This document shows, piece after piece, positions 1 to 64,000 of a stretch of DNA of 64,000 bases. Source of the DNA: Oceanisphaera pacifica (GTDB taxonomy: Bacteria > Pseudomonadota > Gammaproteobacteria > Enterobacterales > Aeromonadaceae); NCBI RefSeq assembly GCF_017498065.1, contig NZ_JAGDFX010000005.1, forward strand, positions 124,001 to 188,000, written 5' to 3'. Made by a program: the position numbers and the translations under genes. How positions within the stretch are numbered: position 1 is the first letter of the stretch; the number at the start of each line of letters is the position of its first letter. The notes beneath the pieces are model-generated. The model was given only the letters and a program-made list of their open reading frames with translations. It was not told the origin of the DNA and searched no databases.

Positions 1-485
1 CACCCACCTCATTCGCTGGCCGTGTAATTGGTTTGGTATGGATGTTTGCCGGCATGATAGTGGTGGCCAGTTTTACCGCGGCAATAACCAGCTCGTTAAC
101 GGTTAATAATTTGCGAGTAGGAATTCAAAGTGCAAATGACTTACCAGGTAAGTTAGTGGCCACCATTAATGAGACTGCCAGCCAGCGTTATTTAGAAGAA
201 GAGCGGATTCGCTATCAGCTTTACCCCAATTTAACTGCTGCTATAGAGTCGGTAAGTAAAGGCGAAACCGACGCCATTGTGTATGACCGTGCCTTGATGC
301 TGTATCGAAATATGCAGCAAAACAGCCCATTAACAGTACTGCCGGGGGTGTTTGATAAACAGCTTTATGCCTTGGCGCTGCCCGATGGTAGCCCGATTAG
401 AGCGCAAATATCTCAGCAAGTATTAAGGGTAACTGAAGCAGACAGCTGGGCTGATGTTCGTGCTAACTATTTAGGGAAAGAGTAA
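1..485 (+). CDS. Ionotropic glutamate receptor-like ion channel / periplasmic ligand-binding protein, C-terminal part (5' end outside window)
   Basis: The reading frame is open from the first bases of the window, so this is the C-terminal part of a longer protein; the first in-frame start-like codon, at 33, is not the real start. The visible part begins after a pore loop (P-T-S-F-A-G-R) and runs through a hydrophobic helix ending in FTAAITSSLTV, which matches the second pore helix of prokaryotic glutamate receptors (compare SYTANLAAFLT in animal receptors). About 120 residues of the second lobe of a bacterial solute-binding domain follow; DAIVYDRALMLY carries the acidic residue that usually contacts the ligand amino group. 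The protein probably gates ions in the inner membrane in response to an amino acid. The alternative, a plain periplasmic binding protein, does not explain the conserved pore helix. A strong terminator follows at 589. Confidence 0.7.
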   Translation, partial: PTSFAGRVIGLVWMFAGMIVVASFTAAITSSLTVNNLRVGIQSANDLPGKLVATINETASQRYLEEERIRYQLYPNLTAAIESVSKGETDAIVYDRALMLYRNMQQNSPLTVLPGVFDKQLYALALPDGSPIRAQISQQVLRVTEADSWADVRANYLGKE

Positions 486-495
486 GCCTTAAAAA

Positions 496-575
496 TAGCT
501 GTCAGCGATAAGCTAGAAGCCTGAAAAATAAAACACATGTATTTCTTCTCGCTTTCAGCTTCAAGCTTATTGCCC
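496..575. repeat. Short inverted-repeat element (AGCTTGAAGC family), copy 1
   Basis: The left part (AGCTGTCAGCGATAAGCTAG, from 498) and the right part (GCTTTCAGCTTCAAGCTTAT, from 551) are imperfect inverted copies of each other. The same AGCTT-GAAGC / GCTTCAAGCTT vocabulary recurs at 58886-58976 and at 61070-61431. It lies in the gap after the channel gene and has no coding potential. It looks like one member of a dispersed palindromic repeat family. Confidence 0.5.
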
Positions 576-588
576 TTTACCGTCTTTC

Positions 589-631
589 AACATAAAAACA
601 CCGAGCTTATTAGGCTCGGTGTTTTTATGTT
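589..631. terminator. Bidirectional intrinsic terminator between convergent genes
   Basis: This is a perfect 18-bp inverted repeat (589-606 with 614-631) around a 7-base loop. Its GC-rich core ACACCGAGC is flanked by A-runs on the left and T-runs on the right, so it can stop transcription from the channel gene (+) and from the chemoreceptor gene (-). Almost the same stem recurs at 14092-14124. Confidence 0.85.
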
Positions 632-670
632 AGCTAATGCTTAGCACCGGACACAGGTGCTTGTTTAGGC

Positions 671-2284
671 TTAGTTTTGCAAGCGGTAGTGATTGATCAT
701 GTCCTCTAACACCTTACATTCTTCCACTAACTGCAAGCTGGCTTTGGCCGCCGCAGTGGATTGCATTAAGGTCTCACCTGAAGAGTCACGCACCCGCGTA
801 ATATTGTAACTTACCTCAGCACACACAGAGCTTTGCTCGTTAGACGAGGTAGCCACTAACGCATTTAACTCATTAATGCGCTGCACCTGCTCTACTATGT
901 CTTGTAAAGACGCCATGGCGGCTTGGGTGCTAGACACACTGCTCACCGCTTGCCCTTCTGCCTTTTCAATGGCCAATACCGCTTCTTTAGCTTCGCTTTG
1001 TAGTAAGTGGATCATGTCGGTAATTTCTTGTGCCGATTGCTGAGTGCGCAATGATAGCGTACGCACTTCATCGGCCACCACTGCAAAGCCTCGGCCTGAC
1101 TCTCCCGCCCGTGCCGCTTCAATGGCGGCGTTAAGCGCCAGCAAATTGGTTTGCTCAGCAATGCCTTTGATCATATCCATAACATGGTCTACTTGGTTAC
1201 AGCGATCATCTAAGGTACGCACCACACGGTCAATACGGCCAATTTCACCACTCAGCTCTTCTATGCCCGCCACGGCCACTTGCGCTTGCTCATTGGCGGT
1301 CATGGCAAAGGTATTACTTTGTTCAGAAGTTTCGGCAGTGAGTCGCGCATTTTCTCGCACTTCTTGCGCTGAAGCTTCCATTTCATTAACGGCTGTGGCA
1401 ATGAGTGCGGTTTCTTGATCTTGGGCTTTTACCGAACTGTCTGTTTGTTCCGCCCCTTGTTGAATTTGATCCGCCGCACTATAAATTCGCCCGGTTACTT
1501 CTTGTACTTCCCGCAAGCTATGTTGAAAGCTGCTGAGCATGCCATTAACCGACACCACCAAGCCACCCAGTTCATCGTTACCCATGGGTACTAGGCGTGA
1601 TGTTAAATCGCGATTTTTGGAAAACTCTTGTAGGCGCTGACTAATATTCAAAATCGGATTTTTAAGATAATGATTTTGAATTAACCATAATAAAATACCG
1701 GCTAATAACATCACCACTAATAATACGCCGCCAAGACGCAAGTTATTATTATGAATTTGGCCAAAGGTATCACTTAAGTCATAACTAATACGCACCGCGC
1801 CCATTACCGTGCCTTCATCCACCACATGACATTGTAAACAGGCCGTGCCTCTATATTCTTTAAATGCTTTATAAGGTTTAACTAAAGTAAGGCTGGGGAT
1901 TTTATCATCTAAGTGTAAATCTAATACGGTTTCGCCTTGTTCAATGGCTCGTCGGTCAAGATCGTCCTCTATGCCCTGATCCGCAGCACCTGGGCCAAAG
2001 ATATTACTCACAGCCGGCGCACGTATGACCCGAGCTTGTTGAATGCCCAGCTCTTCTTGCACTTTATCTTGTACTATTTTCCGCTTATGGATCACGCCGT
2101 TTTCCATAAGCACATTGAGCTGATCCATATACAGATTAGCGGTCGTTTCTATTTTCTCTTCTGCTAATGTTAACACCAAGGTACGTTGCAATTTGGTAGA
2201 TACAATAAAGCACAAGATAAATACCAAAATAAATGTCACTAGAAGCGGAATAATAATCTTCCAGTTTAAAGAAAGGTTGCGCAT
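671..2284 (-). CDS. Methyl-accepting chemotaxis protein with periplasmic heme c-binding (Tll0287/DUF3365-like) sensor domain
   Basis: A 537-residue inner-membrane chemoreceptor. A first membrane helix (about 10-30) is followed by a periplasmic domain (about 31-182) holding CLQCH (149-153), a c-type heme attachment motif inside a sequence resembling the Tll0287-like/DUF3365 family. A second membrane helix (about 183-203), a HAMP region (about 204-255) and a long cytoplasmic coiled coil follow. The highly conserved hairpin that contacts CheA/CheW is present ([20 protein letters not shown], about 370-390). There is no C-terminal CheR-docking pentapeptide. The heme suggests sensing of redox state, NO or another gas; the ligand cannot be read from sequence. 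A near-consensus FNR box lies 80-93 bases upstream of the start, which fits anaerobic expression. The gene stands alone between two terminators. Confidence 0.88.
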
Positions 2285-2334
2285 TATTTTTAATCTCAGA
2301 TAACATTACAGTAAGTCATTCTAAAATAAACAAA

Positions 2335-2377
2335 ATGTTAATAAACATCAATAATTAGATTAATTGATCTAGATCAT
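2335..2377 (-). promoter_or_regulatory. Candidate FNR-activated promoter of the heme chemoreceptor gene
   Basis: TTGATCTAGATCAT at 2364-2377 matches the FNR box TTGAT-N4-ATCAA at all defined bases but the last. On the minus strand TAACAT at 2340-2335 (4/6 to TATAAT) would place transcription start near 2328, putting the box centre at about -42.5, the usual class II position. This is inferred from pattern and spacing only. Confidence 0.5.
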
Positions 2378-2419
2378 GCGATAAAGCGAACTTTTTTAAA
2401 GGCATCCCGACAAAAGAGA

Positions 2420-2452
2420 AACGCCCCATACTGTTTAACAGTATGGGGCGTT
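2420..2452 (-). terminator. Terminator of the sdh-suc operon
   Basis: A perfect 16-bp inverted repeat (2420-2435 with 2437-2452, core ACGCCCCATACTGTT) starts 46 bases after the sucD stop codon. On the minus strand it is followed by CTCTTTTG, a short U-rich tract. It closes the long TCA transcript before the chemoreceptor promoter. Confidence 0.75.
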
Positions 2453-2498
2453 AACATTAACTGGCAGCTAAAAACTTAGTACAGTCGAAAACCTGTAC

Positions 2499-3371
2499 TT
2501 ACCAGCCGGTCACTTCACGCAGTGCACTGCCAATATCGGCCAGTGAACGCACGGTTTTAACACCGGCATCTTCTAATGCCGCAAACTTTTCATCTGCTGT
2601 GCCTTTACCACCCGAGATAATAGCGCCGGCATGGCCCATGCGCTTACCTGCAGGCGCCGTTACACCGGCAATATAAGACACCACAGGTTTAGTGACATGT
2701 TCTTTAATGTACGCCGCGGCTTCTTCTTCGGCGGTGCCACCAATTTCCCCGATCATTACAATGGCTTCGGTGCCGGGATCTTTTTCGAACAACTCAAGAA
2801 TATCGATAAAGTTAGCACCGGGAATAGGGTCGCCACCAATACCGATACAGCTCGATTGGCCAAAGCCTTCATCTGTAGTTTGCTTTACCGCTTCATAGGT
2901 CAAGGTGCCAGAGCGCGAGATAATGCCCACTCGCCCTTTGCGGTGAATGTCACCGGGCATAATACCAATTTTGCACTCACCGGGCGTGATCACCCCAGGG
3001 CAGTTTGGGCCAATCATGCGCACGCCGGTTTGCTCTAGCTTCACTTTGACCTCCAGCATATCCAGTGTTGGAATGCCCTCGGTAATGGTCACAATCAGCT
3101 CGATGCCGGCATCTATGGCTTCTAAAATCGCATCTTTACAAAAAGGCGCCGGCACATAAATCACAGTGGCGGTGGCACCGGTGGCCTCTACCGCTTCGCG
3201 CACGGTATTAAAGACTGGCAAGCCTAAATGAGTAGTGCCGCCTTTGCCGGGTGAAACGCCGCCCACCATTTGCGTGCCATATTCAATGGCTTGCTCAGAA
3301 TGAAAGGTGCCCTGACCGCCAGTAAAGCCTTGGCAAATCACTTTGGTGTCTTTATTAATCAAAATGCTCAT
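2499..3371 (-). CDS. sucD: Succinyl-CoA synthetase (ADP-forming), alpha subunit
   Basis: Catalyses, with SucC, succinyl-CoA + ADP (or GDP) + Pi to succinate + CoA + ATP, the substrate-level phosphorylation step of the TCA cycle. The 290 residues match the family length. [11 protein letters not shown] (15-25) forms the CoA-binding region, and GHAGAI carries the phosphorylated active-site histidine (His247). The frame is open further upstream to 3419, but ATG at 3371 follows AGGAGA at a good distance and gives the standard [12 protein letters not shown] start. The coding sequence begins 4 bases after the sucC stop codon. It is the last gene of sdhCDAB-sucABCD. Confidence 0.97.
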
Positions 3372-3375
3372 GCAA

Positions 3376-4542
3376 TTATTTCTCCTGTGCGGCGTTAACC
3401 ACGCGCTTGGCGGCATCACTCAAGCTAGTAGCAGCAATAATATTCAGGCCAGACTCAGCCAGCTTGGCCGTGCCTGCTTCGGCATTATTGCCTTCAAGGC
3501 GTACCACCACGGGTACTGTTACGCCGACTTCTTTTACCGCACCAATAATACCGTCGGCAATCATGTCGCAACGCACAATGCCGCCAAAAATATTGACCAA
3601 CACGGCTTTTACGTTATCGTCAGAGAGAATAATTTTAAAGGCTTCGGTTACACGCTCTTTAGTGGCACCGCCACCGACATCTAAGAAGTTAGCCGGCTCA
3701 CCGCCATTAAGGTTAACAATGTCCATGGTGCCCATGGCCAGACCTGCGCCATTAACCATGCATCCAATATTACCGTCTAGCGCCACATAGTTAAGCTCCC
3801 ATTTGGCAGCATGGGCTTCGCGGGCATCGTCTTGAGAGGCATCGTGCATGTCTTGCAGCTCGGCTTGGCGATACATGGCATTAGAGTCCACATTCACTTT
3901 GCCGTCTAGGCATAATAAATCGCCTTCTTTGGTGATCACCAAAGGGTTCACTTCTAGCAAAGCAAAGTCTCGGTCTAGAAACATCTGTGCCAAGCCTAAA
4001 TAAATCTGGGTAAACTGTTTAATTTGCTTACCTTCAAGCCCCAATTTAAAGGCTAATTCACGGCCCTGATATGCCTGTGGTCCTACTAATGGATCTATGG
4101 CAGCCTTGTGAATAAGCTCTGGGGTTTCTTGTGCTACTTTTTCTATTTCTACCCCGCCTTCGGTGGATGCCATAAAGACGACACGGCGGCTAGCGCGATC
4201 GACCACAGCCCCTAAGTAGAGCTCTTTATCTATGCTGCTACAAGCTTCTACCAAAATTTTAGCCACCGGCTGCCCTTTGGCATCGGTTTGATAGGTCACA
4301 AGATGTTTACCTAGCCAAAACTCGGCAAACTCTCTTATCTCGTCTTTTGTTTTTGCCAGCTTAACACCGCCCGCCTTACCTCGGCCGCCGGCATGAACCT
4401 GGCATTTAACTACCCACATACTTCCGCCAAGTTTGCTGGCGGCTTCCACTGCTTCCTGTGGATTGTCACATGCATAGCCTTCTGATACGGGCAAACCGTA
4501 GTCAGCAAACAGTTTCTTTGCCTGATATTCATGCAAATTCAT
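3376..4542 (-). CDS. sucC: Succinyl-CoA synthetase (ADP-forming), beta subunit
   Basis: ATP-grasp subunit that binds the nucleotide and succinate and pairs with SucD. Its 388 residues equal the E. coli length. It starts [20 protein letters not shown]. The N-terminal ATP-grasp half includes [13 protein letters not shown], and the C-terminal CoA-ligase half includes [14 protein letters not shown] and [10 protein letters not shown]. It sits between sucB (about 71 bases upstream) and sucD (4-base gap), as in enteric bacteria, and is translated from the same long mRNA. Confidence 0.97.
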
Positions 4543-4613
4543 GTTGTGTTTCCATTTTGTTGGGGTTCAGAGGAAAAAAAGGCCGAACCTTAGTTCGACC
4601 TCATTATTATGGG

Positions 4614-5825
4614 TTATACATCCAACAGCAAGCGTGTTGGGTCTTCAAGCAGCTCTTTAATAGAGACTAAGAAACCCACTGATTCTCGACCATCAATCAT
4701 ACGGTGATCATAAGACAATGCCAAATACATCATCGGCTGTATCACTACTTCACCATTCACCGCCATGGGTCTGTCTTCAATTTTGTGCATCCCCAAAATT
4801 GCACTTTGTGGCGGGTTAATAATAGGCGTCGACATCAGCGAGCCAAATACGCCACCATTGGTGATAGTAAAGTTACCGCCCGTCATATCATCAACCGTCA
4901 ACTTACCGTCACGGCCCTTAATGGCTAGCTCTTTAATGGTTTTTTCAATATCAGCCAAGCTTAGGCGATCACAGTCACGCAACACAGGCGTCACCAAACC
5001 ACGTGGGGTGGATACGGCAATACTCACATCAAAGTAGTTGTGATACACAATATCATCGCCGTCTAGTGAAGCATTAACTTCTGGAAAGCGCTTCAGTGAT
5101 TCTACAACCGCTTTCACATAAAACGACATAAAGCCTAAACGAACATCGTGGCGTTTTTCAAACTGCTCTTGGTATTGCTTGCGCAACGCCATAATCGGCC
5201 CCATGTTCACCTCGTTAAAGGTGGTTAACATAGCGGTGGTGTTTTTCGCTTCCAACAAGCGCTCTGCCACACGTTTGCGCAAGCGGCTCATAGGCACACG
5301 CTTTTCGGTGCGCTCTTCTGGCGAGGCAATAATGGGGTCAACCGGTGCCGGCGTGCTGTCTTTTTTGCCGCCGTCTTTAATAAAGGCTTCTACATCTTCT
5401 TTAGTGATGCGCCCGCCTTTACCTGAACCTGATAACTTAGCCACATCCACATTATGCTCAGCCACTAAACGGCGTACCGCAGGGCTTAGATTATCGTTAC
5501 TTTCATCGGCTTTTTGCTCTGTGTCTTCTGCCGATTTGCTGTCATTGTTCGAGCTGGTTTTTTCTTTGGTTGCTTCACCTGCAACCGCACCGGCTTTTAG
5601 TTTACCAATCAATTGCTGGCTAAGAACCGTCGCCCCTTCATCTTCAACAATCGCTTCGAGCGTTCCTGCTTCTGGAGCCGGTACTTCCAGTACCACCTTG
5701 TCGGTTTCAATATCAACAATAATTTCATCACGTTCAACCTGATCACCAGGTTGTTTGTGCCAAGTCGCGATAGTGGCATCGGCGACGGACTCTGGTAAGT
5801 CTGGAACCTTGATTTCGATGGTCAT
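4614..5825 (-). CDS. sucB: Dihydrolipoyllysine succinyltransferase (E2) of 2-oxoglutarate dehydrogenase
   Basis: Core E2 enzyme moving the succinyl group from lipoate to CoA. It has 403 residues from ATG at 5825, preceded by AAGGA; a TTG directly upstream is less likely. One lipoyl domain is present with the lipoylated lysine in ETDKVVLEV (Lys43). A linker rich in K/E/S/D follows, then an E3/E1-binding domain ([15 protein letters not shown], about 115-150). The C-terminal catalytic domain ends with [11 protein letters not shown], whose His374 and Asp378 are the catalytic pair. It lies directly downstream of sucA. The E3 subunit (lpd) is not in the window. Confidence 0.97.
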
Positions 5826-5843
5826 CAATATGTCCTTAGTGCG

Positions 5844-8657
5844 TTAAGCTTGTGTCGGCGTCAGTGCGTCTTCGACCAGTGCTTTTTGTTGTTGTAAATG
5901 TACCGAGGTATAACCTACAGCCGGTGAAGCAGAAGCTTCTCGACCGGCATAACGTAAACGTGCCCCTGCGGGAATAGCCGCACGGAAATGGTGTTGGCTA
6001 CAATACCAAGCGCCTTGGTTTTGTGGCTCTTCCTGACACCATACAAAATCAGTTACATGCTGATAATCTTCAAGAATCGCACCAACCTCTTTTTGTGGGA
6101 AAGGGTATAACTGCTCAATGCGAACAATCGCCACATCGGTTTGTTCATTCTTACGTCTTGTTTCTAATAAATCGTAATACACCTTACCTGAGCACAGCAC
6201 TACTCGTGTCACGCCTTTGGGATCTAGATCATCTATTTCACCAATTGCGTTCAAGAAAGTGCCGCTGGCCATGGTCTCTAAGTCAGATACCGCCAACGGA
6301 TGACGTAACAATGACTTAGGTGACATCACCACTAACGGGCGACGCATCGGTCTAATGACCTGACGACGCAACATGTGAAATACCTGGGCCGGTGTGGTAG
6401 GCGCGACAACTTGCATATTGTGCTCAGCACACAACTGCAAATAACGCTCTAAACGGGCACTGGAGTGCTCTGGGCCTTGACCTTCATAACCGTGAGGTAG
6501 TAGCAATGTTAAGCCACACATGCGCCCCCACTTTTGCTCACCTGAGCTAACAAACTGGTCAATGACCACTTGGGCGCCGTTGGCAAAGTCACCAAACTGA
6601 GCTTCCCAAATGGTTAAGCCGTCAGGCTCAGCCGTGGCATAGCCATACTCAAAAGCCATTACCGACATTTCACTTAATACCGAGTCAAACACCTGAAATT
6701 GACCTTGGCCTTCAGATAAGTGACACAGTGGCGTATAGGTACTGGCATCATCTTGATTATGCAATACCGCATGACGGTGGAAGAAAGTGCCTCGGCCAGA
6801 GTCTTGACCCGTTAAGCGCACTTCGTACTTATCTTCACACAAGGTGGCATAAGCTAACACTTCAGCAAAGCCCCAGTCCGCCAGTTTTTCGCCTTGGGCC
6901 ATTAATTTACGGTCATCATAAATACGGCTAACTTGGCGCTGCAAGGTATGACTTTCTGGGTAGCTTGTTACCCGCTCGGCCAGCGATTTTAACTTATCGA
7001 GGTCGTAGCTGTCGTCATACTCCATGTCCCACTCATGGTTCAAATAAGGAGCCCAGTTTACTGTGGTCTTATCCATAGAGCGCCACTCTTTCACCACGCA
7101 CTCACCACAGTCTAATGCATCACGATATTCATTGATCATCACTGTGGTGTCTTCGGCTGAAATAGTGCCATTGGCAATCAGCTTATCGGCGTAAATTTTA
7201 CGTGGCGTGGGGTGTTGTTTAATTTTTTTATACATCAACGGCTGAGTCGCGCTGGGCTCGTCAGCTTCGTTGTGGCCATGGCGACGGTAACAAACCAAGT
7301 CAATCACCACATCACGGCCAAATTCATTACGATAGTCTAGCGCCAATTGCGTCACTTGCACCACGGCTTCTGGATCATCGGCATTAACGTGGAAAATAGG
7401 CGCCTGTACCATTTTGGCAATATCGGTACAGTATTCAGTGGAGCGCATATCTTTCGGATTAGAGGTGGTAAAGCCTACTTGGTTATTAATTACGATACGC
7501 ACGGTACCGCCGACCCCGTAACCACGGGTAAGCGACATATTAAAGGTTTCGGCGACCACACCTTGACCACCAAAAGCCGAGTCACCATGAATGGTAATCG
7601 GCAGTACTTGGCGACCATCGGGGTTAGATAAACGGTCCATACGCGCTCGTACTGAGCCAATCACCACAGGGTTTACAATTTCTAGGTGAGAGGGGTTAAA
7701 GGCCAGTGCTAAGTGAACGTTACCGCCTGGGGTAGCAAAGTCGGAGCTAAAACCCATGTGGTATTTTACGTCGCCTGAACTTTCGGTGTCGTATTTACCG
7801 GCAAAGGCATCAAATAAATCTTGTGGTCGTTTACCCAGCACGTTAACCAGCATATTTAAACGACCACGGTGGGCCATGCCAATCACCACTTCTTTACCGC
7901 CATTTTCACCAAAGCGTCGGATCAGCTCTTTGGTCATGGGCACGAGTGCATCGCCGCCTTCAAGCGAGAAGCGTTTGGCGCCTGGGAATTTTGCGCCTAA
8001 ATATTTCTCTAGCCCTTCAGCCGCGCTTAGGCTATCTAAAAAGCGCAGTTTATCTTCTTGGCTAAATTGTGGGTTGCCAACCACGGTTTCAAGCTGGCTT
8101 TGAATCCAACGCTTTTCGCGGGTGCTGGTGATGTGCATATACTCTGCACCCACAGAGCCACAGTAGGTCTTTTTCAGCGCTGAAACCAAGTCGCTGAGCT
8201 TCATGGTCTCTTGACCAATCGCATAAGAGCCCACGTTAAAGGTGGCGTCTAAATCTGAGCCCGTTAAGTTATGAAACGCGGGATCGAGTTCGGCCACTTC
8301 TTTACGTGCCCACAAGTTAAGTGGATCTAGAGTGGCATTTTGATGACCACGAAAACGATAAGCGTTAATCAGCTGCAGCACTTTAACCTGCTTCGAATCC
8401 GTATGCGGGTCGCTTACCGGTGTGGCGTAGCGTGAGGTGTCTTTAGCAAGGCGGCGAAAGTAATCTCTGACTTGTGAATGAGGCTGGTCGGGTACGCCAT
8501 CCTGAGGAATAGGCAACTCGTTAAACACGGTTTGCCACTGCTCAGGAACCGACTCAGGATCGGCAAGATAATCCTCGTACAAATCTTCTACATAGGTCGC
8601 ATTGGCACCGGCCAGGTAAGAGGATTCCAGCCAGGCTTGCATAACGCCATTGTGCAT
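5844..8657 (-). CDS. sucA: 2-oxoglutarate dehydrogenase E1 component
   Basis: Thiamine-diphosphate enzyme that decarboxylates 2-oxoglutarate and passes the succinyl group to SucB. It has 937 residues (E. coli 933). The N-terminal helix MHNGVMQAWLESSYLAGAN is the E2-binding segment. The ThDP region includes GMAHRGRLNMLVNVLGK, HGDSAFGGQGVVAETFNM and NNQVGFTTS; HNEADEPSATQP belongs to the substrate loop. The Pyr domain contains GQDSGRGTFFHRHAV. The start has AAGGGA upstream. A 94-base gap with a hairpin separates it from sdhB; the gene shares the sdh transcript and may also have its own promoter. Confidence 0.97.
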   Translation of the reverse strand: MHNGVMQAWLESSYLAGANATYVEDLYEDYLADPESVPEQWQTVFNELPIPQDGVPDQPHSQVRDYFRRLAKDTSRYATPVSDPHTDSKQVKVLQLINAYRFRGHQNATLDPLNLWARKEVAELDPAFHNLTGSDLDATFNVGSYAIGQETMKLSDLVSALKKTYCGSVGAEYMHITSTREKRWIQSQLETVVGNPQFSQEDKLRFLDSLSAAEGLEKYLGAKFPGAKRFSLEGGDALVPMTKELIRRFGENGGKEVVIGMAHRGRLNMLVNVLGKRPQDLFDAFAGKYDTESSGDVKYHMGFSSDFATPGGNVHLALAFNPSHLEIVNPVVIGSVRARMDRLSNPDGRQVLPITIHGDSAFGGQGVVAETFNMSLTRGYGVGGTVRIVINNQVGFTTSNPKDMRSTEYCTDIAKMVQAPIFHVNADDPEAVVQVTQLALDYRNEFGRDVVIDLVCYRRHGHNEADEPSATQPLMYKKIKQHPTPRKIYADKLIANGTISAEDTTVMINEYRDALDCGECVVKEWRSMDKTTVNWAPYLNHEWDMEYDDSYDLDKLKSLAERVTSYPESHTLQRQVSRIYDDRKLMAQGEKLADWGFAEVLAYATLCEDKYEVRLTGQDSGRGTFFHRHAVLHNQDDASTYTPLCHLSEGQGQFQVFDSVLSEMSVMAFEYGYATAEPDGLTIWEAQFGDFANGAQVVIDQFVSSGEQKWGRMCGLTLLLPHGYEGQGPEHSSARLERYLQLCAEHNMQVVAPTTPAQVFHMLRRQVIRPMRRPLVVMSPKSLLRHPLAVSDLETMASGTFLNAIGEIDDLDPKGVTRVVLCSGKVYYDLLETRRKNEQTDVAIVRIEQLYPFPQKEVGAILEDYQHVTDFVWCQEEPQNQGAWYCSQHHFRAAIPAGARLRYAGREASASPAVGYTSVHLQQQKALVEDALTPTQA

Positions 8658-8712
8658 TTTTATCCCTTTATTACGTCTCGACAGGGCTACTGTCGTTGGG
8701 TCATTGTGTAAA

Positions 8713-8733
8713 CGCCGCCCAATATGGGCGGCG
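8713..8733. other. GC-rich hairpin in the sdhB-sucA gap
   Basis: CGCCGCCC (8713-8720) and GGGCGGCG (8726-8733) form a perfect 8-bp stem around AATAT. There is no U-tract on the minus strand afterwards, so it is unlikely to be an intrinsic terminator. It may stabilise or process mRNA between the sdh and suc segments, which is inference. Confidence 0.5.
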
Positions 8734-8751
8734 ATTCATACTACGGCTCTA

Positions 8752-9474
8752 CTAAACTGACCGCTTTAATAACATTGACTTAATACTACCAATTGCTTTT
8801 GTGGGGTTGAGCCCTTTCGGACACACATCCACGCAGTTCATAATGCCATGGCAACGGAATACACTAAAAGCATCTTCCATCTCAGACAAGCGTTCATTAT
8901 TACCAGTATCACGACTATCAGCTAACCAGCGGTAAGCAGCCAGCAAACCTGCAGGGCCAATAAACTTATCTGGGTTCCACCAAAAAGAAGGACACGCCGT
9001 TGAGCAACAAGCACATAATATGCACTCATAAAGCCCGTCTAACTTAGCACGCTCCTCTGGTGATTGCAGATGTTCCCGTGCCGGTGGCACTTTTTCATCA
9101 GCAATTAAGAACGGCTTCACTTTTTCCCATTGCGTATAGAACTGAGTCATATCAATGACCAAGTCGCGTACTACAGGCAAACCAGGCAAGGGGCGGATCA
9201 CCACCGTATTATCCTTGCTCTGCTTAAGCAGATCAGATAATGGCGTGATACAGGCCAAACCATTCTTACCATTCATGTTCATGCCATCGGAGCCACAAAC
9301 CCCTTCGCGGCATGAGCGACGAAACGATAAGCTCGGCTCTTGCTCTTTTAATGCCAACAATGCATCCAGTACCATCATGTCGGAGCCTTCGGCTACCTCA
9401 AGCTGATAGTCTTTCATATACGGCTTGGCATCGGTTTCTGGGTTATAACGATAAACTGAAATTGTAACTTGCAT
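8752..9474 (-). CDS. sdhB: Succinate dehydrogenase iron-sulfur subunit
   Basis: Carries electrons from the SdhA flavin to the quinone site in SdhCD. The 240 residues match the family length. The N-terminal ferredoxin domain holds the [2Fe-2S] cysteines in CREGVCGSDGMNMNG plus a downstream Cys. The C-terminal domain has the [4Fe-4S] motif CILCACCSTACP and the [3Fe-4S] set CHGIMNCVDVCPKGLNP. It starts MQVTISVYRYNPETD after an AAGGGG site, 15 bases after sdhA. The product is a peripheral inner-membrane protein facing the cytoplasm. Confidence 0.97.
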   Translation of the reverse strand: MQVTISVYRYNPETDAKPYMKDYQLEVAEGSDMMVLDALLALKEQEPSLSFRRSCREGVCGSDGMNMNGKNGLACITPLSDLLKQSKDNTVVIRPLPGLPVVRDLVIDMTQFYTQWEKVKPFLIADEKVPPAREHLQSPEERAKLDGLYECILCACCSTACPSFWWNPDKFIGPAGLLAAYRWLADSRDTGNNERLSEMEDAFSVFRCHGIMNCVDVCPKGLNPTKAIGSIKSMLLKRSV

Positions 9475-9489
9475 CTTTATCCCCTTCCC

Positions 9490-11256
9490 TTAGTAAGTCC
9501 GCGCTTTTGGCTCGAAGGCGTCACGATGATTCGGTGACAAATTCACAGGCCGCGTGCTCATAGACTCAGTGTTAGGGCTGTATAAGGAGTGGCATAACCA
9601 GTTTTCATCATCACGATCGGGATAGTCAAATCGAGAGTGAGCGCCACGACTTTCGGTACGGAAGTTTGCCGCTACCGCAGTGGCATAGGCAGTTTCCATT
9701 AGGTTATCTAACTCTAAACACTCAATACGCTGAGTATTAAAGTCGGAGCTGGTGTCATCTAGGCGGGCATTTTTCAGGCGCTCGCGAATTTTCTTCAGCT
9801 CAGCCAGACCTTCGGCCATGGCATCCCCTTCACGGAATACCGAAAAGTTATGCTGCATGCACTCTTGCAAGTCTTTCTTAATTTGCACCGGATCTTCACC
9901 GTCGCGGTTATTTTCCCAACGGTTATAACGCGCCATGGCTGCGTCAATATCTGCTTCTGTGGCGTCTTTCACGTCACTCAGCTCTTGCAAAGCTTCCACT
10001 AAGTGGCGACCCACAGCACGGCCAAATACCACTAGGTCAAGCAGCGAGTTACCGCCCAAGCGGTTAGCACCGTGTACCGATACACAGGCAATTTCACCCA
10101 CTGCAAACAAGCCCTTAACAGGGATATCTTTACCGTCAGCATCTGTGGTTAGCGCTTGACCATTCACATTGGTCGGCACGCCGCCCATCATATAGTGACA
10201 GGTAGGAATAACCGGAATTGGCTCTACCACAGGGTCTACGTGAGCAAAGGTGCGAGATAACTCACAAATACCTGGCAAGCGTGACTCTAGTACGTCTTTA
10301 CCAAGATGATCGAGCTTCAGCTTAAGGTGTGGCCCCCAAGGTCCGTCACATCCGCGGCCTTCACGAATTTCAATCATCATAGAGCGCGCCACTACGTCGC
10401 GGCTGGCCAAGTCTTTTGCATTCGGGGCATAACGCTCCATAAAGCGCTCGCCATCTTTATTTAATAGATAGCCGCCTTCGCCACGGCACCCTTCCGTTAC
10501 CAGGGTGCCTGCGCCCGCAATACCGGTCGGGTGAAACTGCCACATTTCCATGTCTTGTACAGGTACACCAGCACGTAAAGCCATGCCCACGCCGTCCCCG
10601 GTATTAATGTGTGCGTTGGTGGTCGACTGATAAATACGACCCGCACCGCCGGTGGCTAAAATGGTCGCCTTGGCTTTAAAGTACACCAAGTCGCCGGTTT
10701 CAATATCAATGGCAGTACAACCCACCACATCACCGTCGGCGTTTTTCACCAAATCAAGCGCATACCACTCCGAGAACACAGTGGTTTTATGCTTAACGTT
10801 TTGCTGATACAAGGTGTGCAGTAGCGCATGGCCGGTTCGGTCAGACGCCGCAGCGGTACGTGCTGCTTGCTCGCCACCAAAGTTAAGCGATTGGCCACCA
10901 AAGGGGCGCTGGTAGATTTTACCGTTATCGAGCCTTGAAAATGGTAAGCCCATTTTCTCAAGCTCAAGTACCGATTCAGGCCCGGTTTGACACATAAACT
11001 CAATCGCGTCTTGGTCACCAATATAATCGGAGCCTTTAACGGTATCGTACATGTGCCATTCCCAGTTATCTTCATGGGTATTACCTAATGCAACGGTAAT
11101 GCCTCCTTGCGCCGATACAGTATGAGAACGGGTTGGAAATACTTTAGACAAGAGCGCACAGCTTTTGCCCGACTCTGCTATTTGTAGCGCAGCACGCATG
11201 CCTGCACCACCGGCGCCGATAACCACGGCGTCAAATTCGCGAATACTAATAGTCAC
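9490..11256 (-). CDS. sdhA: Succinate dehydrogenase flavoprotein subunit
   Basis: Oxidises succinate to fumarate using covalently bound FAD. From GTG at 11256 it has 588 residues, the same as E. coli, which puts the FAD-linked histidine of SHTVSAQGG at position 45, its usual place. A GTG three codons upstream (11265) is possible but overlaps sdhD and lacks a better ribosome site. [11 protein letters not shown] (14-24) binds the FAD dinucleotide. [21 protein letters not shown] and [19 protein letters not shown] are active-site segments. Neighbours are sdhD upstream (2-base gap to this start) and sdhB downstream. Confidence 0.96.
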
Positions 11257-11257
11257 C

Positions 11258-11602
11258 TTATACACCCCACAGTACGACGATACCGGTCATCACATAAACC
11301 AGCAGTAACACCACTACCCCAAACTGTGCAGCACCACGTAGCATGGCGCACTTCACGTAGTCGGAGAGTACCTGCCAAGCGCCAATCCAAGCGTGAACTA
11401 ACACACTTAATAGCGCCAGTAGCGTAAACACCTTGGTAAAGGTTTTGGCAAAAAAGCCTACCCACACGTCATAAGTAATGTCGTTAAAGGCAATAAAACC
11501 CACCAAGTACAGGGTATATAGAGTCATAATAACCGCGGTAACGCGCAACAACATAAAGTCGTGTACACCGCTGCGGCCAAAGCTTGCAGAATTTGTTACC
11601 AT
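11258..11602 (-). CDS. sdhD: Succinate dehydrogenase membrane anchor subunit
   Basis: A 114-residue protein with three membrane helices that, with SdhC, anchors the complex and forms the ubiquinone and heme b site. The segment [19 protein letters not shown] contains the conserved heme-ligand histidine and the Asp-Tyr pair near the quinone. The N terminus ([19 protein letters not shown]) is typical. It overlaps the end of sdhC by 7 bases, which implies translational coupling. Confidence 0.94.
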
Positions 11603-11985
11603 ACCATTATCCCCGCTAGCAGTGATAATACTGCAGTGATCCCCAATGCAACCTTGGCACTAAGCGCTCCCGACTCCAACTCTTCACAGTAGCCTAAGTC
11701 CATAATGAGATGACGGATGCCACCGACTATGTGGTAAGCTAGTGCAGTTAGAATACCCCACATAATAAACCAGACGATAAAACCGTCGAGTATATCAACA
11801 ACTGCTAAAAACCCTTTTTCTGACGAAAGAGAGTAGCTTAACAGCCACAGTAGGATGGCGAGTGCGAACAATGTGATCACGCCGGAAACCCGGTGCAGGA
11901 TTGAAGAAATTGCAGCGACAGGTTGGCGAATAGTCCGTAGATCGAGGTTTACAGGTCTCTGTTTTTTAGTCACGGTCTTGCCCAC
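11596..11985 (-). CDS. sdhC: Succinate dehydrogenase cytochrome b556 subunit
   Basis: First gene of the sdhCDAB-sucABCD operon; a membrane subunit of about 125-132 residues with three helices. RPVNLDL and SILHRVSGV (quinone-site Ser and Arg) are family hallmarks, and [16 protein letters not shown] holds the heme b ligand histidine. The start is uncertain: TTG at 11994, GTG at 11985 and GTG at 11973 are all in frame and none has a strong ribosome site. I take 11985 because the resulting [16 protein letters not shown] resembles relatives. Transcription starts in the gap shared with gltA. Confidence 0.92.
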
Positions 11986-11994
11986 TTGGCTCAA

Positions 11995-12323
11995 AAGAGC
12001 ACGTTAGTTATTGTTTTATATAGACATAGCCCAAGTATACGAAATGGAAACATATGTTTAACATTGCCCCCACTACAGCCTCATATACCTTCGCTCTCAG
12101 TATATGAAGGGGACTTTTTAATTACAACGAAGTGCTTGAACCATTTGCCAAAATTGTAAACTTGATCGCACAACGAGCGCTATAGTGGCACAAAACCATC
12201 AGGAAAATTGACATCACCCCCCTGTTCTGTTTTCAATATGCCCGCACCGTGGGATGCATTAATAGTTAAACATTCATTTAAACTATGTAAAAATGTCTAC
12301 TTACGGACCTATTATAAAAAAGC
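11995..12323. promoter_or_regulatory. Divergent control region of sdhC (-) and gltA (+)
   Basis: About 340 bases without a gene lie between two divergent TCA units. They are AT-rich near both starts. A TTGACA at 12208-12213 could be a gltA -35 element, but no good -10 sits at 17 bases. TTAAAC occurs twice at 12266-12271 and 12278-12283, and GTTTAAC near 12055, resembling the GTTA-rich repeats bound by ArcA in enteric bacteria. The spacing is not exact, so ArcA control is only a suggestion. No small open reading frame or tRNA was seen. Confidence 0.45.
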
Positions 12324-12337
12324 AAAGGAGACGTGCT

Positions 12338-13624
12338 ATGGCTGACAACAAGGCCACCCTGCATTTACCCGGCCAGGAGCCAGTTGAATTACCGATTTCT
12401 TCTGGCACTGCGGGTTACGATGTAATTGATATCAGTACTCTAGGTTCACATGGATACTTTACGTACGATCCAGGTTTTATGGCAACAGCCTCTTGCCAGT
12501 CTGATATTACTTATATCGACGGTGGTAAAGGTATTTTGTTGTACCGCGGCTACCCTATCGACCAATTAGCAGAAAAAGCTAATTATCTGGAAGTGTGTTA
12601 TTTGCTGCTGTACGGAGAAGCCCCTACTGCCAAGCAATTTGAGAAGTTTCAGCACTGCATTATGCGCCACACTATGGTGCACGAGCAGCTGTCTTCTTTC
12701 TTCAAGGGTTACCGCCGTGATGCGCACCCAATGTCGATTGTATGTGGTGTGATCGCCGGCTTATCTGCCTTCTATCATGACCCTATGGATATTACCGATC
12801 AAACGCATCGCGAGACCTCTGCGCACCGTATGATCGCTAAGTTGCCAACCATTGCGGCTATGGCTTATAAATATTCAATTGGTCAGCCATTTGTCTATCC
12901 GCGTAACGATTTAAGCTATGCGGCTAACTTCTTGCAAATGATGTTTGCCGTGCCCTGCGAAGAATATAAGGTTAACCCCATTGTTGAGCGCGCCATGGAT
13001 CGCATTTTTACTTTGCATGCCGATCATGAGCAAAACGCGTCAACCTCAACCGTGCGTTTAGCCGGTTCAAGTGGTGCTAACCCATTCGCTTGTATTGCTG
13101 CTGGCATTGCATCGCTATGGGGGCCTGCTCACGGTGGTGCCAACGAAGCCTGCTTGAACATGCTAGAAGAAATCGGTTCAGTGGAAAATATTCCTGAGTT
13201 TATTGCCCGTGCAAAAGACAAAGATGATCCGTTCCGCTTAATGGGCTTTGGTCATAGGGTTTACAAAAACTTTGACCCAAGAGCCACTGTGATGCGTGAA
13301 ACCTGTCACGAAGTGTTAGACGATCTTAAGATTGAAGATCCACTGCTCGATGTAGCCATGGAACTAGAGCGCATTGCGCTGTCTGACCCTTACTTTGTTG
13401 AGCGCAAGCTATATCCGAACGTCGATTTCTACTCGGGCATAGTGCTAAAAGCGGTAGGCATTCCTACTAGTATGTTTACCGTGATTTTCGCGCTATCTCG
13501 TACTGTAGGCTGGATGTCACACTGGAATGAAATGATGTCTGATCCTAAGCAGAAGATCGGTCGTCCGCGCCAGCTTTATACCGGTGCCGCTGAGCGTGAT
13601 TTTACCTCTCAGGTAGAAAGATAA
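12338..13624 (+). CDS. gltA: Citrate synthase (type II, NADH-sensitive family)
   Basis: Condenses oxaloacetate and acetyl-CoA to citrate. It has 428 residues from ATG 12338, preceded by AAAGGAG at 12324-12330; the longer frame from 12293 has no ribosome site and is not expected. The type II N-terminal beta domain ([21 protein letters not shown]) is present. Catalytic segments are [44 protein letters not shown] and [15 protein letters not shown]. It is divergent from sdhC and is followed by its own terminator. Confidence 0.97.
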
Positions 13625-13650
13625 CGCCAGTCCCGCTGTAATATCGTGAT

Positions 13651-13680
13651 AAGGCCGACATGAAAATGTCGGCCTTTTTT
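13651..13680 (+). terminator. Intrinsic terminator of gltA
   Basis: An 11-bp stem (AAGGCCGACAT with ATGTCGGCCTT, 13651-13661 and 13666-13676) closes on a GAAA tetraloop and continues into six T residues. It lies 26 bases after the gltA stop codon. Confidence 0.9.
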
Positions 13681-13795
13681 ATGTAGTATGTAGGATCGAT
13701 TTCAATCGACCAAAGATTTTATATTGAATGTTAAGCCGTGCCATCGTTTTGTGCGAATAAATTCGCCCCTACGAAAAGCCAGAGCGACTCCCTTT

Positions 13796-13962
13796 GGTCA
13801 TTGCGAGGAGTGCAACGACGCGGCAATCCATTTCAAAAGAAAGCGCTACGTCTAACGCTGACCGCGTTACGTTAAAGAAAACTGCGGTTTTGTTTTTTCG
13901 TCAGGCGCTCAGCGTAAAGCGTACGGCTGCTTGTTAGATGGATTGCCGCGCTACGCTCGCAA
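13796..13962. repeat. Inverted-repeat (MITE-like) element in the gltA-fbp gap, copy 1 of the CATTGCGAGGAG family
   Basis: The left end begins GGTCATTGCGAGGAG at 13796. The right end (13936-13962, ATGGATTGCCGCGCTACGCT and on) is its imperfect inverse. The first 38 bases recur identically at 58835-58872. The interior (13834-13935) holds a second, smaller inverted motif built on ACGTTAAAG / GCGTAAAGCGTACGG. No reading frame is present. The rest of the 470-base gap (13681-14091) carries short palindromes: GGATCGATTTCAATCGACC near 13691, GCGAATAAATTCGC near 13753, and GGTCGATTTCAATTGATCC near 14059. Confidence 0.7.
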
Positions 13963-14091
13963 AAACGAAATAAGGGCGCATAACAATATAGTGCAAAGCC
14001 TTGACGCCCAACAGAATATCTACAAAAATTTCAAACTCATCGGAAGTCTAAAGTCTTGGGTCGATTTCAATTGATCCAAGACTCCCAAACA

Positions 14092-14124
14092 AAAACACCG
14101 AGCCTATTATGGGCTCGGTGTTTT
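14092..14124. terminator. Terminator between convergent gltA and fbp
   Basis: A 13-bp stem (AAAACACCGAGCC with GGCTCGGTGTTTT) encloses a 7-base loop, with A-runs before and T-runs after, so it works in both directions. It lies 28 bases from the fbp stop codon. The stem and some flanking sequence closely match the terminator at 589-631. Confidence 0.85.
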
Positions 14125-14151
14125 ATTGTTAGCTGAGTGCTTGGCGCTGAT

Positions 14152-15162
14152 TTATTCGGCCGAAAACTCTGTCATTAAGGCACAGGCCTTATCCACCATT
14201 TTGCTAGAGCCAATAAAATAAGGCGTACGCTGGTGTAGCTCGGTGGGCTTAATTTCCATAATACGACGGAAACCATCAGTTGCCTTACCACCGGCTTGCT
14301 CGGCCATAAAGGCAAGTGGGTTGCACTCATACAATAGACGCAGCTTACCGTTGGGAGAATTGGTACCCGACGGATAAATATAAATGCCGCCTTTAAGCAT
14401 ATTACGATGAAAATCTGACACTAAAGAGCCGATATAACGTGAGGTATACGGGCGGTTACTTGCATCATCTTTTTCTTGGCAAAACTTCAGGTACTGCTTC
14501 ACCCCTTCAGGGAAACGAATATAGTTACCTTCGTTAATAGAGTAAATATTGCCCATTTCTGGAATGCGGATATTCTCATGAGACAAGCAAAATGATCCCA
14601 AGGTAGAGTCATAGGTAAAGCCGTGTACCCCATTACCCGTGGTATACACCAACATGGTGGATGAGCCATACACCACATAACCGGCCGCCACTTGGTTTAC
14701 ACCTGGCTGTAAAAAGTCTTCCATGCTGACTGGTTCGCCTGGCTGACTAACACGGCGATAAATCGAGAAAATCGTGCCTACTGATACATTCACATCAATA
14801 TTAGAAGAACCATCTAAAGGGTCCATTAATACAATGTATTTTGCATTCGACTGGCGCTCATCAGCAAAGCCCACAAAGTAATCTTCTTCTTCAGAGGCAA
14901 TACCACAGACCTCTCCACGGGCTTCTAAGGCGGCTTTAAAGACGTCATTGGCAAACACATCAAGCTTTTGCTGTGCTTCACCCTGTATATTTTCGCTGCC
15001 TGCACTACCGCCAATAATATCAGTGACTAAACCGGCACGGTTAATTTCTCGGTTAACCACTTTGGCCGCACGGCGGATAGAAGATAACAGCGAAGATAAC
15101 TCGCCACTGGCGCTGGGGTATTCAGCTTGGTTTTTAATGATGTATTCACCCAGGGTAATCAT
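14152..15162 (-). CDS. fbp: Fructose-1,6-bisphosphatase class I
   Basis: Hydrolyses fructose 1,6-bisphosphate to fructose 6-phosphate, the committed step of gluconeogenesis. The 336 residues match the class I enzyme (E. coli 332). [21 protein letters not shown] is the metal and substrate signature (in part, EEEDYF plus DPLDGSSN). [21 protein letters not shown] is the C-terminal substrate region. The start codon lies 85 bases after kdsB in the same direction, with a weak hairpin between, so it may have its own promoter or be read from the kdsB operon. Confidence 0.96.
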
Positions 15163-15247
15163 AAACTTCCTCGAAGGTTTCTTGAGACGTTAGCCGCCAT
15201 AATTGCGGGGCAAGATACCCCGTTCATGTTAAATTTAAAACTGTGTA

Positions 15248-15991
15248 TTACGCTAATTGCTGGCGTACCGCGGCCAAATCAGCCGGCGTGTCTACTCCCG
15301 GTGGCGGTACTTCACAGGCGTCAGCTAAGGCAATAGACTCGCCATGCCATAACACCCGCAACTGCTCTAATTTTTCTAATTGTTCAAGTGGGCTGACCGG
15401 TAGAGCCAAATAATGGCGAATAAAGCCGGCTCGATAGGCATAAAGGCCAATATGGCGTCGGCAGTGTGTTAAATCAGGGGTGGCAGCTGCCATGCCCTCT
15501 CGGTCAAACGGCACACCGACACGGCTAAAATACAGCGCATAGCCTTGAGCATTGCTCACCACTTTAACCACATTAGGATCATCTAGCTGTTCAAGCTGCT
15601 CTAATGGCGTTGCTAAGGTTGCCATGGGCGCATCACTGCTCGCCAATAAATTGGCGACTTGATCCACTAATGCCGAGGGCAATAAAGGCTCATCACCTTG
15701 CACATTAACCACAATTTCATCTGCTGCCAATTCAAGCAGCTCAACCACTTCTGCTAAACGCTCGGTGCCCGACTCATGATCGCTACGGGTCATCACCACT
15801 TCAACGCCGCTGTGCTGCAAAGCCTCTGCAATTCGCGCGTCATCGGTCGCCACTACTACCCGATGCGCCCCACTTTTTTGTGCCTGCTCAGCCACCCATA
15901 ATATCATGGGCTTACCGTGAATATCAGCCAAGGGCTTGCCAGGTAGTCGCGTTGAGCTAAACCGGGCTGGAATAACAACAACAAAACTCAT
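15248..15991 (-). CDS. kdsB: 3-deoxy-manno-octulosonate cytidylyltransferase
   Basis: Activates Kdo with CTP to CMP-Kdo for the inner core of lipopolysaccharide. It has 247 residues. The nucleotidyltransferase signature [17 protein letters not shown] is at the N terminus (about 4-20), followed by ATDDARI and [11 protein letters not shown], which hold metal- and CTP-binding residues. The start overlaps the ycaR stop in ATGA, indicating coupled translation. It is part of the comEC-msbA-lpxK-ycaR-kdsB run of genes. Confidence 0.96.
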
Positions 15992-16176
15992 GCTGGCAAC
16001 TCGTCTGAACTAAGCTTGCGTGCACTGCTTTCTAGCAAAACCGGAATATTTTCGGTAATAGGGTAGGCTAAGCGGTCAAATCGGCACACAAGTTCGTTAT
16101 GAGTACGATCTAACTGTAGTCTTCCTTTGCATACTGGGCAGGCAATAATGTCCACCAATTTAGCGTCAATCGCCAT
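15988..16176 (-). CDS. ycaR: Trm112-family small protein (YcaR-like)
   Basis: A 62-residue protein of the Trm112 family, conserved between lpxK and kdsB in gammaproteobacteria. It shows [13 protein letters not shown], with one CxxC pair, and a C-terminal [19 protein letters not shown] that is typical of the bacterial short form. Its molecular role is not established; eukaryotic Trm112 activates methyltransferases. It overlaps lpxK by 11 bases and kdsB by 4 bases, so all three are probably translated together. Confidence 0.9.
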
Positions 16177-17134
16177 TCTCTCGCTCCTTCAGTCGGGTTA
16201 GCAGCATTTGTTCAAATGCCGAGGGTAATTGCGCATCAACGGGCAAATACCACGTATTAGCATGACCACCAGGCCATTTAACCGCATCTTTTTCGGTGAT
16301 CAATAAAGGTCGTGATTGTAAATGATTAAGCTGCTCGCTGGCCACCGCCTTATGATCGGCCAAGGCCACTTGTTGCTCTAACACAAAGCCAAGTTGCTCT
16401 AAGGTGGCAAAAAAACGTGGCGGATGACCAATGCCGGCCAACGCATGTACGGTTTGGGGCGCACAGGGCGCAGGTTCGGTGGGAGGGGCGTCGATAGAGG
16501 TTAATGCACCCGGCGTTAAGGTCATTAAAAACTCCCCCGCCTGCGCCGGCCCTCCGTTATTAATGACTGCATCCACTGTGTTTAATCGCCATAATCCTTC
16601 ACGCAATGGCCCCATGGGCAATAAATGACCATTACCAAAGCGGCGTTTACCGTCCACCACCACCAGTTCAATATCTCGCGCCAGCGCATAATGCTGCAAG
16701 CCATCATCACTGACAATAATATCCGCCCCCACACTGGCTAATAGTGCAGCAGCTTCTGCGCGCTTGGGGCCCACCACCACCGGGCAGCCGGTGCGTCGAT
16801 AAATTAATACCGGCTCATCACCAGCTTGCTCGGCTTGCGTCTCTGGGGTTAATAACAGCGGATAATGAGCACTTTTCCCACCATAGCCACGACTGATCAC
16901 CCCAGGATGATAGCCTTGCTCGCGTAGCCACTCTACCAACCACACCACCACAGGGGTTTTGCCATTGCCACCCACCGTCAGATTGCCGACCACAATAACA
17001 GGCACCGGTGTTTTATGTTGCGCTTTAAGCCCCCAAGCAAATAAGGCTCGCCGCCCACCGCTTATCAGCGCAAACAGTGCACTAAAAGGGGCCAGCAACC
17101 ACAGCCAAATGGCGCCTTTATACCAAGCTTGCAT
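16166..17134 (-). CDS. lpxK: Tetraacyldisaccharide 4'-kinase (lipid A 4'-kinase)
   Basis: Phosphorylates the 4' position of the lipid A disaccharide at the cytoplasmic face of the inner membrane. It has 322 residues with an N-terminal membrane-associated helix ([16 protein letters not shown]). [17 protein letters not shown] (about 51-67) is the P-loop region of this family, and VISRGYGG plus [10 protein letters not shown] follow. The gene starts at the base where msbA ends. The pairing with the lipid A flippase MsbA is conserved. Confidence 0.96.
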
Positions 17135-18885
17135 TACTGTTCGCCATATTGAATATGTCTCAGCTGTGCATATACACCTTGACGGGCCAATAACTCTTGA
17201 TGCGAGCCGCGCTCCACCACTTGGCCCTCATCAATCACCAATATTTCATCGGCACTTTCAATGGTCGATAATCGATGTGCAATGACGAGCACGGTGCGGT
17301 TTTCTCGTAGCGCATCTAACGCGGCTTGAATATGGCGCTCCGACTCAGTATCAAGTGCCGAGGTGGCTTCATCTAAAATAAGCAAAGGCGCATCACGCAG
17401 CAAAGCACGAGCAATGGCAATTCTCTGGCGTTGCCCGCCTGATAAGCTGGCGCCATTTTCACCAATAATGGTGTCGTAGCCTTGATCTAGTTTATTAATA
17501 AACTCATCGGCATAGGCAACTTTAGCTGCAGCTATTACTTGCTCTCGGCTATATTCGCCTGCCGCTGCATAGGCAATATTATTGGCAATGGTGTCATTAA
17601 ATAAGTGAACCTGTTGCGACACTAAAGCAAATTGGCGGCGCAGATCACTTAATTTATATTCACGAATATCCACCCCATCAAGGCGAATTTCACCTTCATT
17701 AATATCGTAAAAACGCGTGAGCAGGCTGGCAATAGTACTTTTACCTGAGCCCGAACGCCCCACTAGCGCAATAGTTTTACCCGGGGCCAGTGAAAAGCTG
17801 ACGTCTTTTAGCGCCACCGTTTCTTTGGTGGGATAAGTAAAGCTCACACCATCAAACTCTAACTCACCCTTAGCCCGCACTAACTTCTGGGTGCCGGTAT
17901 CACGCTCGCCTTCACTGTCGAGTAAAGAAAATAAACTTTGGCAAGCAGAAATACCCCGCTGATAAGAGGCGTTCACTTGGGTGAGGCTTTTAAGGGGGCG
18001 CATTAACATCATCATTGAGGTGACGATCACGGTAAAAGTACCGGGGGTTAACTGGTCTTGAATATCGTCAAAGGTAGACACATAAAGCAAAATCGCCAAA
18101 GCACTGGAGGCAATCACTTGCACCAAAGGTGTACCAATAGCATCGGCGGCCACCATTTTCATATTTTGCTGGCGCACCGCATTACTCACATTATGAAAGC
18201 GCCCCGCCTCCACTTTTTGGCCATTAAACATGAGTACTTCTTTATGGCCTTTTAGCATTTGCTCGGTACTGCTAGTAATATTGCCCATGGCATCTTGCAT
18301 GCCACGGCTTAAACGACGAAAACGACGACTGATCACCGCAATCATCACCCCAACCACAGGCCCCACCACAAAGAAAATTAATGAAAGCTGCCAAGAGTGA
18401 TAAAACATTAAGCCCAACAAACCAATAACTGTTGCCCCTTCGCGTACTAAGGTCACTAAGGTAGAGCTAGCAGCAGATGACACCTGAGACGCATCGTAGG
18501 TCACTTTAGATAATAAGTTGCCACTGTTATGACGGTCAAAAAAGGCCACCGGCATGGTCATTAATTTGCTAAATACTTCTTGCTGTAACGCCATCACTAC
18601 GTGATTACCGACCCAAGCCATGCAAAAGCCGGATAAAAAGGTACAAACCCCACGTAAAAAGACAATGCCCATCACAAATACCGGCATCCAGGTTAATACC
18701 GCCGGATCTTGTCCGGTTAAGCCATCATCAATAAGCGGTTTAATAGAATAAACAAAGGTGGTATCAACAGCGGCATAGCCGGCCATACCAATAATTGCCG
18801 CCACTAAACCGAGCTTACGCTCCTTCACATAACGCAATAACCGCTTAAGTATCGGCCAGGATGAAGTGTGTGCATCTTGGGACAT
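17134..18885 (-). CDS. msbA: Lipid A export ATP-binding/permease protein
   Basis: Homodimeric ABC half-transporter flipping lipid A-core across the inner membrane. In its 583 residues six membrane helices occupy the first 320 or so. The nucleotide-binding domain has Walker A GRSGSGKST, a Q-loop (ALVSQQVHLFND), the signature LSGGQRQRIAIARAL, Walker B LLILDEATSALD and the switch histidine IAHRLST. It sits between comEC (27-base gap) and lpxK, as in E. coli. Confidence 0.96.
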   Translation of the reverse strand: MSQDAHTSSWPILKRLLRYVKERKLGLVAAIIGMAGYAAVDTTFVYSIKPLIDDGLTGQDPAVLTWMPVFVMGIVFLRGVCTFLSGFCMAWVGNHVVMALQQEVFSKLMTMPVAFFDRHNSGNLLSKVTYDASQVSSAASSTLVTLVREGATVIGLLGLMFYHSWQLSLIFFVVGPVVGVMIAVISRRFRRLSRGMQDAMGNITSSTEQMLKGHKEVLMFNGQKVEAGRFHNVSNAVRQQNMKMVAADAIGTPLVQVIASSALAILLYVSTFDDIQDQLTPGTFTVIVTSMMMLMRPLKSLTQVNASYQRGISACQSLFSLLDSEGERDTGTQKLVRAKGELEFDGVSFTYPTKETVALKDVSFSLAPGKTIALVGRSGSGKSTIASLLTRFYDINEGEIRLDGVDIREYKLSDLRRQFALVSQQVHLFNDTIANNIAYAAAGEYSREQVIAAAKVAYADEFINKLDQGYDTIIGENGASLSGGQRQRIAIARALLRDAPLLILDEATSALDTESERHIQAALDALRENRTVLVIAHRLSTIESADEILVIDEGQVVERGSHQELLARQGVYAQLRHIQYGEQ

Positions 18886-18912
18886 AAGGTCTCTACCTTG
18901 AAAAACGAGAGG

Positions 18913-21120
18913 CTATTCTAACGGCTTAGCGCCATTCAACCAAGTATTGAGGCTGTTATACCAAGCGCCAGCGCGTTTTGTTTGCACTAAATGCCACTCT
19001 TCTCCCTTTGCCACCCAATGCACCATGCCTAACTCACCGGTAATTAGCTGTTGCGCGCCTTGTTCGCGAAAACGGGTGACCACCTCAGGAGCAGGAAAGC
19101 CCCAACGATTATTAAAGCCTGCCGTATGCACCACCCACTTCGGGCTAACGGCTTCAATAAAGGCTTTAGAAGATGAGCTTTTACTGCCATGGTGGGGGCT
19201 CACTAATAATTGTGCCGATAAAGACGCTGGAGCTTGTGTAAAAGTACGGCTGGCTAATAAAGCTTGCTCCGCTTTGGCCTCAATGTCCCCGGTTAACAAG
19301 AGCGACAGTACGCCATCACTGATATGTATCACGCAAGAATCATTATTACTGTGGCCAGTGATCGTTTTCGGCCATAAAACCTTTAAGCTAAGCGCCCCCC
19401 AGCGTGCTTGTTGCCCAGCCCGACACTGTTGACCATCAGGCCAAGCTCCCCAGCGTTGTTCAATAGGCAAAGTTCGAGCTAAGTAATCACGATTACCGCT
19501 GTGGTCTTGATCATTATGGCTTATTACCAAGTGATCAAGCTGCTGAATACCCAAGCGTCTTAACAGTGGTAAAATTACGCCATCGGCCATATTAAAGCCC
19601 GAATTAAAACGATTACCGGTATCAAATAGCAGCCCTCGCTGCCCCTGCGTCACCAACACAGACAAGCCCTGCCCCACATCTAAAACTCGCACCTGCCAAT
19701 GGGGTTGTGCCCCCCATTGCAATAAGACTACACACACAGGCAGTACCATTAACCAACGCGCTTTGGGTAACAGGAGCAATGGCAATAATAAAATAAAAAA
19801 GCCCACTCCTTGCGCATAAGTCGATAACCAGACCCAAGGCGAAAGCGTGTCGTTTAGCCAGTGCAGCGCCTTTATCATGGGCATAAATAAGGCGTCTAAT
19901 ATATTAAATATAGCACTCGCGAATGCAGGAGCTGGCAACATAAATAAGGCGGCAACTAATAATAACGGAATGAATAACAACGAAAATAGTGGAATAAGCA
20001 CTAAATTAATCGGTAATGACACCCCGCTAACGCCACCAAAAATTAACATCACTAAGGGAAGCAACAATAACGTCATGCCAAACTGTAGGCGCCAAATTTT
20101 CCGCCCGCCCAACCAGTGCGTGGTCACCAACAAAGCTGCTACCGCTAATACCGATAACCAAAAACCCTGGTCAAGCGCCAACCAAGGCCGCATCACTAGC
20201 AGTAAGGTCATGGTGAGTAACAAAATGCGCCGGCCACTCCAAAAGCGCCCCCAACAATACACACCTAACCACAGCAACAACATTAATAAGGCACGCTGCG
20301 TGGGTACCGAAAAGCCCGCCAGCCAAGCATACGCAAGGGCTAAACTGGCCGCCAGCATTGCCGCAACCCAAGGGTTGCCAGTGAGCCGCCCCACTAATAA
20401 CCCCAGCCCGGCGACCAAACCGATATGCAAGCCAGAAATCGCAAATAAATGACTAATGCCTAAGCCGCGTAACATAGCCCAATCTTGAGTGCTAAGCCCA
20501 GTGCGCTCCCCCACACTTAACGCCAGTAGCCATGGCTGAGCAGATAAGCTCGCGGTTTCTTCTTTAATATGCGCCACCATTTGAGTGCGCAAAGATTCAG
20601 CCCTAACTTGATGTGACAAGGTACCAGTTAGGCTGCCACGCGCACTAATACCTTGCCCTAATAACCAACGCGCACTATTAAAGGACCCCGGGTTATGCAA
20701 GCTATGAGGTAGGCGCAGCTGAGTAATCGATTGGAAGAATTCACCGGTTTTCGGGGGCGCTTGTTCACTATACCAAGACAACAAAACACGCGGTGTAGGG
20801 GAAAGAGCTTGACCATTTAGGCGCTTCAGGCTGACAATCAAGCTACTCTTATTATGTTCTTGCACTTTTACGCTATCGACGGTGCCGGCAATAAGCTGGC
20901 CGCGCTGAAATAGCATAGGAGTGTGTAGCCATTGTAACTGCCAGTGGCTATAACATAATGACCAAATAATACCGAGTAATAAGCAAGCTGTAGCCGGCCT
21001 TTTTTGCCAGCTTATGCCCATTAAACAGGCTAACGGTATCCACCAGTCCCAGCTGGGTAACCAGGGCCAGATAATAATACTTGCGATGCCGCAGCAAACA
21101 GAAAAAAGCCGCTTGTCCAT
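18913..21120 (-). CDS. comEC: DNA internalization competence protein ComEC/Rec2
   Basis: Forms the inner-membrane channel that takes in single-stranded DNA during natural transformation. In its 735 residues hydrophobic helices at the N terminus lead into a DUF4131-like soluble region. The polytopic Competence domain follows (LGISHLFAISGLHIGLVAG, about 225-243). The C-terminal metallo-beta-lactamase domain has LDVGQGLSVLV, ISHNDQDHSGN and VSPHHGSKSSSS, which hold the metal-binding residues. It is the first gene of the msbA-lpxK-kdsB run. Other competence genes are not in view, so function in transformation is inferred from the family. Confidence 0.93.
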   Translation of the reverse strand: MDKRLFSVCCGIASIIIWPWLPSWDWWIPLACLMGISWQKRPATACLLLGIIWSLCYSHWQLQWLHTPMLFQRGQLIAGTVDSVKVQEHNKSSLIVSLKRLNGQALSPTPRVLLSWYSEQAPPKTGEFFQSITQLRLPHSLHNPGSFNSARWLLGQGISARGSLTGTLSHQVRAESLRTQMVAHIKEETASLSAQPWLLALSVGERTGLSTQDWAMLRGLGISHLFAISGLHIGLVAGLGLLVGRLTGNPWVAAMLAASLALAYAWLAGFSVPTQRALLMLLLWLGVYCWGRFWSGRRILLLTMTLLLVMRPWLALDQGFWLSVLAVAALLVTTHWLGGRKIWRLQFGMTLLLLPLVMLIFGGVSGVSLPINLVLIPLFSLLFIPLLLVAALFMLPAPAFASAIFNILDALFMPMIKALHWLNDTLSPWVWLSTYAQGVGFFILLLPLLLLPKARWLMVLPVCVVLLQWGAQPHWQVRVLDVGQGLSVLVTQGQRGLLFDTGNRFNSGFNMADGVILPLLRRLGIQQLDHLVISHNDQDHSGNRDYLARTLPIEQRWGAWPDGQQCRAGQQARWGALSLKVLWPKTITGHSNNDSCVIHISDGVLSLLLTGDIEAKAEQALLASRTFTQAPASLSAQLLVSPHHGSKSSSSKAFIEAVSPKWVVHTAGFNNRWGFPAPEVVTRFREQGAQQLITGELGMVHWVAKGEEWHLVQTKRAGAWYNSLNTWLNGAKPLE

Positions 21121-21147
21121 TTGCTAAGTATTGCGGATTTAGTATAA

Positions 21148-21660
21148 ATGCCAAAGAAAATGTTAAAACGCCTAATGCCTGATCCCGGCACCATTAAAAA
21201 TAGCCGTTATTTAAAGGTGTTAGGCAGTCGGTTACATGACAATAATTTATGGTACTTAAACCGTCACTCAGCCGCAGGGGCTTTTGCTGTGGGGCTATTT
21301 TGCGCCTGGATGCCACTGCCTTTTCAAATGTTATTAGCCGCCTTATTAGCCATGACATTTAGGGTTAACTTACCGCTGTCGGCGGCATTAGTTTGGCTGA
21401 CCAATCCATTTACCATTCCGCCCATGTTTTATTTCGCCTATCGTTTGGGCTCTTTTTTATTAGACAGACCGCACCATTACAAGCACTTTGAAATGAGCCT
21501 ATCAGGCATTAGTAGTGCCATGAGCACAGCCGCACCACCTTTTTTATTAGGCTGTTTAGTGATGGCTGTGGTGTGCTCTGCGACTGGCTTTATGGTGATC
21601 CACGGTTTATGGCGCTGGACAGTCGCACGCCGTTGGAAACAACGGCGGCGTCACTCATAA
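21148..21660 (+). CDS. DUF2062 membrane protein, copy 1
   Basis: A 170-residue protein with about three hydrophobic segments. NLWYLNRHSAAGAFAVGLFCA followed by WMPLPFQ is a DUF2062 signature, as is WLTNPFTIPPMFYFAYRLG. The C terminus is highly basic (RRWKQRRRHS), probably cytoplasmic. The function of this family is unknown; it is often near comEC and lol genes in gammaproteobacteria. It is divergent from comEC with a 27-base gap that must hold both start regions. The stop codon overlaps the start of a second DUF2062 gene. Confidence 0.8.
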   Translation: MPKKMLKRLMPDPGTIKNSRYLKVLGSRLHDNNLWYLNRHSAAGAFAVGLFCAWMPLPFQMLLAALLAMTFRVNLPLSAALVWLTNPFTIPPMFYFAYRLGSFLLDRPHHYKHFEMSLSGISSAMSTAAPPFLLGCLVMAVVCSATGFMVIHGLWRWTVARRWKQRRRHS

Positions 21661-22151
21661 TGGTACAACGTTGGTTACGTTCAAAAATTCCCAACCAAGC
21701 GAGCTTGCATCAACATAAGCTATTGCGATTGTTTGGTAAACGTTGGTTAGATCCCGATTATTGGCGCTATAACCGCCACTCGGTTGCCACTGCCATTGCG
21801 TGTGGGCTATTTGCCGCTTGGCTTCCCTTACCTTTGCATTCGCTAGTTGCCATTGGTTTAGCCATTTTATTGCGCGGCTATCTTCCCTTAGCCATCGCCA
21901 TGGTGTGGGTAAATAACCCCCTGACCATAGCGCCCATGTTTTATGTCGCCTATCACTTAGGTGTGCGATTACTGGGGTTACCTGTGTTGGAATTTAGCCA
22001 CGCTTTAGAGCATGATCTTACCAGCATCATTTGGCCGCTACTCACAGGCGCACTGTTACTCGGCCTTGCCTGCGCCCTGTGCGGCTGGCTACTGACCCAC
22101 CTTTACTGGCGCTGGAAAATACAGAAGGCCTGGAAAGCGAGGCGGCGTTAA
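21660..22151 (+). CDS. DUF2062 membrane protein, copy 2
   Basis: A 163-residue paralogue of the preceding gene. ATG at 21660 shares a base with the previous stop (TAATG), so its translation is probably coupled; the frame is open back to 21573, but only this start avoids a long overlap. It repeats the same landmarks in the same order: YWRYNRHSVATAIACGLFAA, then WLPLPLHS, then WVNNPLTIAPMFYVAYHLG, and a basic tail (KAWKARRR). This looks like an old tandem duplication, since the two copies are similar but clearly diverged. Confidence 0.8.
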   Translation: MVQRWLRSKIPNQASLHQHKLLRLFGKRWLDPDYWRYNRHSVATAIACGLFAAWLPLPLHSLVAIGLAILLRGYLPLAIAMVWVNNPLTIAPMFYVAYHLGVRLLGLPVLEFSHALEHDLTSIIWPLLTGALLLGLACALCGWLLTHLYWRWKIQKAWKARRR

Positions 22152-22264
22152 ATAACAGCGCCGAGCCAAAAGAAAGCCATACGTTTAACGCTGTACGCTA
22201 TATGTTAAAAAACACTGGTGTAGTTTTTACGTACAGCGCTCGTCGTAAGGCGTACAGCTATAAG
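22152..22264. repeat. Short inverted-repeat element in the DUF2062-lolE gap
   Basis: CGTTTAACGCTGTACGCTAT (from 22181) and the segment around CGTACAGCGCTCGTCGTAAG (from 22230) are imperfect inverted copies around an AT-rich centre. The vocabulary (CGTAAAGCGTACGGC) also appears at 13912-13926 and 61329-61344. It lies between convergent genes and may also serve as a weak transcription stop. Confidence 0.45.
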
Positions 22265-23506
22265 TTAGCCTTCCCCAAGCAGTTGTCTTGGCAGTAACTG
22301 ACCGGCGCGCCATGCAGGATATACAGTGGCTAATAATATCAGTACCAAGGCGGAGCCGGTTACTAGCCATAAATCTGCCCAGTGAAACTCGGTGGGAATA
22401 AAATCAATAAAATAAATATCAGGATTTAAAAAGCGATGCCCAGTAACCCGCTCAATGGCAGCGACCAACTCCGACAGCTGAGTGGCTAACAAAGTGCCCA
22501 CCAGGCCCCCTAACACAACGCCGGTAATCCCATTTAGCATGCCCTGTACCACAAAAGCGCCGCGAATTTGCCAAGGCCCTGCTCCCATGGTTTTAAGAAT
22601 GGCAATATCTGCCTTCTTTTCATTCACCGCCATCACCAAGGTCGATACGATATTAAAACTGGCCACCGCCATCACTAATAACAGCACCACTATCATAAGG
22701 GTGCGCACCAACTGAATATCGTGATAAATATTGCCTTGGCTTTCCATCCAACTGCTTACATAAAACCCAATCGGCATGCCTGTGGCCGCTTGCATGGTTA
22801 ATTGTTCTGCCGCTAGAACCTCATCAACTCGTAAATGAAATCCCAAGACCGCATCACCAATCGCACTCAACTCTTGGGCATCTTGTAAATGGGTGTATCC
22901 CAACACGCTATCTAGCTGCCCACCCAAGCTAATAATACCCACCAAGGTAAAGCGATGGCGCTTAGGTGAGCCAAAGCCATTGCTGCCCGGTGCCGGTAAA
23001 AGTAGCGACACGCTATCTCCTACCGACAAGCCTAATTGCTCGGTAATGGCTTTACCTAAAATAAGCCCGCGCTCCCCTGGGCGAAGTTGCGCTAAGCTAG
23101 CACCGGCTAAATAAGGCGCTAAGTGAGACACTTTCGCCTCGTCACTCGGAATAATGCCTTGCAGCTGCACCGCTTTTAACTTGGCCCCTCGGCTTAACAA
23201 ACCTTCTAATGGCACCACAGGAGACACCGCCACTATGCCAGGCTCAGACGCCAACTGACTGGCCAGCGACGGCCACTGGGTTGCAGGACCTTTGGCCGTG
23301 GTCAACTGCCCATGAGGCAACACCGACAAAATACGGTTTTCTAACTCGCGCTCAAAGCCATTCATGGCCGACAAGCCCAAAATTAACGCCCCAACACCAA
23401 TGGCAATGCCTGCTATAGAGGCCACCGAAATAAACGAAATAAAACGGTTACGGCGTTTAGCGCGACTAAAGCGCCAGCCCCAAAACACACTTAACGGACG
23501 AAACAT
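22265..23506 (-). CDS. lolE: Lipoprotein-releasing ABC transporter permease LolE
   Basis: Membrane subunit of the LolCDE complex that extracts outer-membrane lipoproteins from the inner membrane for LolA. It has 413 residues (E. coli 414) from ATG 23506, which shares a base with the lolD stop. There is one N-terminal membrane helix (FISFISVASIAGIAIGVGAL), a large periplasmic domain and three C-terminal helices. The FtsX-like motif AVNEKKADIAILKTMGA is the coupling region to LolD. It is related to but distinct from LolC upstream. Confidence 0.94.
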   Translation of the reverse strand: MFRPLSVFWGWRFSRAKRRNRFISFISVASIAGIAIGVGALILGLSAMNGFERELENRILSVLPHGQLTTAKGPATQWPSLASQLASEPGIVAVSPVVPLEGLLSRGAKLKAVQLQGIIPSDEAKVSHLAPYLAGASLAQLRPGERGLILGKAITEQLGLSVGDSVSLLLPAPGSNGFGSPKRHRFTLVGIISLGGQLDSVLGYTHLQDAQELSAIGDAVLGFHLRVDEVLAAEQLTMQAATGMPIGFYVSSWMESQGNIYHDIQLVRTLMIVVLLLVMAVASFNIVSTLVMAVNEKKADIAILKTMGAGPWQIRGAFVVQGMLNGITGVVLGGLVGTLLATQLSELVAAIERVTGHRFLNPDIYFIDFIPTEFHWADLWLVTGSALVLILLATVYPAWRAGQLLPRQLLGEG

Positions 23507-24267
23507 TAAGCTTGCTCCTGCACTAATAAGCTGGCGCACACTGGCGCCTTGTTAACAGGCCCATTGACCCAGCGACCATCAACCAGCTCCCCTTCCACTA
23601 GCCGTCCTTCTACCAACTGACATTGCTTATTTAACCGAGCTGCCAAGTCTAAGTCATGGGTAACCACCACCAGGCCTGTTCCCAGCTCACTTTGCAGCTC
23701 AGCAAGTAAGGAAAATATTTCCCCAGCACTGTGTGCATCTAGATTGCCCGTTGGCTCATCGGCTAACACTAAACGCGGCTTATTCACTAATGCTCGGGCA
23801 ATGGCCACGCGCTGGCGCTCACCGCCAGACAAGGCTGAGGGTCTATGATCAAGGCGGTGCCCTAAGCCTACACGCTGTAGCAGTGCCTCGGCTTGGGCTT
23901 TGGCTTCATCTACCGCACAACCGGCAATTAATAACGGCATGGCGGCATTTTCAAGGGCACTAAACTCCCCTAACAAATGATGAAACTGATACACAAAGCC
24001 CATATGCTGATTACGAAAACGTGCCTGAGCCCGATCCCGCATTTGGTGTAAATCTTCGCCCTCAATGAGCACCCGCCCCTGTGTAGGTGCATCCAGACTG
24101 CCAAGCAAGTGCAACAAGGTACTCTTACCCGAGCCCGAGCTGCCCACTACGGCCAAGCTTTCCCCGACCGCCAGTTGCAAGCTAACACCGTCTAAAATAG
24201 TGACAGGCGCGGCCCCATCGAGGTGAGTTTTAGTTAGGTTTTCAACCACTAATAATGGATTATTCAT
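23506..24267 (-). CDS. lolD: Lipoprotein-releasing ABC transporter ATP-binding protein LolD
   Basis: ATPase that powers LolCDE. Walker A GSSGSGKST, signature LSGGERQRVAIARAL, Walker B LVLADEPTGNLD and the H-loop VVTHDLDLA are all present. ATG at 24267 gives MNNPLLVVENLTKTH, the normal family start, with an 8-base overlap with lolC; the open frame upstream to 24333 is not used. With 253 residues it is about 20 longer than usual. The extra C-terminal tail begins with VEGRLVEGELVDGRWVNG, a short degenerate repeat of unknown meaning. Confidence 0.94.
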   Translation of the reverse strand: MNNPLLVVENLTKTHLDGAAPVTILDGVSLQLAVGESLAVVGSSGSGKSTLLHLLGSLDAPTQGRVLIEGEDLHQMRDRAQARFRNQHMGFVYQFHHLLGEFSALENAAMPLLIAGCAVDEAKAQAEALLQRVGLGHRLDHRPSALSGGERQRVAIARALVNKPRLVLADEPTGNLDAHSAGEIFSLLAELQSELGTGLVVVTHDLDLAARLNKQCQLVEGRLVEGELVDGRWVNGPVNKAPVCASLLVQEQA

Positions 24268-25471
24268 AGCGCAACGCCTCGGCAGGATGAACGCGCGATG
24301 CTCGCCATGCCGGATATAGGCTGGCCAACACACACAGTAATAAAGTAGAAAATAATACGACGGCTAATTGCGTCGGCAACAATAAAACCGGTAACTGACT
24401 GCCCCCAGCCGCGGCATACATATTAATGCCCAACACATTAAGCACCGCATCTAGGTTAAGGCTGAGTATTACCCCCAAGCCAAAGCCTAAAATACAACCC
24501 AGCACGCCACTAAAGCCGCCTTGGATCATAAACACCGTCATAATTCGTCCTCGGCTCAAGCCTAAGGTTTTTAGCATGGCAATTTCAGCTTCTTTATCGG
24601 TCACCACCATCACCATGGCCGACAAAATATTAAAGGCCGCCACTAATACAATCAGCGCCAGCATAAAGCTCATCAGTCGCTTTTCCATGGCTACCGCCTG
24701 AAATAGCTCGCCTCGCGTATGCTGCCAGGTTTCATATTTCAGCGGTGCGGGCAGTGTAGGTAGCGCACTTAATGCAAAAGGATCGTCCATCCATAGCCGC
24801 AAGCCCGAGGCCTGTTCGGGGGCATACCGCAATAAGCGAGCGGCATCCTCTAATCGTGCCATAATCAGTTGGCGATCCACATCGGTACCGGTACTAAAGG
24901 TGCCCACTAAGGTAAACACCCGCTGGCTAGGCACCCGCCCCAAAGGCGTAAAGCGGCTGCCCTCGGTAACCGTTACCCGCACTTTATCGCCCGGCTCTAC
25001 CCCTAATGAACGCGCCACTTGCCAGCCCATCAATAACCCATAAGGTAAATCTTCAAAGTAACCTAAGGTACGTTTATCTAGGGCCTGTAATATTGGGTCT
25101 TGTTTTTTATTTGGCTCAACGCCATAAAGTTCAACACCCGTAATATGACCCGGCCCTTGCACCATGGCCTCGGCACGAATAAAAGGCGCACTGGCCAGCA
25201 CCCCTGCTTGATGGGCAAATAGGCTTTGATATTGCTCAGGATCTGCCAATCGGCCTTGCGGCTCTGTTACCATGGCGTGGGGCACAACGCTTAACATGCG
25301 ATCTTTTAGCTGTTGTTCAAAACCATTCATTACTGACGAGACGACAATCAATGCCGCCACGCCCAGTAGAATACCCATGGTTGAAAAGCCAGAAACAAAA
25401 GATGCAAAGCTACGCTGGCCCCGAGCCCCGGCATAACGTAAGCCCAACATCAGTGTTAGGGGTTGAAACAT
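24260..25471 (-). CDS. lolC: Lipoprotein-releasing ABC transporter permease LolC
   Basis: Membrane subunit that recruits the chaperone LolA. It has 403 residues (E. coli 399). N-terminal helix FASFVSGFSTMGILLGVAAL is followed by SVMNGFEQQLKDRML, a periplasmic domain and three C-terminal helices. VVTDKEAEIAMLKTLGLSRGRI is the LolD-coupling motif, and SLYPAWRASRVHPAEALRYE is the standard end. First gene of lolCDE; divergent from the PilZ-mfd pair across 68 bases. Confidence 0.95.
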   Translation of the reverse strand: MFQPLTLMLGLRYAGARGQRSFASFVSGFSTMGILLGVAALIVVSSVMNGFEQQLKDRMLSVVPHAMVTEPQGRLADPEQYQSLFAHQAGVLASAPFIRAEAMVQGPGHITGVELYGVEPNKKQDPILQALDKRTLGYFEDLPYGLLMGWQVARSLGVEPGDKVRVTVTEGSRFTPLGRVPSQRVFTLVGTFSTGTDVDRQLIMARLEDAARLLRYAPEQASGLRLWMDDPFALSALPTLPAPLKYETWQHTRGELFQAVAMEKRLMSFMLALIVLVAAFNILSAMVMVVTDKEAEIAMLKTLGLSRGRIMTVFMIQGGFSGVLGCILGFGLGVILSLNLDAVLNVLGINMYAAAGGSQLPVLLLPTQLAVVLFSTLLLCVLASLYPAWRASRVHPAEALRYE

Positions 25472-25539
25472 GATCTAATCGTCCGTTTTTTAAAGGGTTT
25501 TACCTCGTCCGCAAGTTACGGAATAATAAAGGTATGTGA

Positions 25540-26145
25540 ATGGCGCAACAAGAGCAGCAAATAATGGCAGAACCGTATTTCAGCATCGACTACCGCGCAC
25601 AGGTTAACCTGTGTTTATTGGCAGATGGCGAAACCGTGCCCGATGCCGACACCTTGGAGGCCCAAATTCCGGCGCCATTCAAGCTTATCAGTGAAGTGAC
25701 CCGCATCGATACTAATAATGCTCGCCTATTGCGTAACTTAGATGAGCATGCGGCAGATTTAGTCGAGATCATCAATTTACAATCACAAAAAATCGATTTA
25801 GTGCTCAGTTATGTATTGGCCGGAGAAGATAGCCCAGACCAACGTTATTATACCCAAAGCTTGGGCGGAGGTGGCTTTCGTTTTCTGTCTAGCACCCCCT
25901 TTGCTGAAGGGGATGAGGTGCGTTTTAAACTGTTTTTGCCCGAACTGTCGGTGGCGGTGTATGGTTATGGCCAAATACAGCAAGAACAGGAGGGCGCACT
26001 CTATCATTGCCAATTTAGCGCCCTGCGCGAGCAAGACCGCGACGCCCTCATTCGCGCCAGCCTGCAACTGCAAGCCAAACAACTTAAAGCCCGCGCCGAA
26101 CGCCGCGCCCAACAAGACGATGCTATAAATAATGATTCAAATTAA
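25540..26145 (+). CDS. PilZ-domain-like protein upstream of mfd
   Basis: A 201-residue soluble protein. The N-terminal 110 residues are helical with no motif I can name. The C-terminal part (YYTQSLGGGGFRFLSSTPFA, then DEVRFKLFLPELSVAVYGYG) resembles a PilZ beta barrel. It lacks the clear RxxxR c-di-GMP arginines, although SLGGGGFRF resembles the D/NxSxxG loop. The tail is basic and Arg/Gln-rich. A c-di-GMP-linked role is therefore tentative. ATG 25540 is preceded by AAAGG; a second ATG (25564) is possible. Its end overlaps mfd by 14 bases, implying co-expression with repair factor Mfd. Confidence 0.65.
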   Translation: MAQQEQQIMAEPYFSIDYRAQVNLCLLADGETVPDADTLEAQIPAPFKLISEVTRIDTNNARLLRNLDEHAADLVEIINLQSQKIDLVLSYVLAGEDSPDQRYYTQSLGGGGFRFLSSTPFAEGDEVRFKLFLPELSVAVYGYGQIQQEQEGALYHCQFSALREQDRDALIRASLQLQAKQLKARAERRAQQDDAINNDSN

Positions 26146-29100
26146 CAGCCCCACGCCTCGCCCAAAAGCCAGTCTTGGGCAGCTAATTGGCAGCAGCTTA
26201 AGTCTGGCCATTGCCGAACAGGTTAAACAACAGCAACAGTTAGTGTTACTGCTAGTACCCGACACCCCAACAGCACTGCGCTTAGAGCAAGAGGTTCGGC
26301 ATTTGTTACAACAAGATGCCAGCGTTAATGAGCACTTACCGGTGCAGCTATTTCCTGACTGGGAAACCTTGCCCTACGATCAGTTTTCACCGCACCAAGA
26401 TATTATCTCGCAGCGTCTAGAAACCTTATACGGCATACCGGCCTTGCAACGGGGCTTATTAATTGTCCCCATTACCACCTTAATGCTGCGCACACCGCCC
26501 AGAGACTGGCTAGATAAAAATAGCCTACTGCTTAAAACCGGCGACAAGCTTGACATGCACGCCCTGCGCACCCGCCTAGAAAGCGCCGGTTATCGGGCCG
26601 TTGATCAAGTATTAACCCATGGCGAATACGCCGCTCGCGGTGCCCTGCTAGATTTATATCCGATGGGCGCCGATGCACCTTATCGTATTGATTTTTTTGA
26701 TGATGAAATTGATACCCTGCGTCCCTTTGATCCCGACACCCAACGCTCACGAGATACGGTGGACCAGGTGCGCTTATTACCCGCACGGGAGTTTCCCACC
26801 GACAGTCAGGCTATTGAGCGTTTTCGTGGCCATTATCGCGAGCGCTTTACACTGCGCAACGAGCCCGAGTCTTTATATCACAGGGTCAGTCAAAGCCAGT
26901 TTCCGGCTGGTATCGAGCATTACTTTCCGCTGTTTTTTGACCAGACTCAAACCCTGTTCGACTCACTACCCGAGTCGGTATGGGTGTTAACAGTTGGTGA
27001 TCTAACCGAGGCCGCCGACACTTTCTGGAAAGACGTACAAGCGCGTTACGAAGACAGACGCCACGACATGCTGCGCCCTTTGTTGCCACCTGATGAGCTC
27101 TACTTGCAGCCTAATGCCGTATTGCAACAACTAAAAGGCTGGCCGCAGCTGCAATTAAGCCACACGCCAGTATTGGAAAAAGGCGATCGGCAAAATGCGC
27201 TCATTAGCCCCTTACCAGAGCTTGAGGTCGAGCACCAAAAAGCCGCTCCTCTGGCTCGCTTACTGGCATTTTGTGAACAGTTTAAAGGGCGGGTGTTATT
27301 TTCGGTTGAAAGTGCGGGCCGGCGCGAAGCCTTAATAGAGCTGCTTGCAGGATCGCTCATTAAACCTTGGCCTTATAACAGCGTAAGCGAGTTTTTAGCA
27401 GGCAGTGACAATATCGGCTTGCTGGTAGGCCCGCTGTCTCAGGGCTTTATTCTTGATGATGCCTTTGCCTTGATCTGCGAAGGCGACTTATTAGGCGGGC
27501 GGGTTATTCAACGCCGCCGTCGTGAAAAATCGAAAAGTTTAAACCCAGACACGCTGATCCGTAATTTAGCCGAGCTGTCTATTGGCCAGCCGGTGGTGCA
27601 CCTTGATCACGGTGTGGGTCGTTATACGGGGTTACAAACGTTAGATGCCGGTGGCTTAAAATCAGAATACTTAACCCTAGAATACGCTGCGGGCGACAAG
27701 CTTTATGTGCCCGTGACCGCTTTGCATTTAGTGGGGCGCTACAGTGGTGCAGATGATCCTAAGTTAAATAAACTGGGTAACGAGACCTGGAGCAAAGCCA
27801 AACAAAAGGCTGCGGAAAAAGTACGAGATGTGGCCGCTGAATTATTGGATGTGTATGCACGCCGCGCCGCCCAACCGGGTCAAGCCATGGTGCATGACAA
27901 AGCCGCATACCGGCAGTTTTCTGACGCTTTTCCGTTTGAAGAAACCGATGATCAGCTCAACGCCATTAATGCCGTGCTCACCGACATGACCCAACCCAAA
28001 GCCATGGACCGATTAGTGTGTGGTGATGTGGGCTTTGGTAAAACCGAAGTGGCCATGCGCGCCGCTTTTGTGGCGGTACACGACAGTAAACAAGTAGCGG
28101 TGTTAGTACCCACTACTTTGCTGGCACAGCAGCATTACGATAATTTTAGAGACCGCTTTGCCAACTTACCGGTGCGCATTGATATGCTCAGCCGTTTTAA
28201 AACCGGTAAAGAGCAAGACAAAGTATTAGAACATATTAGCGATGGCAGTATCGATATTGTGATTGGCACCCATAAACTGCTTAGCCAAGATGTACGTTTT
28301 AAAGACTTAGGCCTGTTAATTGTTGATGAAGAGCACCGTTTTGGGGTACGTCAAAAAGACAAAATAAAAGCGCTGCGCGCCGATGTAGATATTTTGACAC
28401 TGACCGCCACCCCTATTCCGCGTACCCTAAATATGGCCATGGGCGGCATGCGTGATTTATCCATTATTGCCACGCCGCCGGCCAAGCGTTTAGCAGTAAA
28501 AACCTTTGTGCGCGAATCAGATCCCGCCAGCATTCGCGAAGCCATCTTGCGTGAGCTAAAACGTGGTGGACAAGTCTATTACTTGCATAATGAAGTGCAA
28601 ACCATAGAAAACACCGCTGAAATGTTAACCACGCTAGTGCCCGAAGCGCGCATTGGTATTGCTCATGGCCAAATGCGCGAGCGTGAGCTTGAGCGAGTAA
28701 TGACCGACTTTTATCACCAGCGTTATAATGTGCTGCTGTGCTCGACCATTATCGAAACCGGCATTGATGTACCTACCGCTAACACCATTATTATGGACAG
28801 AGCCGACCGATTAGGCTTGGCGCAGTTACATCAGTTACGGGGTCGTGTGGGGCGCTCTCATCATCAGGCCTATGCGTATTTAATGACGCCTCATCCTAAC
28901 CGTATGACCACGGATGCGAAAAAACGGCTAGAAGCCATTGCCGCCCTAGAAGATTTAGGCGCAGGCTTTGCACTGGCCACCCACGATCTTGAAATTCGCG
29001 GTGCCGGTGAGCTATTAGGCGATGAACAAAGTGGCCAGATCACCGCCATCGGCTTTAGCCTTTATATGGAAATGCTAGAGCAGGCGGTCACCGCATTGCA

Positions 29101-29587
29101 ATCGGGTAAAGAGCCAGCACTAGATCAGCTGCTGCGCACTCAAACTGAGATAGAGCTGCGCCTGCCCGCTCTGCTGCCCGACGATTATATTCCGGATGTG
29201 AATATGCGGTTATCTATGTACAAGCGCATTGCTACCGCAGAAGATAAAGGAGCACTGCGTGAGCTGCAGGTTGAGCTAATTGACCGTTTTGGTTTGCTGC
29301 CAGAGCCCAGCAAAAACTTGATCGCATTGTCTGAGCTTAAGTTAAAAGCCAATCAACTCGGCATAGATAAAATAGATGCAAGCGCGAGCGGGGGCAGTAT
29401 CACCTTTAGCCCTGATGCTAAAATAGATCCGACGTTTTTAGTGGGACTATTACAAAGCCAGCCACGCATCTACAAAATGGAGGGGCCAACCAAGCTGCGC
29501 TTTGCCATTCCTACTCAAGATGCTTCCGCTCGCTTGGCACTCATCGATGACTTGCTCACCGAGCTTAGCAAACACCAAATATCGTAA
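26132..29587 (+). CDS. mfd: Transcription-repair coupling factor
   Basis: ATP-dependent DNA translocase that removes stalled RNA polymerase from damaged templates and recruits UvrA. It has 1151 residues (E. coli 1148). The N-terminal UvrB-like region (LPVQLFPDWETLPYDQFSPH) binds UvrA. The CarD-like RNA polymerase-interaction domain starts at about 480 (PVVHLDHGVGRYTGLQTL). Helicase motifs are GDVGFGKTE (about 630), DEEH (about 732), LTATPIPRTL and TIIETGIDVP. QLRGRVGRS and the C-terminal TRCF domain follow. All motifs are intact. Confidence 0.97.
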   Translation: MIQINSPTPRPKASLGQLIGSSLSLAIAEQVKQQQQLVLLLVPDTPTALRLEQEVRHLLQQDASVNEHLPVQLFPDWETLPYDQFSPHQDIISQRLETLYGIPALQRGLLIVPITTLMLRTPPRDWLDKNSLLLKTGDKLDMHALRTRLESAGYRAVDQVLTHGEYAARGALLDLYPMGADAPYRIDFFDDEIDTLRPFDPDTQRSRDTVDQVRLLPAREFPTDSQAIERFRGHYRERFTLRNEPESLYHRVSQSQFPAGIEHYFPLFFDQTQTLFDSLPESVWVLTVGDLTEAADTFWKDVQARYEDRRHDMLRPLLPPDELYLQPNAVLQQLKGWPQLQLSHTPVLEKGDRQNALISPLPELEVEHQKAAPLARLLAFCEQFKGRVLFSVESAGRREALIELLAGSLIKPWPYNSVSEFLAGSDNIGLLVGPLSQGFILDDAFALICEGDLLGGRVIQRRRREKSKSLNPDTLIRNLAELSIGQPVVHLDHGVGRYTGLQTLDAGGLKSEYLTLEYAAGDKLYVPVTALHLVGRYSGADDPKLNKLGNETWSKAKQKAAEKVRDVAAELLDVYARRAAQPGQAMVHDKAAYRQFSDAFPFEETDDQLNAINAVLTDMTQPKAMDRLVCGDVGFGKTEVAMRAAFVAVHDSKQVAVLVPTTLLAQQHYDNFRDRFANLPVRIDMLSRFKTGKEQDKVLEHISDGSIDIVIGTHKLLSQDVRFKDLGLLIVDEEHRFGVRQKDKIKALRADVDILTLTATPIPRTLNMAMGGMRDLSIIATPPAKRLAVKTFVRESDPASIREAILRELKRGGQVYYLHNEVQTIENTAEMLTTLVPEARIGIAHGQMRERELERVMTDFYHQRYNVLLCSTIIETGIDVPTANTIIMDRADRLGLAQLHQLRGRVGRSHHQAYAYLMTPHPNRMTTDAKKRLEAIAALEDLGAGFALATHDLEIRGAGELLGDEQSGQITAIGFSLYMEMLEQAVTALQSGKEPALDQLLRTQTEIELRLPALLPDDYIPDVNMRLSMYKRIATAEDKGALRELQVELIDRFGLLPEPSKNLIALSELKLKANQLGIDKIDASASGGSITFSPDAKIDPTFLVGLLQSQPRIYKMEGPTKLRFAIPTQDASARLALIDDLLTELSKHQIS

Positions 29588-29610
29588 GCGCAATGTTGAG
29601 TGATCTTTGC

Positions 29611-29722
29611 AACGGAAGAACACGGAACTCGCGGAAAATGAGCAGAGACAAGGTCGAAACAAGCCAGTCAACTTTTCAAGCCTTGTCTTTATTTTTCCAT
29701 GGGTTTCGTGGACTCCGTGGCG
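29611..29722. repeat. Palindromic repeat unit (CCACGGA family) downstream of mfd
   Basis: AACGGAAGAACACGGAACTC (from 29611) and the inverse-oriented TTTTTCCATGGGTTTCGTGG (from 29692) form the arms of a 110-base imperfect palindrome. Inside it an 8-bp stem, AGACAAGG (29646-29653) with CCTTGTCT (29681-29688), is followed by TTATTTTT and could terminate mfd. The right arm, read on the minus strand, matches 31332-31361 at 27 of 30 bases. Confidence 0.6.
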
Positions 29723-29801
29723 AATAAGTCTTTAAGATCTTGTATTAGATTAGCTTTATCCCTTAACCCTTTACGCTTCGCACTTTACGTTTAGAGAATA
29801 C

Positions 29802-31274
29802 ATGAATACACATTTTTGCCATGTTTCAGCTCAGCGCCCACTTACCGTGGGCGTTTTGGGGGGTGGCGTGGCGGGTGCCACAGTCGCACTACGTTTAGCC
29901 GATTTAGGTATTAACACTCAATTGTTTGAGGCAAGCGACGGTTTGCTTAATGGCCCCCCTATTTGCCATTTGCATGCCGGTGGCAACCTGTATCGTGAGA
30001 TAAGCGACCAGCAATGTTTGACATTATTACGCCAGTCTATTGACTCGGTGCGCGCTTATCCGCACAGCATCAACCGCCGACCGACTGTTATCGCCATTCC
30101 GGTTTCTGATGCAGGAGATGCCAATGCGCTTTTGCCACGCTTAAAGCAGGTCACCCAAGAATATCGGCGTTTAGTGGCGGAAGATCCCGCCAATAAAGTG
30201 CTGGGTGAGCCTGATGATTATTACCGCTGCTACACGCGCGAGCAGTTTGAGGCGTTGGCCAAGCGGCCCATGCCGGCTAAAGCGCAATCGCATGATGACT
30301 GGCTGATCCCCTTAGCTCATCATGTAGAGGCCGATAAACTGAAGTTCCCGCTAATTTTGGTACAAGAATATGGCTGGAGCTTATTTCGTATGGCGGCCAC
30401 CGCCACCCTGGCATTGCAAGACTCCCCTTATTGTCAATTGCTGTTAAATACCCGCGCCACTGAACTATTAAAACAACCCGATGGCTGGTTAATTAGTGCG
30501 GCTACAAGCGCAGAAGGCACAGAGGCGGCGCGCAGCTATAAAGTGGATTTTTTAATTAATGCCTGCGGCTTTCGCACCGGTGTGGTGGATGATATGGCCG
30601 GCTATGCACGTAAGCGACTGGTAGAGTATAAAGCCGCTTATGTCACCCACTGGCACACCAGCGGTAATTGGCCAGAAGTAATTTTTCACGGGCCACGAGG
30701 CACACCTAAAGGCATGGCACAATTAACACCCTATCCCAATGGCGTGTTTCAGTTACATGGCATGACGGAGTCGATTACCTTGTTTAAAAATGGCTTAGCC
30801 GCCAGTAGCATTCACAGCGCTCAGCCACAATTGCCGCTCGCTTATCAAACCCAGCTTAACCACGGCTGGCAAGACGCTGATATTTACGCGCGCACTCAAG
30901 AAGCCATCACCCACATGGCACGCTTACTGCCCGCCTTTGCCGATGCGACAGTGGCAGGTAAACCACTTTTTGGCGCCCAACAAATACCCGGCTCAGATCC
31001 GTCACTGCGCGCCGCCGATGTCACTTTTGAAGGTTCACACTATGCTCGGGTAGAAATCGTAAAAGCCAGCTCAGCACTCACCGCTGCCAATCGCATAGTC
31101 GCGCAACTGGCAAGCTTAGGCTGGTTGAAGTGGAACTGCCCAGAGCTCCCCCCTCGGTTGTCTCCACAATTGGCCATCACCAGCCAGCAAAGCGCCAAAC
31201 AAGTAGAAGCCACTGCGGTCAAACTCGCCAAAGAGCGAGGCTACCCAATAGCACTGGCGTTAAATATGGGGTAG
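29802..31274 (+). CDS. FAD-dependent oxidoreductase of unknown substrate
   Basis: A 490-residue protein with an N-terminal Rossmann dinucleotide motif VGVLGGGVAGATVALRLADL (about 17-36) and an acidic residue after the second strand (QLFEAS), as in DadA/MSOX-like FAD enzymes. INACGFRTGVVDDM is consistent with a second FAD-contact region. No signal peptide or membrane helix is visible. The fold call is solid; the substrate is unknown. It stands alone between mfd and a convergent DUF1971 gene and lies between 30-bp inverted repeats (29692-29721 and 31332-31361), which hints at acquisition as a unit. RBS-like AGAGAA precedes the ATG. Confidence 0.7.
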   Translation: MNTHFCHVSAQRPLTVGVLGGGVAGATVALRLADLGINTQLFEASDGLLNGPPICHLHAGGNLYREISDQQCLTLLRQSIDSVRAYPHSINRRPTVIAIPVSDAGDANALLPRLKQVTQEYRRLVAEDPANKVLGEPDDYYRCYTREQFEALAKRPMPAKAQSHDDWLIPLAHHVEADKLKFPLILVQEYGWSLFRMAATATLALQDSPYCQLLLNTRATELLKQPDGWLISAATSAEGTEAARSYKVDFLINACGFRTGVVDDMAGYARKRLVEYKAAYVTHWHTSGNWPEVIFHGPRGTPKGMAQLTPYPNGVFQLHGMTESITLFKNGLAASSIHSAQPQLPLAYQTQLNHGWQDADIYARTQEAITHMARLLPAFADATVAGKPLFGAQQIPGSDPSLRAADVTFEGSHYARVEIVKASSALTAANRIVAQLASLGWLKWNCPELPPRLSPQLAITSQQSAKQVEATAVKLAKERGYPIALALNMG

Positions 31275-31331
31275 CAAGTGCTACCCAAGCTTTGCAAACA
31301 AAACCTAAAGACCACTAAAAAGACTATTTCT

Positions 31332-31361
31332 GCCACGGAATACACGAAACCCACGGAAAAA
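31332..31361. repeat. CCACGGA-family repeat, right flank of the FAD oxidoreductase gene
   Basis: This 30-base segment (GCCACGGAATACACGAAACC and the next ten bases) is the inverse counterpart of 29692-29721 with three mismatches. It lies 57 bases after the oxidoreductase stop codon. Confidence 0.65.
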
Positions 31362-31376
31362 TTAAGCTAAGGTAAG

Positions 31377-31398
31377 ACCGATAAAAGATTTTATCGGT
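31377..31398. terminator. Palindrome between convergent genes, possible weak terminator
   Basis: ACCGATAAAA (31377-31386) and TTTTATCGGT (31389-31398) pair perfectly around two bases. It sits between the FAD oxidoreductase gene (+) and the DUF1971 gene (-), 26 bases from the latter's stop codon. The stem is AU-rich at its top and no long T-run follows, so termination strength is doubtful. Confidence 0.4.
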
Positions 31399-31423
31399 AC
31401 GAGCTCTCAAATCAATACAGGGC

Positions 31424-31810
31424 TTATTTATCCGTGGGGTTATCGAATATTTCTTCTATCGGCTGGTTATGAATGCGTGAGGCTTTAAACATGGCTTTAT
31501 TGCCGGCATCGGCTTCGGCCCAAAAGTTGATATTAAACTGCGCATCATCACTTAGCTCTACACGGTGCCAATATTGCGGCGGGCTCACAGCAAACTGCCC
31601 CGCCTCAATGATCACTGTTTTTTCTGGCGCAGTCGCTGCCTCGTTAGCAAAGCCGTAAAAAGTGACTGCCCCTTGCATCACACAAATTTGGCCATATACG
31701 CCCTCGGCGGTGTTGTGATGTGTTAACAAGGCCTTAGGAATATTATCTTTGGTAAAAAAGTGAGTCGAACGCTTTATTTTATAATGACGTGGAATAATCA
31801 GATCACTCAT
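31424..31810 (-). CDS. DUF1971 (YeaR/TehB N-terminal-like) cupin protein
   Basis: A 128-residue single-domain protein resembling the DUF1971 family, which forms small double-stranded beta-helix folds as in YeaR and the N-terminal part of some TehB proteins. Visible landmarks are PKALLTHHNTAEGVYGQICV, GQFAVSPPQYWHRVEL and FNINFWAEAD. Two adjacent ATG codons (31813, 31810) follow GAAGGAG; the second has better spacing. In E. coli, YeaR is nitrate/NO-induced; whether that applies here cannot be judged from this sequence. The gene is alone. Confidence 0.75.
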   Translation of the reverse strand: MSDLIIPRHYKIKRSTHFFTKDNIPKALLTHHNTAEGVYGQICVMQGAVTFYGFANEAATAPEKTVIIEAGQFAVSPPQYWHRVELSDDAQFNINFWAEADAGNKAMFKASRIHNQPIEEIFDNPTDK

Positions 31811-31887
31811 CATCACTCCTTCAATATCCATGGGTGGTTAACTGATAACATCAGAAAATAGCAATATACTCAACCATAAGCCCAGCC

Positions 31888-33354
31888 CTATAACACTGGT
31901 CCTATGGTGGCAATTACGTTGTTCCAAATTCGTCTGTGATAAGGCCAAGCCAATACGGTAGCAAGCTCAACGACTTCAGATTGAGATATATAAACTTGCT
32001 GGCGCTCATAAATAGCCTGAGTAATGGCAATATCTTGTAACAAAATATTATTTTCATAATTTAAATCGAAGCTACGTAAGTCTAAATTTGACGAGCCAAT
32101 CAAACTAATGCGCCCATCAATGGTTAAGGTTTTGGCGTGCAAAAGACCGCCTTTAAACTCATAAATCACACAACCTGCATCCAGTAACTGATGGTAATAA
32201 CTGCGACTGGCCGCCGATACAACCCAGCTATCATTCACTTTGGGGTAAATAAGCGTGACTGCCACGCCTCTGTGTGCCGCCGCACATAACGACTCTAGCA
32301 AAGTGGCGTCGGGCACAAAATAAGGCGTTGATATAATCAGCTCTCTTTGCGCACTGGCAATTAAGTTAGCAAACAACTGTGGTGTGGCACCGCGACGCTC
32401 GGTGGGCCCCACTCCCATTACCTGTGCAGGAAACCCCGTTGGCACAGATAAGGCCTGCGACTCGGTTGCGAGACTGTTATTAGGTTCAATGTGCAGTTTA
32501 AACTGATCCAATGACTCATCGGTTGCTTGCATCCAATCACTGGCAAACAATAGTTGGTTTTGCGCAACCACTGGCCCTTCAAAACGCAACATTATATCGA
32601 CCCAAGGACCATATTTAGCTTTGGGTAAAAACTCAGGATCAGCCGAGTTTCGGCTACCACAATAAGTAATACTGGCGTCAATCACGGTAATTTTACGGTG
32701 GTTTCGTAAATCGAAACGGCTCAGTAAAATAGTCTTAATGAGGTTGCGAAATGATAGTGCTACCGCAAGCTCTACCCCAGCATCTTTCATTTCTTGCCAC
32801 AGTGGAGACTTAATTAAAGCACGAGACCCTAGCCCATCCGCCATCGCACGGCAGGTTACTCCTCTACGTGCGGCACGGATCAAGGCTTGTGCAACACCGT
32901 TCCCCATTTCGTCATTCAACCAAATGTAATAAAGCACATGAACATGATCGCAAGCCCCGTCGATATCGGCTACCAGTCGTTCTCGGGTTTCATCACCATC
33001 GGCCATCAACTCAGCGCGATTTCCCCCTAAAGTATGAAAACCGTTAATGGAGCCGGCATAATGAAACCCAGGACGATAAAGCGGATCAATTAATGTATCA
33101 GTATTGTGCTTCTCCCCCATAAAAGCGGATGCTTTAGCTTTAATTTCATCAAAAATTTCGTCGTGGCGTTTAATCGCACGATTGCCAATGTCAATTTCAC
33201 CAAACAAAAAGTAAGTGGCAACACCAAAGTAAGGCAGCACGTTTAACACGATAAACCACGCCAAGCGCCCAGGCGGTGATAAATCATCTCGCAGTAAAAT
33301 ACGTGCAGTAAATGTCATCACCAAAATAAAGTGCAACGTTACAACAATGGTCAT
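31888..33354 (-). CDS. cls: Cardiolipin synthase (ClsA type)
   Basis: Joins two phosphatidylglycerols to cardiolipin and glycerol in the inner membrane. It has 488 residues (E. coli ClsA 486). Two N-terminal membrane helices (residues 1-20 and about 30-50, including WFIVLNVLPYFGVATYFLFGE) precede two phospholipase D domains. Their HKD motifs are NHRKITVIDASITYCGSRN and LHAKTLTIDGRISLIGSSN, both with intact His, Lys and Asp. No operon partner. The ribosome site before ATG 33354 is poor. Confidence 0.93.
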   Translation of the reverse strand: MTIVVTLHFILVMTFTARILLRDDLSPPGRLAWFIVLNVLPYFGVATYFLFGEIDIGNRAIKRHDEIFDEIKAKASAFMGEKHNTDTLIDPLYRPGFHYAGSINGFHTLGGNRAELMADGDETRERLVADIDGACDHVHVLYYIWLNDEMGNGVAQALIRAARRGVTCRAMADGLGSRALIKSPLWQEMKDAGVELAVALSFRNLIKTILLSRFDLRNHRKITVIDASITYCGSRNSADPEFLPKAKYGPWVDIMLRFEGPVVAQNQLLFASDWMQATDESLDQFKLHIEPNNSLATESQALSVPTGFPAQVMGVGPTERRGATPQLFANLIASAQRELIISTPYFVPDATLLESLCAAAHRGVAVTLIYPKVNDSWVVSAASRSYYHQLLDAGCVIYEFKGGLLHAKTLTIDGRISLIGSSNLDLRSFDLNYENNILLQDIAITQAIYERQQVYISQSEVVELATVLAWPYHRRIWNNVIATIGPVL

Positions 33355-33509
33355 TTATTTTTCTATCCATATTGTTCGATAAGGGGTTATCTAATAGCTC
33401 TAAACCATACCACGAAACGTATAAAAATTAATAACAACCAAAAGGTTAAGAGCGGCGTAAAAATAAAATAGCTGCCTAACGCACAACCCCTCAGCTATTC
33501 GAGTGTGTA

Positions 33510-34868
33510 TTAGCCATAAATTTGACTCGCCCAGCGGGTTAACCCGGCGGTGACACTGCCAAAGTGATCGCCAATCACAATGGGCGTGTCACTAAATTGC
33601 TGGCGTAAAAAGGCATTTAATACCGGTGATTTAGCCGTCCCCCCGGTCACAAATACCACATCTGGCTCGCATCCCGCTTGCACAACCGCATCTGTCATCA
33701 GTGCGGTAATGGCAGACAGCTCACGATAACAGGCTTTAGCAAAACCGTCTCGGTCGAGGTTGATACTTAACTCTTGCTCAATATCCGATAAGTCGACCCG
33801 CTGCTCAGTAGTGTCGGTTAAGGCGATTTTGCTTTGCTCAGCGGCGTTAACCACCCGATAACTCAACCTTCTTTTTTGCACCGTCAATAAGCGCGTTAAT
33901 AATTCAGGCTGTTCCCCCTCGCGGATCAGTTGCTCTAATAAGCGCGTATTGGCGCCACTGTAGAAATCAGTTTGGTTTTGAATATTATTAATCGACATTG
34001 CCTGCCAGAAACTATTGGCAGGAATGGGCTTACCTGATTTTAATAAACTGTATAGGCCAAAGCTTGGCATCATGCCTTTTAGCGCAAAGGCAATATCAAA
34101 ATCATTGCCACCGACTCGTTCACCACTGTGGCTCAATAAATCAGCGCTTCTATCGAGTGAGCTGGCTTGTTTAGGTCCCATTAACAACATAGAGCAGTCG
34201 GTGGTGCCGCCGCCAATATCCACCACTAGCACTCGCGTCTCTTGGGTTAAGCTGGCTTCATATTCAAAACCCGCCGCCACAGGTTCAAACTGAAACTCCA
34301 CTTCTTTAAAGCCCACCCGCTTAGCCGCTTTCGTTAAAATCTCTATCGCTTGACGATTGCTTTCATCACCACGCAGCCCTTGAAAGTTAATGGGCCGCCC
34401 AATTACGGTTTGGCTTACACTGCGCCCCAATTGCGCTTCGGTCAGTGTTTTTACATTGCTCATCATGGCCGCCACTATGTCTTCAAATAGCGCTATTTGT
34501 TGTGGCAACAAACCGGTGGCGCCCAAAAACGACTTGGGGGACTTAATGTAATAGCCTTCATCCGGCTCTTGCAGGTAATCGTCTAACGCTTGTTGGCCAA
34601 ATGATAATTCGGTGGGGCAGCCATCTAGCACTAATTCTCGCAATGCCCCCTGCCCTTTTTGCAGTTGCTGTGCGCGTAGGCGCTGAAAAGCAGCTTGCTC
34701 AGCGCTAGGCAGTTGCTTGTGCAACCAGTTCACAATCACATCTCGACTCGGCGCATATAAGGTAGAGGCAATATAGCGACCATGCTCGCCCAGCGACAGT
34801 AGCTGCGGGCTCTTGTCTTGCATCACCCCCACCGCACAATTTGAGGTACCGTAGTCAAATCCGATCAT
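33510..34868 (-). CDS. yegD: Hsp70-family chaperone-like ATPase, YegD type
   Basis: A 452-residue actin-fold ATPase like E. coli YegD (450), which has the Hsp70 nucleotide-binding domain but no substrate-binding domain. Phosphate loop 1 is MIGFDYGTSNCAVGVM at the very N terminus and phosphate loop 2 is VLVVDIGGGTTDCSMLLMG. The adenosine motif is VVFVTGGTAKSPVLNAFL. ATG 34868 gives the family start; the longer frame to 34925 adds a non-homologous leader. Its cellular target is unknown. Divergent from the Bcr/CflA exporter gene. Confidence 0.9.
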   Translation of the reverse strand: MIGFDYGTSNCAVGVMQDKSPQLLSLGEHGRYIASTLYAPSRDVIVNWLHKQLPSAEQAAFQRLRAQQLQKGQGALRELVLDGCPTELSFGQQALDDYLQEPDEGYYIKSPKSFLGATGLLPQQIALFEDIVAAMMSNVKTLTEAQLGRSVSQTVIGRPINFQGLRGDESNRQAIEILTKAAKRVGFKEVEFQFEPVAAGFEYEASLTQETRVLVVDIGGGTTDCSMLLMGPKQASSLDRSADLLSHSGERVGGNDFDIAFALKGMMPSFGLYSLLKSGKPIPANSFWQAMSINNIQNQTDFYSGANTRLLEQLIREGEQPELLTRLLTVQKRRLSYRVVNAAEQSKIALTDTTEQRVDLSDIEQELSINLDRDGFAKACYRELSAITALMTDAVVQAGCEPDVVFVTGGTAKSPVLNAFLRQQFSDTPIVIGDHFGSVTAGLTRWASQIYG

Positions 34869-35084
34869 ATTGAAATACTCTGTTAAACATCTAGCAAAAT
34901 ACTGAGCAAAGCCACAGACCGTCAAAGTAACAACGAATGCTGGCTAAGCTAAAAAAACGAACTGTTATTGTAGCGGAAAGTGGTGCTTGATGAAGCAAGC
35001 TTGCGTTCCTGTTATGCTGGTTAACTGTTTTTTAGCCTACATACAGGTTTTTCGCCTACATAAAGGCTGCTAGGGAGACGAGCT

Positions 35085-36302
35085 GTGTCACAATTAAAAC
35101 TCGCTATTTTGCTCGGCATGACAGTCGCGCTGGGGCCTTTGGCGCTGGATGCCTACCTGCCGGCGTTTCCTGATATCGCCCTAGATCTAGGGATCAGCCA
35201 CCATGATGTGGGATTAACACTGAGTATTTATGTGGGGGCTTTGGGCTTGGCACAATTAGTCGGGGGCCCCCTTTCTGACCGCTATGGCCGCCAAGTGGTG
35301 CTGATGAGTGGCTTGCTTATATTCACCCTAGCCGCGCTTATGGTCGCCCAAACCAGCAACCTTAATGACATGCTAATCTGGCGTTTACTGCAAGGCATTG
35401 GTGGCGCTTTTTGTGCGGTGTCTGTGCCGGCCATAGTACGAGACCAGTGCCACGGCATAGAAGCGGCGCGCTTATTTGGCCTCATTGGCTTGGTGATGTT
35501 TATTGCCCCTGCAGCGGCTCCCAGTTTAGGTGCCTTAATGCTCGCCATTGGTGATTGGTCAAGCATTTATCTTATGCTAGCCGGTTATGCGGTGTTTCTG
35601 GCCATTGTCTTGCGATTAACCTTATTTAAACAGTTACCTGCTAATCAGCGGGTGCGCACGCCACTGCCTACTCTTATCACTAATTACGCCTTAGTTTTAC
35701 GCCATAAAGTGACCATGCGCTTTATTGGCCTGCAAGCCCTGTGCTTTAGCGCCATGTTGGTGTTTGTCACCAATGCGTCTTTTATCTATCAAGAATGGTT
35801 TGGCTTATCGAATAGCTTATTTTCTCTGCTGTTTGCCGCCAATATTGTGGCCATGGCCAGCTTAAATATTTTTAATCGCTACTTATTAAGACACTTTGAG
35901 GCCGTTACTATTTTACGGGTTTCTGTGGTGCTGCAGTTTATTGCGTTATTAGTGTTGGTTGCACTGGCATGGGGAGGGGCACCTTATTGGATTATTGCCC
36001 CAAGCATTGTGATTGCGGTCGGCTTTATGGGCTCGATTGTGCCTAATAATATGGCTAATGCGTTGGAGTTTTTCCCACACTTAGGTGGCACGGCAGCGGC
36101 CTTGTTAGGCGCCACCCAATTTACCGTGGCCGGCGGCATTAGTGCCTTTTCAACCACCCTTAGCTCAGCATCATTGTTGCCCATTGTATTACTGATGGCA
36201 GCCTGTTCATTAGGGGCGACTTTACTGGCGATAGGCGCGCCCACTGCGGTACGCAAAGAAACCGCACGCTTGGCGGCAATAGAGGGGACACCCTCTCATT
36301 AA
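35085..36302 (+). CDS. Bcr/CflA-family multidrug efflux MFS transporter
   Basis: A 405-residue inner-membrane drug:H+ antiporter with 12 predicted helices. The early sequence GPLALDAYLPAFPDIALDLG is typical of Bcr/CflA (DHA1) transporters, and GPLSDRYGRQVVLMSG is MFS motif A between helices 2 and 3. GTG start at 35085 follows GGGAG. The substrate cannot be predicted. It runs in the same direction as the baeRF gene 124 bases downstream, with no clear terminator between. Confidence 0.88.
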   Translation: MSQLKLAILLGMTVALGPLALDAYLPAFPDIALDLGISHHDVGLTLSIYVGALGLAQLVGGPLSDRYGRQVVLMSGLLIFTLAALMVAQTSNLNDMLIWRLLQGIGGAFCAVSVPAIVRDQCHGIEAARLFGLIGLVMFIAPAAAPSLGALMLAIGDWSSIYLMLAGYAVFLAIVLRLTLFKQLPANQRVRTPLPTLITNYALVLRHKVTMRFIGLQALCFSAMLVFVTNASFIYQEWFGLSNSLFSLLFAANIVAMASLNIFNRYLLRHFEAVTILRVSVVLQFIALLVLVALAWGGAPYWIIAPSIVIAVGFMGSIVPNNMANALEFFPHLGGTAAALLGATQFTVAGGISAFSTTLSSASLLPIVLLMAACSLGATLLAIGAPTAVRKETARLAAIEGTPSH

Positions 36303-36372
36303 CGATGCGCAGTGTTGACTGCTTATTTGGTAACAGCATTAAAATCTAAATGCTGAGGGTATTTACTCCCCT

Positions 36373-36420
36373 GCCCCTTGTGCTATGTTGGATAGTCGAG
36401 AACTTGGACTGACAAGGGGC
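36373..36420 (+). promoter_or_regulatory. Possible RBS-sequestering hairpin in the baeRF leader
   Basis: GCCCCTTGT (36373-36381) and ACAAGGGGC (36412-36420) are a perfect 9-bp inverted repeat with a 30-base loop. The 3' arm contains AAGGGG, the only ribosome binding site for ATG 36426. Inside the loop CTAT/ATAG (36383-36386, 36392-36395) and AGTC/GACT (36394-36397, 36407-36410) could form alternative short stems. No U-tract follows, so it is not a terminator of the upstream exporter gene. A TTGACT (36315) with TTAAAA (36339) is a weak candidate promoter that would include this leader. Confidence 0.55.
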
Positions 36421-36425
36421 TTTAA

Positions 36426-37547
36426 ATGTATTACGTGGACATGCCTAATGCCGACGAAATCGGTACTCTCAACCTGATGCGCTCAGATGCCTGCATCTCA
36501 ATCTACCTACCCACAACGCCGCTTGGTCGCGAGAGCAAGCAGAGCCGAACTCACCTTAACACGCTATTCAAGCAGGCCATTAGCCACCTTGAAAAAACCG
36601 GTTACGATAAACGCCAGCATATTCAAGCTTTGCAAGACCAGTTTGCTGACTTGCTAGCCGATGATGAATTTTGGGAGCATCAAGCCAACAGTTTAGCAAT
36701 TTTAGCGACACCTGAATCATTGCGCACCTACCGTTTAGCAAACAAGCTAACCGATATTGTTGAAGTGTCAGATCGCTTTCATTTAAAGCCGCTACTACGA
36801 GCCATTACCTTTAGTCATAGCGCCCATATTTTAGCGCTATCAGAAAATGCAGTACGGCTAATTGAGTTATCTCCCGATGTGCCTCCTCGTGTGGTTGAGG
36901 TACCTAACTTACCTAGCGATGCGGCAGACGCCACCAATAAGCTGGTTGATAAAGACTTTAAAGGCAGTGGCCATCGCCCTAGCGGGCAGAACCATAAAGC
37001 CTATTTAGCCAACTATGCGCGCAAAGTGAATGCCGCGCTACGCCCAGTATTGATGCACAGCCATCAGCCGTTGTTATTAGCAGCAACCCAACCCTTAGCA
37101 GCACTGTTTCGCTCATTAAGCTCAACCGCGGTGTTGCCCGACATTATTGCCGGCAACCCTGAACACTTAAGCGAAACCCAGTTAGCCACGGCAGCTCGGC
37201 CGCTACTCGATGCACACTACGCGCAAATAATTGCTGACTTTCATCAACTATTTGACTCGCGTACTGGTCAAAGCCGTACCACTACCGATATTTCAAGTGC
37301 GGCTAGGCTGGCTACCTTTGGCGGTATTGAACAGTTATTAGTGGATATTGACGGCGTGATTAATGGTTTTGTTGATGACGAAACCGGTGAAGTGCTGTTT
37401 GATAACGAAAGTGATGCTATGAACTATGGCATTGTTGATGAAATCACTTGCCGTGCGTTACGTACCGGCGCCAAAGTAATGGCAGTACGCAAGCAAGATA
37501 TTCCTGGTGGGCATGATCTCGCGGTAATTGCCCGCTACCCCATCTAA
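36426..37547 (+). CDS. Bacterial archaeo-eukaryotic release factor-like (baeRF) protein
   Basis: A 373-residue soluble protein resembling the bacterial eRF1-like families collectively named baeRF. Landmarks are an N-terminal ISIYLPTTPLGRESKQSR, a middle ANSLAILATPESLRTYRL and HSAHILALSENAVRLIEL (the eRF1 domain 2-like part). The C-terminal GGIEQLLVDIDGVINGFVDD and CRALRTGAKVMAVRKQDI resemble the L7Ae-like domain 3. Such proteins are proposed to act at ribosomes or in RNA quality control; no experiment I know establishes the role of this type. No GGQ motif is visible, so peptide release is not assured. It has its own structured leader and terminator. Confidence 0.68.
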   Translation: MYYVDMPNADEIGTLNLMRSDACISIYLPTTPLGRESKQSRTHLNTLFKQAISHLEKTGYDKRQHIQALQDQFADLLADDEFWEHQANSLAILATPESLRTYRLANKLTDIVEVSDRFHLKPLLRAITFSHSAHILALSENAVRLIELSPDVPPRVVEVPNLPSDAADATNKLVDKDFKGSGHRPSGQNHKAYLANYARKVNAALRPVLMHSHQPLLLAATQPLAALFRSLSSTAVLPDIIAGNPEHLSETQLATAARPLLDAHYAQIIADFHQLFDSRTGQSRTTTDISSAARLATFGGIEQLLVDIDGVINGFVDDETGEVLFDNESDAMNYGIVDEITCRALRTGAKVMAVRKQDIPGGHDLAVIARYPI

Positions 37548-37582
37548 CCGACATTCACTCTCAAGATGCTTTACATATTAGT

Positions 37583-37608
37583 AAGGGCTAGTTTAACTAG
37601 CCCTTTTT
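37583..37608 (+). terminator. Terminator of the baeRF gene
   Basis: AAGGGCTAGTT (37583-37593) and AACTAGCCCTT (37595-37605) form a near-perfect stem followed by T residues. It lies 35 bases after the stop codon. Confidence 0.85.
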
Positions 37609-37751
37609 CTTCTTTATTGTTCGCCTAATGTCTGCATCTAACACTCACTCAACCCTAACGGTGAACTAGCTACCAAGCCTAATCTCCATAAGCAGATCAT
37701 GGATAAGTTTGGTATAACAGAGCATATACCTTTATCAGTGAGTACCCCTTG

Positions 37752-38318
37752 ATGGAACAGCCAAGCACAGACATTTTCAAACGCATGCTAGCCGGTGGCC
37801 TAATTAAAAACGACGATCCGGAGATGAAAAAGGTGTGGGCACACATCGCCAGAACCAGAAAGCTCTCTGTTGATCTCAATAACTCAACCAGTATCAATCA
37901 AAGCCGTGGCCGCTTAAGTGAGATAATTAACAGTCACATTGCGGCCAGCACTATAGTATTGGTGCCCTTTCATAGCAACTTTGGCCAGCACATTACTCTT
38001 GGTCACAATGTGTTTATTAACCACGATTGTAGCTTTTTAGATATGGGCGGCATTACCATTGAAGATAATGTACAAATTGGCCCTAAAGTCAGCTTAATTA
38101 CCGAAGATCATCCGCTTACTCCCTCGCAAAGACGAGACCTTAAACTCAGTGCCATTGTCATTAAAAACAATGCGTGGTTAGGGGCTGCTGCCACCATATT
38201 GCCCGGTGTGACAATCGGAGAAAACGCCGTGGTCGCCGCCGGCGCGGTAGTAACCACCAACGTACCCGCCAACACTGTGGTCGCGGGTGTGCCGGCAAAG
38301 CCCATTAGCACCGTTTAG
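37752..38318 (+). CDS. Hexapeptide-repeat sugar O-acetyltransferase
   Basis: A 188-residue left-handed beta-helix acyltransferase of the maltose/galactoside/NodL acetyltransferase class. The N-terminal MEQPSTDIFKRMLAGGLIKN and helical linker precede hexad repeats (LGHNVFINHDCSFLD, IEDNVQIGPKVSLIT) and the catalytic-histidine region TEDHPLTPSQR. LGAAATILPGVTIGENAVVA, then AAGAVVTTNVP and VAGVPAKPI close the helix. ATG 37752 is preferred to the adjacent TTG. It probably transfers acetyl from acetyl-CoA to a sugar or similar hydroxyl; the acceptor is unknown. It ends three bases from the convergent beta-CASP gene. Confidence 0.88.
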   Translation: MEQPSTDIFKRMLAGGLIKNDDPEMKKVWAHIARTRKLSVDLNNSTSINQSRGRLSEIINSHIAASTIVLVPFHSNFGQHITLGHNVFINHDCSFLDMGGITIEDNVQIGPKVSLITEDHPLTPSQRRDLKLSAIVIKNNAWLGAAATILPGVTIGENAVVAAGAVVTTNVPANTVVAGVPAKPISTV

Positions 38319-38321
38319 CTA

Positions 38322-39743
38322 TCACCCTGCATCTTCAATCAGGGGGATCACCACCTCAACATCGGGTAAAAGCGCGGTGAGTTTTGCTTTTAATGCCAGC
38401 TTGGCCTCAAGATCGCCGTGTACTAAACGAATTTGCTGAGGAGCGGGGCTAATGGCTTGGGCAAACTGGAGTAAATCACTTTGATCGCCATGGGCCGAAT
38501 AGCCCTCAATGTTGTGGATCAATGCATTAATGGCTATGCGCTCACCGTCTAACTCAACCCAAGCATAGTCATCTTTGCCATCAGTTAATAGCTCCACCCC
38601 ATCAAAACGGGGGCCGTTTTCAACGATCACCCGCCCTGGTGTGTCTTCTGCCTGAAAACCGACAAATAAAATATGATGGCGAGCATCGGGCAGCAATTCT
38701 TTTAAGTAATTGACCACCCGCCCCCCTGCACACATGCCAGAGCCGGCAATAACCACCGCCGGTTTATCTGATTTCAGCACATTTTCAAGACAAAGTAGGT
38801 GATCTTCATGGCCATCAATCACGGTTAACTGAGGAAATATCAGCGGATGACGACCTTGTTTGAGCAAGTCTTGCGCATCTTGGTTCCAGTGGTATTTTAA
38901 ATCACCGTATAGGCGGGTTATGTTAGCCGCCAGCGGCGAGTCCACAATAATCTCAAGTTCATGCCATGGCAGGTGCTCGGCTACTTTATCTTGCCCAAAG
39001 TCGTGAATAATGCTTTCTAATTCATACAATAAGTCTTGGGTGCGCCCTAAACTAAAGGCCGGAATTAACACTAAACCTTGATCAACAAAGCTCTGCTCTA
39101 TTTCTGACTTTAAGCGCAACCGCCTATCAACTCGGCTGGGGTGCTCCCGATCGCCATAGGTGCTTTCTAATATCAATACATCACAAGGGCTGGGTGGGGT
39201 TGTATTAACGATCAGCGGAGAGTCTTCGGCACCTAGGTCACCGCTAAAGATAACGCGCTTACCCGCGGCGTCGCACTCCACATAGGCCGAGCCTAAAATA
39301 TGCCCCGCCTGCTGAAATCTAAATTTAATCTCGGTGCCCAGTAAGGCTTGCCACTGATCAAACGGCAGCGGGCGAATTTGGCGCTGCATTTGTTTAAGTA
39401 CTTGCTTTGCCACCGACTTACTGTGCTTGGCACTAAACTTAAGCGCGTCTTCTAACATGGCCGGCAATAAGATGGCAGAAGGCTCGGTGCAAAAAATAGG
39501 CCCTGTAAAGCCGGCCAGCAATAAATAGGGAATGCGCCCCACGTGGTCTACATGCACATGGGTCACCACCAAGGCGCGAATATGCGCTATTTCAAAGTCG
39601 ATATCTAAGTCTTCGCGAAAATCTGTCCCCTGAAACAAGCCACAATCAATGAGTATGCCAGCGTCCCCTACCCGTACTTCGTGACACGAGCCTGTCACCC
39701 CCAGTACGGCACCATGGTGTTTAATATCAACAGTATGACTCAT
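38322..39743 (-). CDS. Beta-CASP metallo-beta-lactamase-fold nuclease (RNA-processing type)
   Basis: A 473-residue protein with metallo-beta-lactamase motifs THVHVDHVGRIP (HxHxDH), AGHILGSAYVE and FSGDLGAEDSP. Beta-CASP motifs are also present: ILESTYGDREH, VIAGSGMCAGGRVVNYL and GYSAHGDQSDLL. This set matches the CPSF73/YSH1-like bacterial exonuclease group, which cuts or degrades RNA with zinc. The size and lack of a KH domain suggest the compact bacterial form. Cellular targets are unknown. It is transcribed alone, with a possible promoter in 39744-39867. Confidence 0.88.
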   Translation of the reverse strand: MSHTVDIKHHGAVLGVTGSCHEVRVGDAGILIDCGLFQGTDFREDLDIDFEIAHIRALVVTHVHVDHVGRIPYLLLAGFTGPIFCTEPSAILLPAMLEDALKFSAKHSKSVAKQVLKQMQRQIRPLPFDQWQALLGTEIKFRFQQAGHILGSAYVECDAAGKRVIFSGDLGAEDSPLIVNTTPPSPCDVLILESTYGDREHPSRVDRRLRLKSEIEQSFVDQGLVLIPAFSLGRTQDLLYELESIIHDFGQDKVAEHLPWHELEIIVDSPLAANITRLYGDLKYHWNQDAQDLLKQGRHPLIFPQLTVIDGHEDHLLCLENVLKSDKPAVVIAGSGMCAGGRVVNYLKELLPDARHHILFVGFQAEDTPGRVIVENGPRFDGVELLTDGKDDYAWVELDGERIAINALIHNIEGYSAHGDQSDLLQFAQAISPAPQQIRLVHGDLEAKLALKAKLTALLPDVEVVIPLIEDAG

Positions 39744-39867
39744 GATCAGGCCCTCATATTAGCAAGCACATCGCAAGCTCAAGCTTATCAAGAATAAAGC
39801 AACATTAACGTTGCAAGCATAACAGATATACAAAATAGTCTTGGCAGCGCACAAGCCACATAACAAA

Positions 39868-39899
39868 AAGCAGCGATAAGGTTATCCTTATCGCTGCTT
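39868..39899 (-). terminator. Terminator of the nap operon
   Basis: AAGCAGCGATAAGG (39868-39881) and CCTTATCGCTGCTT (39886-39899) form a perfect 14-bp stem with a 4-base loop. On the minus strand it runs into CTTTTTGT. It follows the last small gene of the nap operon by 31 bases. Confidence 0.9.
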
Positions 39900-39930
39900 G
39901 CTTGCATATTGCGCTAACTTCAGCGCTTAA

Positions 39931-40068
39931 TTAATCAATCTGCTTGTCTTTGGTCACCGACAATATACCAATACACACCACAGCGACCCCAAGAAAGCCC
40001 GCTAAAATAATCACAGGCATCGCCATATAACCCAACACATGCCAAATAACATACTCTAATGTGCTCAT
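39931..40068 (-). CDS. 45-residue single-pass membrane protein at the end of the nap operon (TIGR02808-like)
   Basis: A short reading frame of 45 codons begins with ATG at 40068, preceded by AAGGAGAG at ideal distance, and ends with TAA at 39931. The protein starts MSTLEYVIWHVLGYMAMPVI, continues as one hydrophobic helix (about residues 10-37) and ends in a charged tail (TKDKQID). I recognise it as the TIGR02808 short-protein type that follows nap genes in Vibrio, Shewanella and Aeromonas relatives; that identification is from memory. It lies 21 bases after napC and before the operon terminator. It may help assemble or stabilise the NapC-NapAB electron path, but no function is known. It is not similar to NapE. 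Confidence 0.75.
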   Translation of the reverse strand: MSTLEYVIWHVLGYMAMPVIILAGFLGVAVVCIGILSVTKDKQID

Positions 40069-40089
40069 TGTGCTCTCCTTATCTGCGCC

Positions 40090-40668
40090 TTAGTGCCAAC
40101 CTTCAATATTGCTCATATCGGGTAGCTTATGGGCAATGCCTTTATGGCAGTCAACGCAAGTTTTATCACCCGAGGCAAGCGCAGTAGAATGTAAACGCAC
40201 AGCCCTTGGCCCTTGTTCTGAGAAGTCCATATAGTCAAATTGATGACAATTACGACACTCTTGTGAGTTGTTTTCCTTCATGCGCTGCCATTCTCGATGC
40301 GCTAAATGCCCACGGCGAGCCTTAAACTTCTCTTCGGTATCAATGGTTCCTAAAAAGTGAAACACCAGCTCTTTTGATGCTTGCACCTTGCGCACAATTT
40401 TATCGGTCCAATCATGAGGCACATGACAGTCCGAGCAAATAGCGCGCACCCCGGAGCGGTTGGCATAGTGAATGGTTTCGCGAATTTCTTTAACTATGGG
40501 CTCATGACAGCTAGAACAAAAGGCTTCGGTATTGGTCGCCTCCATGCCAGTGTTAAATGCCCCCCAAAACAATAAGCCTCCCAAAAAACCCATTAATAAC
40601 ACTAGGCCTGCGGCGGCTTTACTGGGTCTGGATAAGCGTTGCCAAAATCTTTTTAATAGTTTAATCAT
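40090..40668 (-). CDS. napC: Tetraheme c-type cytochrome NapC, quinol dehydrogenase
   Basis: Takes electrons from quinol and passes them to periplasmic NapAB. It has 192 residues. A single N-terminal membrane anchor (about 18-37, AAAGLVLLMGFLGGLLFWG) precedes a periplasmic domain with four CxxCH heme sites: CSSCH (51-55), CSDCH (78-82), CRNCH (139-143) and CVDCH (172-176). All belong to the NapC/NirT family pattern. It lies 35 bases after napB. With no napGH in view, NapC is the only quinol link for nitrate reduction here. Confidence 0.95.
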   Translation of the reverse strand: MIKLLKRFWQRLSRPSKAAAGLVLLMGFLGGLLFWGAFNTGMEATNTEAFCSSCHEPIVKEIRETIHYANRSGVRAICSDCHVPHDWTDKIVRKVQASKELVFHFLGTIDTEEKFKARRGHLAHREWQRMKENNSQECRNCHQFDYMDFSEQGPRAVRLHSTALASGDKTCVDCHKGIAHKLPDMSNIEGWH

Positions 40669-40703
40669 CTTGCATACTCTTTAGTTGCATGGGCAATCAC
40701 CCA

Positions 40704-41180
40704 TTATCGTAACGAGTCGACGCTCAAAAAGCGGTTTTCAACCAAAGGCTTAGCGTCGGCTTGGGGCACATGACACTGCAAGCAAAAGTAACGACGCGGC
40801 GACACATCAGATAACACCTGATCTTGGCGATTAACATAATGGGTAACACTAATTTTGGTGGCGCCCATTTCTTTGGCATTCTTCCAACTATGACAAGACA
40901 AGCACTTATTCGCATTTAACGACACTTCATAATTACGAATGGTATGAGGCACCAAAGGTGGCTGATACACATAGCTACTTTCTAAATAGTGATCCCGCGG
41001 AAAGCGCTTAAAGCTGTCTGCCGCGCGTGTAGCTTCAAGCTCACTCAAGCCCCGTAACGACGCCACGCCACCAATACCCGCAGGGTTAGTCTGCACTCCC
41101 TCTTCTGCTGTCGCCAGTGAGGCGGCACCCAACAGCGCGTGACTAACCAAAAGTAATGCCATTATTATTTTTTTCATCAT
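40704..41180 (-). CDS. napB: Periplasmic nitrate reductase diheme cytochrome subunit NapB
   Basis: A 158-residue secreted diheme cytochrome c that receives electrons from NapC and gives them to NapA. An N-terminal Sec signal peptide (MMKKIIMALLLVSHALLGAA, cleavage probably near TAEE, about residue 25) precedes heme motifs CLSCH (93-97) and CLQCH (133-137). The ligands fit the family (HYLESSYVYQPPLVPHTI supplies distal histidines). Two adjacent ATGs follow CGGAGC; 41180 is used here. The open frame continues to 41207 without support. It follows napA by about 76 bases. Confidence 0.95.
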   Translation of the reverse strand: MMKKIIMALLLVSHALLGAASLATAEEGVQTNPAGIGGVASLRGLSELEATRAADSFKRFPRDHYLESSYVYQPPLVPHTIRNYEVSLNANKCLSCHSWKNAKEMGATKISVTHYVNRQDQVLSDVSPRRYFCLQCHVPQADAKPLVENRFLSVDSLR

Positions 41181-41256
41181 TTGCTCCGGTTCTGTTGCGG
41201 CCAACACCTTGCATTCTTAGTGTTGGCCTTAGCCCTAATCCAGTTGGTTTGCTGCG

Positions 41257-43749
41257 CTATACGCTCGCTAACTTGGTTATTTTTACCGGACATTTTTTAT
41301 AGTCAGTTTGTTTAGATAGCGGATCTGTAGCATCCAAAATCAACTTATTGACTAAAATGCGGGCATCAAAGAAAGGCACAAACACCAAGCCTTTGGGTGG
41401 CCGGTTACGACCACGGGTTTCTACCCGCACGCGAATTTCACCCCGTGGCGATTCAATTAATACTTCGTCTCCACGGCGTAAATTACGTGATATCGCATCA
41501 TCAGGGTGGATGTAGCAATGCGCATCAGGCACCGCCTTATAAAGCTCAGGCACGCGACGGGTCATGGTGCCGGTGTGCCAGTGCTCAAGCACACGACCGG
41601 TACAAAGCCACATATCGTACTCGTCATTCGGCACTTCGGGGGGCGCTTCATAAGGCGCTGAAATAATTAGGGCTTTACCATCGGGCTGACCGTAAAAATC
41701 ACGGCCCTCGCGCTTAGCATAAGGGTCATACTCAGGATTAAAGCGCCATAAGGTTTCTTTACCGTCAACCACAGGCCAACGTAAGCCACGCACCTGATGA
41801 TAAGTATCATAGGGGGCTAAATCGTGGCCATGGCCGCGGCCAAACTCGGCATATTCTTCAAACAAGCCTTTTTGTACGTAAAAACCAGCAGCCTTGGCAT
41901 CGTCATTTAGCGCTTGCGCTTCAGATAGCGGGTATTTATCTACCTTGCCATTGGCAAATAAAATGTCATATAGGGTTTTGCCACGTAATTCTGGCGCTTG
42001 GCTCATCAAGTCTTCACCCCACACTTCTTCAATATTAAAGCGCTTAGCGAATTCCATAATTTGCCATAAATCAGATTTGGCTCCCTCTACCGGCGACACC
42101 TGTTGATACCAAACTTGGGTCCGACGCTCGGCATTACCATAGCCCCCCTCTTTTTCAACCCACATGGCGGTGGGCAAAATTAAGTCTGAGGCTTGAGCGG
42201 TCACGGTTGGGTATGGGTCTGAGCAAACCACAAAATTATCGGGATGACGATAACCCGGTAAACGCTCGGTATTAATATTGGGGCCCGCCTGCATATTGTT
42301 ATTACACATCACCCAATAGGCATTCAGCACACCGTCTTTTAACATGCGGTCTTGCTGCACCGCATGAAAACCCGGTTTAGCCGGAATGGTGCCAGCGGGG
42401 AGCTGCCAAATCTTTTCTGCTGTTTTACGGTGCTCAGGGTTAGCCACCACCAAATCGGCAGGTAAACGATGCGAAAAAGTGCCCACTTCTCGGGCGGTAC
42501 CACACGCAGAAGGCTGACCGGTCAGCGAAAAGGGGCTATTGCCGGGCTCAGAAATTTTACCGGTTAATAAATGCAGGTTATACACCAAACTTTGCATCCA
42601 GACCCCACGGGTATGCTGGTTCATGCCCATGGTCCACAACGACATCACCTTGGTATTGGGATCGGCATATTGCTTGGCGAGCGCAATTAAGTCTTCGGGT
42701 AATACCCCCGACATTTCAGCAGCTTTTTCTACCGTATAAGGCGCCACTGAGGCTTTGTATTCCTCAAATGAAATATCAGACATAGCGCCTGAGTTGGGGT
42801 TTTCAGCCTTAACCTGTAAGGGATCGTCATCACGCAACCCATAGCCAATATCGGTCGTGGCCTGTTTAAAGTGGGTGTGCTGGGTAACAAAGTCCCAGTT
42901 TACCGCCTCGTTTTCAATAATGTAGTTAGCAATAAAGTTGGCAATGGCTAAGTCTGACTGCGGATGAAAGATCATGCCCTTATCTGCTAGCTCAAAGCTA
43001 CGGTGATAATAGGTTGAGAGCACATTCACCTTTACATGCTCATGGCTCAAGCGACGATCGGTAATGCGCGTCCACAACACTGGGTGCATCTCCGCCATAT
43101 TGGAGCCCCACAGCACAAAGGAGTCGGCATGTTCAAAATCGTCGTAACAGCCCATAGGCTCATCAATACCAAAGGTGCGCATAAAGCCCACCACGGCAGA
43201 GGCCATACAATGGCGGGCGTTAGGGTCAATATTATTAGAGCGAAAGCCCGCTTTCATCAGTTTAGATGCAGCATAGCCTTCCATAATGGTCCACTGACCA
43301 GAGCCGAACATACCAACGCTGGTGGGGCCTTTTTCTTTTAGTGCTTTTTTAAACTTCTCTGCCATGACATCAAAGGCGGTGTCCCATGACACAGGCGCAA
43401 AGTCGCCGTCTTTATCATATTGACCATTTTTCATGCGCAGCAAAGGCGTGGTTAACCTGTCTTTGCCATACATAATTTTCGATAAAAAGTAGCCCTTAAT
43501 GCAGTTAAGCCCTTTATTTACCGGCGCTTCTGGATCACCTTGGGTGGCCACCACACGACCTTTTTGGGTGCCCACCAGCACAGAACACCCGGTACCACAA
43601 AAGCGACACGGCGCTTTATCCCACTTAATGGCAGTTTCATCGGAGCTAACAATTAAATTGGTCGCTGAAGCGGGTAAGGTTATGCCCGCCACGGCCGCCG
43701 CAGAGGCGGCCGCATTGGCTTTTACAAATGCACGTCTTGTTATCTTCAT
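41257..43749 (-). CDS. napA: Periplasmic nitrate reductase catalytic subunit NapA
   Basis: Molybdenum bis-MGD enzyme reducing nitrate to nitrite in the periplasm. It has 830 residues (E. coli 828). A twin-arginine signal (TRRAFVK, 4-10) is followed by an alanine-rich stretch ending ASA (29). The [4Fe-4S] cysteines are Cys48, 51, 55 and 83 ([14 protein letters not shown] and GLNCIKGYF). The Mo-ligand cysteine lies in [20 protein letters not shown]. The C-terminal molybdopterin domain includes [20 protein letters not shown]. It begins 17 bases after napD, its dedicated TAT chaperone. Confidence 0.97.
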
Positions 43750-43766
43750 ACAGATTGCCCTCAGAG

Positions 43767-44117
43767 TTAGCGTTCAGCATTTTTTAGTATTATGTGTTCG
43801 GGGCAGGCGGTGGCCGCTTTGCGCTCATCGGCATTTTTTACCGCAAGCTCCCCGATTAATTCATCATCTTGTTCGTATTCAATTTGGTGAAACACCAAGG
43901 CCACACTCAACACATGGTCAAGTCGATTAATGGCTTCAATGGTGTCGGTTATATAGCCTTGGTTTTGGGTTTCTATGACCACCACCAGCTTACCTGCCGC
44001 ACTTTCACCGTATATTTCAGCGCCAGCAAAAGACGTAATCTGCTGCTTAATGATCGCTAAATGTTCAGGCACGGCATGCACCACTAGGCTAGAAATATGA
44101 ACTTCATTCAGTGACAT
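43767..44117 (-). CDS. napD: NapA maturation chaperone NapD
   Basis: A 116-residue cytoplasmic chaperone that binds the twin-arginine signal of NapA and delays export until the cofactor is in place. ATG 44117 gives [20 protein letters not shown], the family start (ferredoxin-like fold), and [15 protein letters not shown] is the second landmark. The C-terminal 30 residues are charged and longer than in E. coli NapD (87 residues). It overlaps the end of napF by 14 bases. Confidence 0.92.
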
Positions 44118-44616
44118 TAGCACCCTCTTGTTCAGAATATGTGACGACAATGGCGGAGGTGGGGCAGACTGAGACACAGGCACCACAACCGGTGCAGCTG
44201 GATAAGTCTATGTGAGGTTGCGCCACCTTACCCACCGCCAATTTAAAGCGAATAGCAAAGGGCTCACAGCTATCACCACAACTGCGACAATCTACGTTTT
44301 GATAGGCCAAACAACTGTCTTTAATTATGGCTTTTGTCTGCCACGCGGGCTCGCTTTGGGGTAAAAATAATGGTTCAGGGCAGGCTTGGGCGCATTGATA
44401 GCAAAAAGTACATTCATCAATATGAAAGTCGACCCGCGGAAAACCGCCATCACCGGGGCGAATAATTTGCGTTGGACACTGCTTAATACAGTCACCACAC
44501 TGGGTACATAAATCGGTAAAGTGCGCCTCTTTTAACCAAGGCAATGCGGGTTTATCTAGGGTGTCTCGCCGCGTAAAAAACTGGCGTCGTGAAAGATTAA
44601 CTTGAGAGTCTGACAT
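44104..44616 (-). CDS. napF: Ferredoxin-type protein NapF
   Basis: Cytoplasmic iron-sulfur protein thought to help mature NapA. It has 170 residues with four cysteine clusters: CTQCGDCIKQCP, CTFCYQCAQACP, CRSCGDSC and CTGCGACVSVCP. The third is less regular, with a preceding CLAYQNVD. The N terminus is SRRQFFTRR. ATG 44616 follows AAGGAATG; a GTG eight codons upstream is possible but has no ribosome site. First gene of napFDABC, downstream of an FNR-type promoter. Confidence 0.93.
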   Translation of the reverse strand: MSDSQVNLSRRQFFTRRDTLDKPALPWLKEAHFTDLCTQCGDCIKQCPTQIIRPGDGGFPRVDFHIDECTFCYQCAQACPEPLFLPQSEPAWQTKAIIKDSCLAYQNVDCRSCGDSCEPFAIRFKLAVGKVAQPHIDLSSCTGCGACVSVCPTSAIVVTYSEQEGANVTE

Positions 44617-44696
44617 CACTGCATTCCTTGTCGAAGACACTTATCCCTGTCAGATAAAAATCTTTGATATTCAAGCCTTAGTAAACTGGTATTTAG

Positions 44697-44765
44697 TTTA
44701 CTTATAATAAGGCTCATTGAATAGGTTTTAAGTAATGATTGACGAATAACCTTGATATAAATCAA
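44697..44765 (-). promoter_or_regulatory. FNR-dependent nap promoter with possible NarP/NarL site
   Basis: TTGATATAAATCAA at 44752-44765 is a perfect FNR box. On the minus strand TATTAT (44709-44704, 5/6 to TATAAT) would give a start near 44697, placing the box at about -61.5, a class I position. Between them TATTCGT-CA-ATCATTA (44748-44733) matches the NarL/NarP 7-2-7 pattern at 10 of 14 bases with centre near -43.5. The E. coli napF promoter has FNR and NarP sites at comparable distances. The FNR box is clear; the other elements are tentative. Confidence 0.65.
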
Positions 44766-44881
44766 GGTTTGATATGAGCTTGAATAGATTTTATTGAAAA
44801 TAAGTCGACCCATGTTGTGCGCAAAGGTCGACCCTAAAAAAGAATAACGCGTAAATTATAAGGTGATCTTCTTTACGCCCA

Positions 44882-45283
44882 CTATTTACGATGCAAAGAG
44901 ATCAATAACTCGGCTTCGGCTCTGGGCATTTCACATTCAGCCATAATTTCATCTATACCCGCGCCTAATTGCACCATGCGAGTGGCGCGGCTATAGAGTC
45001 GACCTTGGGGATCTTTCAGCGCCAGCTCTTGCTGTTGCTCGGTCAATTTATCGTGCTTGCGATATAATTCACCCACTTTATTACCCATGCCAATGTTGGC
45101 CGCCTGCAACTCATCAATTTGCTTGCGATAACTGTCACGGGTGCGCGTTAGCTCTCGCATAAGCCGGCTCATGGCCTCAAGCTTACGTTGGCTTTGGCGC
45201 CACATAGACCAGGCTACAAATAAGGATACACTCCCGACTAATAGCGCGACACAGGCTAAAATAAAAGCAGGCTCAAACCACAT
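44882..45283 (-). CDS. DUF2802 protein at the end of the che operon
   Basis: A 133-residue protein with one N-terminal membrane helix (FILACVALLVGSVSLFVAW, about 7-25), a coiled coil rich in Arg, Glu and Gln (about 27-85), and a small C-terminal domain (YSRATRMVQLGAGIDEIMAE, CEMPRAEAELLISLHRK) that looks like a helix-turn-helix fold. It belongs to DUF2802, found just after cheW in polar-flagellate gammaproteobacteria. Its role in chemotaxis is unknown; a membrane-tethered scaffold is one guess. Its start overlaps the cheW stop by one base. Confidence 0.82.
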   Translation of the reverse strand: MWFEPAFILACVALLVGSVSLFVAWSMWRQSQRKLEAMSRLMRELTRTRDSYRKQIDELQAANIGMGNKVGELYRKHDKLTEQQQELALKDPQGRLYSRATRMVQLGAGIDEIMAECEMPRAEAELLISLHRK

Positions 45284-45771
45284 TACAATTGACCCAACTC
45301 ATCCCACTCTTCATCAGATAATAGCTTATCCAGATCCACTAAAATCAATAATTGATCGTCACGATTACAAACGCCCTGAATAAACTTAGCACTTTCGCTG
45401 GTGCCGACATTGGGCGCGGTCTCAATTTCTGAAGACTTGAGATACACCACTTCAGCAACACTGTCGACCATAATGCCGATCACTTGCTTTTCAGCCTCAA
45501 TAATCACAATACGCGTATTGTCGGTGACTTCAGAAGATGCAAGACCAAACCGTAAACGGGTATCCAGTACCGTCACCACATTACCGCGTAAGTTAACAAT
45601 TCCCAGTACATAATCCGGTGCACCCGGCACAGGCGCAATCTCGCTATAACGCAAGACTTCTTGTACCTGCATTACATTAATGCCATAGGTTTCATTATCT
45701 AAGCAGAAGGTGACCCACTGCAATACCTCACCCTCGGGAAGATTTTCAGCTACATTTCGATGACTGTTCAT
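45283..45771 (-). CDS. cheW: Chemotaxis coupling protein CheW
   Basis: Adapter linking chemoreceptors to CheA in the signalling array. It has 162 residues of a single CheW SH3-like domain. Landmarks are VTFCLDNETYGINVMQVQEV, PDYVLGIVNLRGNVVTVLD and IIEAEKQVIGIMVDSVAEVV, and the latter half ends in the usual receptor-binding strands (LLILVDLDKLL). It is the second CheW-domain protein of this operon, after the ParP-like gene directly upstream (20-base gap). Confidence 0.95.
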   Translation of the reverse strand: MNSHRNVAENLPEGEVLQWVTFCLDNETYGINVMQVQEVLRYSEIAPVPGAPDYVLGIVNLRGNVVTVLDTRLRFGLASSEVTDNTRIVIIEAEKQVIGIMVDSVAEVVYLKSSEIETAPNVGTSESAKFIQGVCNRDDQLLILVDLDKLLSDEEWDELGQL

Positions 45772-45791
45772 AGATTACCCTTATTACCTGC

Positions 45792-46628
45792 TCAGACTTG
45801 TTGTCCATCTATATTCTTACCTTGCTCCAGTAGACTAATCAAGGCGTCTACATGAAGTAAGGCACACATTTTTTCTTTAACCATGCCCGCCAACCAAGGC
45901 CGAGCCCCTGGCGTCACACGCCATTTTACTTGTTCTCGCGTTAATAACGCTGTGCCCTTTAACTGATGACAGCTCAGCCCCCAGTTACTGTCACCTAAGG
46001 TAACCAAGTATTCATATTCTTTTTCATTTTGATGACTGGGCATGGCCCAACGCGCGGTATCCACCACATACAGTTGGCGATCTCGCTCGGTCAGCATACC
46101 GGCAAACCAGTCGGGCTTACCAAACAAACTGGTTAGCTTAGACATTTGATAAATGCCGCCTAAGTGAGTCAGAGGAACAGCAAAGGTCATGCCGGCCACT
46201 TCAAAATATAGCACCTGAAAACTAGCTTCAGTGTCCATATTGCGCCATTCATCACGCGGCGGTGCACTTATTGGCTCAGGCGCAGTTTTAACTTCTGTAA
46301 TGATCTCAGGCGGTGGCTTAGCCACAACGGGTTCAGGCTCAATAACAGGTGCAGGCGCAACGGGAGCCTCCTTAATTTCTGGCTGCTCAATAGGCGCAGG
46401 CGTAGCAAGTTGTTCTTCTTCTTTAAGCTCTGCCACTTGTGCCAATAAGGCTTCTAAGGTTTGGTGGCGCTCGGCTTCTTTGGGTTCAGCAAAGGGCTTG
46501 GCTGTGATGGTACTTGGCGCAGGATTAACCTGAGGTTGAGGATCAGCGCTGGGCGCTGTATCTGGCTCAGTTTCTGTTAATAAGGCACCAAAATAATCAT
46601 CTAATGCATCTGAATGGTGTTGATTCAT
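45792..46628 (-). CDS. CheW-domain scaffold protein, ParP-like
   Basis: A 278-residue protein with a Pro/Ala/Glu-rich, probably disordered N-terminal half (about 1-130). The C-terminal CheW-like domain (SFQVLYFEVAGMTFAVPLTH, then LGGIYQMSKLTSLFGKPDWF) is the array-integration type. The position directly after a ParA-type gene matches ParC-ParP of Vibrio, where ParP holds polar arrays by contacting CheA and receptors. ATG 46628 overlaps the parA stop as ATGA. The N-terminal region has strongly repetitive codons on both strands, which creates false antisense frames. Confidence 0.82.
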   Translation of the reverse strand: MNQHHSDALDDYFGALLTETEPDTAPSADPQPQVNPAPSTITAKPFAEPKEAERHQTLEALLAQVAELKEEEQLATPAPIEQPEIKEAPVAPAPVIEPEPVVAKPPPEIITEVKTAPEPISAPPRDEWRNMDTEASFQVLYFEVAGMTFAVPLTHLGGIYQMSKLTSLFGKPDWFAGMLTERDRQLYVVDTARWAMPSHQNEKEYEYLVTLGDSNWGLSCHQLKGTALLTREQVKWRVTPGARPWLAGMVKEKMCALLHVDALISLLEQGKNIDGQQV

Positions 46629-47409
46629 AGCGCCGTCTCCGCCCCTTCTTGTTGCCATAAATACCGTAACAAAGAGTGGTAGGCAAACACGCCTCGGCTA
46701 CCTTTAGCAAAATAAGAAGGCGGTTCATGGCGCAAACTGGCATCACGAAACTTGGTATCCACCGGAATAACCGACGGCCACAAGTTACCCTCATATTCTT
46801 GCTCTAAACTATTTAAGCTTTGTACCGAGGCACGCGTGCGCTGATCAAACATGGTTGGGACTATCGTATAGTTAAAGCCTTCTTTTTTCGCTCTGTGCAT
46901 TAATTTAAAGGTACTAACCATACGCTCTAGCCCTTTAATGGCTAAAAACTCGGTTTGCACTGGCACTAAAATACGGTCGCAGGCCGCCAAGGCATTGACC
47001 ATCATCACCCCCAACACAGGTGGGCAGTCAATAATCACCACATCAAAATCTTGCTCTACTTCACTGAGTAAACGTTTGAGTACCAGCCCCATGCCCTCTC
47101 GGCTACTTGAAGTACGCTCTAAGGTGGCCAGTGAAATAGAGGCAGGCAATAAGGTAATACCATTAAAGCGCGTTTTTAATGACACTTGCTCAAATAGTGC
47201 TCGTGTTGGCTGAGGCGCTTTAAACAAATCAAACAGACTATGTTGTAGGCCATCCATATCATAGTCAAAATAAGAGGTCAGCGAACCATGAGGGTCGGTA
47301 TCGATCAACAAAACACGCTTATTATGCTGAGATAATAAGCCTGCCAGTGCGACGACAGTGGTTGTTTTTCCTACGCCACCTTTTTGATTTGCTACTGTCC
47401 AAACTATCA
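46625..47409 (-). CDS. ParA-family ATPase for polar chemotaxis arrays (ParC-like)
   Basis: A deviant Walker ATPase of 261 residues that positions chemotaxis arrays at the pole in Vibrio and Pseudomonas relatives. The deviant Walker A is KGGVGKTTTVVALAGLL (about 10-26), and DFDVVIIDCPPVLGVMMV is the Walker B region. The frame starts with TTG near 47410, preceded by AGGA located in the end of the motD gene. It is followed by ParP-like and CheW genes, which defines the role better than sequence alone. It is not a plasmid ParA: no parB or parS is present. Confidence 0.88.
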
Positions 47410-47413
47410 ATGC

Positions 47414-48268
47414 TTATTCCTGTGTTGTGCCGATACGAATGCCACCATTGGGCAGCTCATATACACGTAAATCCGGATTTTTTTCTGTGGCCAAAGGCCG
47501 AGATGGTAGTGCGGCAGGCGCCTGCCACTGCTGAGAAGATATCGCAATATCCACTCGCCGACTTTGTGCACGACTAGACACCGCTAACTGGCTGTCTGGT
47601 GCTTGAAACTCACCATAGGCTTCTAAAGCTAGCCGCGGGGCATTAATGCCTTCATGCAGCAGCCATTCTAATACCGCACGCGCTCGCTCGGCAGATAACT
47701 GCCAATTAGAAGCATATAATTCGTTATTTACGGGCAAATTATCGGCATAACCTCGTACCCGTATAAAATGTGTTCCCACGGTTAATGCCGGTATAATGCG
47801 ACTCAACAGTGGCTTAGCATTCGCCCCCAGCAAAGCACTGCCACTGGCAAATAATAATTTACCGTCAAAACTTACAATTAACCAATCACCCTTTTCTTCT
47901 AACACAACCGATTCTTGTTGTAATAATCCCGGCAAGGCTAAAGCGAGTTGCGCTTTTATATCAGATAATGGGGCCTCTATATCTTTAAGCTGTCTGTTAA
48001 TGTTAAGCGCCTCTTTATTCTCAGACTGCATGATCATTAAACTATCAGCGTCAGTGGGCTCAGGCTTACCATTTAATCGGACTAACGCTTGCTCTATGCC
48101 GTCTAACATAGGCTGCTTATGCTCTGTTTTGCTGGCGTTAATGGCATATAGCACCACGAACAAGGCAAACACTAATGTCATATAGTCGGCATACGACACT
48201 AACCAACGCTCTGGGCCAGAGGTACCACTGGCCTTTTGATGACGAGAGACGAAAGAACGGCGTCTCAA
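47414..48268 (-). CDS. motD: Flagellar motor stator protein MotD (MotB family)
   Basis: A 284-residue stator subunit. The single membrane helix WLVSYADYMTLVFALFVVLYA holds the ion-binding aspartate (Asp28). A periplasmic OmpA-like peptidoglycan-binding domain lies near the C terminus (RVRGYADNLPVNNELYASN, then WQLSAERARAVLEWLL). It starts with TTG that overlaps the motC stop, with AAGGG upstream. It is paired with MotC; in Pseudomonas the MotCD pair serves as a second stator set. Whether it uses H+ or Na+ cannot be told from sequence here. Confidence 0.88.
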   Translation of the reverse strand: MRRRSFVSRHQKASGTSGPERWLVSYADYMTLVFALFVVLYAINASKTEHKQPMLDGIEQALVRLNGKPEPTDADSLMIMQSENKEALNINRQLKDIEAPLSDIKAQLALALPGLLQQESVVLEEKGDWLIVSFDGKLLFASGSALLGANAKPLLSRIIPALTVGTHFIRVRGYADNLPVNNELYASNWQLSAERARAVLEWLLHEGINAPRLALEAYGEFQAPDSQLAVSSRAQSRRVDIAISSQQWQAPAALPSRPLATEKNPDLRVYELPNGGIRIGTTQE

Positions 48269-49008
48269 TGGCGCAGCCCTTGATATTGCGCTAACTGACG
48301 GCTCATCGACAAGCTACTGTCACCTCGGGCAATGGCGACTAAACCGATAGTTGTTAACTCTCTATAACGTAGCTCCAATCGATAAATCGCCCGTAACCGA
48401 TTAGCTAAAGGTAATAACAATAAGTTAGCTAACCCCACACCGTATAATGTGGCCACAAATGCCACCGCAATACCGGCTCCTAGCTGACTGGGGTCTTCTA
48501 GATTAGACATTGCCTGAATAAGCCCCAATACGGCACCTATAATACCAATGGTAGGGCTATAGCCCCCCATGGCTTCAAATACTTGTGCCTCTAATTCTTT
48601 TTGCTCTTCAATACGGTTTAACTCATTATCAAACAGCTGCTCTAAGGCCATCAGCTCAGTGCCATCTACCACCCATTGCAAGCCTTGACGAGTAAAAGCA
48701 TCAACACTCGACTGTTCACCCTTAGACTCAAGAGCTAAGAAGCCTTCTTGGCGTGCCAAGTGAGACCAGTGTAACAAACGAGACGCTTGTTCACTAAAAT
48801 CCCATCTGGGCAAGCTAAATAATTGACCTGCCGCTTTTACAGCAGCGCTAAACTGTCGCCATGGCGTTTGTAGTAATACTGCGCCTAAGGTGCCGCCCAG
48901 CACAATTAATAGTGCGGGCCCATCTAGCAGCCCCCATAAGCTACCGCCATGCCACCATTGTGCAACCACAATGCAGCCAAGCGCTAATATCAGCCCACTT
49001 AACGCCAT
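48265..49008 (-). CDS. motC: Flagellar motor stator protein MotC (MotA family)
   Basis: A 247-residue protein with four membrane helices. ALLIVLGGTLGAVLLQTPW is the second helix. GGYSPTIGIIGAVLGLIQAM and AGIAVAFVATLYGVGLANLL form helices 3 and 4, which line the ion channel with MotD. A cytoplasmic loop (about 55-145) carries charged residues that contact the rotor. It sits two bases after cheB and overlaps motD by four bases, as in the Pseudomonas cheB-motC-motD-parA-cheW order. Confidence 0.9.
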   Translation of the reverse strand: MALSGLILALGCIVVAQWWHGGSLWGLLDGPALLIVLGGTLGAVLLQTPWRQFSAAVKAAGQLFSLPRWDFSEQASRLLHWSHLARQEGFLALESKGEQSSVDAFTRQGLQWVVDGTELMALEQLFDNELNRIEEQKELEAQVFEAMGGYSPTIGIIGAVLGLIQAMSNLEDPSQLGAGIAVAFVATLYGVGLANLLLLPLANRLRAIYRLELRYRELTTIGLVAIARGDSSLSMSRQLAQYQGLRH

Positions 49009-49009
49009 A

Positions 49010-50215
49010 CTAGCTGCTCATCTCATTGACGATGGCTTCGCCAATAATGGGTAAGGGTAAAGACTCTGTGGCAATCCCCGCTTTGGCAACGGCTTGCGGC
49101 ATGCCGTATACCACACAGGTTTCTTCATCTTGGGCCCACACACTGGCACCTTGCGCTTTTAGTAAGCGCGCCCCTTCTCGCCCATCGGCGCCCATGCCGG
49201 TTAGCACCACTGCCAGTACCTTACCTCCATACACTTTAGCGGCAGAGGCAAAGGTAATATCAACGCAGGGTTTGTAATTGACTTTGTCATTGCCATCAAT
49301 AATGCGCAGGCGTGTCGCCCCCGCTCGCCCTTCAAACATCATCTGCTTACCACCGGGGGCGAGATAAGCATGCCCAGGGCGCACTGGGTCGCCATCTTGT
49401 GCTTCTTTTACGTTAATTTTACATAGGGTATTAAGCCGAGCAGCAAACGCCGAGGTAAAAGTACCGGGCATATGTTGTATTAATACTATGGGATGCGCAA
49501 AATCTGCCGGCAATTTGGTTAATACATCTTGTAAGGCCACAGGACCACCGGTTGAGGTACCAATAGCCAGCAATTGATAGCTTTTGCCGCTGCGCTTGGG
49601 TGCACTACGACGTGGCTCTGGCACCTTGGTCACCGCAGGCTCTATGGGCGCAACTCGCGCGCGTGATGCCCCAAGCACAGAGCTGGGGTTAGGCCTTGTT
49701 CTGGGCTCAACAGCCGCTCTCGGCTGGCGACCCAATGCAGGGCGTGCTGGTATGCTGCTTGCGGTGGGCCCTGTTGTGGTCGCGGTAGAAGGTGGCGTTT
49801 TCGGCGAGACAAAACGACGACGACGCGCAATGGCCTTCACTCGTTGTTGTAACAATAAAATTGCGTCTTCGCGACTGCGCGCAATATCTTCAAATTTTTT
49901 GGGTAAAAAATCGACCGCACCGGCATCCAACGCATCTAACGTTGCTTGGGCGCCATCGTGAGTAAGCGAAGAAAACATTAATACCGGCGTGGGTACGTCT
50001 TGCATAATTCTACGCACTGCAGTAATCCCATCCATTACCGGCATTTCAATATCCATGGTAATGACATCGGGGCGTACTAGCCGCGTTTTTTCGATAGCCT
50101 CTTGACCATTAGCCGCAGTATCAACCACAGTAAGCATGGGATCCTGATTGAGGATCTCACTCACTCGACGCCTAAAAAAGCTAGAGTCATCAACCACTAG
50201 TACCCGAATAGACAT
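49010..50215 (-). CDS. cheB: Chemotaxis response regulator protein-glutamate methylesterase CheB
   Basis: Removes methyl groups from chemoreceptors and is activated by phosphorylation. It has 401 residues. The receiver domain ([20 protein letters not shown], phospho-Asp in [12 protein letters not shown]) is followed by a long basic and proline-rich linker (about 135-205). The catalytic domain has Ser in [17 protein letters not shown], His in [19 protein letters not shown] and Asp in [19 protein letters not shown] precedes the ATG. The linker is longer than in E. coli. Confidence 0.96.
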
Positions 50216-50238
50216 TAATATCCTCGCACTTCTTTTAT

Positions 50239-52287
50239 TTAGACGTAACGTCTTGCGTAAGCTTTAATTAAGCCTGCCAAGTCTAAGATCAACGCAATGC
50301 CGCCGTCACTGGTAATGGTCGCCCCGGCCATACCTGGCGTACCGTGCAGAAGTTGATCTAGCGGTTTAATCACCACCTCTTCTTGGCCAATTAAGCCATC
50401 CACCACAAAGCCGACTTGCTGATTACCTACCGCCACAATCACCACATGACCTTGCTGCTGGCGCGCTCGTGGCTCACCTTTTAATAGCCAGTCTTGCAAA
50501 TAAAATAGCGGAATAGCATGGTTACGAACCACCACAGTTAACTGCCCGTCCACCATACTGGTGCGGGTTAAATCAAGGTGGAAAATTTCATCCACATTGG
50601 TCAGTGGCAGCGCAAAAGTCTGTTTGCCCACCAATACCATCAAGGTCGGCAAAATAGCCAAGGTCAGCGGTACTTTAATTTGCAGCTTGGTACCGACTCC
50701 CTTTTCTGAGTCAATATGAATAGAGCCATTAACCGAAGTAATACCGGTTTTCACCACGTCCATGCCCACACCACGGCCAGACACATCAGTAATTTCTACT
50801 TTGGTTGAAAAGCCCGGTGCAAAAATCAGATTATAAGCTTCATTATTGGTCATGCGCGCCGCTGCATCCGCATCTAAGATGCCACGACTCATCGCAATCT
50901 CTTTAAGCTTTTGTGCATCCATGCCGGCACCGTCATCTTCAATGCCCAGCAAAATATGATCGCCCTCTTGAGAAGCCGTAAGCCGTATTACACCCGCTCT
51001 GGGTTTGCCCGCTGCTTCACGCTCCTCTGGCATTTCTATACCGTGATCACACGAGTTGCGCACCAAATGCACTAAGGGATCGGCCAAGGCCTCCACTAAG
51101 TTTTTATCTAAATCGGTATCTTCACCCACCATTTCCAGATTAATTTCTTTTTTCATAGTGCGCGCAATATCACGCACCACCCGCGGAAAACGGCCAAACA
51201 CTTTCTTAATGGGCTGCATGCGGGTTTTCATTACCGCACCCTGTAAATCACCGGTTACCGCATCTAAGTTAGCCACGGTTTTAGAGATATCTTCGTTCTC
51301 ATGGTTAGCATCAAGGCTAAGCAAACGGTTACGCACTAATACCAGCTCACCCACCATATTCATGATGTTATCGAGTATTTTAGTATCAACGCGCACTGAA
51401 GTATCTGCGGGGGCACTATGGGTTGTTGCCTTAGCCGGAGCTTTGTCTGCCGCTTTAGCAGCTGATGTTGCAGGTGCAGGAGCAGGTGCAGGAGCCGGCT
51501 CGGCTTTAGGAGCTGGTGCAGGTTCAGACGAAGCACTCGCGGTCACCGTTGGCCCCTTACCTGAACCATGTAATTCATCCAGTAAGTTTTCAAACTCCAG
51601 ATCGTCAATTAAATCATCGTCTAAAGCTGTCGGCTCTGACTCTGGTGCCGCTACTTCAGGCGCACCACCGTGCTTACCCGCACCGTGTAGCTGGTCTAAC
51701 AATGCCTCAAATTCATCATCGGTAATATCGTCTGAATCTGAGTCTGATGCTGCCGCACTTGTAGAGGCTTTTGATTCGGGCCCCAGCTCAGTCAGCATTT
51801 GCTGATATTGACTGTCGTCTAGCCCGGCCAGGCCCGGCTCAGCCGGTGCCGCGGCTGTCACCTCAGTAAGACTGTCTTCAACAGCCTCATCTTCGGTTTC
51901 AGGACGACAATAGCCCTCTAATGCGGCTAATAAGTCGGGCTCGGCTGGAGTCGGCTCTTCACGGTTTTGAATTTCAGCAAACATGACGTTTACTGTATCC
52001 AAGGCGCGCAAAATAACGTCCATTAGCTCTGGGGTAACTTGTCGTTGGCCGTTGCGCAAGATATCGAACACGTTTTCGGCTTTGTGGCAGGTATCAACCA
52101 GCGCAGTCAACGACAAAAAGCCAGCCCCACCTTTAACGGTGTGAAAGCCACGGAAAATAGCATTTAGTAGATCTTTATCATCTGGCTGTTGCTCTAGGGT
52201 TACTAACTGCTCCGACAACTGCTCTAGGATCTCTGATGCTTCAATCATAAAATCCTGTAGAATATCTTCATCTACATCAAAGCCCAT
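50239..52287 (-). CDS. cheA: Chemotaxis histidine kinase CheA
   Basis: Central kinase of the array, phosphorylating CheY and CheB. It has 682 residues. The HPt domain has its phospho-His in [14 protein letters not shown] (His49). Residues about 130-295 are acidic, then Pro/Ala-rich, with three spaced copies of a DDxx-(Y/F)-xx-(L/M)L motif and no recognisable P2 CheY-binding domain. The P3 dimerisation helix is [20 protein letters not shown]. ATPase motifs include [24 protein letters not shown] and [13 protein letters not shown] CheW-like P5 ends the protein. It starts after AAGGAG. Confidence 0.96.
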
Positions 52288-52296
52288 GTTCTCTCC

Positions 52297-53046
52297 TTAG
52301 AATCCCAAACTAGACAGTAAATCATCCACACCGTCTTGGTCTGAAATGACATCTTGGCGATGTTCTTTATGCATAATGGGGCCTTCGGCAGTAATATCCG
52401 AGGCCGGATCATTTTTTGGCGTAGACTGGGCTTCTTCCATATCCGGCAAGCGGCCGAATACAGACAAAATAGCAACCAACTTGGCTTCTACTTCTTGCAC
52501 CAGATTAATAACCCGACGGATCATCTGGCCAGTTAAATCCTGATAATCTTGTGCCATTAAAATTTCGGTTAACAATTCTTTTAACTGATCGGCATCTTGA
52601 TTAGAGCTCAGTAAAAAGCCATCCAGTTTAAAACATAACTCTTTAAACTGTCCCAGCTCTAACTGACGCTCCATCAGCTCACGCCAACTTGGCATAATTT
52701 GTTGAATATTGTCTGTAAGGCGATCAACAATCGGCAAGCTGGTTTCTACCGCATCCATAGTACGGTTAGCCGCTTTATCTGTCATATCAATAACATAACT
52801 TAAGCGTTCACGAGCATCAGGAATTTCATTTTCTGTGATCTCAGGTAAACGCGGATCATTACGAAACTCCTGTAAAGAGTCGTGTAATTGACGCGTAAGC
52901 TGCCCTACCTGATCAACCAAATCTTTCGCTTGGGGCATGCACACGTCAGTCAAATAACGGTCTGCTCCTTCCTGATCGCCACGCTCTAACATCGCTACCA
53001 GTATGCGAGCCTGATCTAAGCTGATCGTTCCTTTGTGAAATGCCAT
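52297..53046 (-). CDS. cheZ: Protein phosphatase CheZ
   Basis: Dephosphorylates CheY-P. It has 249 residues, mostly helical. The long helical hairpin includes AQDYQDLTGQMIRRVINLVQ, which has the catalytic Gln (and Asp) of the family. The extreme C terminus DGVDDLLSSLGF is the CheY-binding peptide. It sits between cheY (12-base gap) and cheA (9-base gap). Confidence 0.95.
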   Translation of the reverse strand: MAFHKGTISLDQARILVAMLERGDQEGADRYLTDVCMPQAKDLVDQVGQLTRQLHDSLQEFRNDPRLPEITENEIPDARERLSYVIDMTDKAANRTMDAVETSLPIVDRLTDNIQQIMPSWRELMERQLELGQFKELCFKLDGFLLSSNQDADQLKELLTEILMAQDYQDLTGQMIRRVINLVQEVEAKLVAILSVFGRLPDMEEAQSTPKNDPASDITAEGPIMHKEHRQDVISDQDGVDDLLSSLGF

Positions 53047-53058
53047 TATGCTGCCTTT

Positions 53059-53442
53059 TTATCCAATTCGCTCGAACACTTTTTCAAGCTTTTCTTTTAA
53101 GGTACCCGCTGTAAAAGGTTTAACCACATAACCGTTTACCCCAGCCTGGGCAGCAGCAATAATTTGCTCGCGTTTAGCTTCAGCCGTCACCATTAATACC
53201 GGCAGGTGTTTGAGCTTTTCGTCCGCCCGAATTGCCTTTAATAGATCAATCCCCTGCATACCTGGCATATTCCAGTCAGTCACAACAAAATCGAAATCGC
53301 TGTTTTTTAGCATGGGTAATGCAGTCAAACCATCATCAGCCTCTAAGGTATTATTAAACCCAAGATCCCTTAATAAGTTTTTTATGATTCTGCGCATAGT
53401 GGAAAAGTCATCCACAATCAGGATTTTCATATTTTTGTCCAA
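53059..53442 (-). CDS. cheY: Chemotaxis response regulator CheY
   Basis: A single receiver domain that controls flagellar rotation by binding FliM. The start is decided by the ribosome site: TTG at 53442 lies 7 bases after AGGAG and gives [12 protein letters not shown] (127 residues), while ATG 53430 has no site at usable distance. The acidic pocket is Asp11 and Asp12, the phospho-Asp is in [12 protein letters not shown] (Asp56), the Thr is in [13 protein letters not shown], and the Lys is in [10 protein letters not shown]. First gene of cheYZAB, downstream of a candidate sigma-28 promoter. Confidence 0.95.
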
Positions 53443-53498
53443 GCAATATCTCCTATCAGCTAAATCAATGGCGGCTGAACACAACAAGTATTTTAACT

Positions 53499-53525
53499 AT
53501 ATCGACCCACAAAACCTTAACTTAA
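53499..53525 (-). promoter_or_regulatory. Candidate sigma-28 (FliA) promoter of cheYZAB
   Basis: On the minus strand TTAAGTTA, 11 bases, then GTCGATAT matches the FliA consensus TAAAGTTT-N11-GCCGATAA at 6 of 8 in each half with the exact spacer. It lies 57 bases upstream of the cheY TTG. FliA itself is encoded just upstream, which suits class IV control. Confidence 0.5.
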
Positions 53526-53634
53526 ATCGTATATCGGGCAATTAGCACAATAAAACATACCAAGCCGCTTAAATTGGTCATTTAACATACAGGTATGAAT
53601 AGTAGAACCCGAATCAAGCAACGCGGTGCAAAAA

Positions 53635-54357
53635 TTAGCCGTTCCATTCTTTTAGTTTTGCGCGTAATCGGTGCATAGCTTGACTGTGAATTTGGCTAAC
53701 GCGTGACTCACTAACATCCAGCACTTGACCAATCTCTTTTAAATTCAGCTCTTCATCATAATATAAAGATAACACCATGGCTTCTCGCTCAGGCAAGGTT
53801 TTAATGTGCTGCGATAAAGACGTTTGAAAGCGCTGCTTAGCCATGTCATCAAAGGGGTTATCGCTATGATGCCCCACCTCTACATGGGCATCAATACCCG
53901 CCTCAAACTCATCCATATCAAGGATTTTACCATTACTGGTATCACGCAACATAGCGTAATACACCTCTAGGCTCACCTTAAGCTCATCAGCCACTTCCCG
54001 ATCGGTGGCATTGCGCCCTTCTCGCGCTTGCACCTGGGCAATCGCATCGGCAACTTGGCGGCTATGTTTGTGCACCGAACGCGGCACCCAATCACCTCGA
54101 CGCATTTCATCCAACATGGCGCCGCGAATACGAATACCGGCAAAGGTTTCAAAACTGGCCCCTTTACTGGCATCAAAATTACGAGTGGCTTCTAATAAGC
54201 CCACCATGCCCGACTGAATTAAGTCGTCTACTAATACATTATCTGGCAGCCGCGCTAATAAATGGTACGCAATACGACGTACCAAACCCGCATGACGTTC
54301 AATGAGTTGCGAGTGCTGTTGGCGAGCGTACACATTTGCTTTATTTACTCCAGACAT
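53635..54357 (-). CDS. fliA: Flagellar sigma factor sigma-28, FliA
   Basis: Directs transcription of late flagellar and chemotaxis genes. It has 240 residues. Region 2 includes VDDLIQSGMVGLLEATRNFD and FETFAGIRIRGAMLDEMRRG. Region 3 is HSRQVADAIAQVQAREGR. Region 4 is EEELNLKEIG... in the form SLYYDEELNLKEIGQVLDVS and RVSQIHSQAMHRLRAKL. The start overlaps the fleN stop by 17 bases. The next gene, cheY, begins about 190 bases downstream with a FliA-type promoter. Confidence 0.96.
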   Translation of the reverse strand: MSGVNKANVYARQQHSQLIERHAGLVRRIAYHLLARLPDNVLVDDLIQSGMVGLLEATRNFDASKGASFETFAGIRIRGAMLDEMRRGDWVPRSVHKHSRQVADAIAQVQAREGRNATDREVADELKVSLEVYYAMLRDTSNGKILDMDEFEAGIDAHVEVGHHSDNPFDDMAKQRFQTSLSQHIKTLPEREAMVLSLYYDEELNLKEIGQVLDVSESRVSQIHSQAMHRLRAKLKEWNG

Positions 54358-55225
54358 CAGTCTCTGCCACCGGCGGATTCAGTAAGTTTTCGATAAAAAA
54401 TTGTAAATGACCACCTGCACGCTCAGGAGCAGGCCAGCTTATTGCTTTATCGGCCAACATTTTAATAGCCATTGCCGAAGGTGATTTAGGATATTGGTTA
54501 ACCACTAAAGTTTGTCGACGTACCGCTAAGCGTAAATTACCATCAAACGGCACACAGGCAACCAGCTCTAATGCCGCATCTAAAAAGCGATCGGTCACTC
54601 GGGTAAGCTTGGCAAACAACTCTCGTCCTTCTCGCTGACTGCGCACCATATTGGCGATTATTTTAAAGCGAAATACCCCATAATCACGCGATAATATCTT
54701 AATTAGTGCATAGGCATCGGTAATAGAAGTAGGTTCATCACAGACCACTACCATGACTTCTTGGGCGGCACGCGAGAAACTCAGCACCATATCTGAAATA
54801 CCTGCGGCGGTATCAACTAATAAAATATCAATCGGGGTTTTCATCTCACTAAAAGCACGAATAAGGCTAACATGCTCTAGCGGAGACAATTCAGTCATCG
54901 ACTGATTACCCGACGTTGCCGGAATAATTTTCACCCCTTGGGGCCCCTCAACTAAGGCTTCATCAAGGGTGCATTCGCCGCGCAGTACATGAGAAAGGTT
55001 ACGTTTAACCCGAATCCCCAATAATACGTCTACATTAGCCAGCCCCAAGTCGGCATCCAGTACCATCACGCGCTTACCCATGGCCGCCATGGCTGCTGCC
55101 ATATTCAACGTGATGTTGGTTTTACCCACACCACCTTTACCGCCAGTAACCGAAATAACCTGTACTTTGCTCGATTTTTGCATAAGTCGCAGCCCACTCG
55201 CCTGGTCCTGAAACAAATTATTCAT
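54341..55225 (-). CDS. fleN: Flagellar number regulator FleN/FlhG (MinD-like ATPase)
   Basis: Restricts polar flagella number by opposing FlhF and the master regulator FleQ/FlrA. It has 294 residues. The N-terminal MNNLFQDQASGLRLMQ contains the DQAxGLR motif that stimulates FlhF. The deviant Walker A is GGKGGVGKTN (28-37) and DILLVDTAAGISDMVLSF follows. ATG 55225 follows AGGATG and overlaps flhF by 8 bases; the open frame to 55246 is inside flhF. Confidence 0.94.
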   Translation of the reverse strand: MNNLFQDQASGLRLMQKSSKVQVISVTGGKGGVGKTNITLNMAAAMAAMGKRVMVLDADLGLANVDVLLGIRVKRNLSHVLRGECTLDEALVEGPQGVKIIPATSGNQSMTELSPLEHVSLIRAFSEMKTPIDILLVDTAAGISDMVLSFSRAAQEVMVVVCDEPTSITDAYALIKILSRDYGVFRFKIIANMVRSQREGRELFAKLTRVTDRFLDAALELVACVPFDGNLRLAVRRQTLVVNQYPKSPSAMAIKMLADKAISWPAPERAGGHLQFFIENLLNPPVAETDVWSK

Positions 55226-56630
55226 AAAAACGCCCATCCTCTTCATCGGATTCCGAAGATTCCCAGTAGTAGGGGTCTTCTCGACGCTGCTCTAAACTTC
55301 CTAACGCCTGCTTGACCAGCTCAATTCCATCAGCTAACCGTATGTCTTCCGGCACCCGCTGCCCGTCGGTGATATAACTAATGGGAAGGCTATTTTGAAT
55401 ACTAATATCCAACACATCCCCCAACGACAAGCTTTCATCTAATTTCGTTAAAATACACCCAGCCAGCGGAATACGGCGAAAGTGATCCACTGCCTCTTGT
55501 AATACCCGTCGCTGCGCCGTGGCAGGCAGCACTAAATAATTACGGATCTTAATTTGTTTATCACCCACTAAGGTGTCTAACTGTTCATTCAATCTAAGAT
55601 CACGCTGCCCCATGCCCGCCGTATCAATTAATACTAAACGGCGATGACGCAGCTGATAAAGCGCTTGCGCCAGCTCTTGATAAGTACGCGCTTGCTTAAC
55701 CACTACCCCCATAATGCGCCCGTAGGTTTGTAACTGCTCGTGGGCACCAATGCGATAATGGTCTGTGGTAATAAGCGCAATTTGATCGGCCCCGTAACGG
55801 GCGGCAAATCGGGCTGCTAACTTAGCAATGGTGGTGGTTTTACCCACGCCCGTGGGTCCTAATAAAGCAACCGCACCGCCTTGGCGCAATATTTCATCTT
55901 CGCCAGTTAACAGTTGCTGGCTTAATGCTTTTTCAATTTGTTGCCAAGCTTCATGGGGGGGCGCACCGTCGTTAACCCGCATGGCGAGCTGATCGGCAAA
56001 GCCATCACTAAACCCTAATTCATTAAGGTGCTTAATCACCAAGGCGCGTACTGGCTCGCGGCGCTCAACCTCTTGCCACATCAAGCCGCTTACTTGGTGT
56101 TCCAGTAAGCGGCGTATGCTGGCAATTTCTGAGCGCATCGCATTCAATTCTTTTTCTTTGGCGCTGTCTCTGCGTTTATATTCGCGGGCATCATGTAGCG
56201 GCACAGTGGCCGTGGCTCTTGGCTGACTCAGAGTCGGTTCTTGACGTCGCTCTCGGCGTTCAGAGCGCGGCTCAGGTATAGGCTCTGGCGGCTCTGGCCA
56301 GCTAGACTGCTCGGCTAATGTTTGAGGAGATAATTGCGCCGGCGCCTGTTGGCGCCCACGCATTAACAACGACTGCAAGGTTTCAGCCTGCTGTTTGTCA
56401 TCTAAAGGGGCAACAAACTGACGCGCCTGCGACGATATCTTGACACTGTCATCATGCAAGGGCCGTTGCACTGGCGCTACGGGTTCATCGTCATCATCCA
56501 CTGCCGCCACAATTTCAATGCCGCCAGACACCTTCTTGTTCGACATAATAACGGCATCAGCCCCCAGCACTTCTTTGACCTCGGCCAGTGCAGCTCGCAT
56601 ATCTTTGGCAAAAAAACGTTTTATCTTCAT
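55218..56630 (-). CDS. flhF: Flagellar polar-localisation GTPase FlhF
   Basis: SRP-type GTPase that places the flagellum at the pole. It has 470 residues. The N-terminal part (MKIKRFFAKDMRAALAEVKE, LGADAVIMSNKKVSGGIEIV) is the B-domain start. A basic/proline-rich linker and the NG domain follow. The P-loop is LLGPTGVGKTTTIAKLAARF, then ALITTDHYRIGAHEQLQTYG, VLIDTAGMGQRDLRLNE and LTKLDES. Located between flhA and fleN, as in Vibrio and Pseudomonas. Confidence 0.95.
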   Translation of the reverse strand: MKIKRFFAKDMRAALAEVKEVLGADAVIMSNKKVSGGIEIVAAVDDDDEPVAPVQRPLHDDSVKISSQARQFVAPLDDKQQAETLQSLLMRGRQQAPAQLSPQTLAEQSSWPEPPEPIPEPRSERRERRQEPTLSQPRATATVPLHDAREYKRRDSAKEKELNAMRSEIASIRRLLEHQVSGLMWQEVERREPVRALVIKHLNELGFSDGFADQLAMRVNDGAPPHEAWQQIEKALSQQLLTGEDEILRQGGAVALLGPTGVGKTTTIAKLAARFAARYGADQIALITTDHYRIGAHEQLQTYGRIMGVVVKQARTYQELAQALYQLRHRRLVLIDTAGMGQRDLRLNEQLDTLVGDKQIKIRNYLVLPATAQRRVLQEAVDHFRRIPLAGCILTKLDESLSLGDVLDISIQNSLPISYITDGQRVPEDIRLADGIELVKQALGSLEQRREDPYYWESSESDEEDGRFYE

Positions 56631-56645
56631 TTAACTATCACCCTG

Positions 56646-58742
56646 CTACTGCTGCCCAACCGATGCCACTATGCGGATTTGGCGGTCATCAGGCACTTCT
56701 TGATAAGACAGCACCCGCAAACTTGGAATGGTATGTTTTACAAAGCGTGCCAAGGTTGTTCGCAACATACCTGAGGTTAATAAGATGGCCGCTTGCCCTT
56801 CCATTTCTTGATTCGCCGCTGCTTGAGCGAGCGATTGTTGCATGCGCTCTGCTAAACCAGGCTCTATGCCACTGCCCTGAGCGCCACCTGCTTGTAAAGA
56901 GTTCTGCAATATTTGTTCCAACTCTGGTGCAAGCGTAATCACCGGCAGTTCTCGTTCGGTACCTGCAATTTCTTGCACCATAAAGCGGCGCAGTGCAATA
57001 CGACAGGCCGCCGTTAACACTTCCGGATCTTGGCTCTTGCCCGCATATTCGGTAAGGGTTTGTAAAATAGTGCGCATGTCTCGAATGGTTACCCCTTCGT
57101 GCAGCAAGCTTTGCAACACTTTAGTCACCAAGGCCAAGCTCATGGTATTAGGCACTAAGCCTTCTACTAACTTCGGCTGACTACGCCCTACCTGATCAAT
57201 TAAGCTTTGTACCTCTTCATGCCCCAACAATACCGATGCCTGATTAGTGAGCAATTGGCTTAAGTGGGTGGCCACCACAGTGGCCGCATCCACCACCGTA
57301 TAGCCCAAGCTTTGCGCTTGCTCTATTTGATCTTTAGTGACCCAAGTGGCTTCTAAGTCAAAAGCAGGGTCTCGGGTATCTATACCTTGTATTGGGCCAA
57401 ACACTTGCCCTGGGTTAATAGCAAGCTCCCGTTCAGGGTATATCTCTGCCGTGCCCGAACTCACGCCCATCATGGTAATTTGGTACTGATTCGGCCCAAG
57501 ATCTAAGTTATCTCGAATATGTACCGCTGGTATTAAAAAGCCCAATTCTTGAGAAAGCTTTTTTCGCACCCCTTTAATGCGGCTAAGCAATTCACCACCT
57601 TGTGCTTGATCAACTAAGCTAATCAAGCGATAGCCCACTTCAAGGCCAATGGTGTCTACTTGCGCGACATCATCCCAACCAAGCTCTTTCACCTCGGTGC
57701 TCGCCTGCTCGGGGGCATCCGCTACCTCAACGAGTTCTTGTTCTAAACGATGATTACGTTTAATGGTCCACCAAGCGGCAAACCCCGATAAGCCCCCTAA
57801 TAACAAAAACGCAAAATGCGGCATACCGGGCACCAAGCCCATGGTAATCAAAATACCAGCAGCAATAGAGAGTGACTTGGGGTTATCAAACAGCTGGCCC
57901 AACATGGCTTCACCCATGTCTTCGCTGTTATTTTGGCGGGTCACAATAATGGCGGCAGCAATCGACAGCATAAGCGAGGGTATTTGTGCCACTAAACCAT
58001 CACCAATGGTGAGCAAGGTATAAATTTTGGCGGCTTCTGAAAACGACAACCCATGTTGAGCCATACCAATAATAAAACCGCCAATAATATTGATAAAGAG
58101 GATCATAATACCGGCAATGGCATCCCCTTTAACAAACTTAGATGCACCATCCATAGAACCATAAAAGTCGGCTTCTTGGGTGACATCGGCACGCCGGGCG
58201 CGTGCCTCATCTTGGTTAATGAGTCCGGCATTTAAGTCGGCATCAATGGCCATTTGCTTACCGGGCATGGCATCTAGGGTAAAGCGAGCGCTCACCTCGG
58301 CAATACGCCCTGCACCTTTAGTCACCACGGCAAAGTTAATGATCATCAAAATCAAAAACACAATTAAGCCCACGGCATAGTTACCGCCGATCACCACATT
58401 ACCAAAGGCTTCAATCACATTACCGGCCGCCCCACCGCCTTCGTGCCCTTCTAACAGCACCACTCGGGTAGAGGCCACATTCAGTGCCAAACGCAATAAA
58501 GTAGCAACTAACAGCACGGTCGGAAACGCCGCAAAGTCCAGCGGACGTTTGCTATATACCGCCACCATTAAAATGACCAGCGCCAGTGAGATATTAAATG
58601 AGAATAAAATATCGAGCAGAAAAGCCGGAATGGGTAATACCACCATGCCCAGCGCCGCCAGCACCAGCAAAGGCGTACCCAACCCCTTACTAAACCACGA
58701 GTTCCACGGCCCAAACCGTTGAATTTGATCCTTAAATGCCAT
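56646..58742 (-). CDS. flhA: Flagellar type III export gate protein FlhA
   Basis: Nonameric export-gate component. It has 698 residues. The N-terminal half has about eight membrane helices with the conserved FHIPEP loop (TKGAGRIAEVSARFTLDAMP, then GKQMAIDADLNAGL). The cytoplasmic C-terminal half (about 340-698) binds export chaperones. All family segments are present. It is the first gene after a 391-base gap holding repeat elements and has a strong candidate sigma-54 promoter 39-54 bases upstream. It is followed by flhF with a 15-base gap. Confidence 0.96.
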   Translation of the reverse strand: MAFKDQIQRFGPWNSWFSKGLGTPLLVLAALGMVVLPIPAFLLDILFSFNISLALVILMVAVYSKRPLDFAAFPTVLLVATLLRLALNVASTRVVLLEGHEGGGAAGNVIEAFGNVVIGGNYAVGLIVFLILMIINFAVVTKGAGRIAEVSARFTLDAMPGKQMAIDADLNAGLINQDEARARRADVTQEADFYGSMDGASKFVKGDAIAGIMILFINIIGGFIIGMAQHGLSFSEAAKIYTLLTIGDGLVAQIPSLMLSIAAAIIVTRQNNSEDMGEAMLGQLFDNPKSLSIAAGILITMGLVPGMPHFAFLLLGGLSGFAAWWTIKRNHRLEQELVEVADAPEQASTEVKELGWDDVAQVDTIGLEVGYRLISLVDQAQGGELLSRIKGVRKKLSQELGFLIPAVHIRDNLDLGPNQYQITMMGVSSGTAEIYPERELAINPGQVFGPIQGIDTRDPAFDLEATWVTKDQIEQAQSLGYTVVDAATVVATHLSQLLTNQASVLLGHEEVQSLIDQVGRSQPKLVEGLVPNTMSLALVTKVLQSLLHEGVTIRDMRTILQTLTEYAGKSQDPEVLTAACRIALRRFMVQEIAGTERELPVITLAPELEQILQNSLQAGGAQGSGIEPGLAERMQQSLAQAAANQEMEGQAAILLTSGMLRTTLARFVKHTIPSLRVLSYQEVPDDRQIRIVASVGQQ

Positions 58743-58780
58743 TTACACTACATTGCTCTAATAACTGATAGCCGACACCA

Positions 58781-58796
58781 TGCAAAAATCAAGCCA
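58781..58796 (-). promoter_or_regulatory. Candidate sigma-54 promoter of flhA-flhF-fleN-fliA
   Basis: On the minus strand TGGCTTGATTTTTGCA fits the sigma-54 consensus TGGCACG-N4-TTGCA with correct -24 (GG) and -12 (GC) spacing and two mismatches. Transcription would begin near 58770, about 28 bases before the flhA ATG. In polar-flagellate relatives this operon is transcribed by RpoN with FleQ/FlrC. Confidence 0.65.
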
Positions 58797-58833
58797 GACA
58801 GTCACACGCGATACGCTAGACGCAATTATTCGC

Positions 58834-59083
58834 CGGTCATTGCGAGGAGTGCAACGACGCGGCAATCCATTTAACAGACAGTAATAAGCTTGAAGCTTGA
58901 AGCCGGAAGTAAAAACAAAAATGCCTCTGTGTTTTTGTTTAGCTTACCGCTTCCAGCTCTCAGCTTCCGGCTTTCTTTATGCGGTACGAAAAAGCCAACC
59001 TGCTTTATCTTTAACGTATGATGTATAGCCTTAGACGCAGCGCTTTTTTGTTAAATGGATTGCTTCGTACCTCGCAATGACCG
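58834..59083. repeat. Nested inverted-repeat (MITE-like) element between flhB and flhA
   Basis: The outer arms CGGTCATTGCGAGGAG (from 58834) and CTCGCAATGACCG (ending 59083) are the ends of a 250-base imperfect palindrome. The left 38 bases (58835-58872) are identical to 13796-13833. Inside lies a second palindrome of the AGCTTGAAGC family (58886-58976, AGCCGGAAGT paired with CTTCCGGCTT). The flanks (58743-58833 and 59084-59133) carry the flhA promoter and nothing else I can name. No reading frame is supported. Confidence 0.7.
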
Positions 59084-59133
59084 ACGTTTTGGGGTTTTCT
59101 TTAACTGACAGCTGATAGCTCCCCGAAGGGTTG

Positions 59134-60270
59134 TTAAACCTTCAACTCATCTGGTATCGGTAGGTCTTCTTTTAGTGGGGTGGGTCTATTACCTTTGCCT
59201 TTACGCCAGTTATTTAACTGAAAAACGTAAGCCAACACTTGTGCGACAGCCACAAACAGGCCATCGGGAATTTCGCCGCCAATTTTAGTAGAAAAATAAA
59301 TGGCACGGGTTAATGGCGGGGATGAAATAACAGGAATTTCGTACTCTCGCGCAATTTCACGAATTTTAAGCGCCACTTCATCCATACCCTTGGCCACCAC
59401 TTTAGGAGCAGCGCCGGGGGCCGATTGATCGTAACGTAGCGCAACCGAAAAATGCGTAGGGTTGACGACCACTACATCGGCCTCGGGTACATCGGCCATC
59501 ATGCGTCGGTTCGCCATTTCTTGCTGCATACGACGAATACGCCCTTTTACCTCAGGCTTACCTTCGGTATTTTTATATTCATCTTTAATCTCTTGTAAGG
59601 TCATTTTTAGCTGGCGAGTGTGGTTCCAAATTTGAAACGGCACATCAATGGCCACTATGGGTAGCAGTGCCATACACAGCAAAAGCCCCATGTACATCAC
59701 CAGCTCAGTGGCCTCCACCATGGCTGCATGCAGCGTTTCGCCACTTAAACTTAAAATATTTTCAATTTGCCCCATCAGTATCGAAATAGATAAGGCCGCT
59801 ATAAATACCACCTTAGCTACCGACTTCAATAACTCTACCATAGATTGCACGCCAAACATGCGCTTCAACCCTTTGATAGGGCTCATTTTATTAAGCTTTG
59901 GCATCATGGCTTGGCTACTAAAGTTAACCCCGCCTAACAAACTATTACCCACCAATGCCGCTACTAATACAATTAAAAATAATCCCATTAGGGGCCAACT
60001 CACGCCTAATATGGCACTGCCTAAAGCAGGCATCATAGACTCGGGATCAAATAAGGCGGCGCGCTCTACGGTAAAACTACTTTTAAATACCTTAGACATG
60101 GCCTCACTGAGCGAGCCACCCACTAAAATTAAGCCCAAAGCGCCACTCAGTAACACTGCGGCTGTACCTAGCTCTTTAGAGCGGGCAATTTGGCCTTTTT
60201 CTCGAGCCTGGCGAAGGCGTTGCTCTGTGGGGAGCTCGGATTTTTCTTGACCGTCTTCTGACTCTGCCAT
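59134..60270 (-). CDS. flhB: Flagellar type III export substrate-switch protein FlhB
   Basis: Controls the switch from rod/hook to filament export. It has 378 residues. A cytoplasmic N terminus (EDGQEKSELPTEQRLRQARE) leads to four membrane helices. The cytoplasmic domain has the self-cleaving motif NPTH in DVVVVNPTHFSVALRYD. The gene starts one base from the end of fliR. It is the last gene of fliMNOPQR-flhB; the 391 bases after it hold repeats. Confidence 0.95.
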   Translation of the reverse strand: MAESEDGQEKSELPTEQRLRQAREKGQIARSKELGTAAVLLSGALGLILVGGSLSEAMSKVFKSSFTVERAALFDPESMMPALGSAILGVSWPLMGLFLIVLVAALVGNSLLGGVNFSSQAMMPKLNKMSPIKGLKRMFGVQSMVELLKSVAKVVFIAALSISILMGQIENILSLSGETLHAAMVEATELVMYMGLLLCMALLPIVAIDVPFQIWNHTRQLKMTLQEIKDEYKNTEGKPEVKGRIRRMQQEMANRRMMADVPEADVVVVNPTHFSVALRYDQSAPGAAPKVVAKGMDEVALKIREIAREYEIPVISSPPLTRAIYFSTKIGGEIPDGLFVAVAQVLAYVFQLNNWRKGKGNRPTPLKEDLPIPDELKV

Positions 60271-61059
60271 TTAGCCCCCTTCACAGGTTAATAATAAGGT
60301 ATCGCACATCACTAATTGTAAGCGTACCCACTGATTTTCAAAATGTCCTAAAAAGCCGCCCAGTGTTAGCCATAAAATAAATAAACCACATACCATGCTC
60401 ACCGCAAAACCAATACTGAATACGTTTAGCTGAGGAGCAGCACGGGTCATAATACCAAAGGTAAAGTTAATCAGTAGCATAGCCACAATGGCAGATAACG
60501 ACATGGCCACAGCAGCGTAAAATATCAGGCTTAATAAACCGGCTAAGTTTTGCCAACTCGACACCGAAATACCGCTCATCGACACCGGTAATGTAGTAAA
60601 GCTCATAACAATAGCTTCAATCATGACTAAGTGGCCATTTAACGCCAAAAACAATAAGGTACCCAGCATTAAATAGAGCTGACCGACAACTGGGGTAGAC
60701 TGACCATTAAGTGGATCGACCATAGAGGCAAATCCCAAACTGGTTTGCATGGCCACCACTTGACCGGCGGTCACAAAGGTTTGCAATAAAAATTGCGACA
60801 ATAGTCCCACCGCAGCGCCAATTAATACTTGTTGGCCGGTGATCAAAAAGCCCCCTGCCGAAAACAGCGCCACATCCGGCATAACTGGCAACACGGGGGC
60901 GACGGCAATAGTTATCGCCACCGCCAGCAGCAAGCGCGTAAACATAGGCGTTAAATTGGCACCAAACATCACCATGGTCATCATCATGCCGGCAATACGA
61001 CATAACGGCCAAATATAACTAGCAACCCACAATAATATTTGATCAGTAGAAAAGTTCAC
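60271..61059 (-). CDS. fliR: Flagellar export gate protein FliR
   Basis: Core membrane component that forms the export pore with FliP and FliQ. It has 262 residues with about six hydrophobic segments. VLIGAAVGLLSQFLLQTFVT and GQVVAMQTSLGFASMVDP are conserved. It starts with GTG at 61059 after AAAGGAG. The gap from fliQ is unusually long (374 bases) and filled with inverted repeats, so its transcription may rely on read-through or an extra promoter. It abuts flhB. Confidence 0.94.
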   Translation of the reverse strand: MNFSTDQILLWVASYIWPLCRIAGMMMTMVMFGANLTPMFTRLLLAVAITIAVAPVLPVMPDVALFSAGGFLITGQQVLIGAAVGLLSQFLLQTFVTAGQVVAMQTSLGFASMVDPLNGQSTPVVGQLYLMLGTLLFLALNGHLVMIEAIVMSFTTLPVSMSGISVSSWQNLAGLLSLIFYAAVAMSLSAIVAMLLINFTFGIMTRAAPQLNVFSIGFAVSMVCGLFILWLTLGGFLGHFENQWVRLQLVMCDTLLLTCEGG

Positions 61060-61069
61060 GCAACTCCTT

Positions 61070-61431
61070 TAGCAGCTGGAAGTGGGCAGCTTAAAGCTGG
61101 AAGTTAACATAGCGCCAAGCGCTGATTATGTAATTTGCTGTTTGTGCTGTTGTAGCTGAATACTTATTCTCGCGGTGCTGATATTAAAGGTTTAAATCGT
61201 TCCGCCTGCGGCGAAATGCGAGAGCAAGCGTTCGCCTACCAAAACAAGATCCTGACGTGCGTCAGGGAGACGCCTTAAAAACACCCAGCCAAAGAACAAC
61301 ACCTCACTGGATTAGCATTAGGTTTTAGCCGTAAAGCGTACGGCGTATAACGTACAGCTTTTTTAACCGTCTTTTGTAGGTTTAATGTTTTTCTTTAACT
61401 TCCAACTTATAGCTTACCGCTTCAAGCTTTG
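61070..61431. repeat. Inverted-repeat-bounded insertion filling the fliQ-fliR spacer
   Basis: The left arm (AGCAGCTGGAAGTGGGCAGC, from 61070, then AAGCTGGAAGTTAAC) and the right arm (TTTAACTTCCAACTTATAGC and on, from 61394) are inverse copies of the AGCTTGAAGC family. The interior carries other palindromes: CGCCAAGCGC near 61113, TTCCGCCTGCGGCGAA near 61200, CCTGACG-TG-CGTCAGG at 61251-61266, and the GCCGTAAAGCGTACGGC motif near 61328. The interior has no convincing gene. The whole gap 61060-61433 thus looks like accumulated repeat elements inside an operon. Confidence 0.65.
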
Positions 61432-61433
61432 TT

Positions 61434-61703
61434 TTAACCTATAACCTGCTGTATTTGTGCAACTTGTTCAAAGAAAAAGTCCATGAGCATACTAAATCCC
61501 CAATGCGCCCCTACGGCTAATGCGCCCAAGGTCACTAATAAGCGGGGTAAAAAGCTCAAGGTTTGCTCGTTAATGGAAGTGGCCGCCTGAAACACCGCCA
61601 CCACTAGGCCGATAGTCAGACTCGGCAAGATCACCGCCGACACCAAAACGGTCACCAACCAAAGTGCACTACGAAAAATATCAACAAAGACTTCTGGGCT
61701 CAT
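61434..61703 (-). CDS. fliQ: Flagellar export gate protein FliQ
   Basis: An 89-residue protein with two membrane helices, the standard size. [20 protein letters not shown] and PSLTIGLVVAVFQAATSINE (with the conserved QAAT-x-INEQTLSF core) identify it. Its start shares a base with the fliP stop (TAATG). It is followed not by fliR directly, as in most genomes, but by a 374-base repeat region. Confidence 0.95.
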   Translation of the reverse strand: MSPEVFVDIFRSALWLVTVLVSAVILPSLTIGLVVAVFQAATSINEQTLSFLPRLLVTLGALAVGAHWGFSMLMDFFFEQVAQIQQVIG

Positions 61704-62488
61704 TATCCGCCTCCTAAGCCAAAGCTATTGGCTAATGTCCCCATAATCAGGTTCCAACCATCAACTAACACAAAGAGCATTAACTTAAAGGGGAGTGAAA
61801 TAATCATCGGCGATAACATCATCATCCCCATGGCCATCAAAATACTGGCCACCACCAAGTCAATCACCAAAAAAGGTAAAAACAGCATAAAGCCAATTTG
61901 AAAAGCCGTTTTTAGCTCACTGGTCACAAAAGCCGGTATTAGTACCCTTAACGGCACCTCGGCCTCATTATCCACCTGTATATCGGCAATATTAAGAAAA
62001 GTATCGAGATCTTTTACTCGCGTTTGCGCCAGCATAAAGTCGCGCACCGGCAACTCTGCTCGTGCCAAAGCTTCTTTAGAGGTGATTTCTTCTGATAGAT
62101 AAGGTTGTAAGGCGTCTACATTCACCCTATCGAGCACAGGCGACATAATAAAAAACGATAAAAATAGACTAATACCAATCAGCACTTGGTTATTAGGGCT
62201 TTGTTGCAAGCCCATGGCCTGTCGCAAAATTGACAGTACAATAATAATACGCGTAAACGAGGTCATCATAATGACGATGGCTGGCAAAAAAGACAGCGCT
62301 GTCATTAGGGCTAACACTTGCAGCGTTAAGCTATATTCTTCACTGCCATCGGCATTAGTGGTGACCGTTACCGCCGACATTCCCTGCTGAGCCATGGCCG
62401 AAGATGACCATAACAGCCCCGCCGCCATCACCAACAGTAAGGGGAGTGCATAAGCTATAACTGGGGCCAAGCCATTAAGGCGCTTCAT
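61703..62488 (-). CDS. fliP: Flagellar export gate protein FliP
   Basis: Forms the pentameric core of the export gate. It has 261 residues. A cleavable signal peptide (ends near SSSAMAQQ, about 32-35) precedes four membrane helices. The sequence [20 protein letters not shown] followed by [19 protein letters not shown] and [20 protein letters not shown] are FliP signatures. ATG 62488 follows AAGGGGGTG; TTG one codon upstream is possible. It overlaps the end of fliO by 14 bases. Confidence 0.95.
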
Positions 62489-62846
62489 CAAGCACCCCCT
62501 TATTGCGTTGGCGAACTAAGCGACTGGCCTGCTCAGGAGCTAAGGGCGTGTCTAACTTACCTAAACTCGAGATCTGCTGCGGCGTAACACCTAACAACCA
62601 CTGCTCTTCCCCCACTTGTACTACCATTAGCCGTTCACGTTGGCCCAACGCCAGCGACGACACCACTTTAAGCTGTCGGCTGCCGCCTAACAAAGCGGCA
62701 CCACGCAATCGGCGCAGTAACCAGCCCAGCACTAAAATAAGAGCAATAACCAGCAAAGAGGACAGCGCCCACGAGCTCCAATTTACCTCTGGCCCTTGAG
62801 CAAGCGCGATACTGGGCAGCAGTAGTAACACAAATAATAGCGGCAT
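62475..62846 (-). CDS. fliO: Flagellar biosynthesis protein FliO
   Basis: A 123-residue membrane protein that helps FliP assemble. An N-terminal signal-like helix ([18 protein letters not shown]) and a second membrane helix ([20 protein letters not shown], about 29-48) precede a small cytoplasmic domain ([37 protein letters not shown]). It is a fast-evolving family recognised mainly by position and this last segment. It starts on the fliN stop codon. Confidence 0.9.
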
Positions 62847-63268
62847 TATTTTAACTTTTTAATACGTTCAGTTTGGCTGATCACATCGGTCAGTCGAATA
62901 CCAAACTTGTCATTCACCACTACTACTTCACCATGAGCAATTAGGGTACCGTTAACCATCACATCTAATGGTTCACCGGCTAAACGATCCAGCTCAACCA
63001 CAGAGCCTTGGTTTAGCTGTAATAAGTTACGAATGCTAATTTGCGTACGCCCCACTTCCATTGAAATGGTCACCGGAATATCTAAAATCGCATCCAGCTT
63101 ACGCCGCTCTTCACCCGACAACGGATTGTCTTCAGTAGCATTAAAGTCATCTAACTCAACGGGCTTAGCACCTTGCTCACTCTCTTTTTCTGCTTGGGCT
63201 TCTTGGGTTTCTTGTTCAGCCATGGCTTCGCCCCAAACATCATCTATCTCGTTTTGCTCATCACTCAT
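62846..63268 (-). CDS. fliN: Flagellar motor switch protein FliN
   Basis: C-ring component of the rotor. It has 140 residues. An acidic, variable N-terminal region (about 1-55) precedes a SpoA domain. Conserved segments are ILDIPVTISMEVGRTQISIR, LLQLNQGSVVELDRLAGEPL, DVMVNGTLIAHGEVVVVNDK and FGIRLTDVISQTERIKKL. Start and the fliM stop overlap as ATGA. Confidence 0.95.
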   Translation of the reverse strand: MSDEQNEIDDVWGEAMAEQETQEAQAEKESEQGAKPVELDDFNATEDNPLSGEERRKLDAILDIPVTISMEVGRTQISIRNLLQLNQGSVVELDRLAGEPLDVMVNGTLIAHGEVVVVNDKFGIRLTDVISQTERIKKLK

Positions 63269-64000
63269 GGTGCATCCTCAATGGTTCTTTCTAACTCTTC
63301 TAATTCTGCTTCACCGTCAATGCGTACCCCGCGACGGGTTACCTCATTTAGCTCAGTTTTAACGGTTTCAGGCTTTTTAATTTTTTCGGTAATACGTATC
63401 GCCATTTTCTCGCTGGCTCGGCCTAATTGCCCACGAAAGCTGGGTAGCTCTTCAACCGACACCAACAGGTGCTCAGGCATATCGATAGGAATAATATCTC
63501 CTGCCTGCATGTCCATTATGTGCTGCAACGATAAATCTTTTTCGAGCAAACGTACCGACATATCGACTTTTACATCAAGAATTTCGTCGCGCAGCGCCTT
63601 ACCCCAGCGCAAATCATTTTCGCCTTTATCACTTTGTACGCCCGCATCCAGCAATTCACGAATGGGCTCCAACATGCCATAAGGCAAGGCCACGTGAAAA
63701 TCACCACCGCCACCATCTAACTCAATATGAAACGAGCTCACCACCACCACTTCGGTGGGGCTTACAATATTAGCCATGGTTGGATTCACTTCAGAGTCTA
63801 AATATTCAAACTCCACATCCATAACCGGGGCCCAAGCTTCTTTGTAATCTTCAAATACGAGCTTTAGCAGCAGTTGAATAACGCGTCGCTCGGTAGGCGT
63901 AAACTCCCGCCCTTCAATTTTGGCGTGGCGGCCATCGCCACCAAAAAAGTTATCCACCAAAATAAACACTAAGCGTGCTTCCATGGTGACCAGACCAATG
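63265..64000 (-). CDS. fliM: Flagellar motor switch protein FliM, N-terminal part outside window
   Basis: The C-ring protein that binds CheY-P. Only the C-terminal 244 or so residues are inside the window: the frame continues past an internal ATG at 63984 to the window edge (IGLVTMEARLVFILVDNFFG). Visible are the middle CheC-like domain (GREFTPTERRVIQLLLKLVF, NIVSPTEVVVVSSFHIEL) and the C-terminal SpoA domain, which binds FliN. The N-terminal CheY-binding peptide cannot be seen. It begins the fliMNOPQR-flhB run in this window. Confidence 0.95.
   Translation of the reverse strand, partial: IGLVTMEARLVFILVDNFFGGDGRHAKIEGREFTPTERRVIQLLLKLVFEDYKEAWAPVMDVEFEYLDSEVNPTMANIVSPTEVVVVSSFHIELDGGGGDFHVALPYGMLEPIRELLDAGVQSDKGENDLRWGKALRDEILDVKVDMSVRLLEKDLSLQHIMDMQAGDIIPIDMPEHLLVSVEELPSFRGQLGRASEKMAIRITEKIKKPETVKTELNEVTRRGVRIDGEAELEELERTIEDAP

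Follow-up and report, generated by a model that had tools for sequence, protein, structure and literature searches.

Control of a chemoreceptor gene by an FNR-type regulator and chemoreceptors that carry heme c are each already known. An example of the former is Aer of Pseudomonas aeruginosa, a FAD-PAS energy-taxis receptor that, unlike the predicted heme-c receptor considered here, is without heme c. Its gene is under the FNR-type regulator ANR, according to a passage of PMC13401364 that cites Hong et al. 2004. A passage of the same article describes DcrA of Desulfovibrio vulgaris as a methyl-accepting chemotaxis protein (MCP) with a c-type heme, proposed to sense O2/redox; DcrA belongs to another organism group, and we liken it to our receptor by description, not by sequence. 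Two proteins of Geobacter sulfurreducens, GSU0935 and GSU0582, bind NO and CO with displacement of Met60 and have been proposed as redox sensors (PMC8396549). Biochemical work and sequence analysis have recently led to the proposal that heme-c Cache sensors detect NO in bacteria: in the sCache_heme family (DUF3365/Tll0287-like, PF11845) the CXXCH helix lies between strands 3 and 4, a signalling protein without an axial Cys bound NO with a slow off-rate and formed no stable oxy complex, and those stand-alone proteins that have an axial Cys appear to be redox-active (2026 preprint, PMC12889525).

The combination of a heme-c chemoreceptor with FNR control was not found in the literature that we searched, the coverage of which is incomplete. 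Here we describe a candidate for it in a 64-kb window (the whole stretch of DNA analysed) of the 3.1-Mb genome of a marine bacterium able to respire nitrate, a member of the Oceanisphaera group, Aeromonadaceae. The features of the receptor are as follows.

671-2284, minus strand: MCP of 537 aa, comprising a first transmembrane helix (TM1), a periplasmic heme-c Cache-like domain, TM2, HAMP and an MCP signalling domain (open reading frame and profile search)
1727-2191, minus strand: periplasmic sensor domain, aa 32-186, predicted Cache fold; best Foldseek match GSU0935, also aligned to Tll0287 (predicted structure; 57 relatives aligned)
1826-1840, minus strand: CLQCH heme c attachment motif, aa 149-153, on a short helix between strands 3 and 4 (sequence and predicted model)
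2105-2107, minus strand: codon of Met60, putative distal heme ligand like Met60 of GSU0935; invariant in 57/57 relatives

The protein matches the MCPsignal (PF00015, E 6.7e-39) and HAMP (PF00672, E 1.5e-7) profiles, and hydropathy places TM1 at about aa 4-38 and TM2 at about aa 180-207. The earlier note had placed CLQCH in the periplasmic domain, and the motif does lie between the two TM helices, thus on the side where the Ccm system attaches heme c; a ccm locus, CcmH included, is present in the genome. The order of domains, the CXXCH motif, the predicted fold, and the candidate distal Met at residue 60 (in GSU0935) are all shared with GSU0935 and GSU0582. The difference from these lies in an identity of only about 19%, in their proposed role as redox sensors, and in FNR control, which is not reported for them in the literature searched. 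There are 20 MCP signalling-domain matches in the genome by profile search. Among the 14 of these MCPs with a recovered gene, ours alone has a CXXCH motif, and among the 16 recovered MCP genes it alone has an FNR box (one mismatch or none) within 200 bases of its start.

Neither Pfam nor NCBIfam names a periplasmic domain in the window receptor, and searches of PDB sequences with its sensor found no relative above chance; structural relatives come from structure comparison only. The AlphaFold model of the sensor domain (pLDDT 89.2, pTM 0.83) has a Cache fold, with strands at 50-57, 89-93, 100-108, and 129-138 and a helix inserted between strands 3 and 4, the CXXCH helix, at 118-121. By E-value its top Foldseek match is the heme-c domain of GSU0935 of Geobacter (E 4.9e-6, 19% identity), and the high rmsd to this structure fits the domain-swapped crystal form of GSU0935. 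In VIA-align, Tll0287 (Z 10.3) appears among WalK, CitA, DcuS, and other Cache domains, and WalK scores above it. Since WalK is, to our knowledge, without heme, the fold by itself does not show heme; the CXXCH motif and its invariance do.

In an alignment of 57 domains with 38-85% identity to the window domain, both motif Cys, D23, N26, M29 (Met60 of the protein), G32, R54, and R57 are the same in all 57, and the motif His is present in 56, the remaining domain having an unknown residue at this site. Each domain has exactly two Cys, with no third cysteine anywhere. The heme-c-type periplasmic sensor that the earlier note had read from the sequence is therefore supported as a prediction by fold and invariant motif together. 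A different reading, in which this Cache domain senses a small organic ligand or some other electron acceptor and the heme is structural or tunes binding, we consider improbable: the fold is indeed the common ligand-binding Cache fold, but the invariant residues include CXXCH, Met60, and residues close by, and no organic ligand of GSU0935 was found in the literature searched.

The window protein resembles Cluster 2, the signalling type of the sCache_heme family, to which the Pseudomonas azotoformans protein belongs: its CXXCH lies in an extracytoplasmic domain between two TM helices, HAMP follows, the model shows a Cache fold in which the helix bearing the motif is inserted after strand 3 and before strand 4, and there is no axial Cys. 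It differs in that it does not reach the curated cut-off of PF11845, which gives no match in the window protein and touches only 19 of the 57 aligned rows, weakly (best E 0.0084). With fold and motif shared and the cut-off missed, the domain is best placed among heme-c Cache sensors as a divergent branch, not as a formal member of PF11845. A scan of our collection returned 379 relatives; the best 80 of these come from Oceanisphaera, Zobellella, Oceanimonas, Aeromonas, Oceanospirillum, Stutzerimonas, Grimontia, Salinivibrio, Photobacterium, and others. Within the order, 53 of 198 genomes have a relative; within the family, 53 of 75. The description of this pairing as little studied in gammaproteobacteria thus stands for FNR control, within the literature searched, but not for the sensor, whose relatives are widespread and whose kind, with its binding of NO, is the subject of the 2026 preprint (PMC12889525).

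Many genomes of the Aeromonas group additionally encode a smaller protein, of about 280-290 aa, in which this heme-c domain recurs but an MCP output domain is absent; its length resembles that of the P. azotoformans protein (TM plus HAMP) described in the preprint (PMC12889525). In Aeromonas piscicola, popoffii, and bestiarum the sensor domain is matched as two pieces with about 160-190 nt between them, which looks like an insertion or disruption.

Upstream of the receptor gene, the following features were found.

2318-2323, minus strand: conserved -10 element TAGAAT, 47 nt from the centre of the FNR box in 16/16 species
2338-2351, minus strand: second FNR-like site TTGATGTTTATTAA with 1 mismatch, present in part of the clade only and overlapping the -35 region (motif scan)
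2364-2377, minus strand: FNR box ATGATCTAGATCAA (gene strand), agreeing at 9 of 10 specified FNR positions; conserved in 16/16 orthologs
2420-2452, minus strand: strong intrinsic terminator after sucD, which separates sucD from the receptor promoter

Boxes with no more than one mismatch occur about once per 9 kb within the 64-kb window, so a site in a single genome is by itself weak evidence for FNR control. Comparison across the clade of Oceanisphaera, Zobellella, and Oceanimonas is more telling. The pattern TTGATNNNNATCAA is conserved upstream of the receptor gene in all 16 orthologs, the box lying at -93 from the ATG here and at -92 to -97 in the 16 species; it is perfect in 11 of them, and its commonest form is TTGATCCAGATCAA. 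Mean column conservation is 0.96 in the box and 0.95 in the -10 element; for the remainder of the downstream block it is 0.62, and for the 60 upstream bases 0.44. Pairwise identity is 0.94 (box), 0.90 (-10), and 0.49 (spacer). The box is thus real, being kept in every species far above the surrounding DNA.

Its position relative to the start point is not the one first proposed. The earlier note had assumed class II spacing, about 42 bases before the start. When a -10 matrix was scored at each distance from the box centre, a single peak was found at 47 nt (mean 6.4; runner-up 0.5), with negative values at class II distances; a -10-like element at a class II distance (TATTAA) is present in one subclade only. 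A class II promoter with its centre at -41.5 was rejected on this test, no conserved -10 lying at that distance. Counting the first base of the -10 hexamer as -12 to -14, the box centre falls at -59.5 to -61.5. Because the only conserved -10, a TAGAAT-like hexamer, implies a box near -60, class I would be the better reading of its position, the start point being deduced from the -10 element.

It is unlikely, in our view, that the box is a chance match or the operator of another gene, with the receptor expressed along with the flagellar regulon. A small divergent ORF does lie across the box in Zobellella and Oceanimonas, and Aeromonas orthologs have a sigma28-like promoter; against this, the ORF was not found in this Oceanisphaera window, where the box is kept and sucD is closed by its terminator, so that the box most likely serves the receptor. 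The spacing to the conserved -10 on the receptor strand is also fixed, and no properly placed sigma28 element was found at the receptor in the clade. The conservation of this promoter across relatives suggests that the receptor would be switched on when oxygen runs out.

The pairing of an FNR box with the receptor is limited to this clade. In Aeromonas, the 300 bases before the receptor, which form the gap to a divergent HutW-like radical-SAM gene, contain three elements: a palindrome resembling a Fur site, an FNR-like box that is conserved and reads TTGTTCTGGATCAA in most cases, and the sequence GCCGATAG, which is sigma28-like; the identities of the gene, the palindrome, and the sigma28-like element are our assignments by eye from the sequence. 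The sigma28-like promoter lies nearer the receptor and the FNR-like box nearer the radical-SAM gene. The box, at about -199 and adjoining the palindrome, was therefore rejected as support for control of the receptor. At three of 26 pseudomonad-type loci, the receptor is preceded by a perfect FNR/ANR box at a distance of about 275-300 bases, and in Stutzerimonas a hemN-like gene lies downstream of the receptor. The Aeromonas and Stutzerimonas orthologs suggest that control may have switched from sigma28 to FNR; few other receptors of this genome show a clear sigma28 element either.

The Crp/FNR family in the genome comprises one FNR, one CRP, and one broken third member. The FNR has CQDCSISQLC (CxxCx5C) and a fourth Cys, that is, the iron-sulphur-cluster cysteines of oxygen-labile FNR. 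Together with the conserved box, these four cysteines support, at the level of sequence, the earlier claim that an FNR-type regulator probably controls the receptor. The broken gene, spread over several frames, adjoins a chemoreceptor gene and could be a decayed DNR-like regulator. Perfect FNR boxes number 16 genome-wide, compared with three for the reversed control pattern. One of them is the second box that the earlier note had recognised in the window and is as described there.

44752-44765, minus strand: perfect FNR box that precedes napF and the nap operon (motif scan)

FNR-like boxes also precede nirK (TTGATCTATATCAG), hmp (a perfect box), and the cbb3 oxidase region. NirK, the copper nitrite reductase, scores above its NCBIfam cut-off, and a 764-aa qNorB (quinol NO reductase) lies beside a divergent NorR-like gene; qNorB, NorR, Hmp, and cbb3 are presumed identities, named by eye. 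NirS was not found in this genome, nor was NrfA, which is present in most Aeromonas. A cupredoxin match was rejected as NosZ since its context looks like that of a CopA-type multicopper oxidase. NirK is periplasmic, and NO therefore arises in the same compartment as the predicted heme. The denitrification setting proposed in the earlier note is thus borne out as far as gene content goes: NO would be made in the periplasm by NirK and consumed by qNorB and Hmp.

With FNR-like boxes before nap, nirK, and hmp, and with FNR, Ccm, and qNorB/NorR encoded, periplasmic NO is a plausible signal for the receptor. The main rival, possible though in our judgement doubtful, is a heme sensor of redox (energy/O2), in which oxidation and reduction of the c-heme would swap the distal Met60 on and off and FNR would merely restrict the receptor to low oxygen. 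The N-terminal helix has an invariant Met comparable to Met60 of GSU0935, which takes part in a redox-linked switch (PMC8396549), DcrA is described as an O2/redox sensor in a passage of PMC13401364, and relatives of the receptor occur in genera not known as denitrifiers. However, the sole tested signalling-type sCache_heme protein behaved as an NO sensor, not an O2 sensor (PMC12889525), and the NirK encoded here is a periplasmic source of NO. Both readings suit the protein; we favour NO over redox on account of the respiratory setting and of the lack of an axial Cys, which matches the signalling Cluster 2 type.

The distribution of the family counts against NO. Many relatives are found in Aeromonas (which have no NirK), Photobacterium, and Salinivibrio, genera that are not known to denitrify. 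Within the genus-level group, receptor and NirK do not co-occur significantly: NirK is present in 14 of 16 genomes with the receptor and in 5 of 7 without it (P = 0.56, Fisher's test). Taken as a whole, then, the family has no fixed link with denitrification.

We consider the case evenly balanced for a chemoreceptor with one c-type heme that is activated by FNR from near -60 and reports periplasmic NO produced by NirK. According to this NO reading, the periplasmic Cache domain would carry a single covalent c-type heme at CLQCH, with His153 as the proximal ligand and Met60 as a likely exchangeable distal one. FNR would switch the gene on from its class I-type position when oxygen is scarce, and NirK would make NO in the periplasm during nitrate respiration. 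Binding of NO to the ferrous heme would displace the distal ligand and alter CheA activity via HAMP, and the cells could thereby place themselves in a gradient of NO/nitrite. More tentatively, it may be a dedicated NO chemoreceptor with a periplasmic covalent heme, placed under FNR with nap, nirK, and hmp, by which denitrifying cells would steer by their own respiratory intermediate. The sensor represents a widespread gammaproteobacterial branch below the Pfam threshold; in one clade the promoter appears to link the receptor with anaerobic respiration, in a genome that also encodes a source of NO in the periplasm. Taxis toward or away from NO is directly testable in culturable Oceanisphaera, Zobellella, and Oceanimonas. 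Without the NO part, the receptor would be a neat but unsurprising addition to the known heme-c chemoreceptors.

Three further observations concern the surroundings. A beta-CASP metallo-beta-lactamase-type protein is encoded at 38322-39743, and its scores against the Cas14_MBL_CASP and archaeal aCPSF1 models are far below the cut-offs. The nap operon with its perfect FNR box (40090-44765) directly adjoins the main chemotaxis/flagellar cluster (45283-64000), which contains cheW, a ParA-like gene, motCD, cheB, cheA, cheZ, fliA, a flhG-like gene, flhF, flhA, flhB, fliR, and fliP. Elsewhere in the genome, a perfect FNR box (position 1501 of its locus) lies 194 bases upstream of the ORF of a FleQ/FlrA-like flagellar master regulator (from 1695), a possible second link between FNR and motility.
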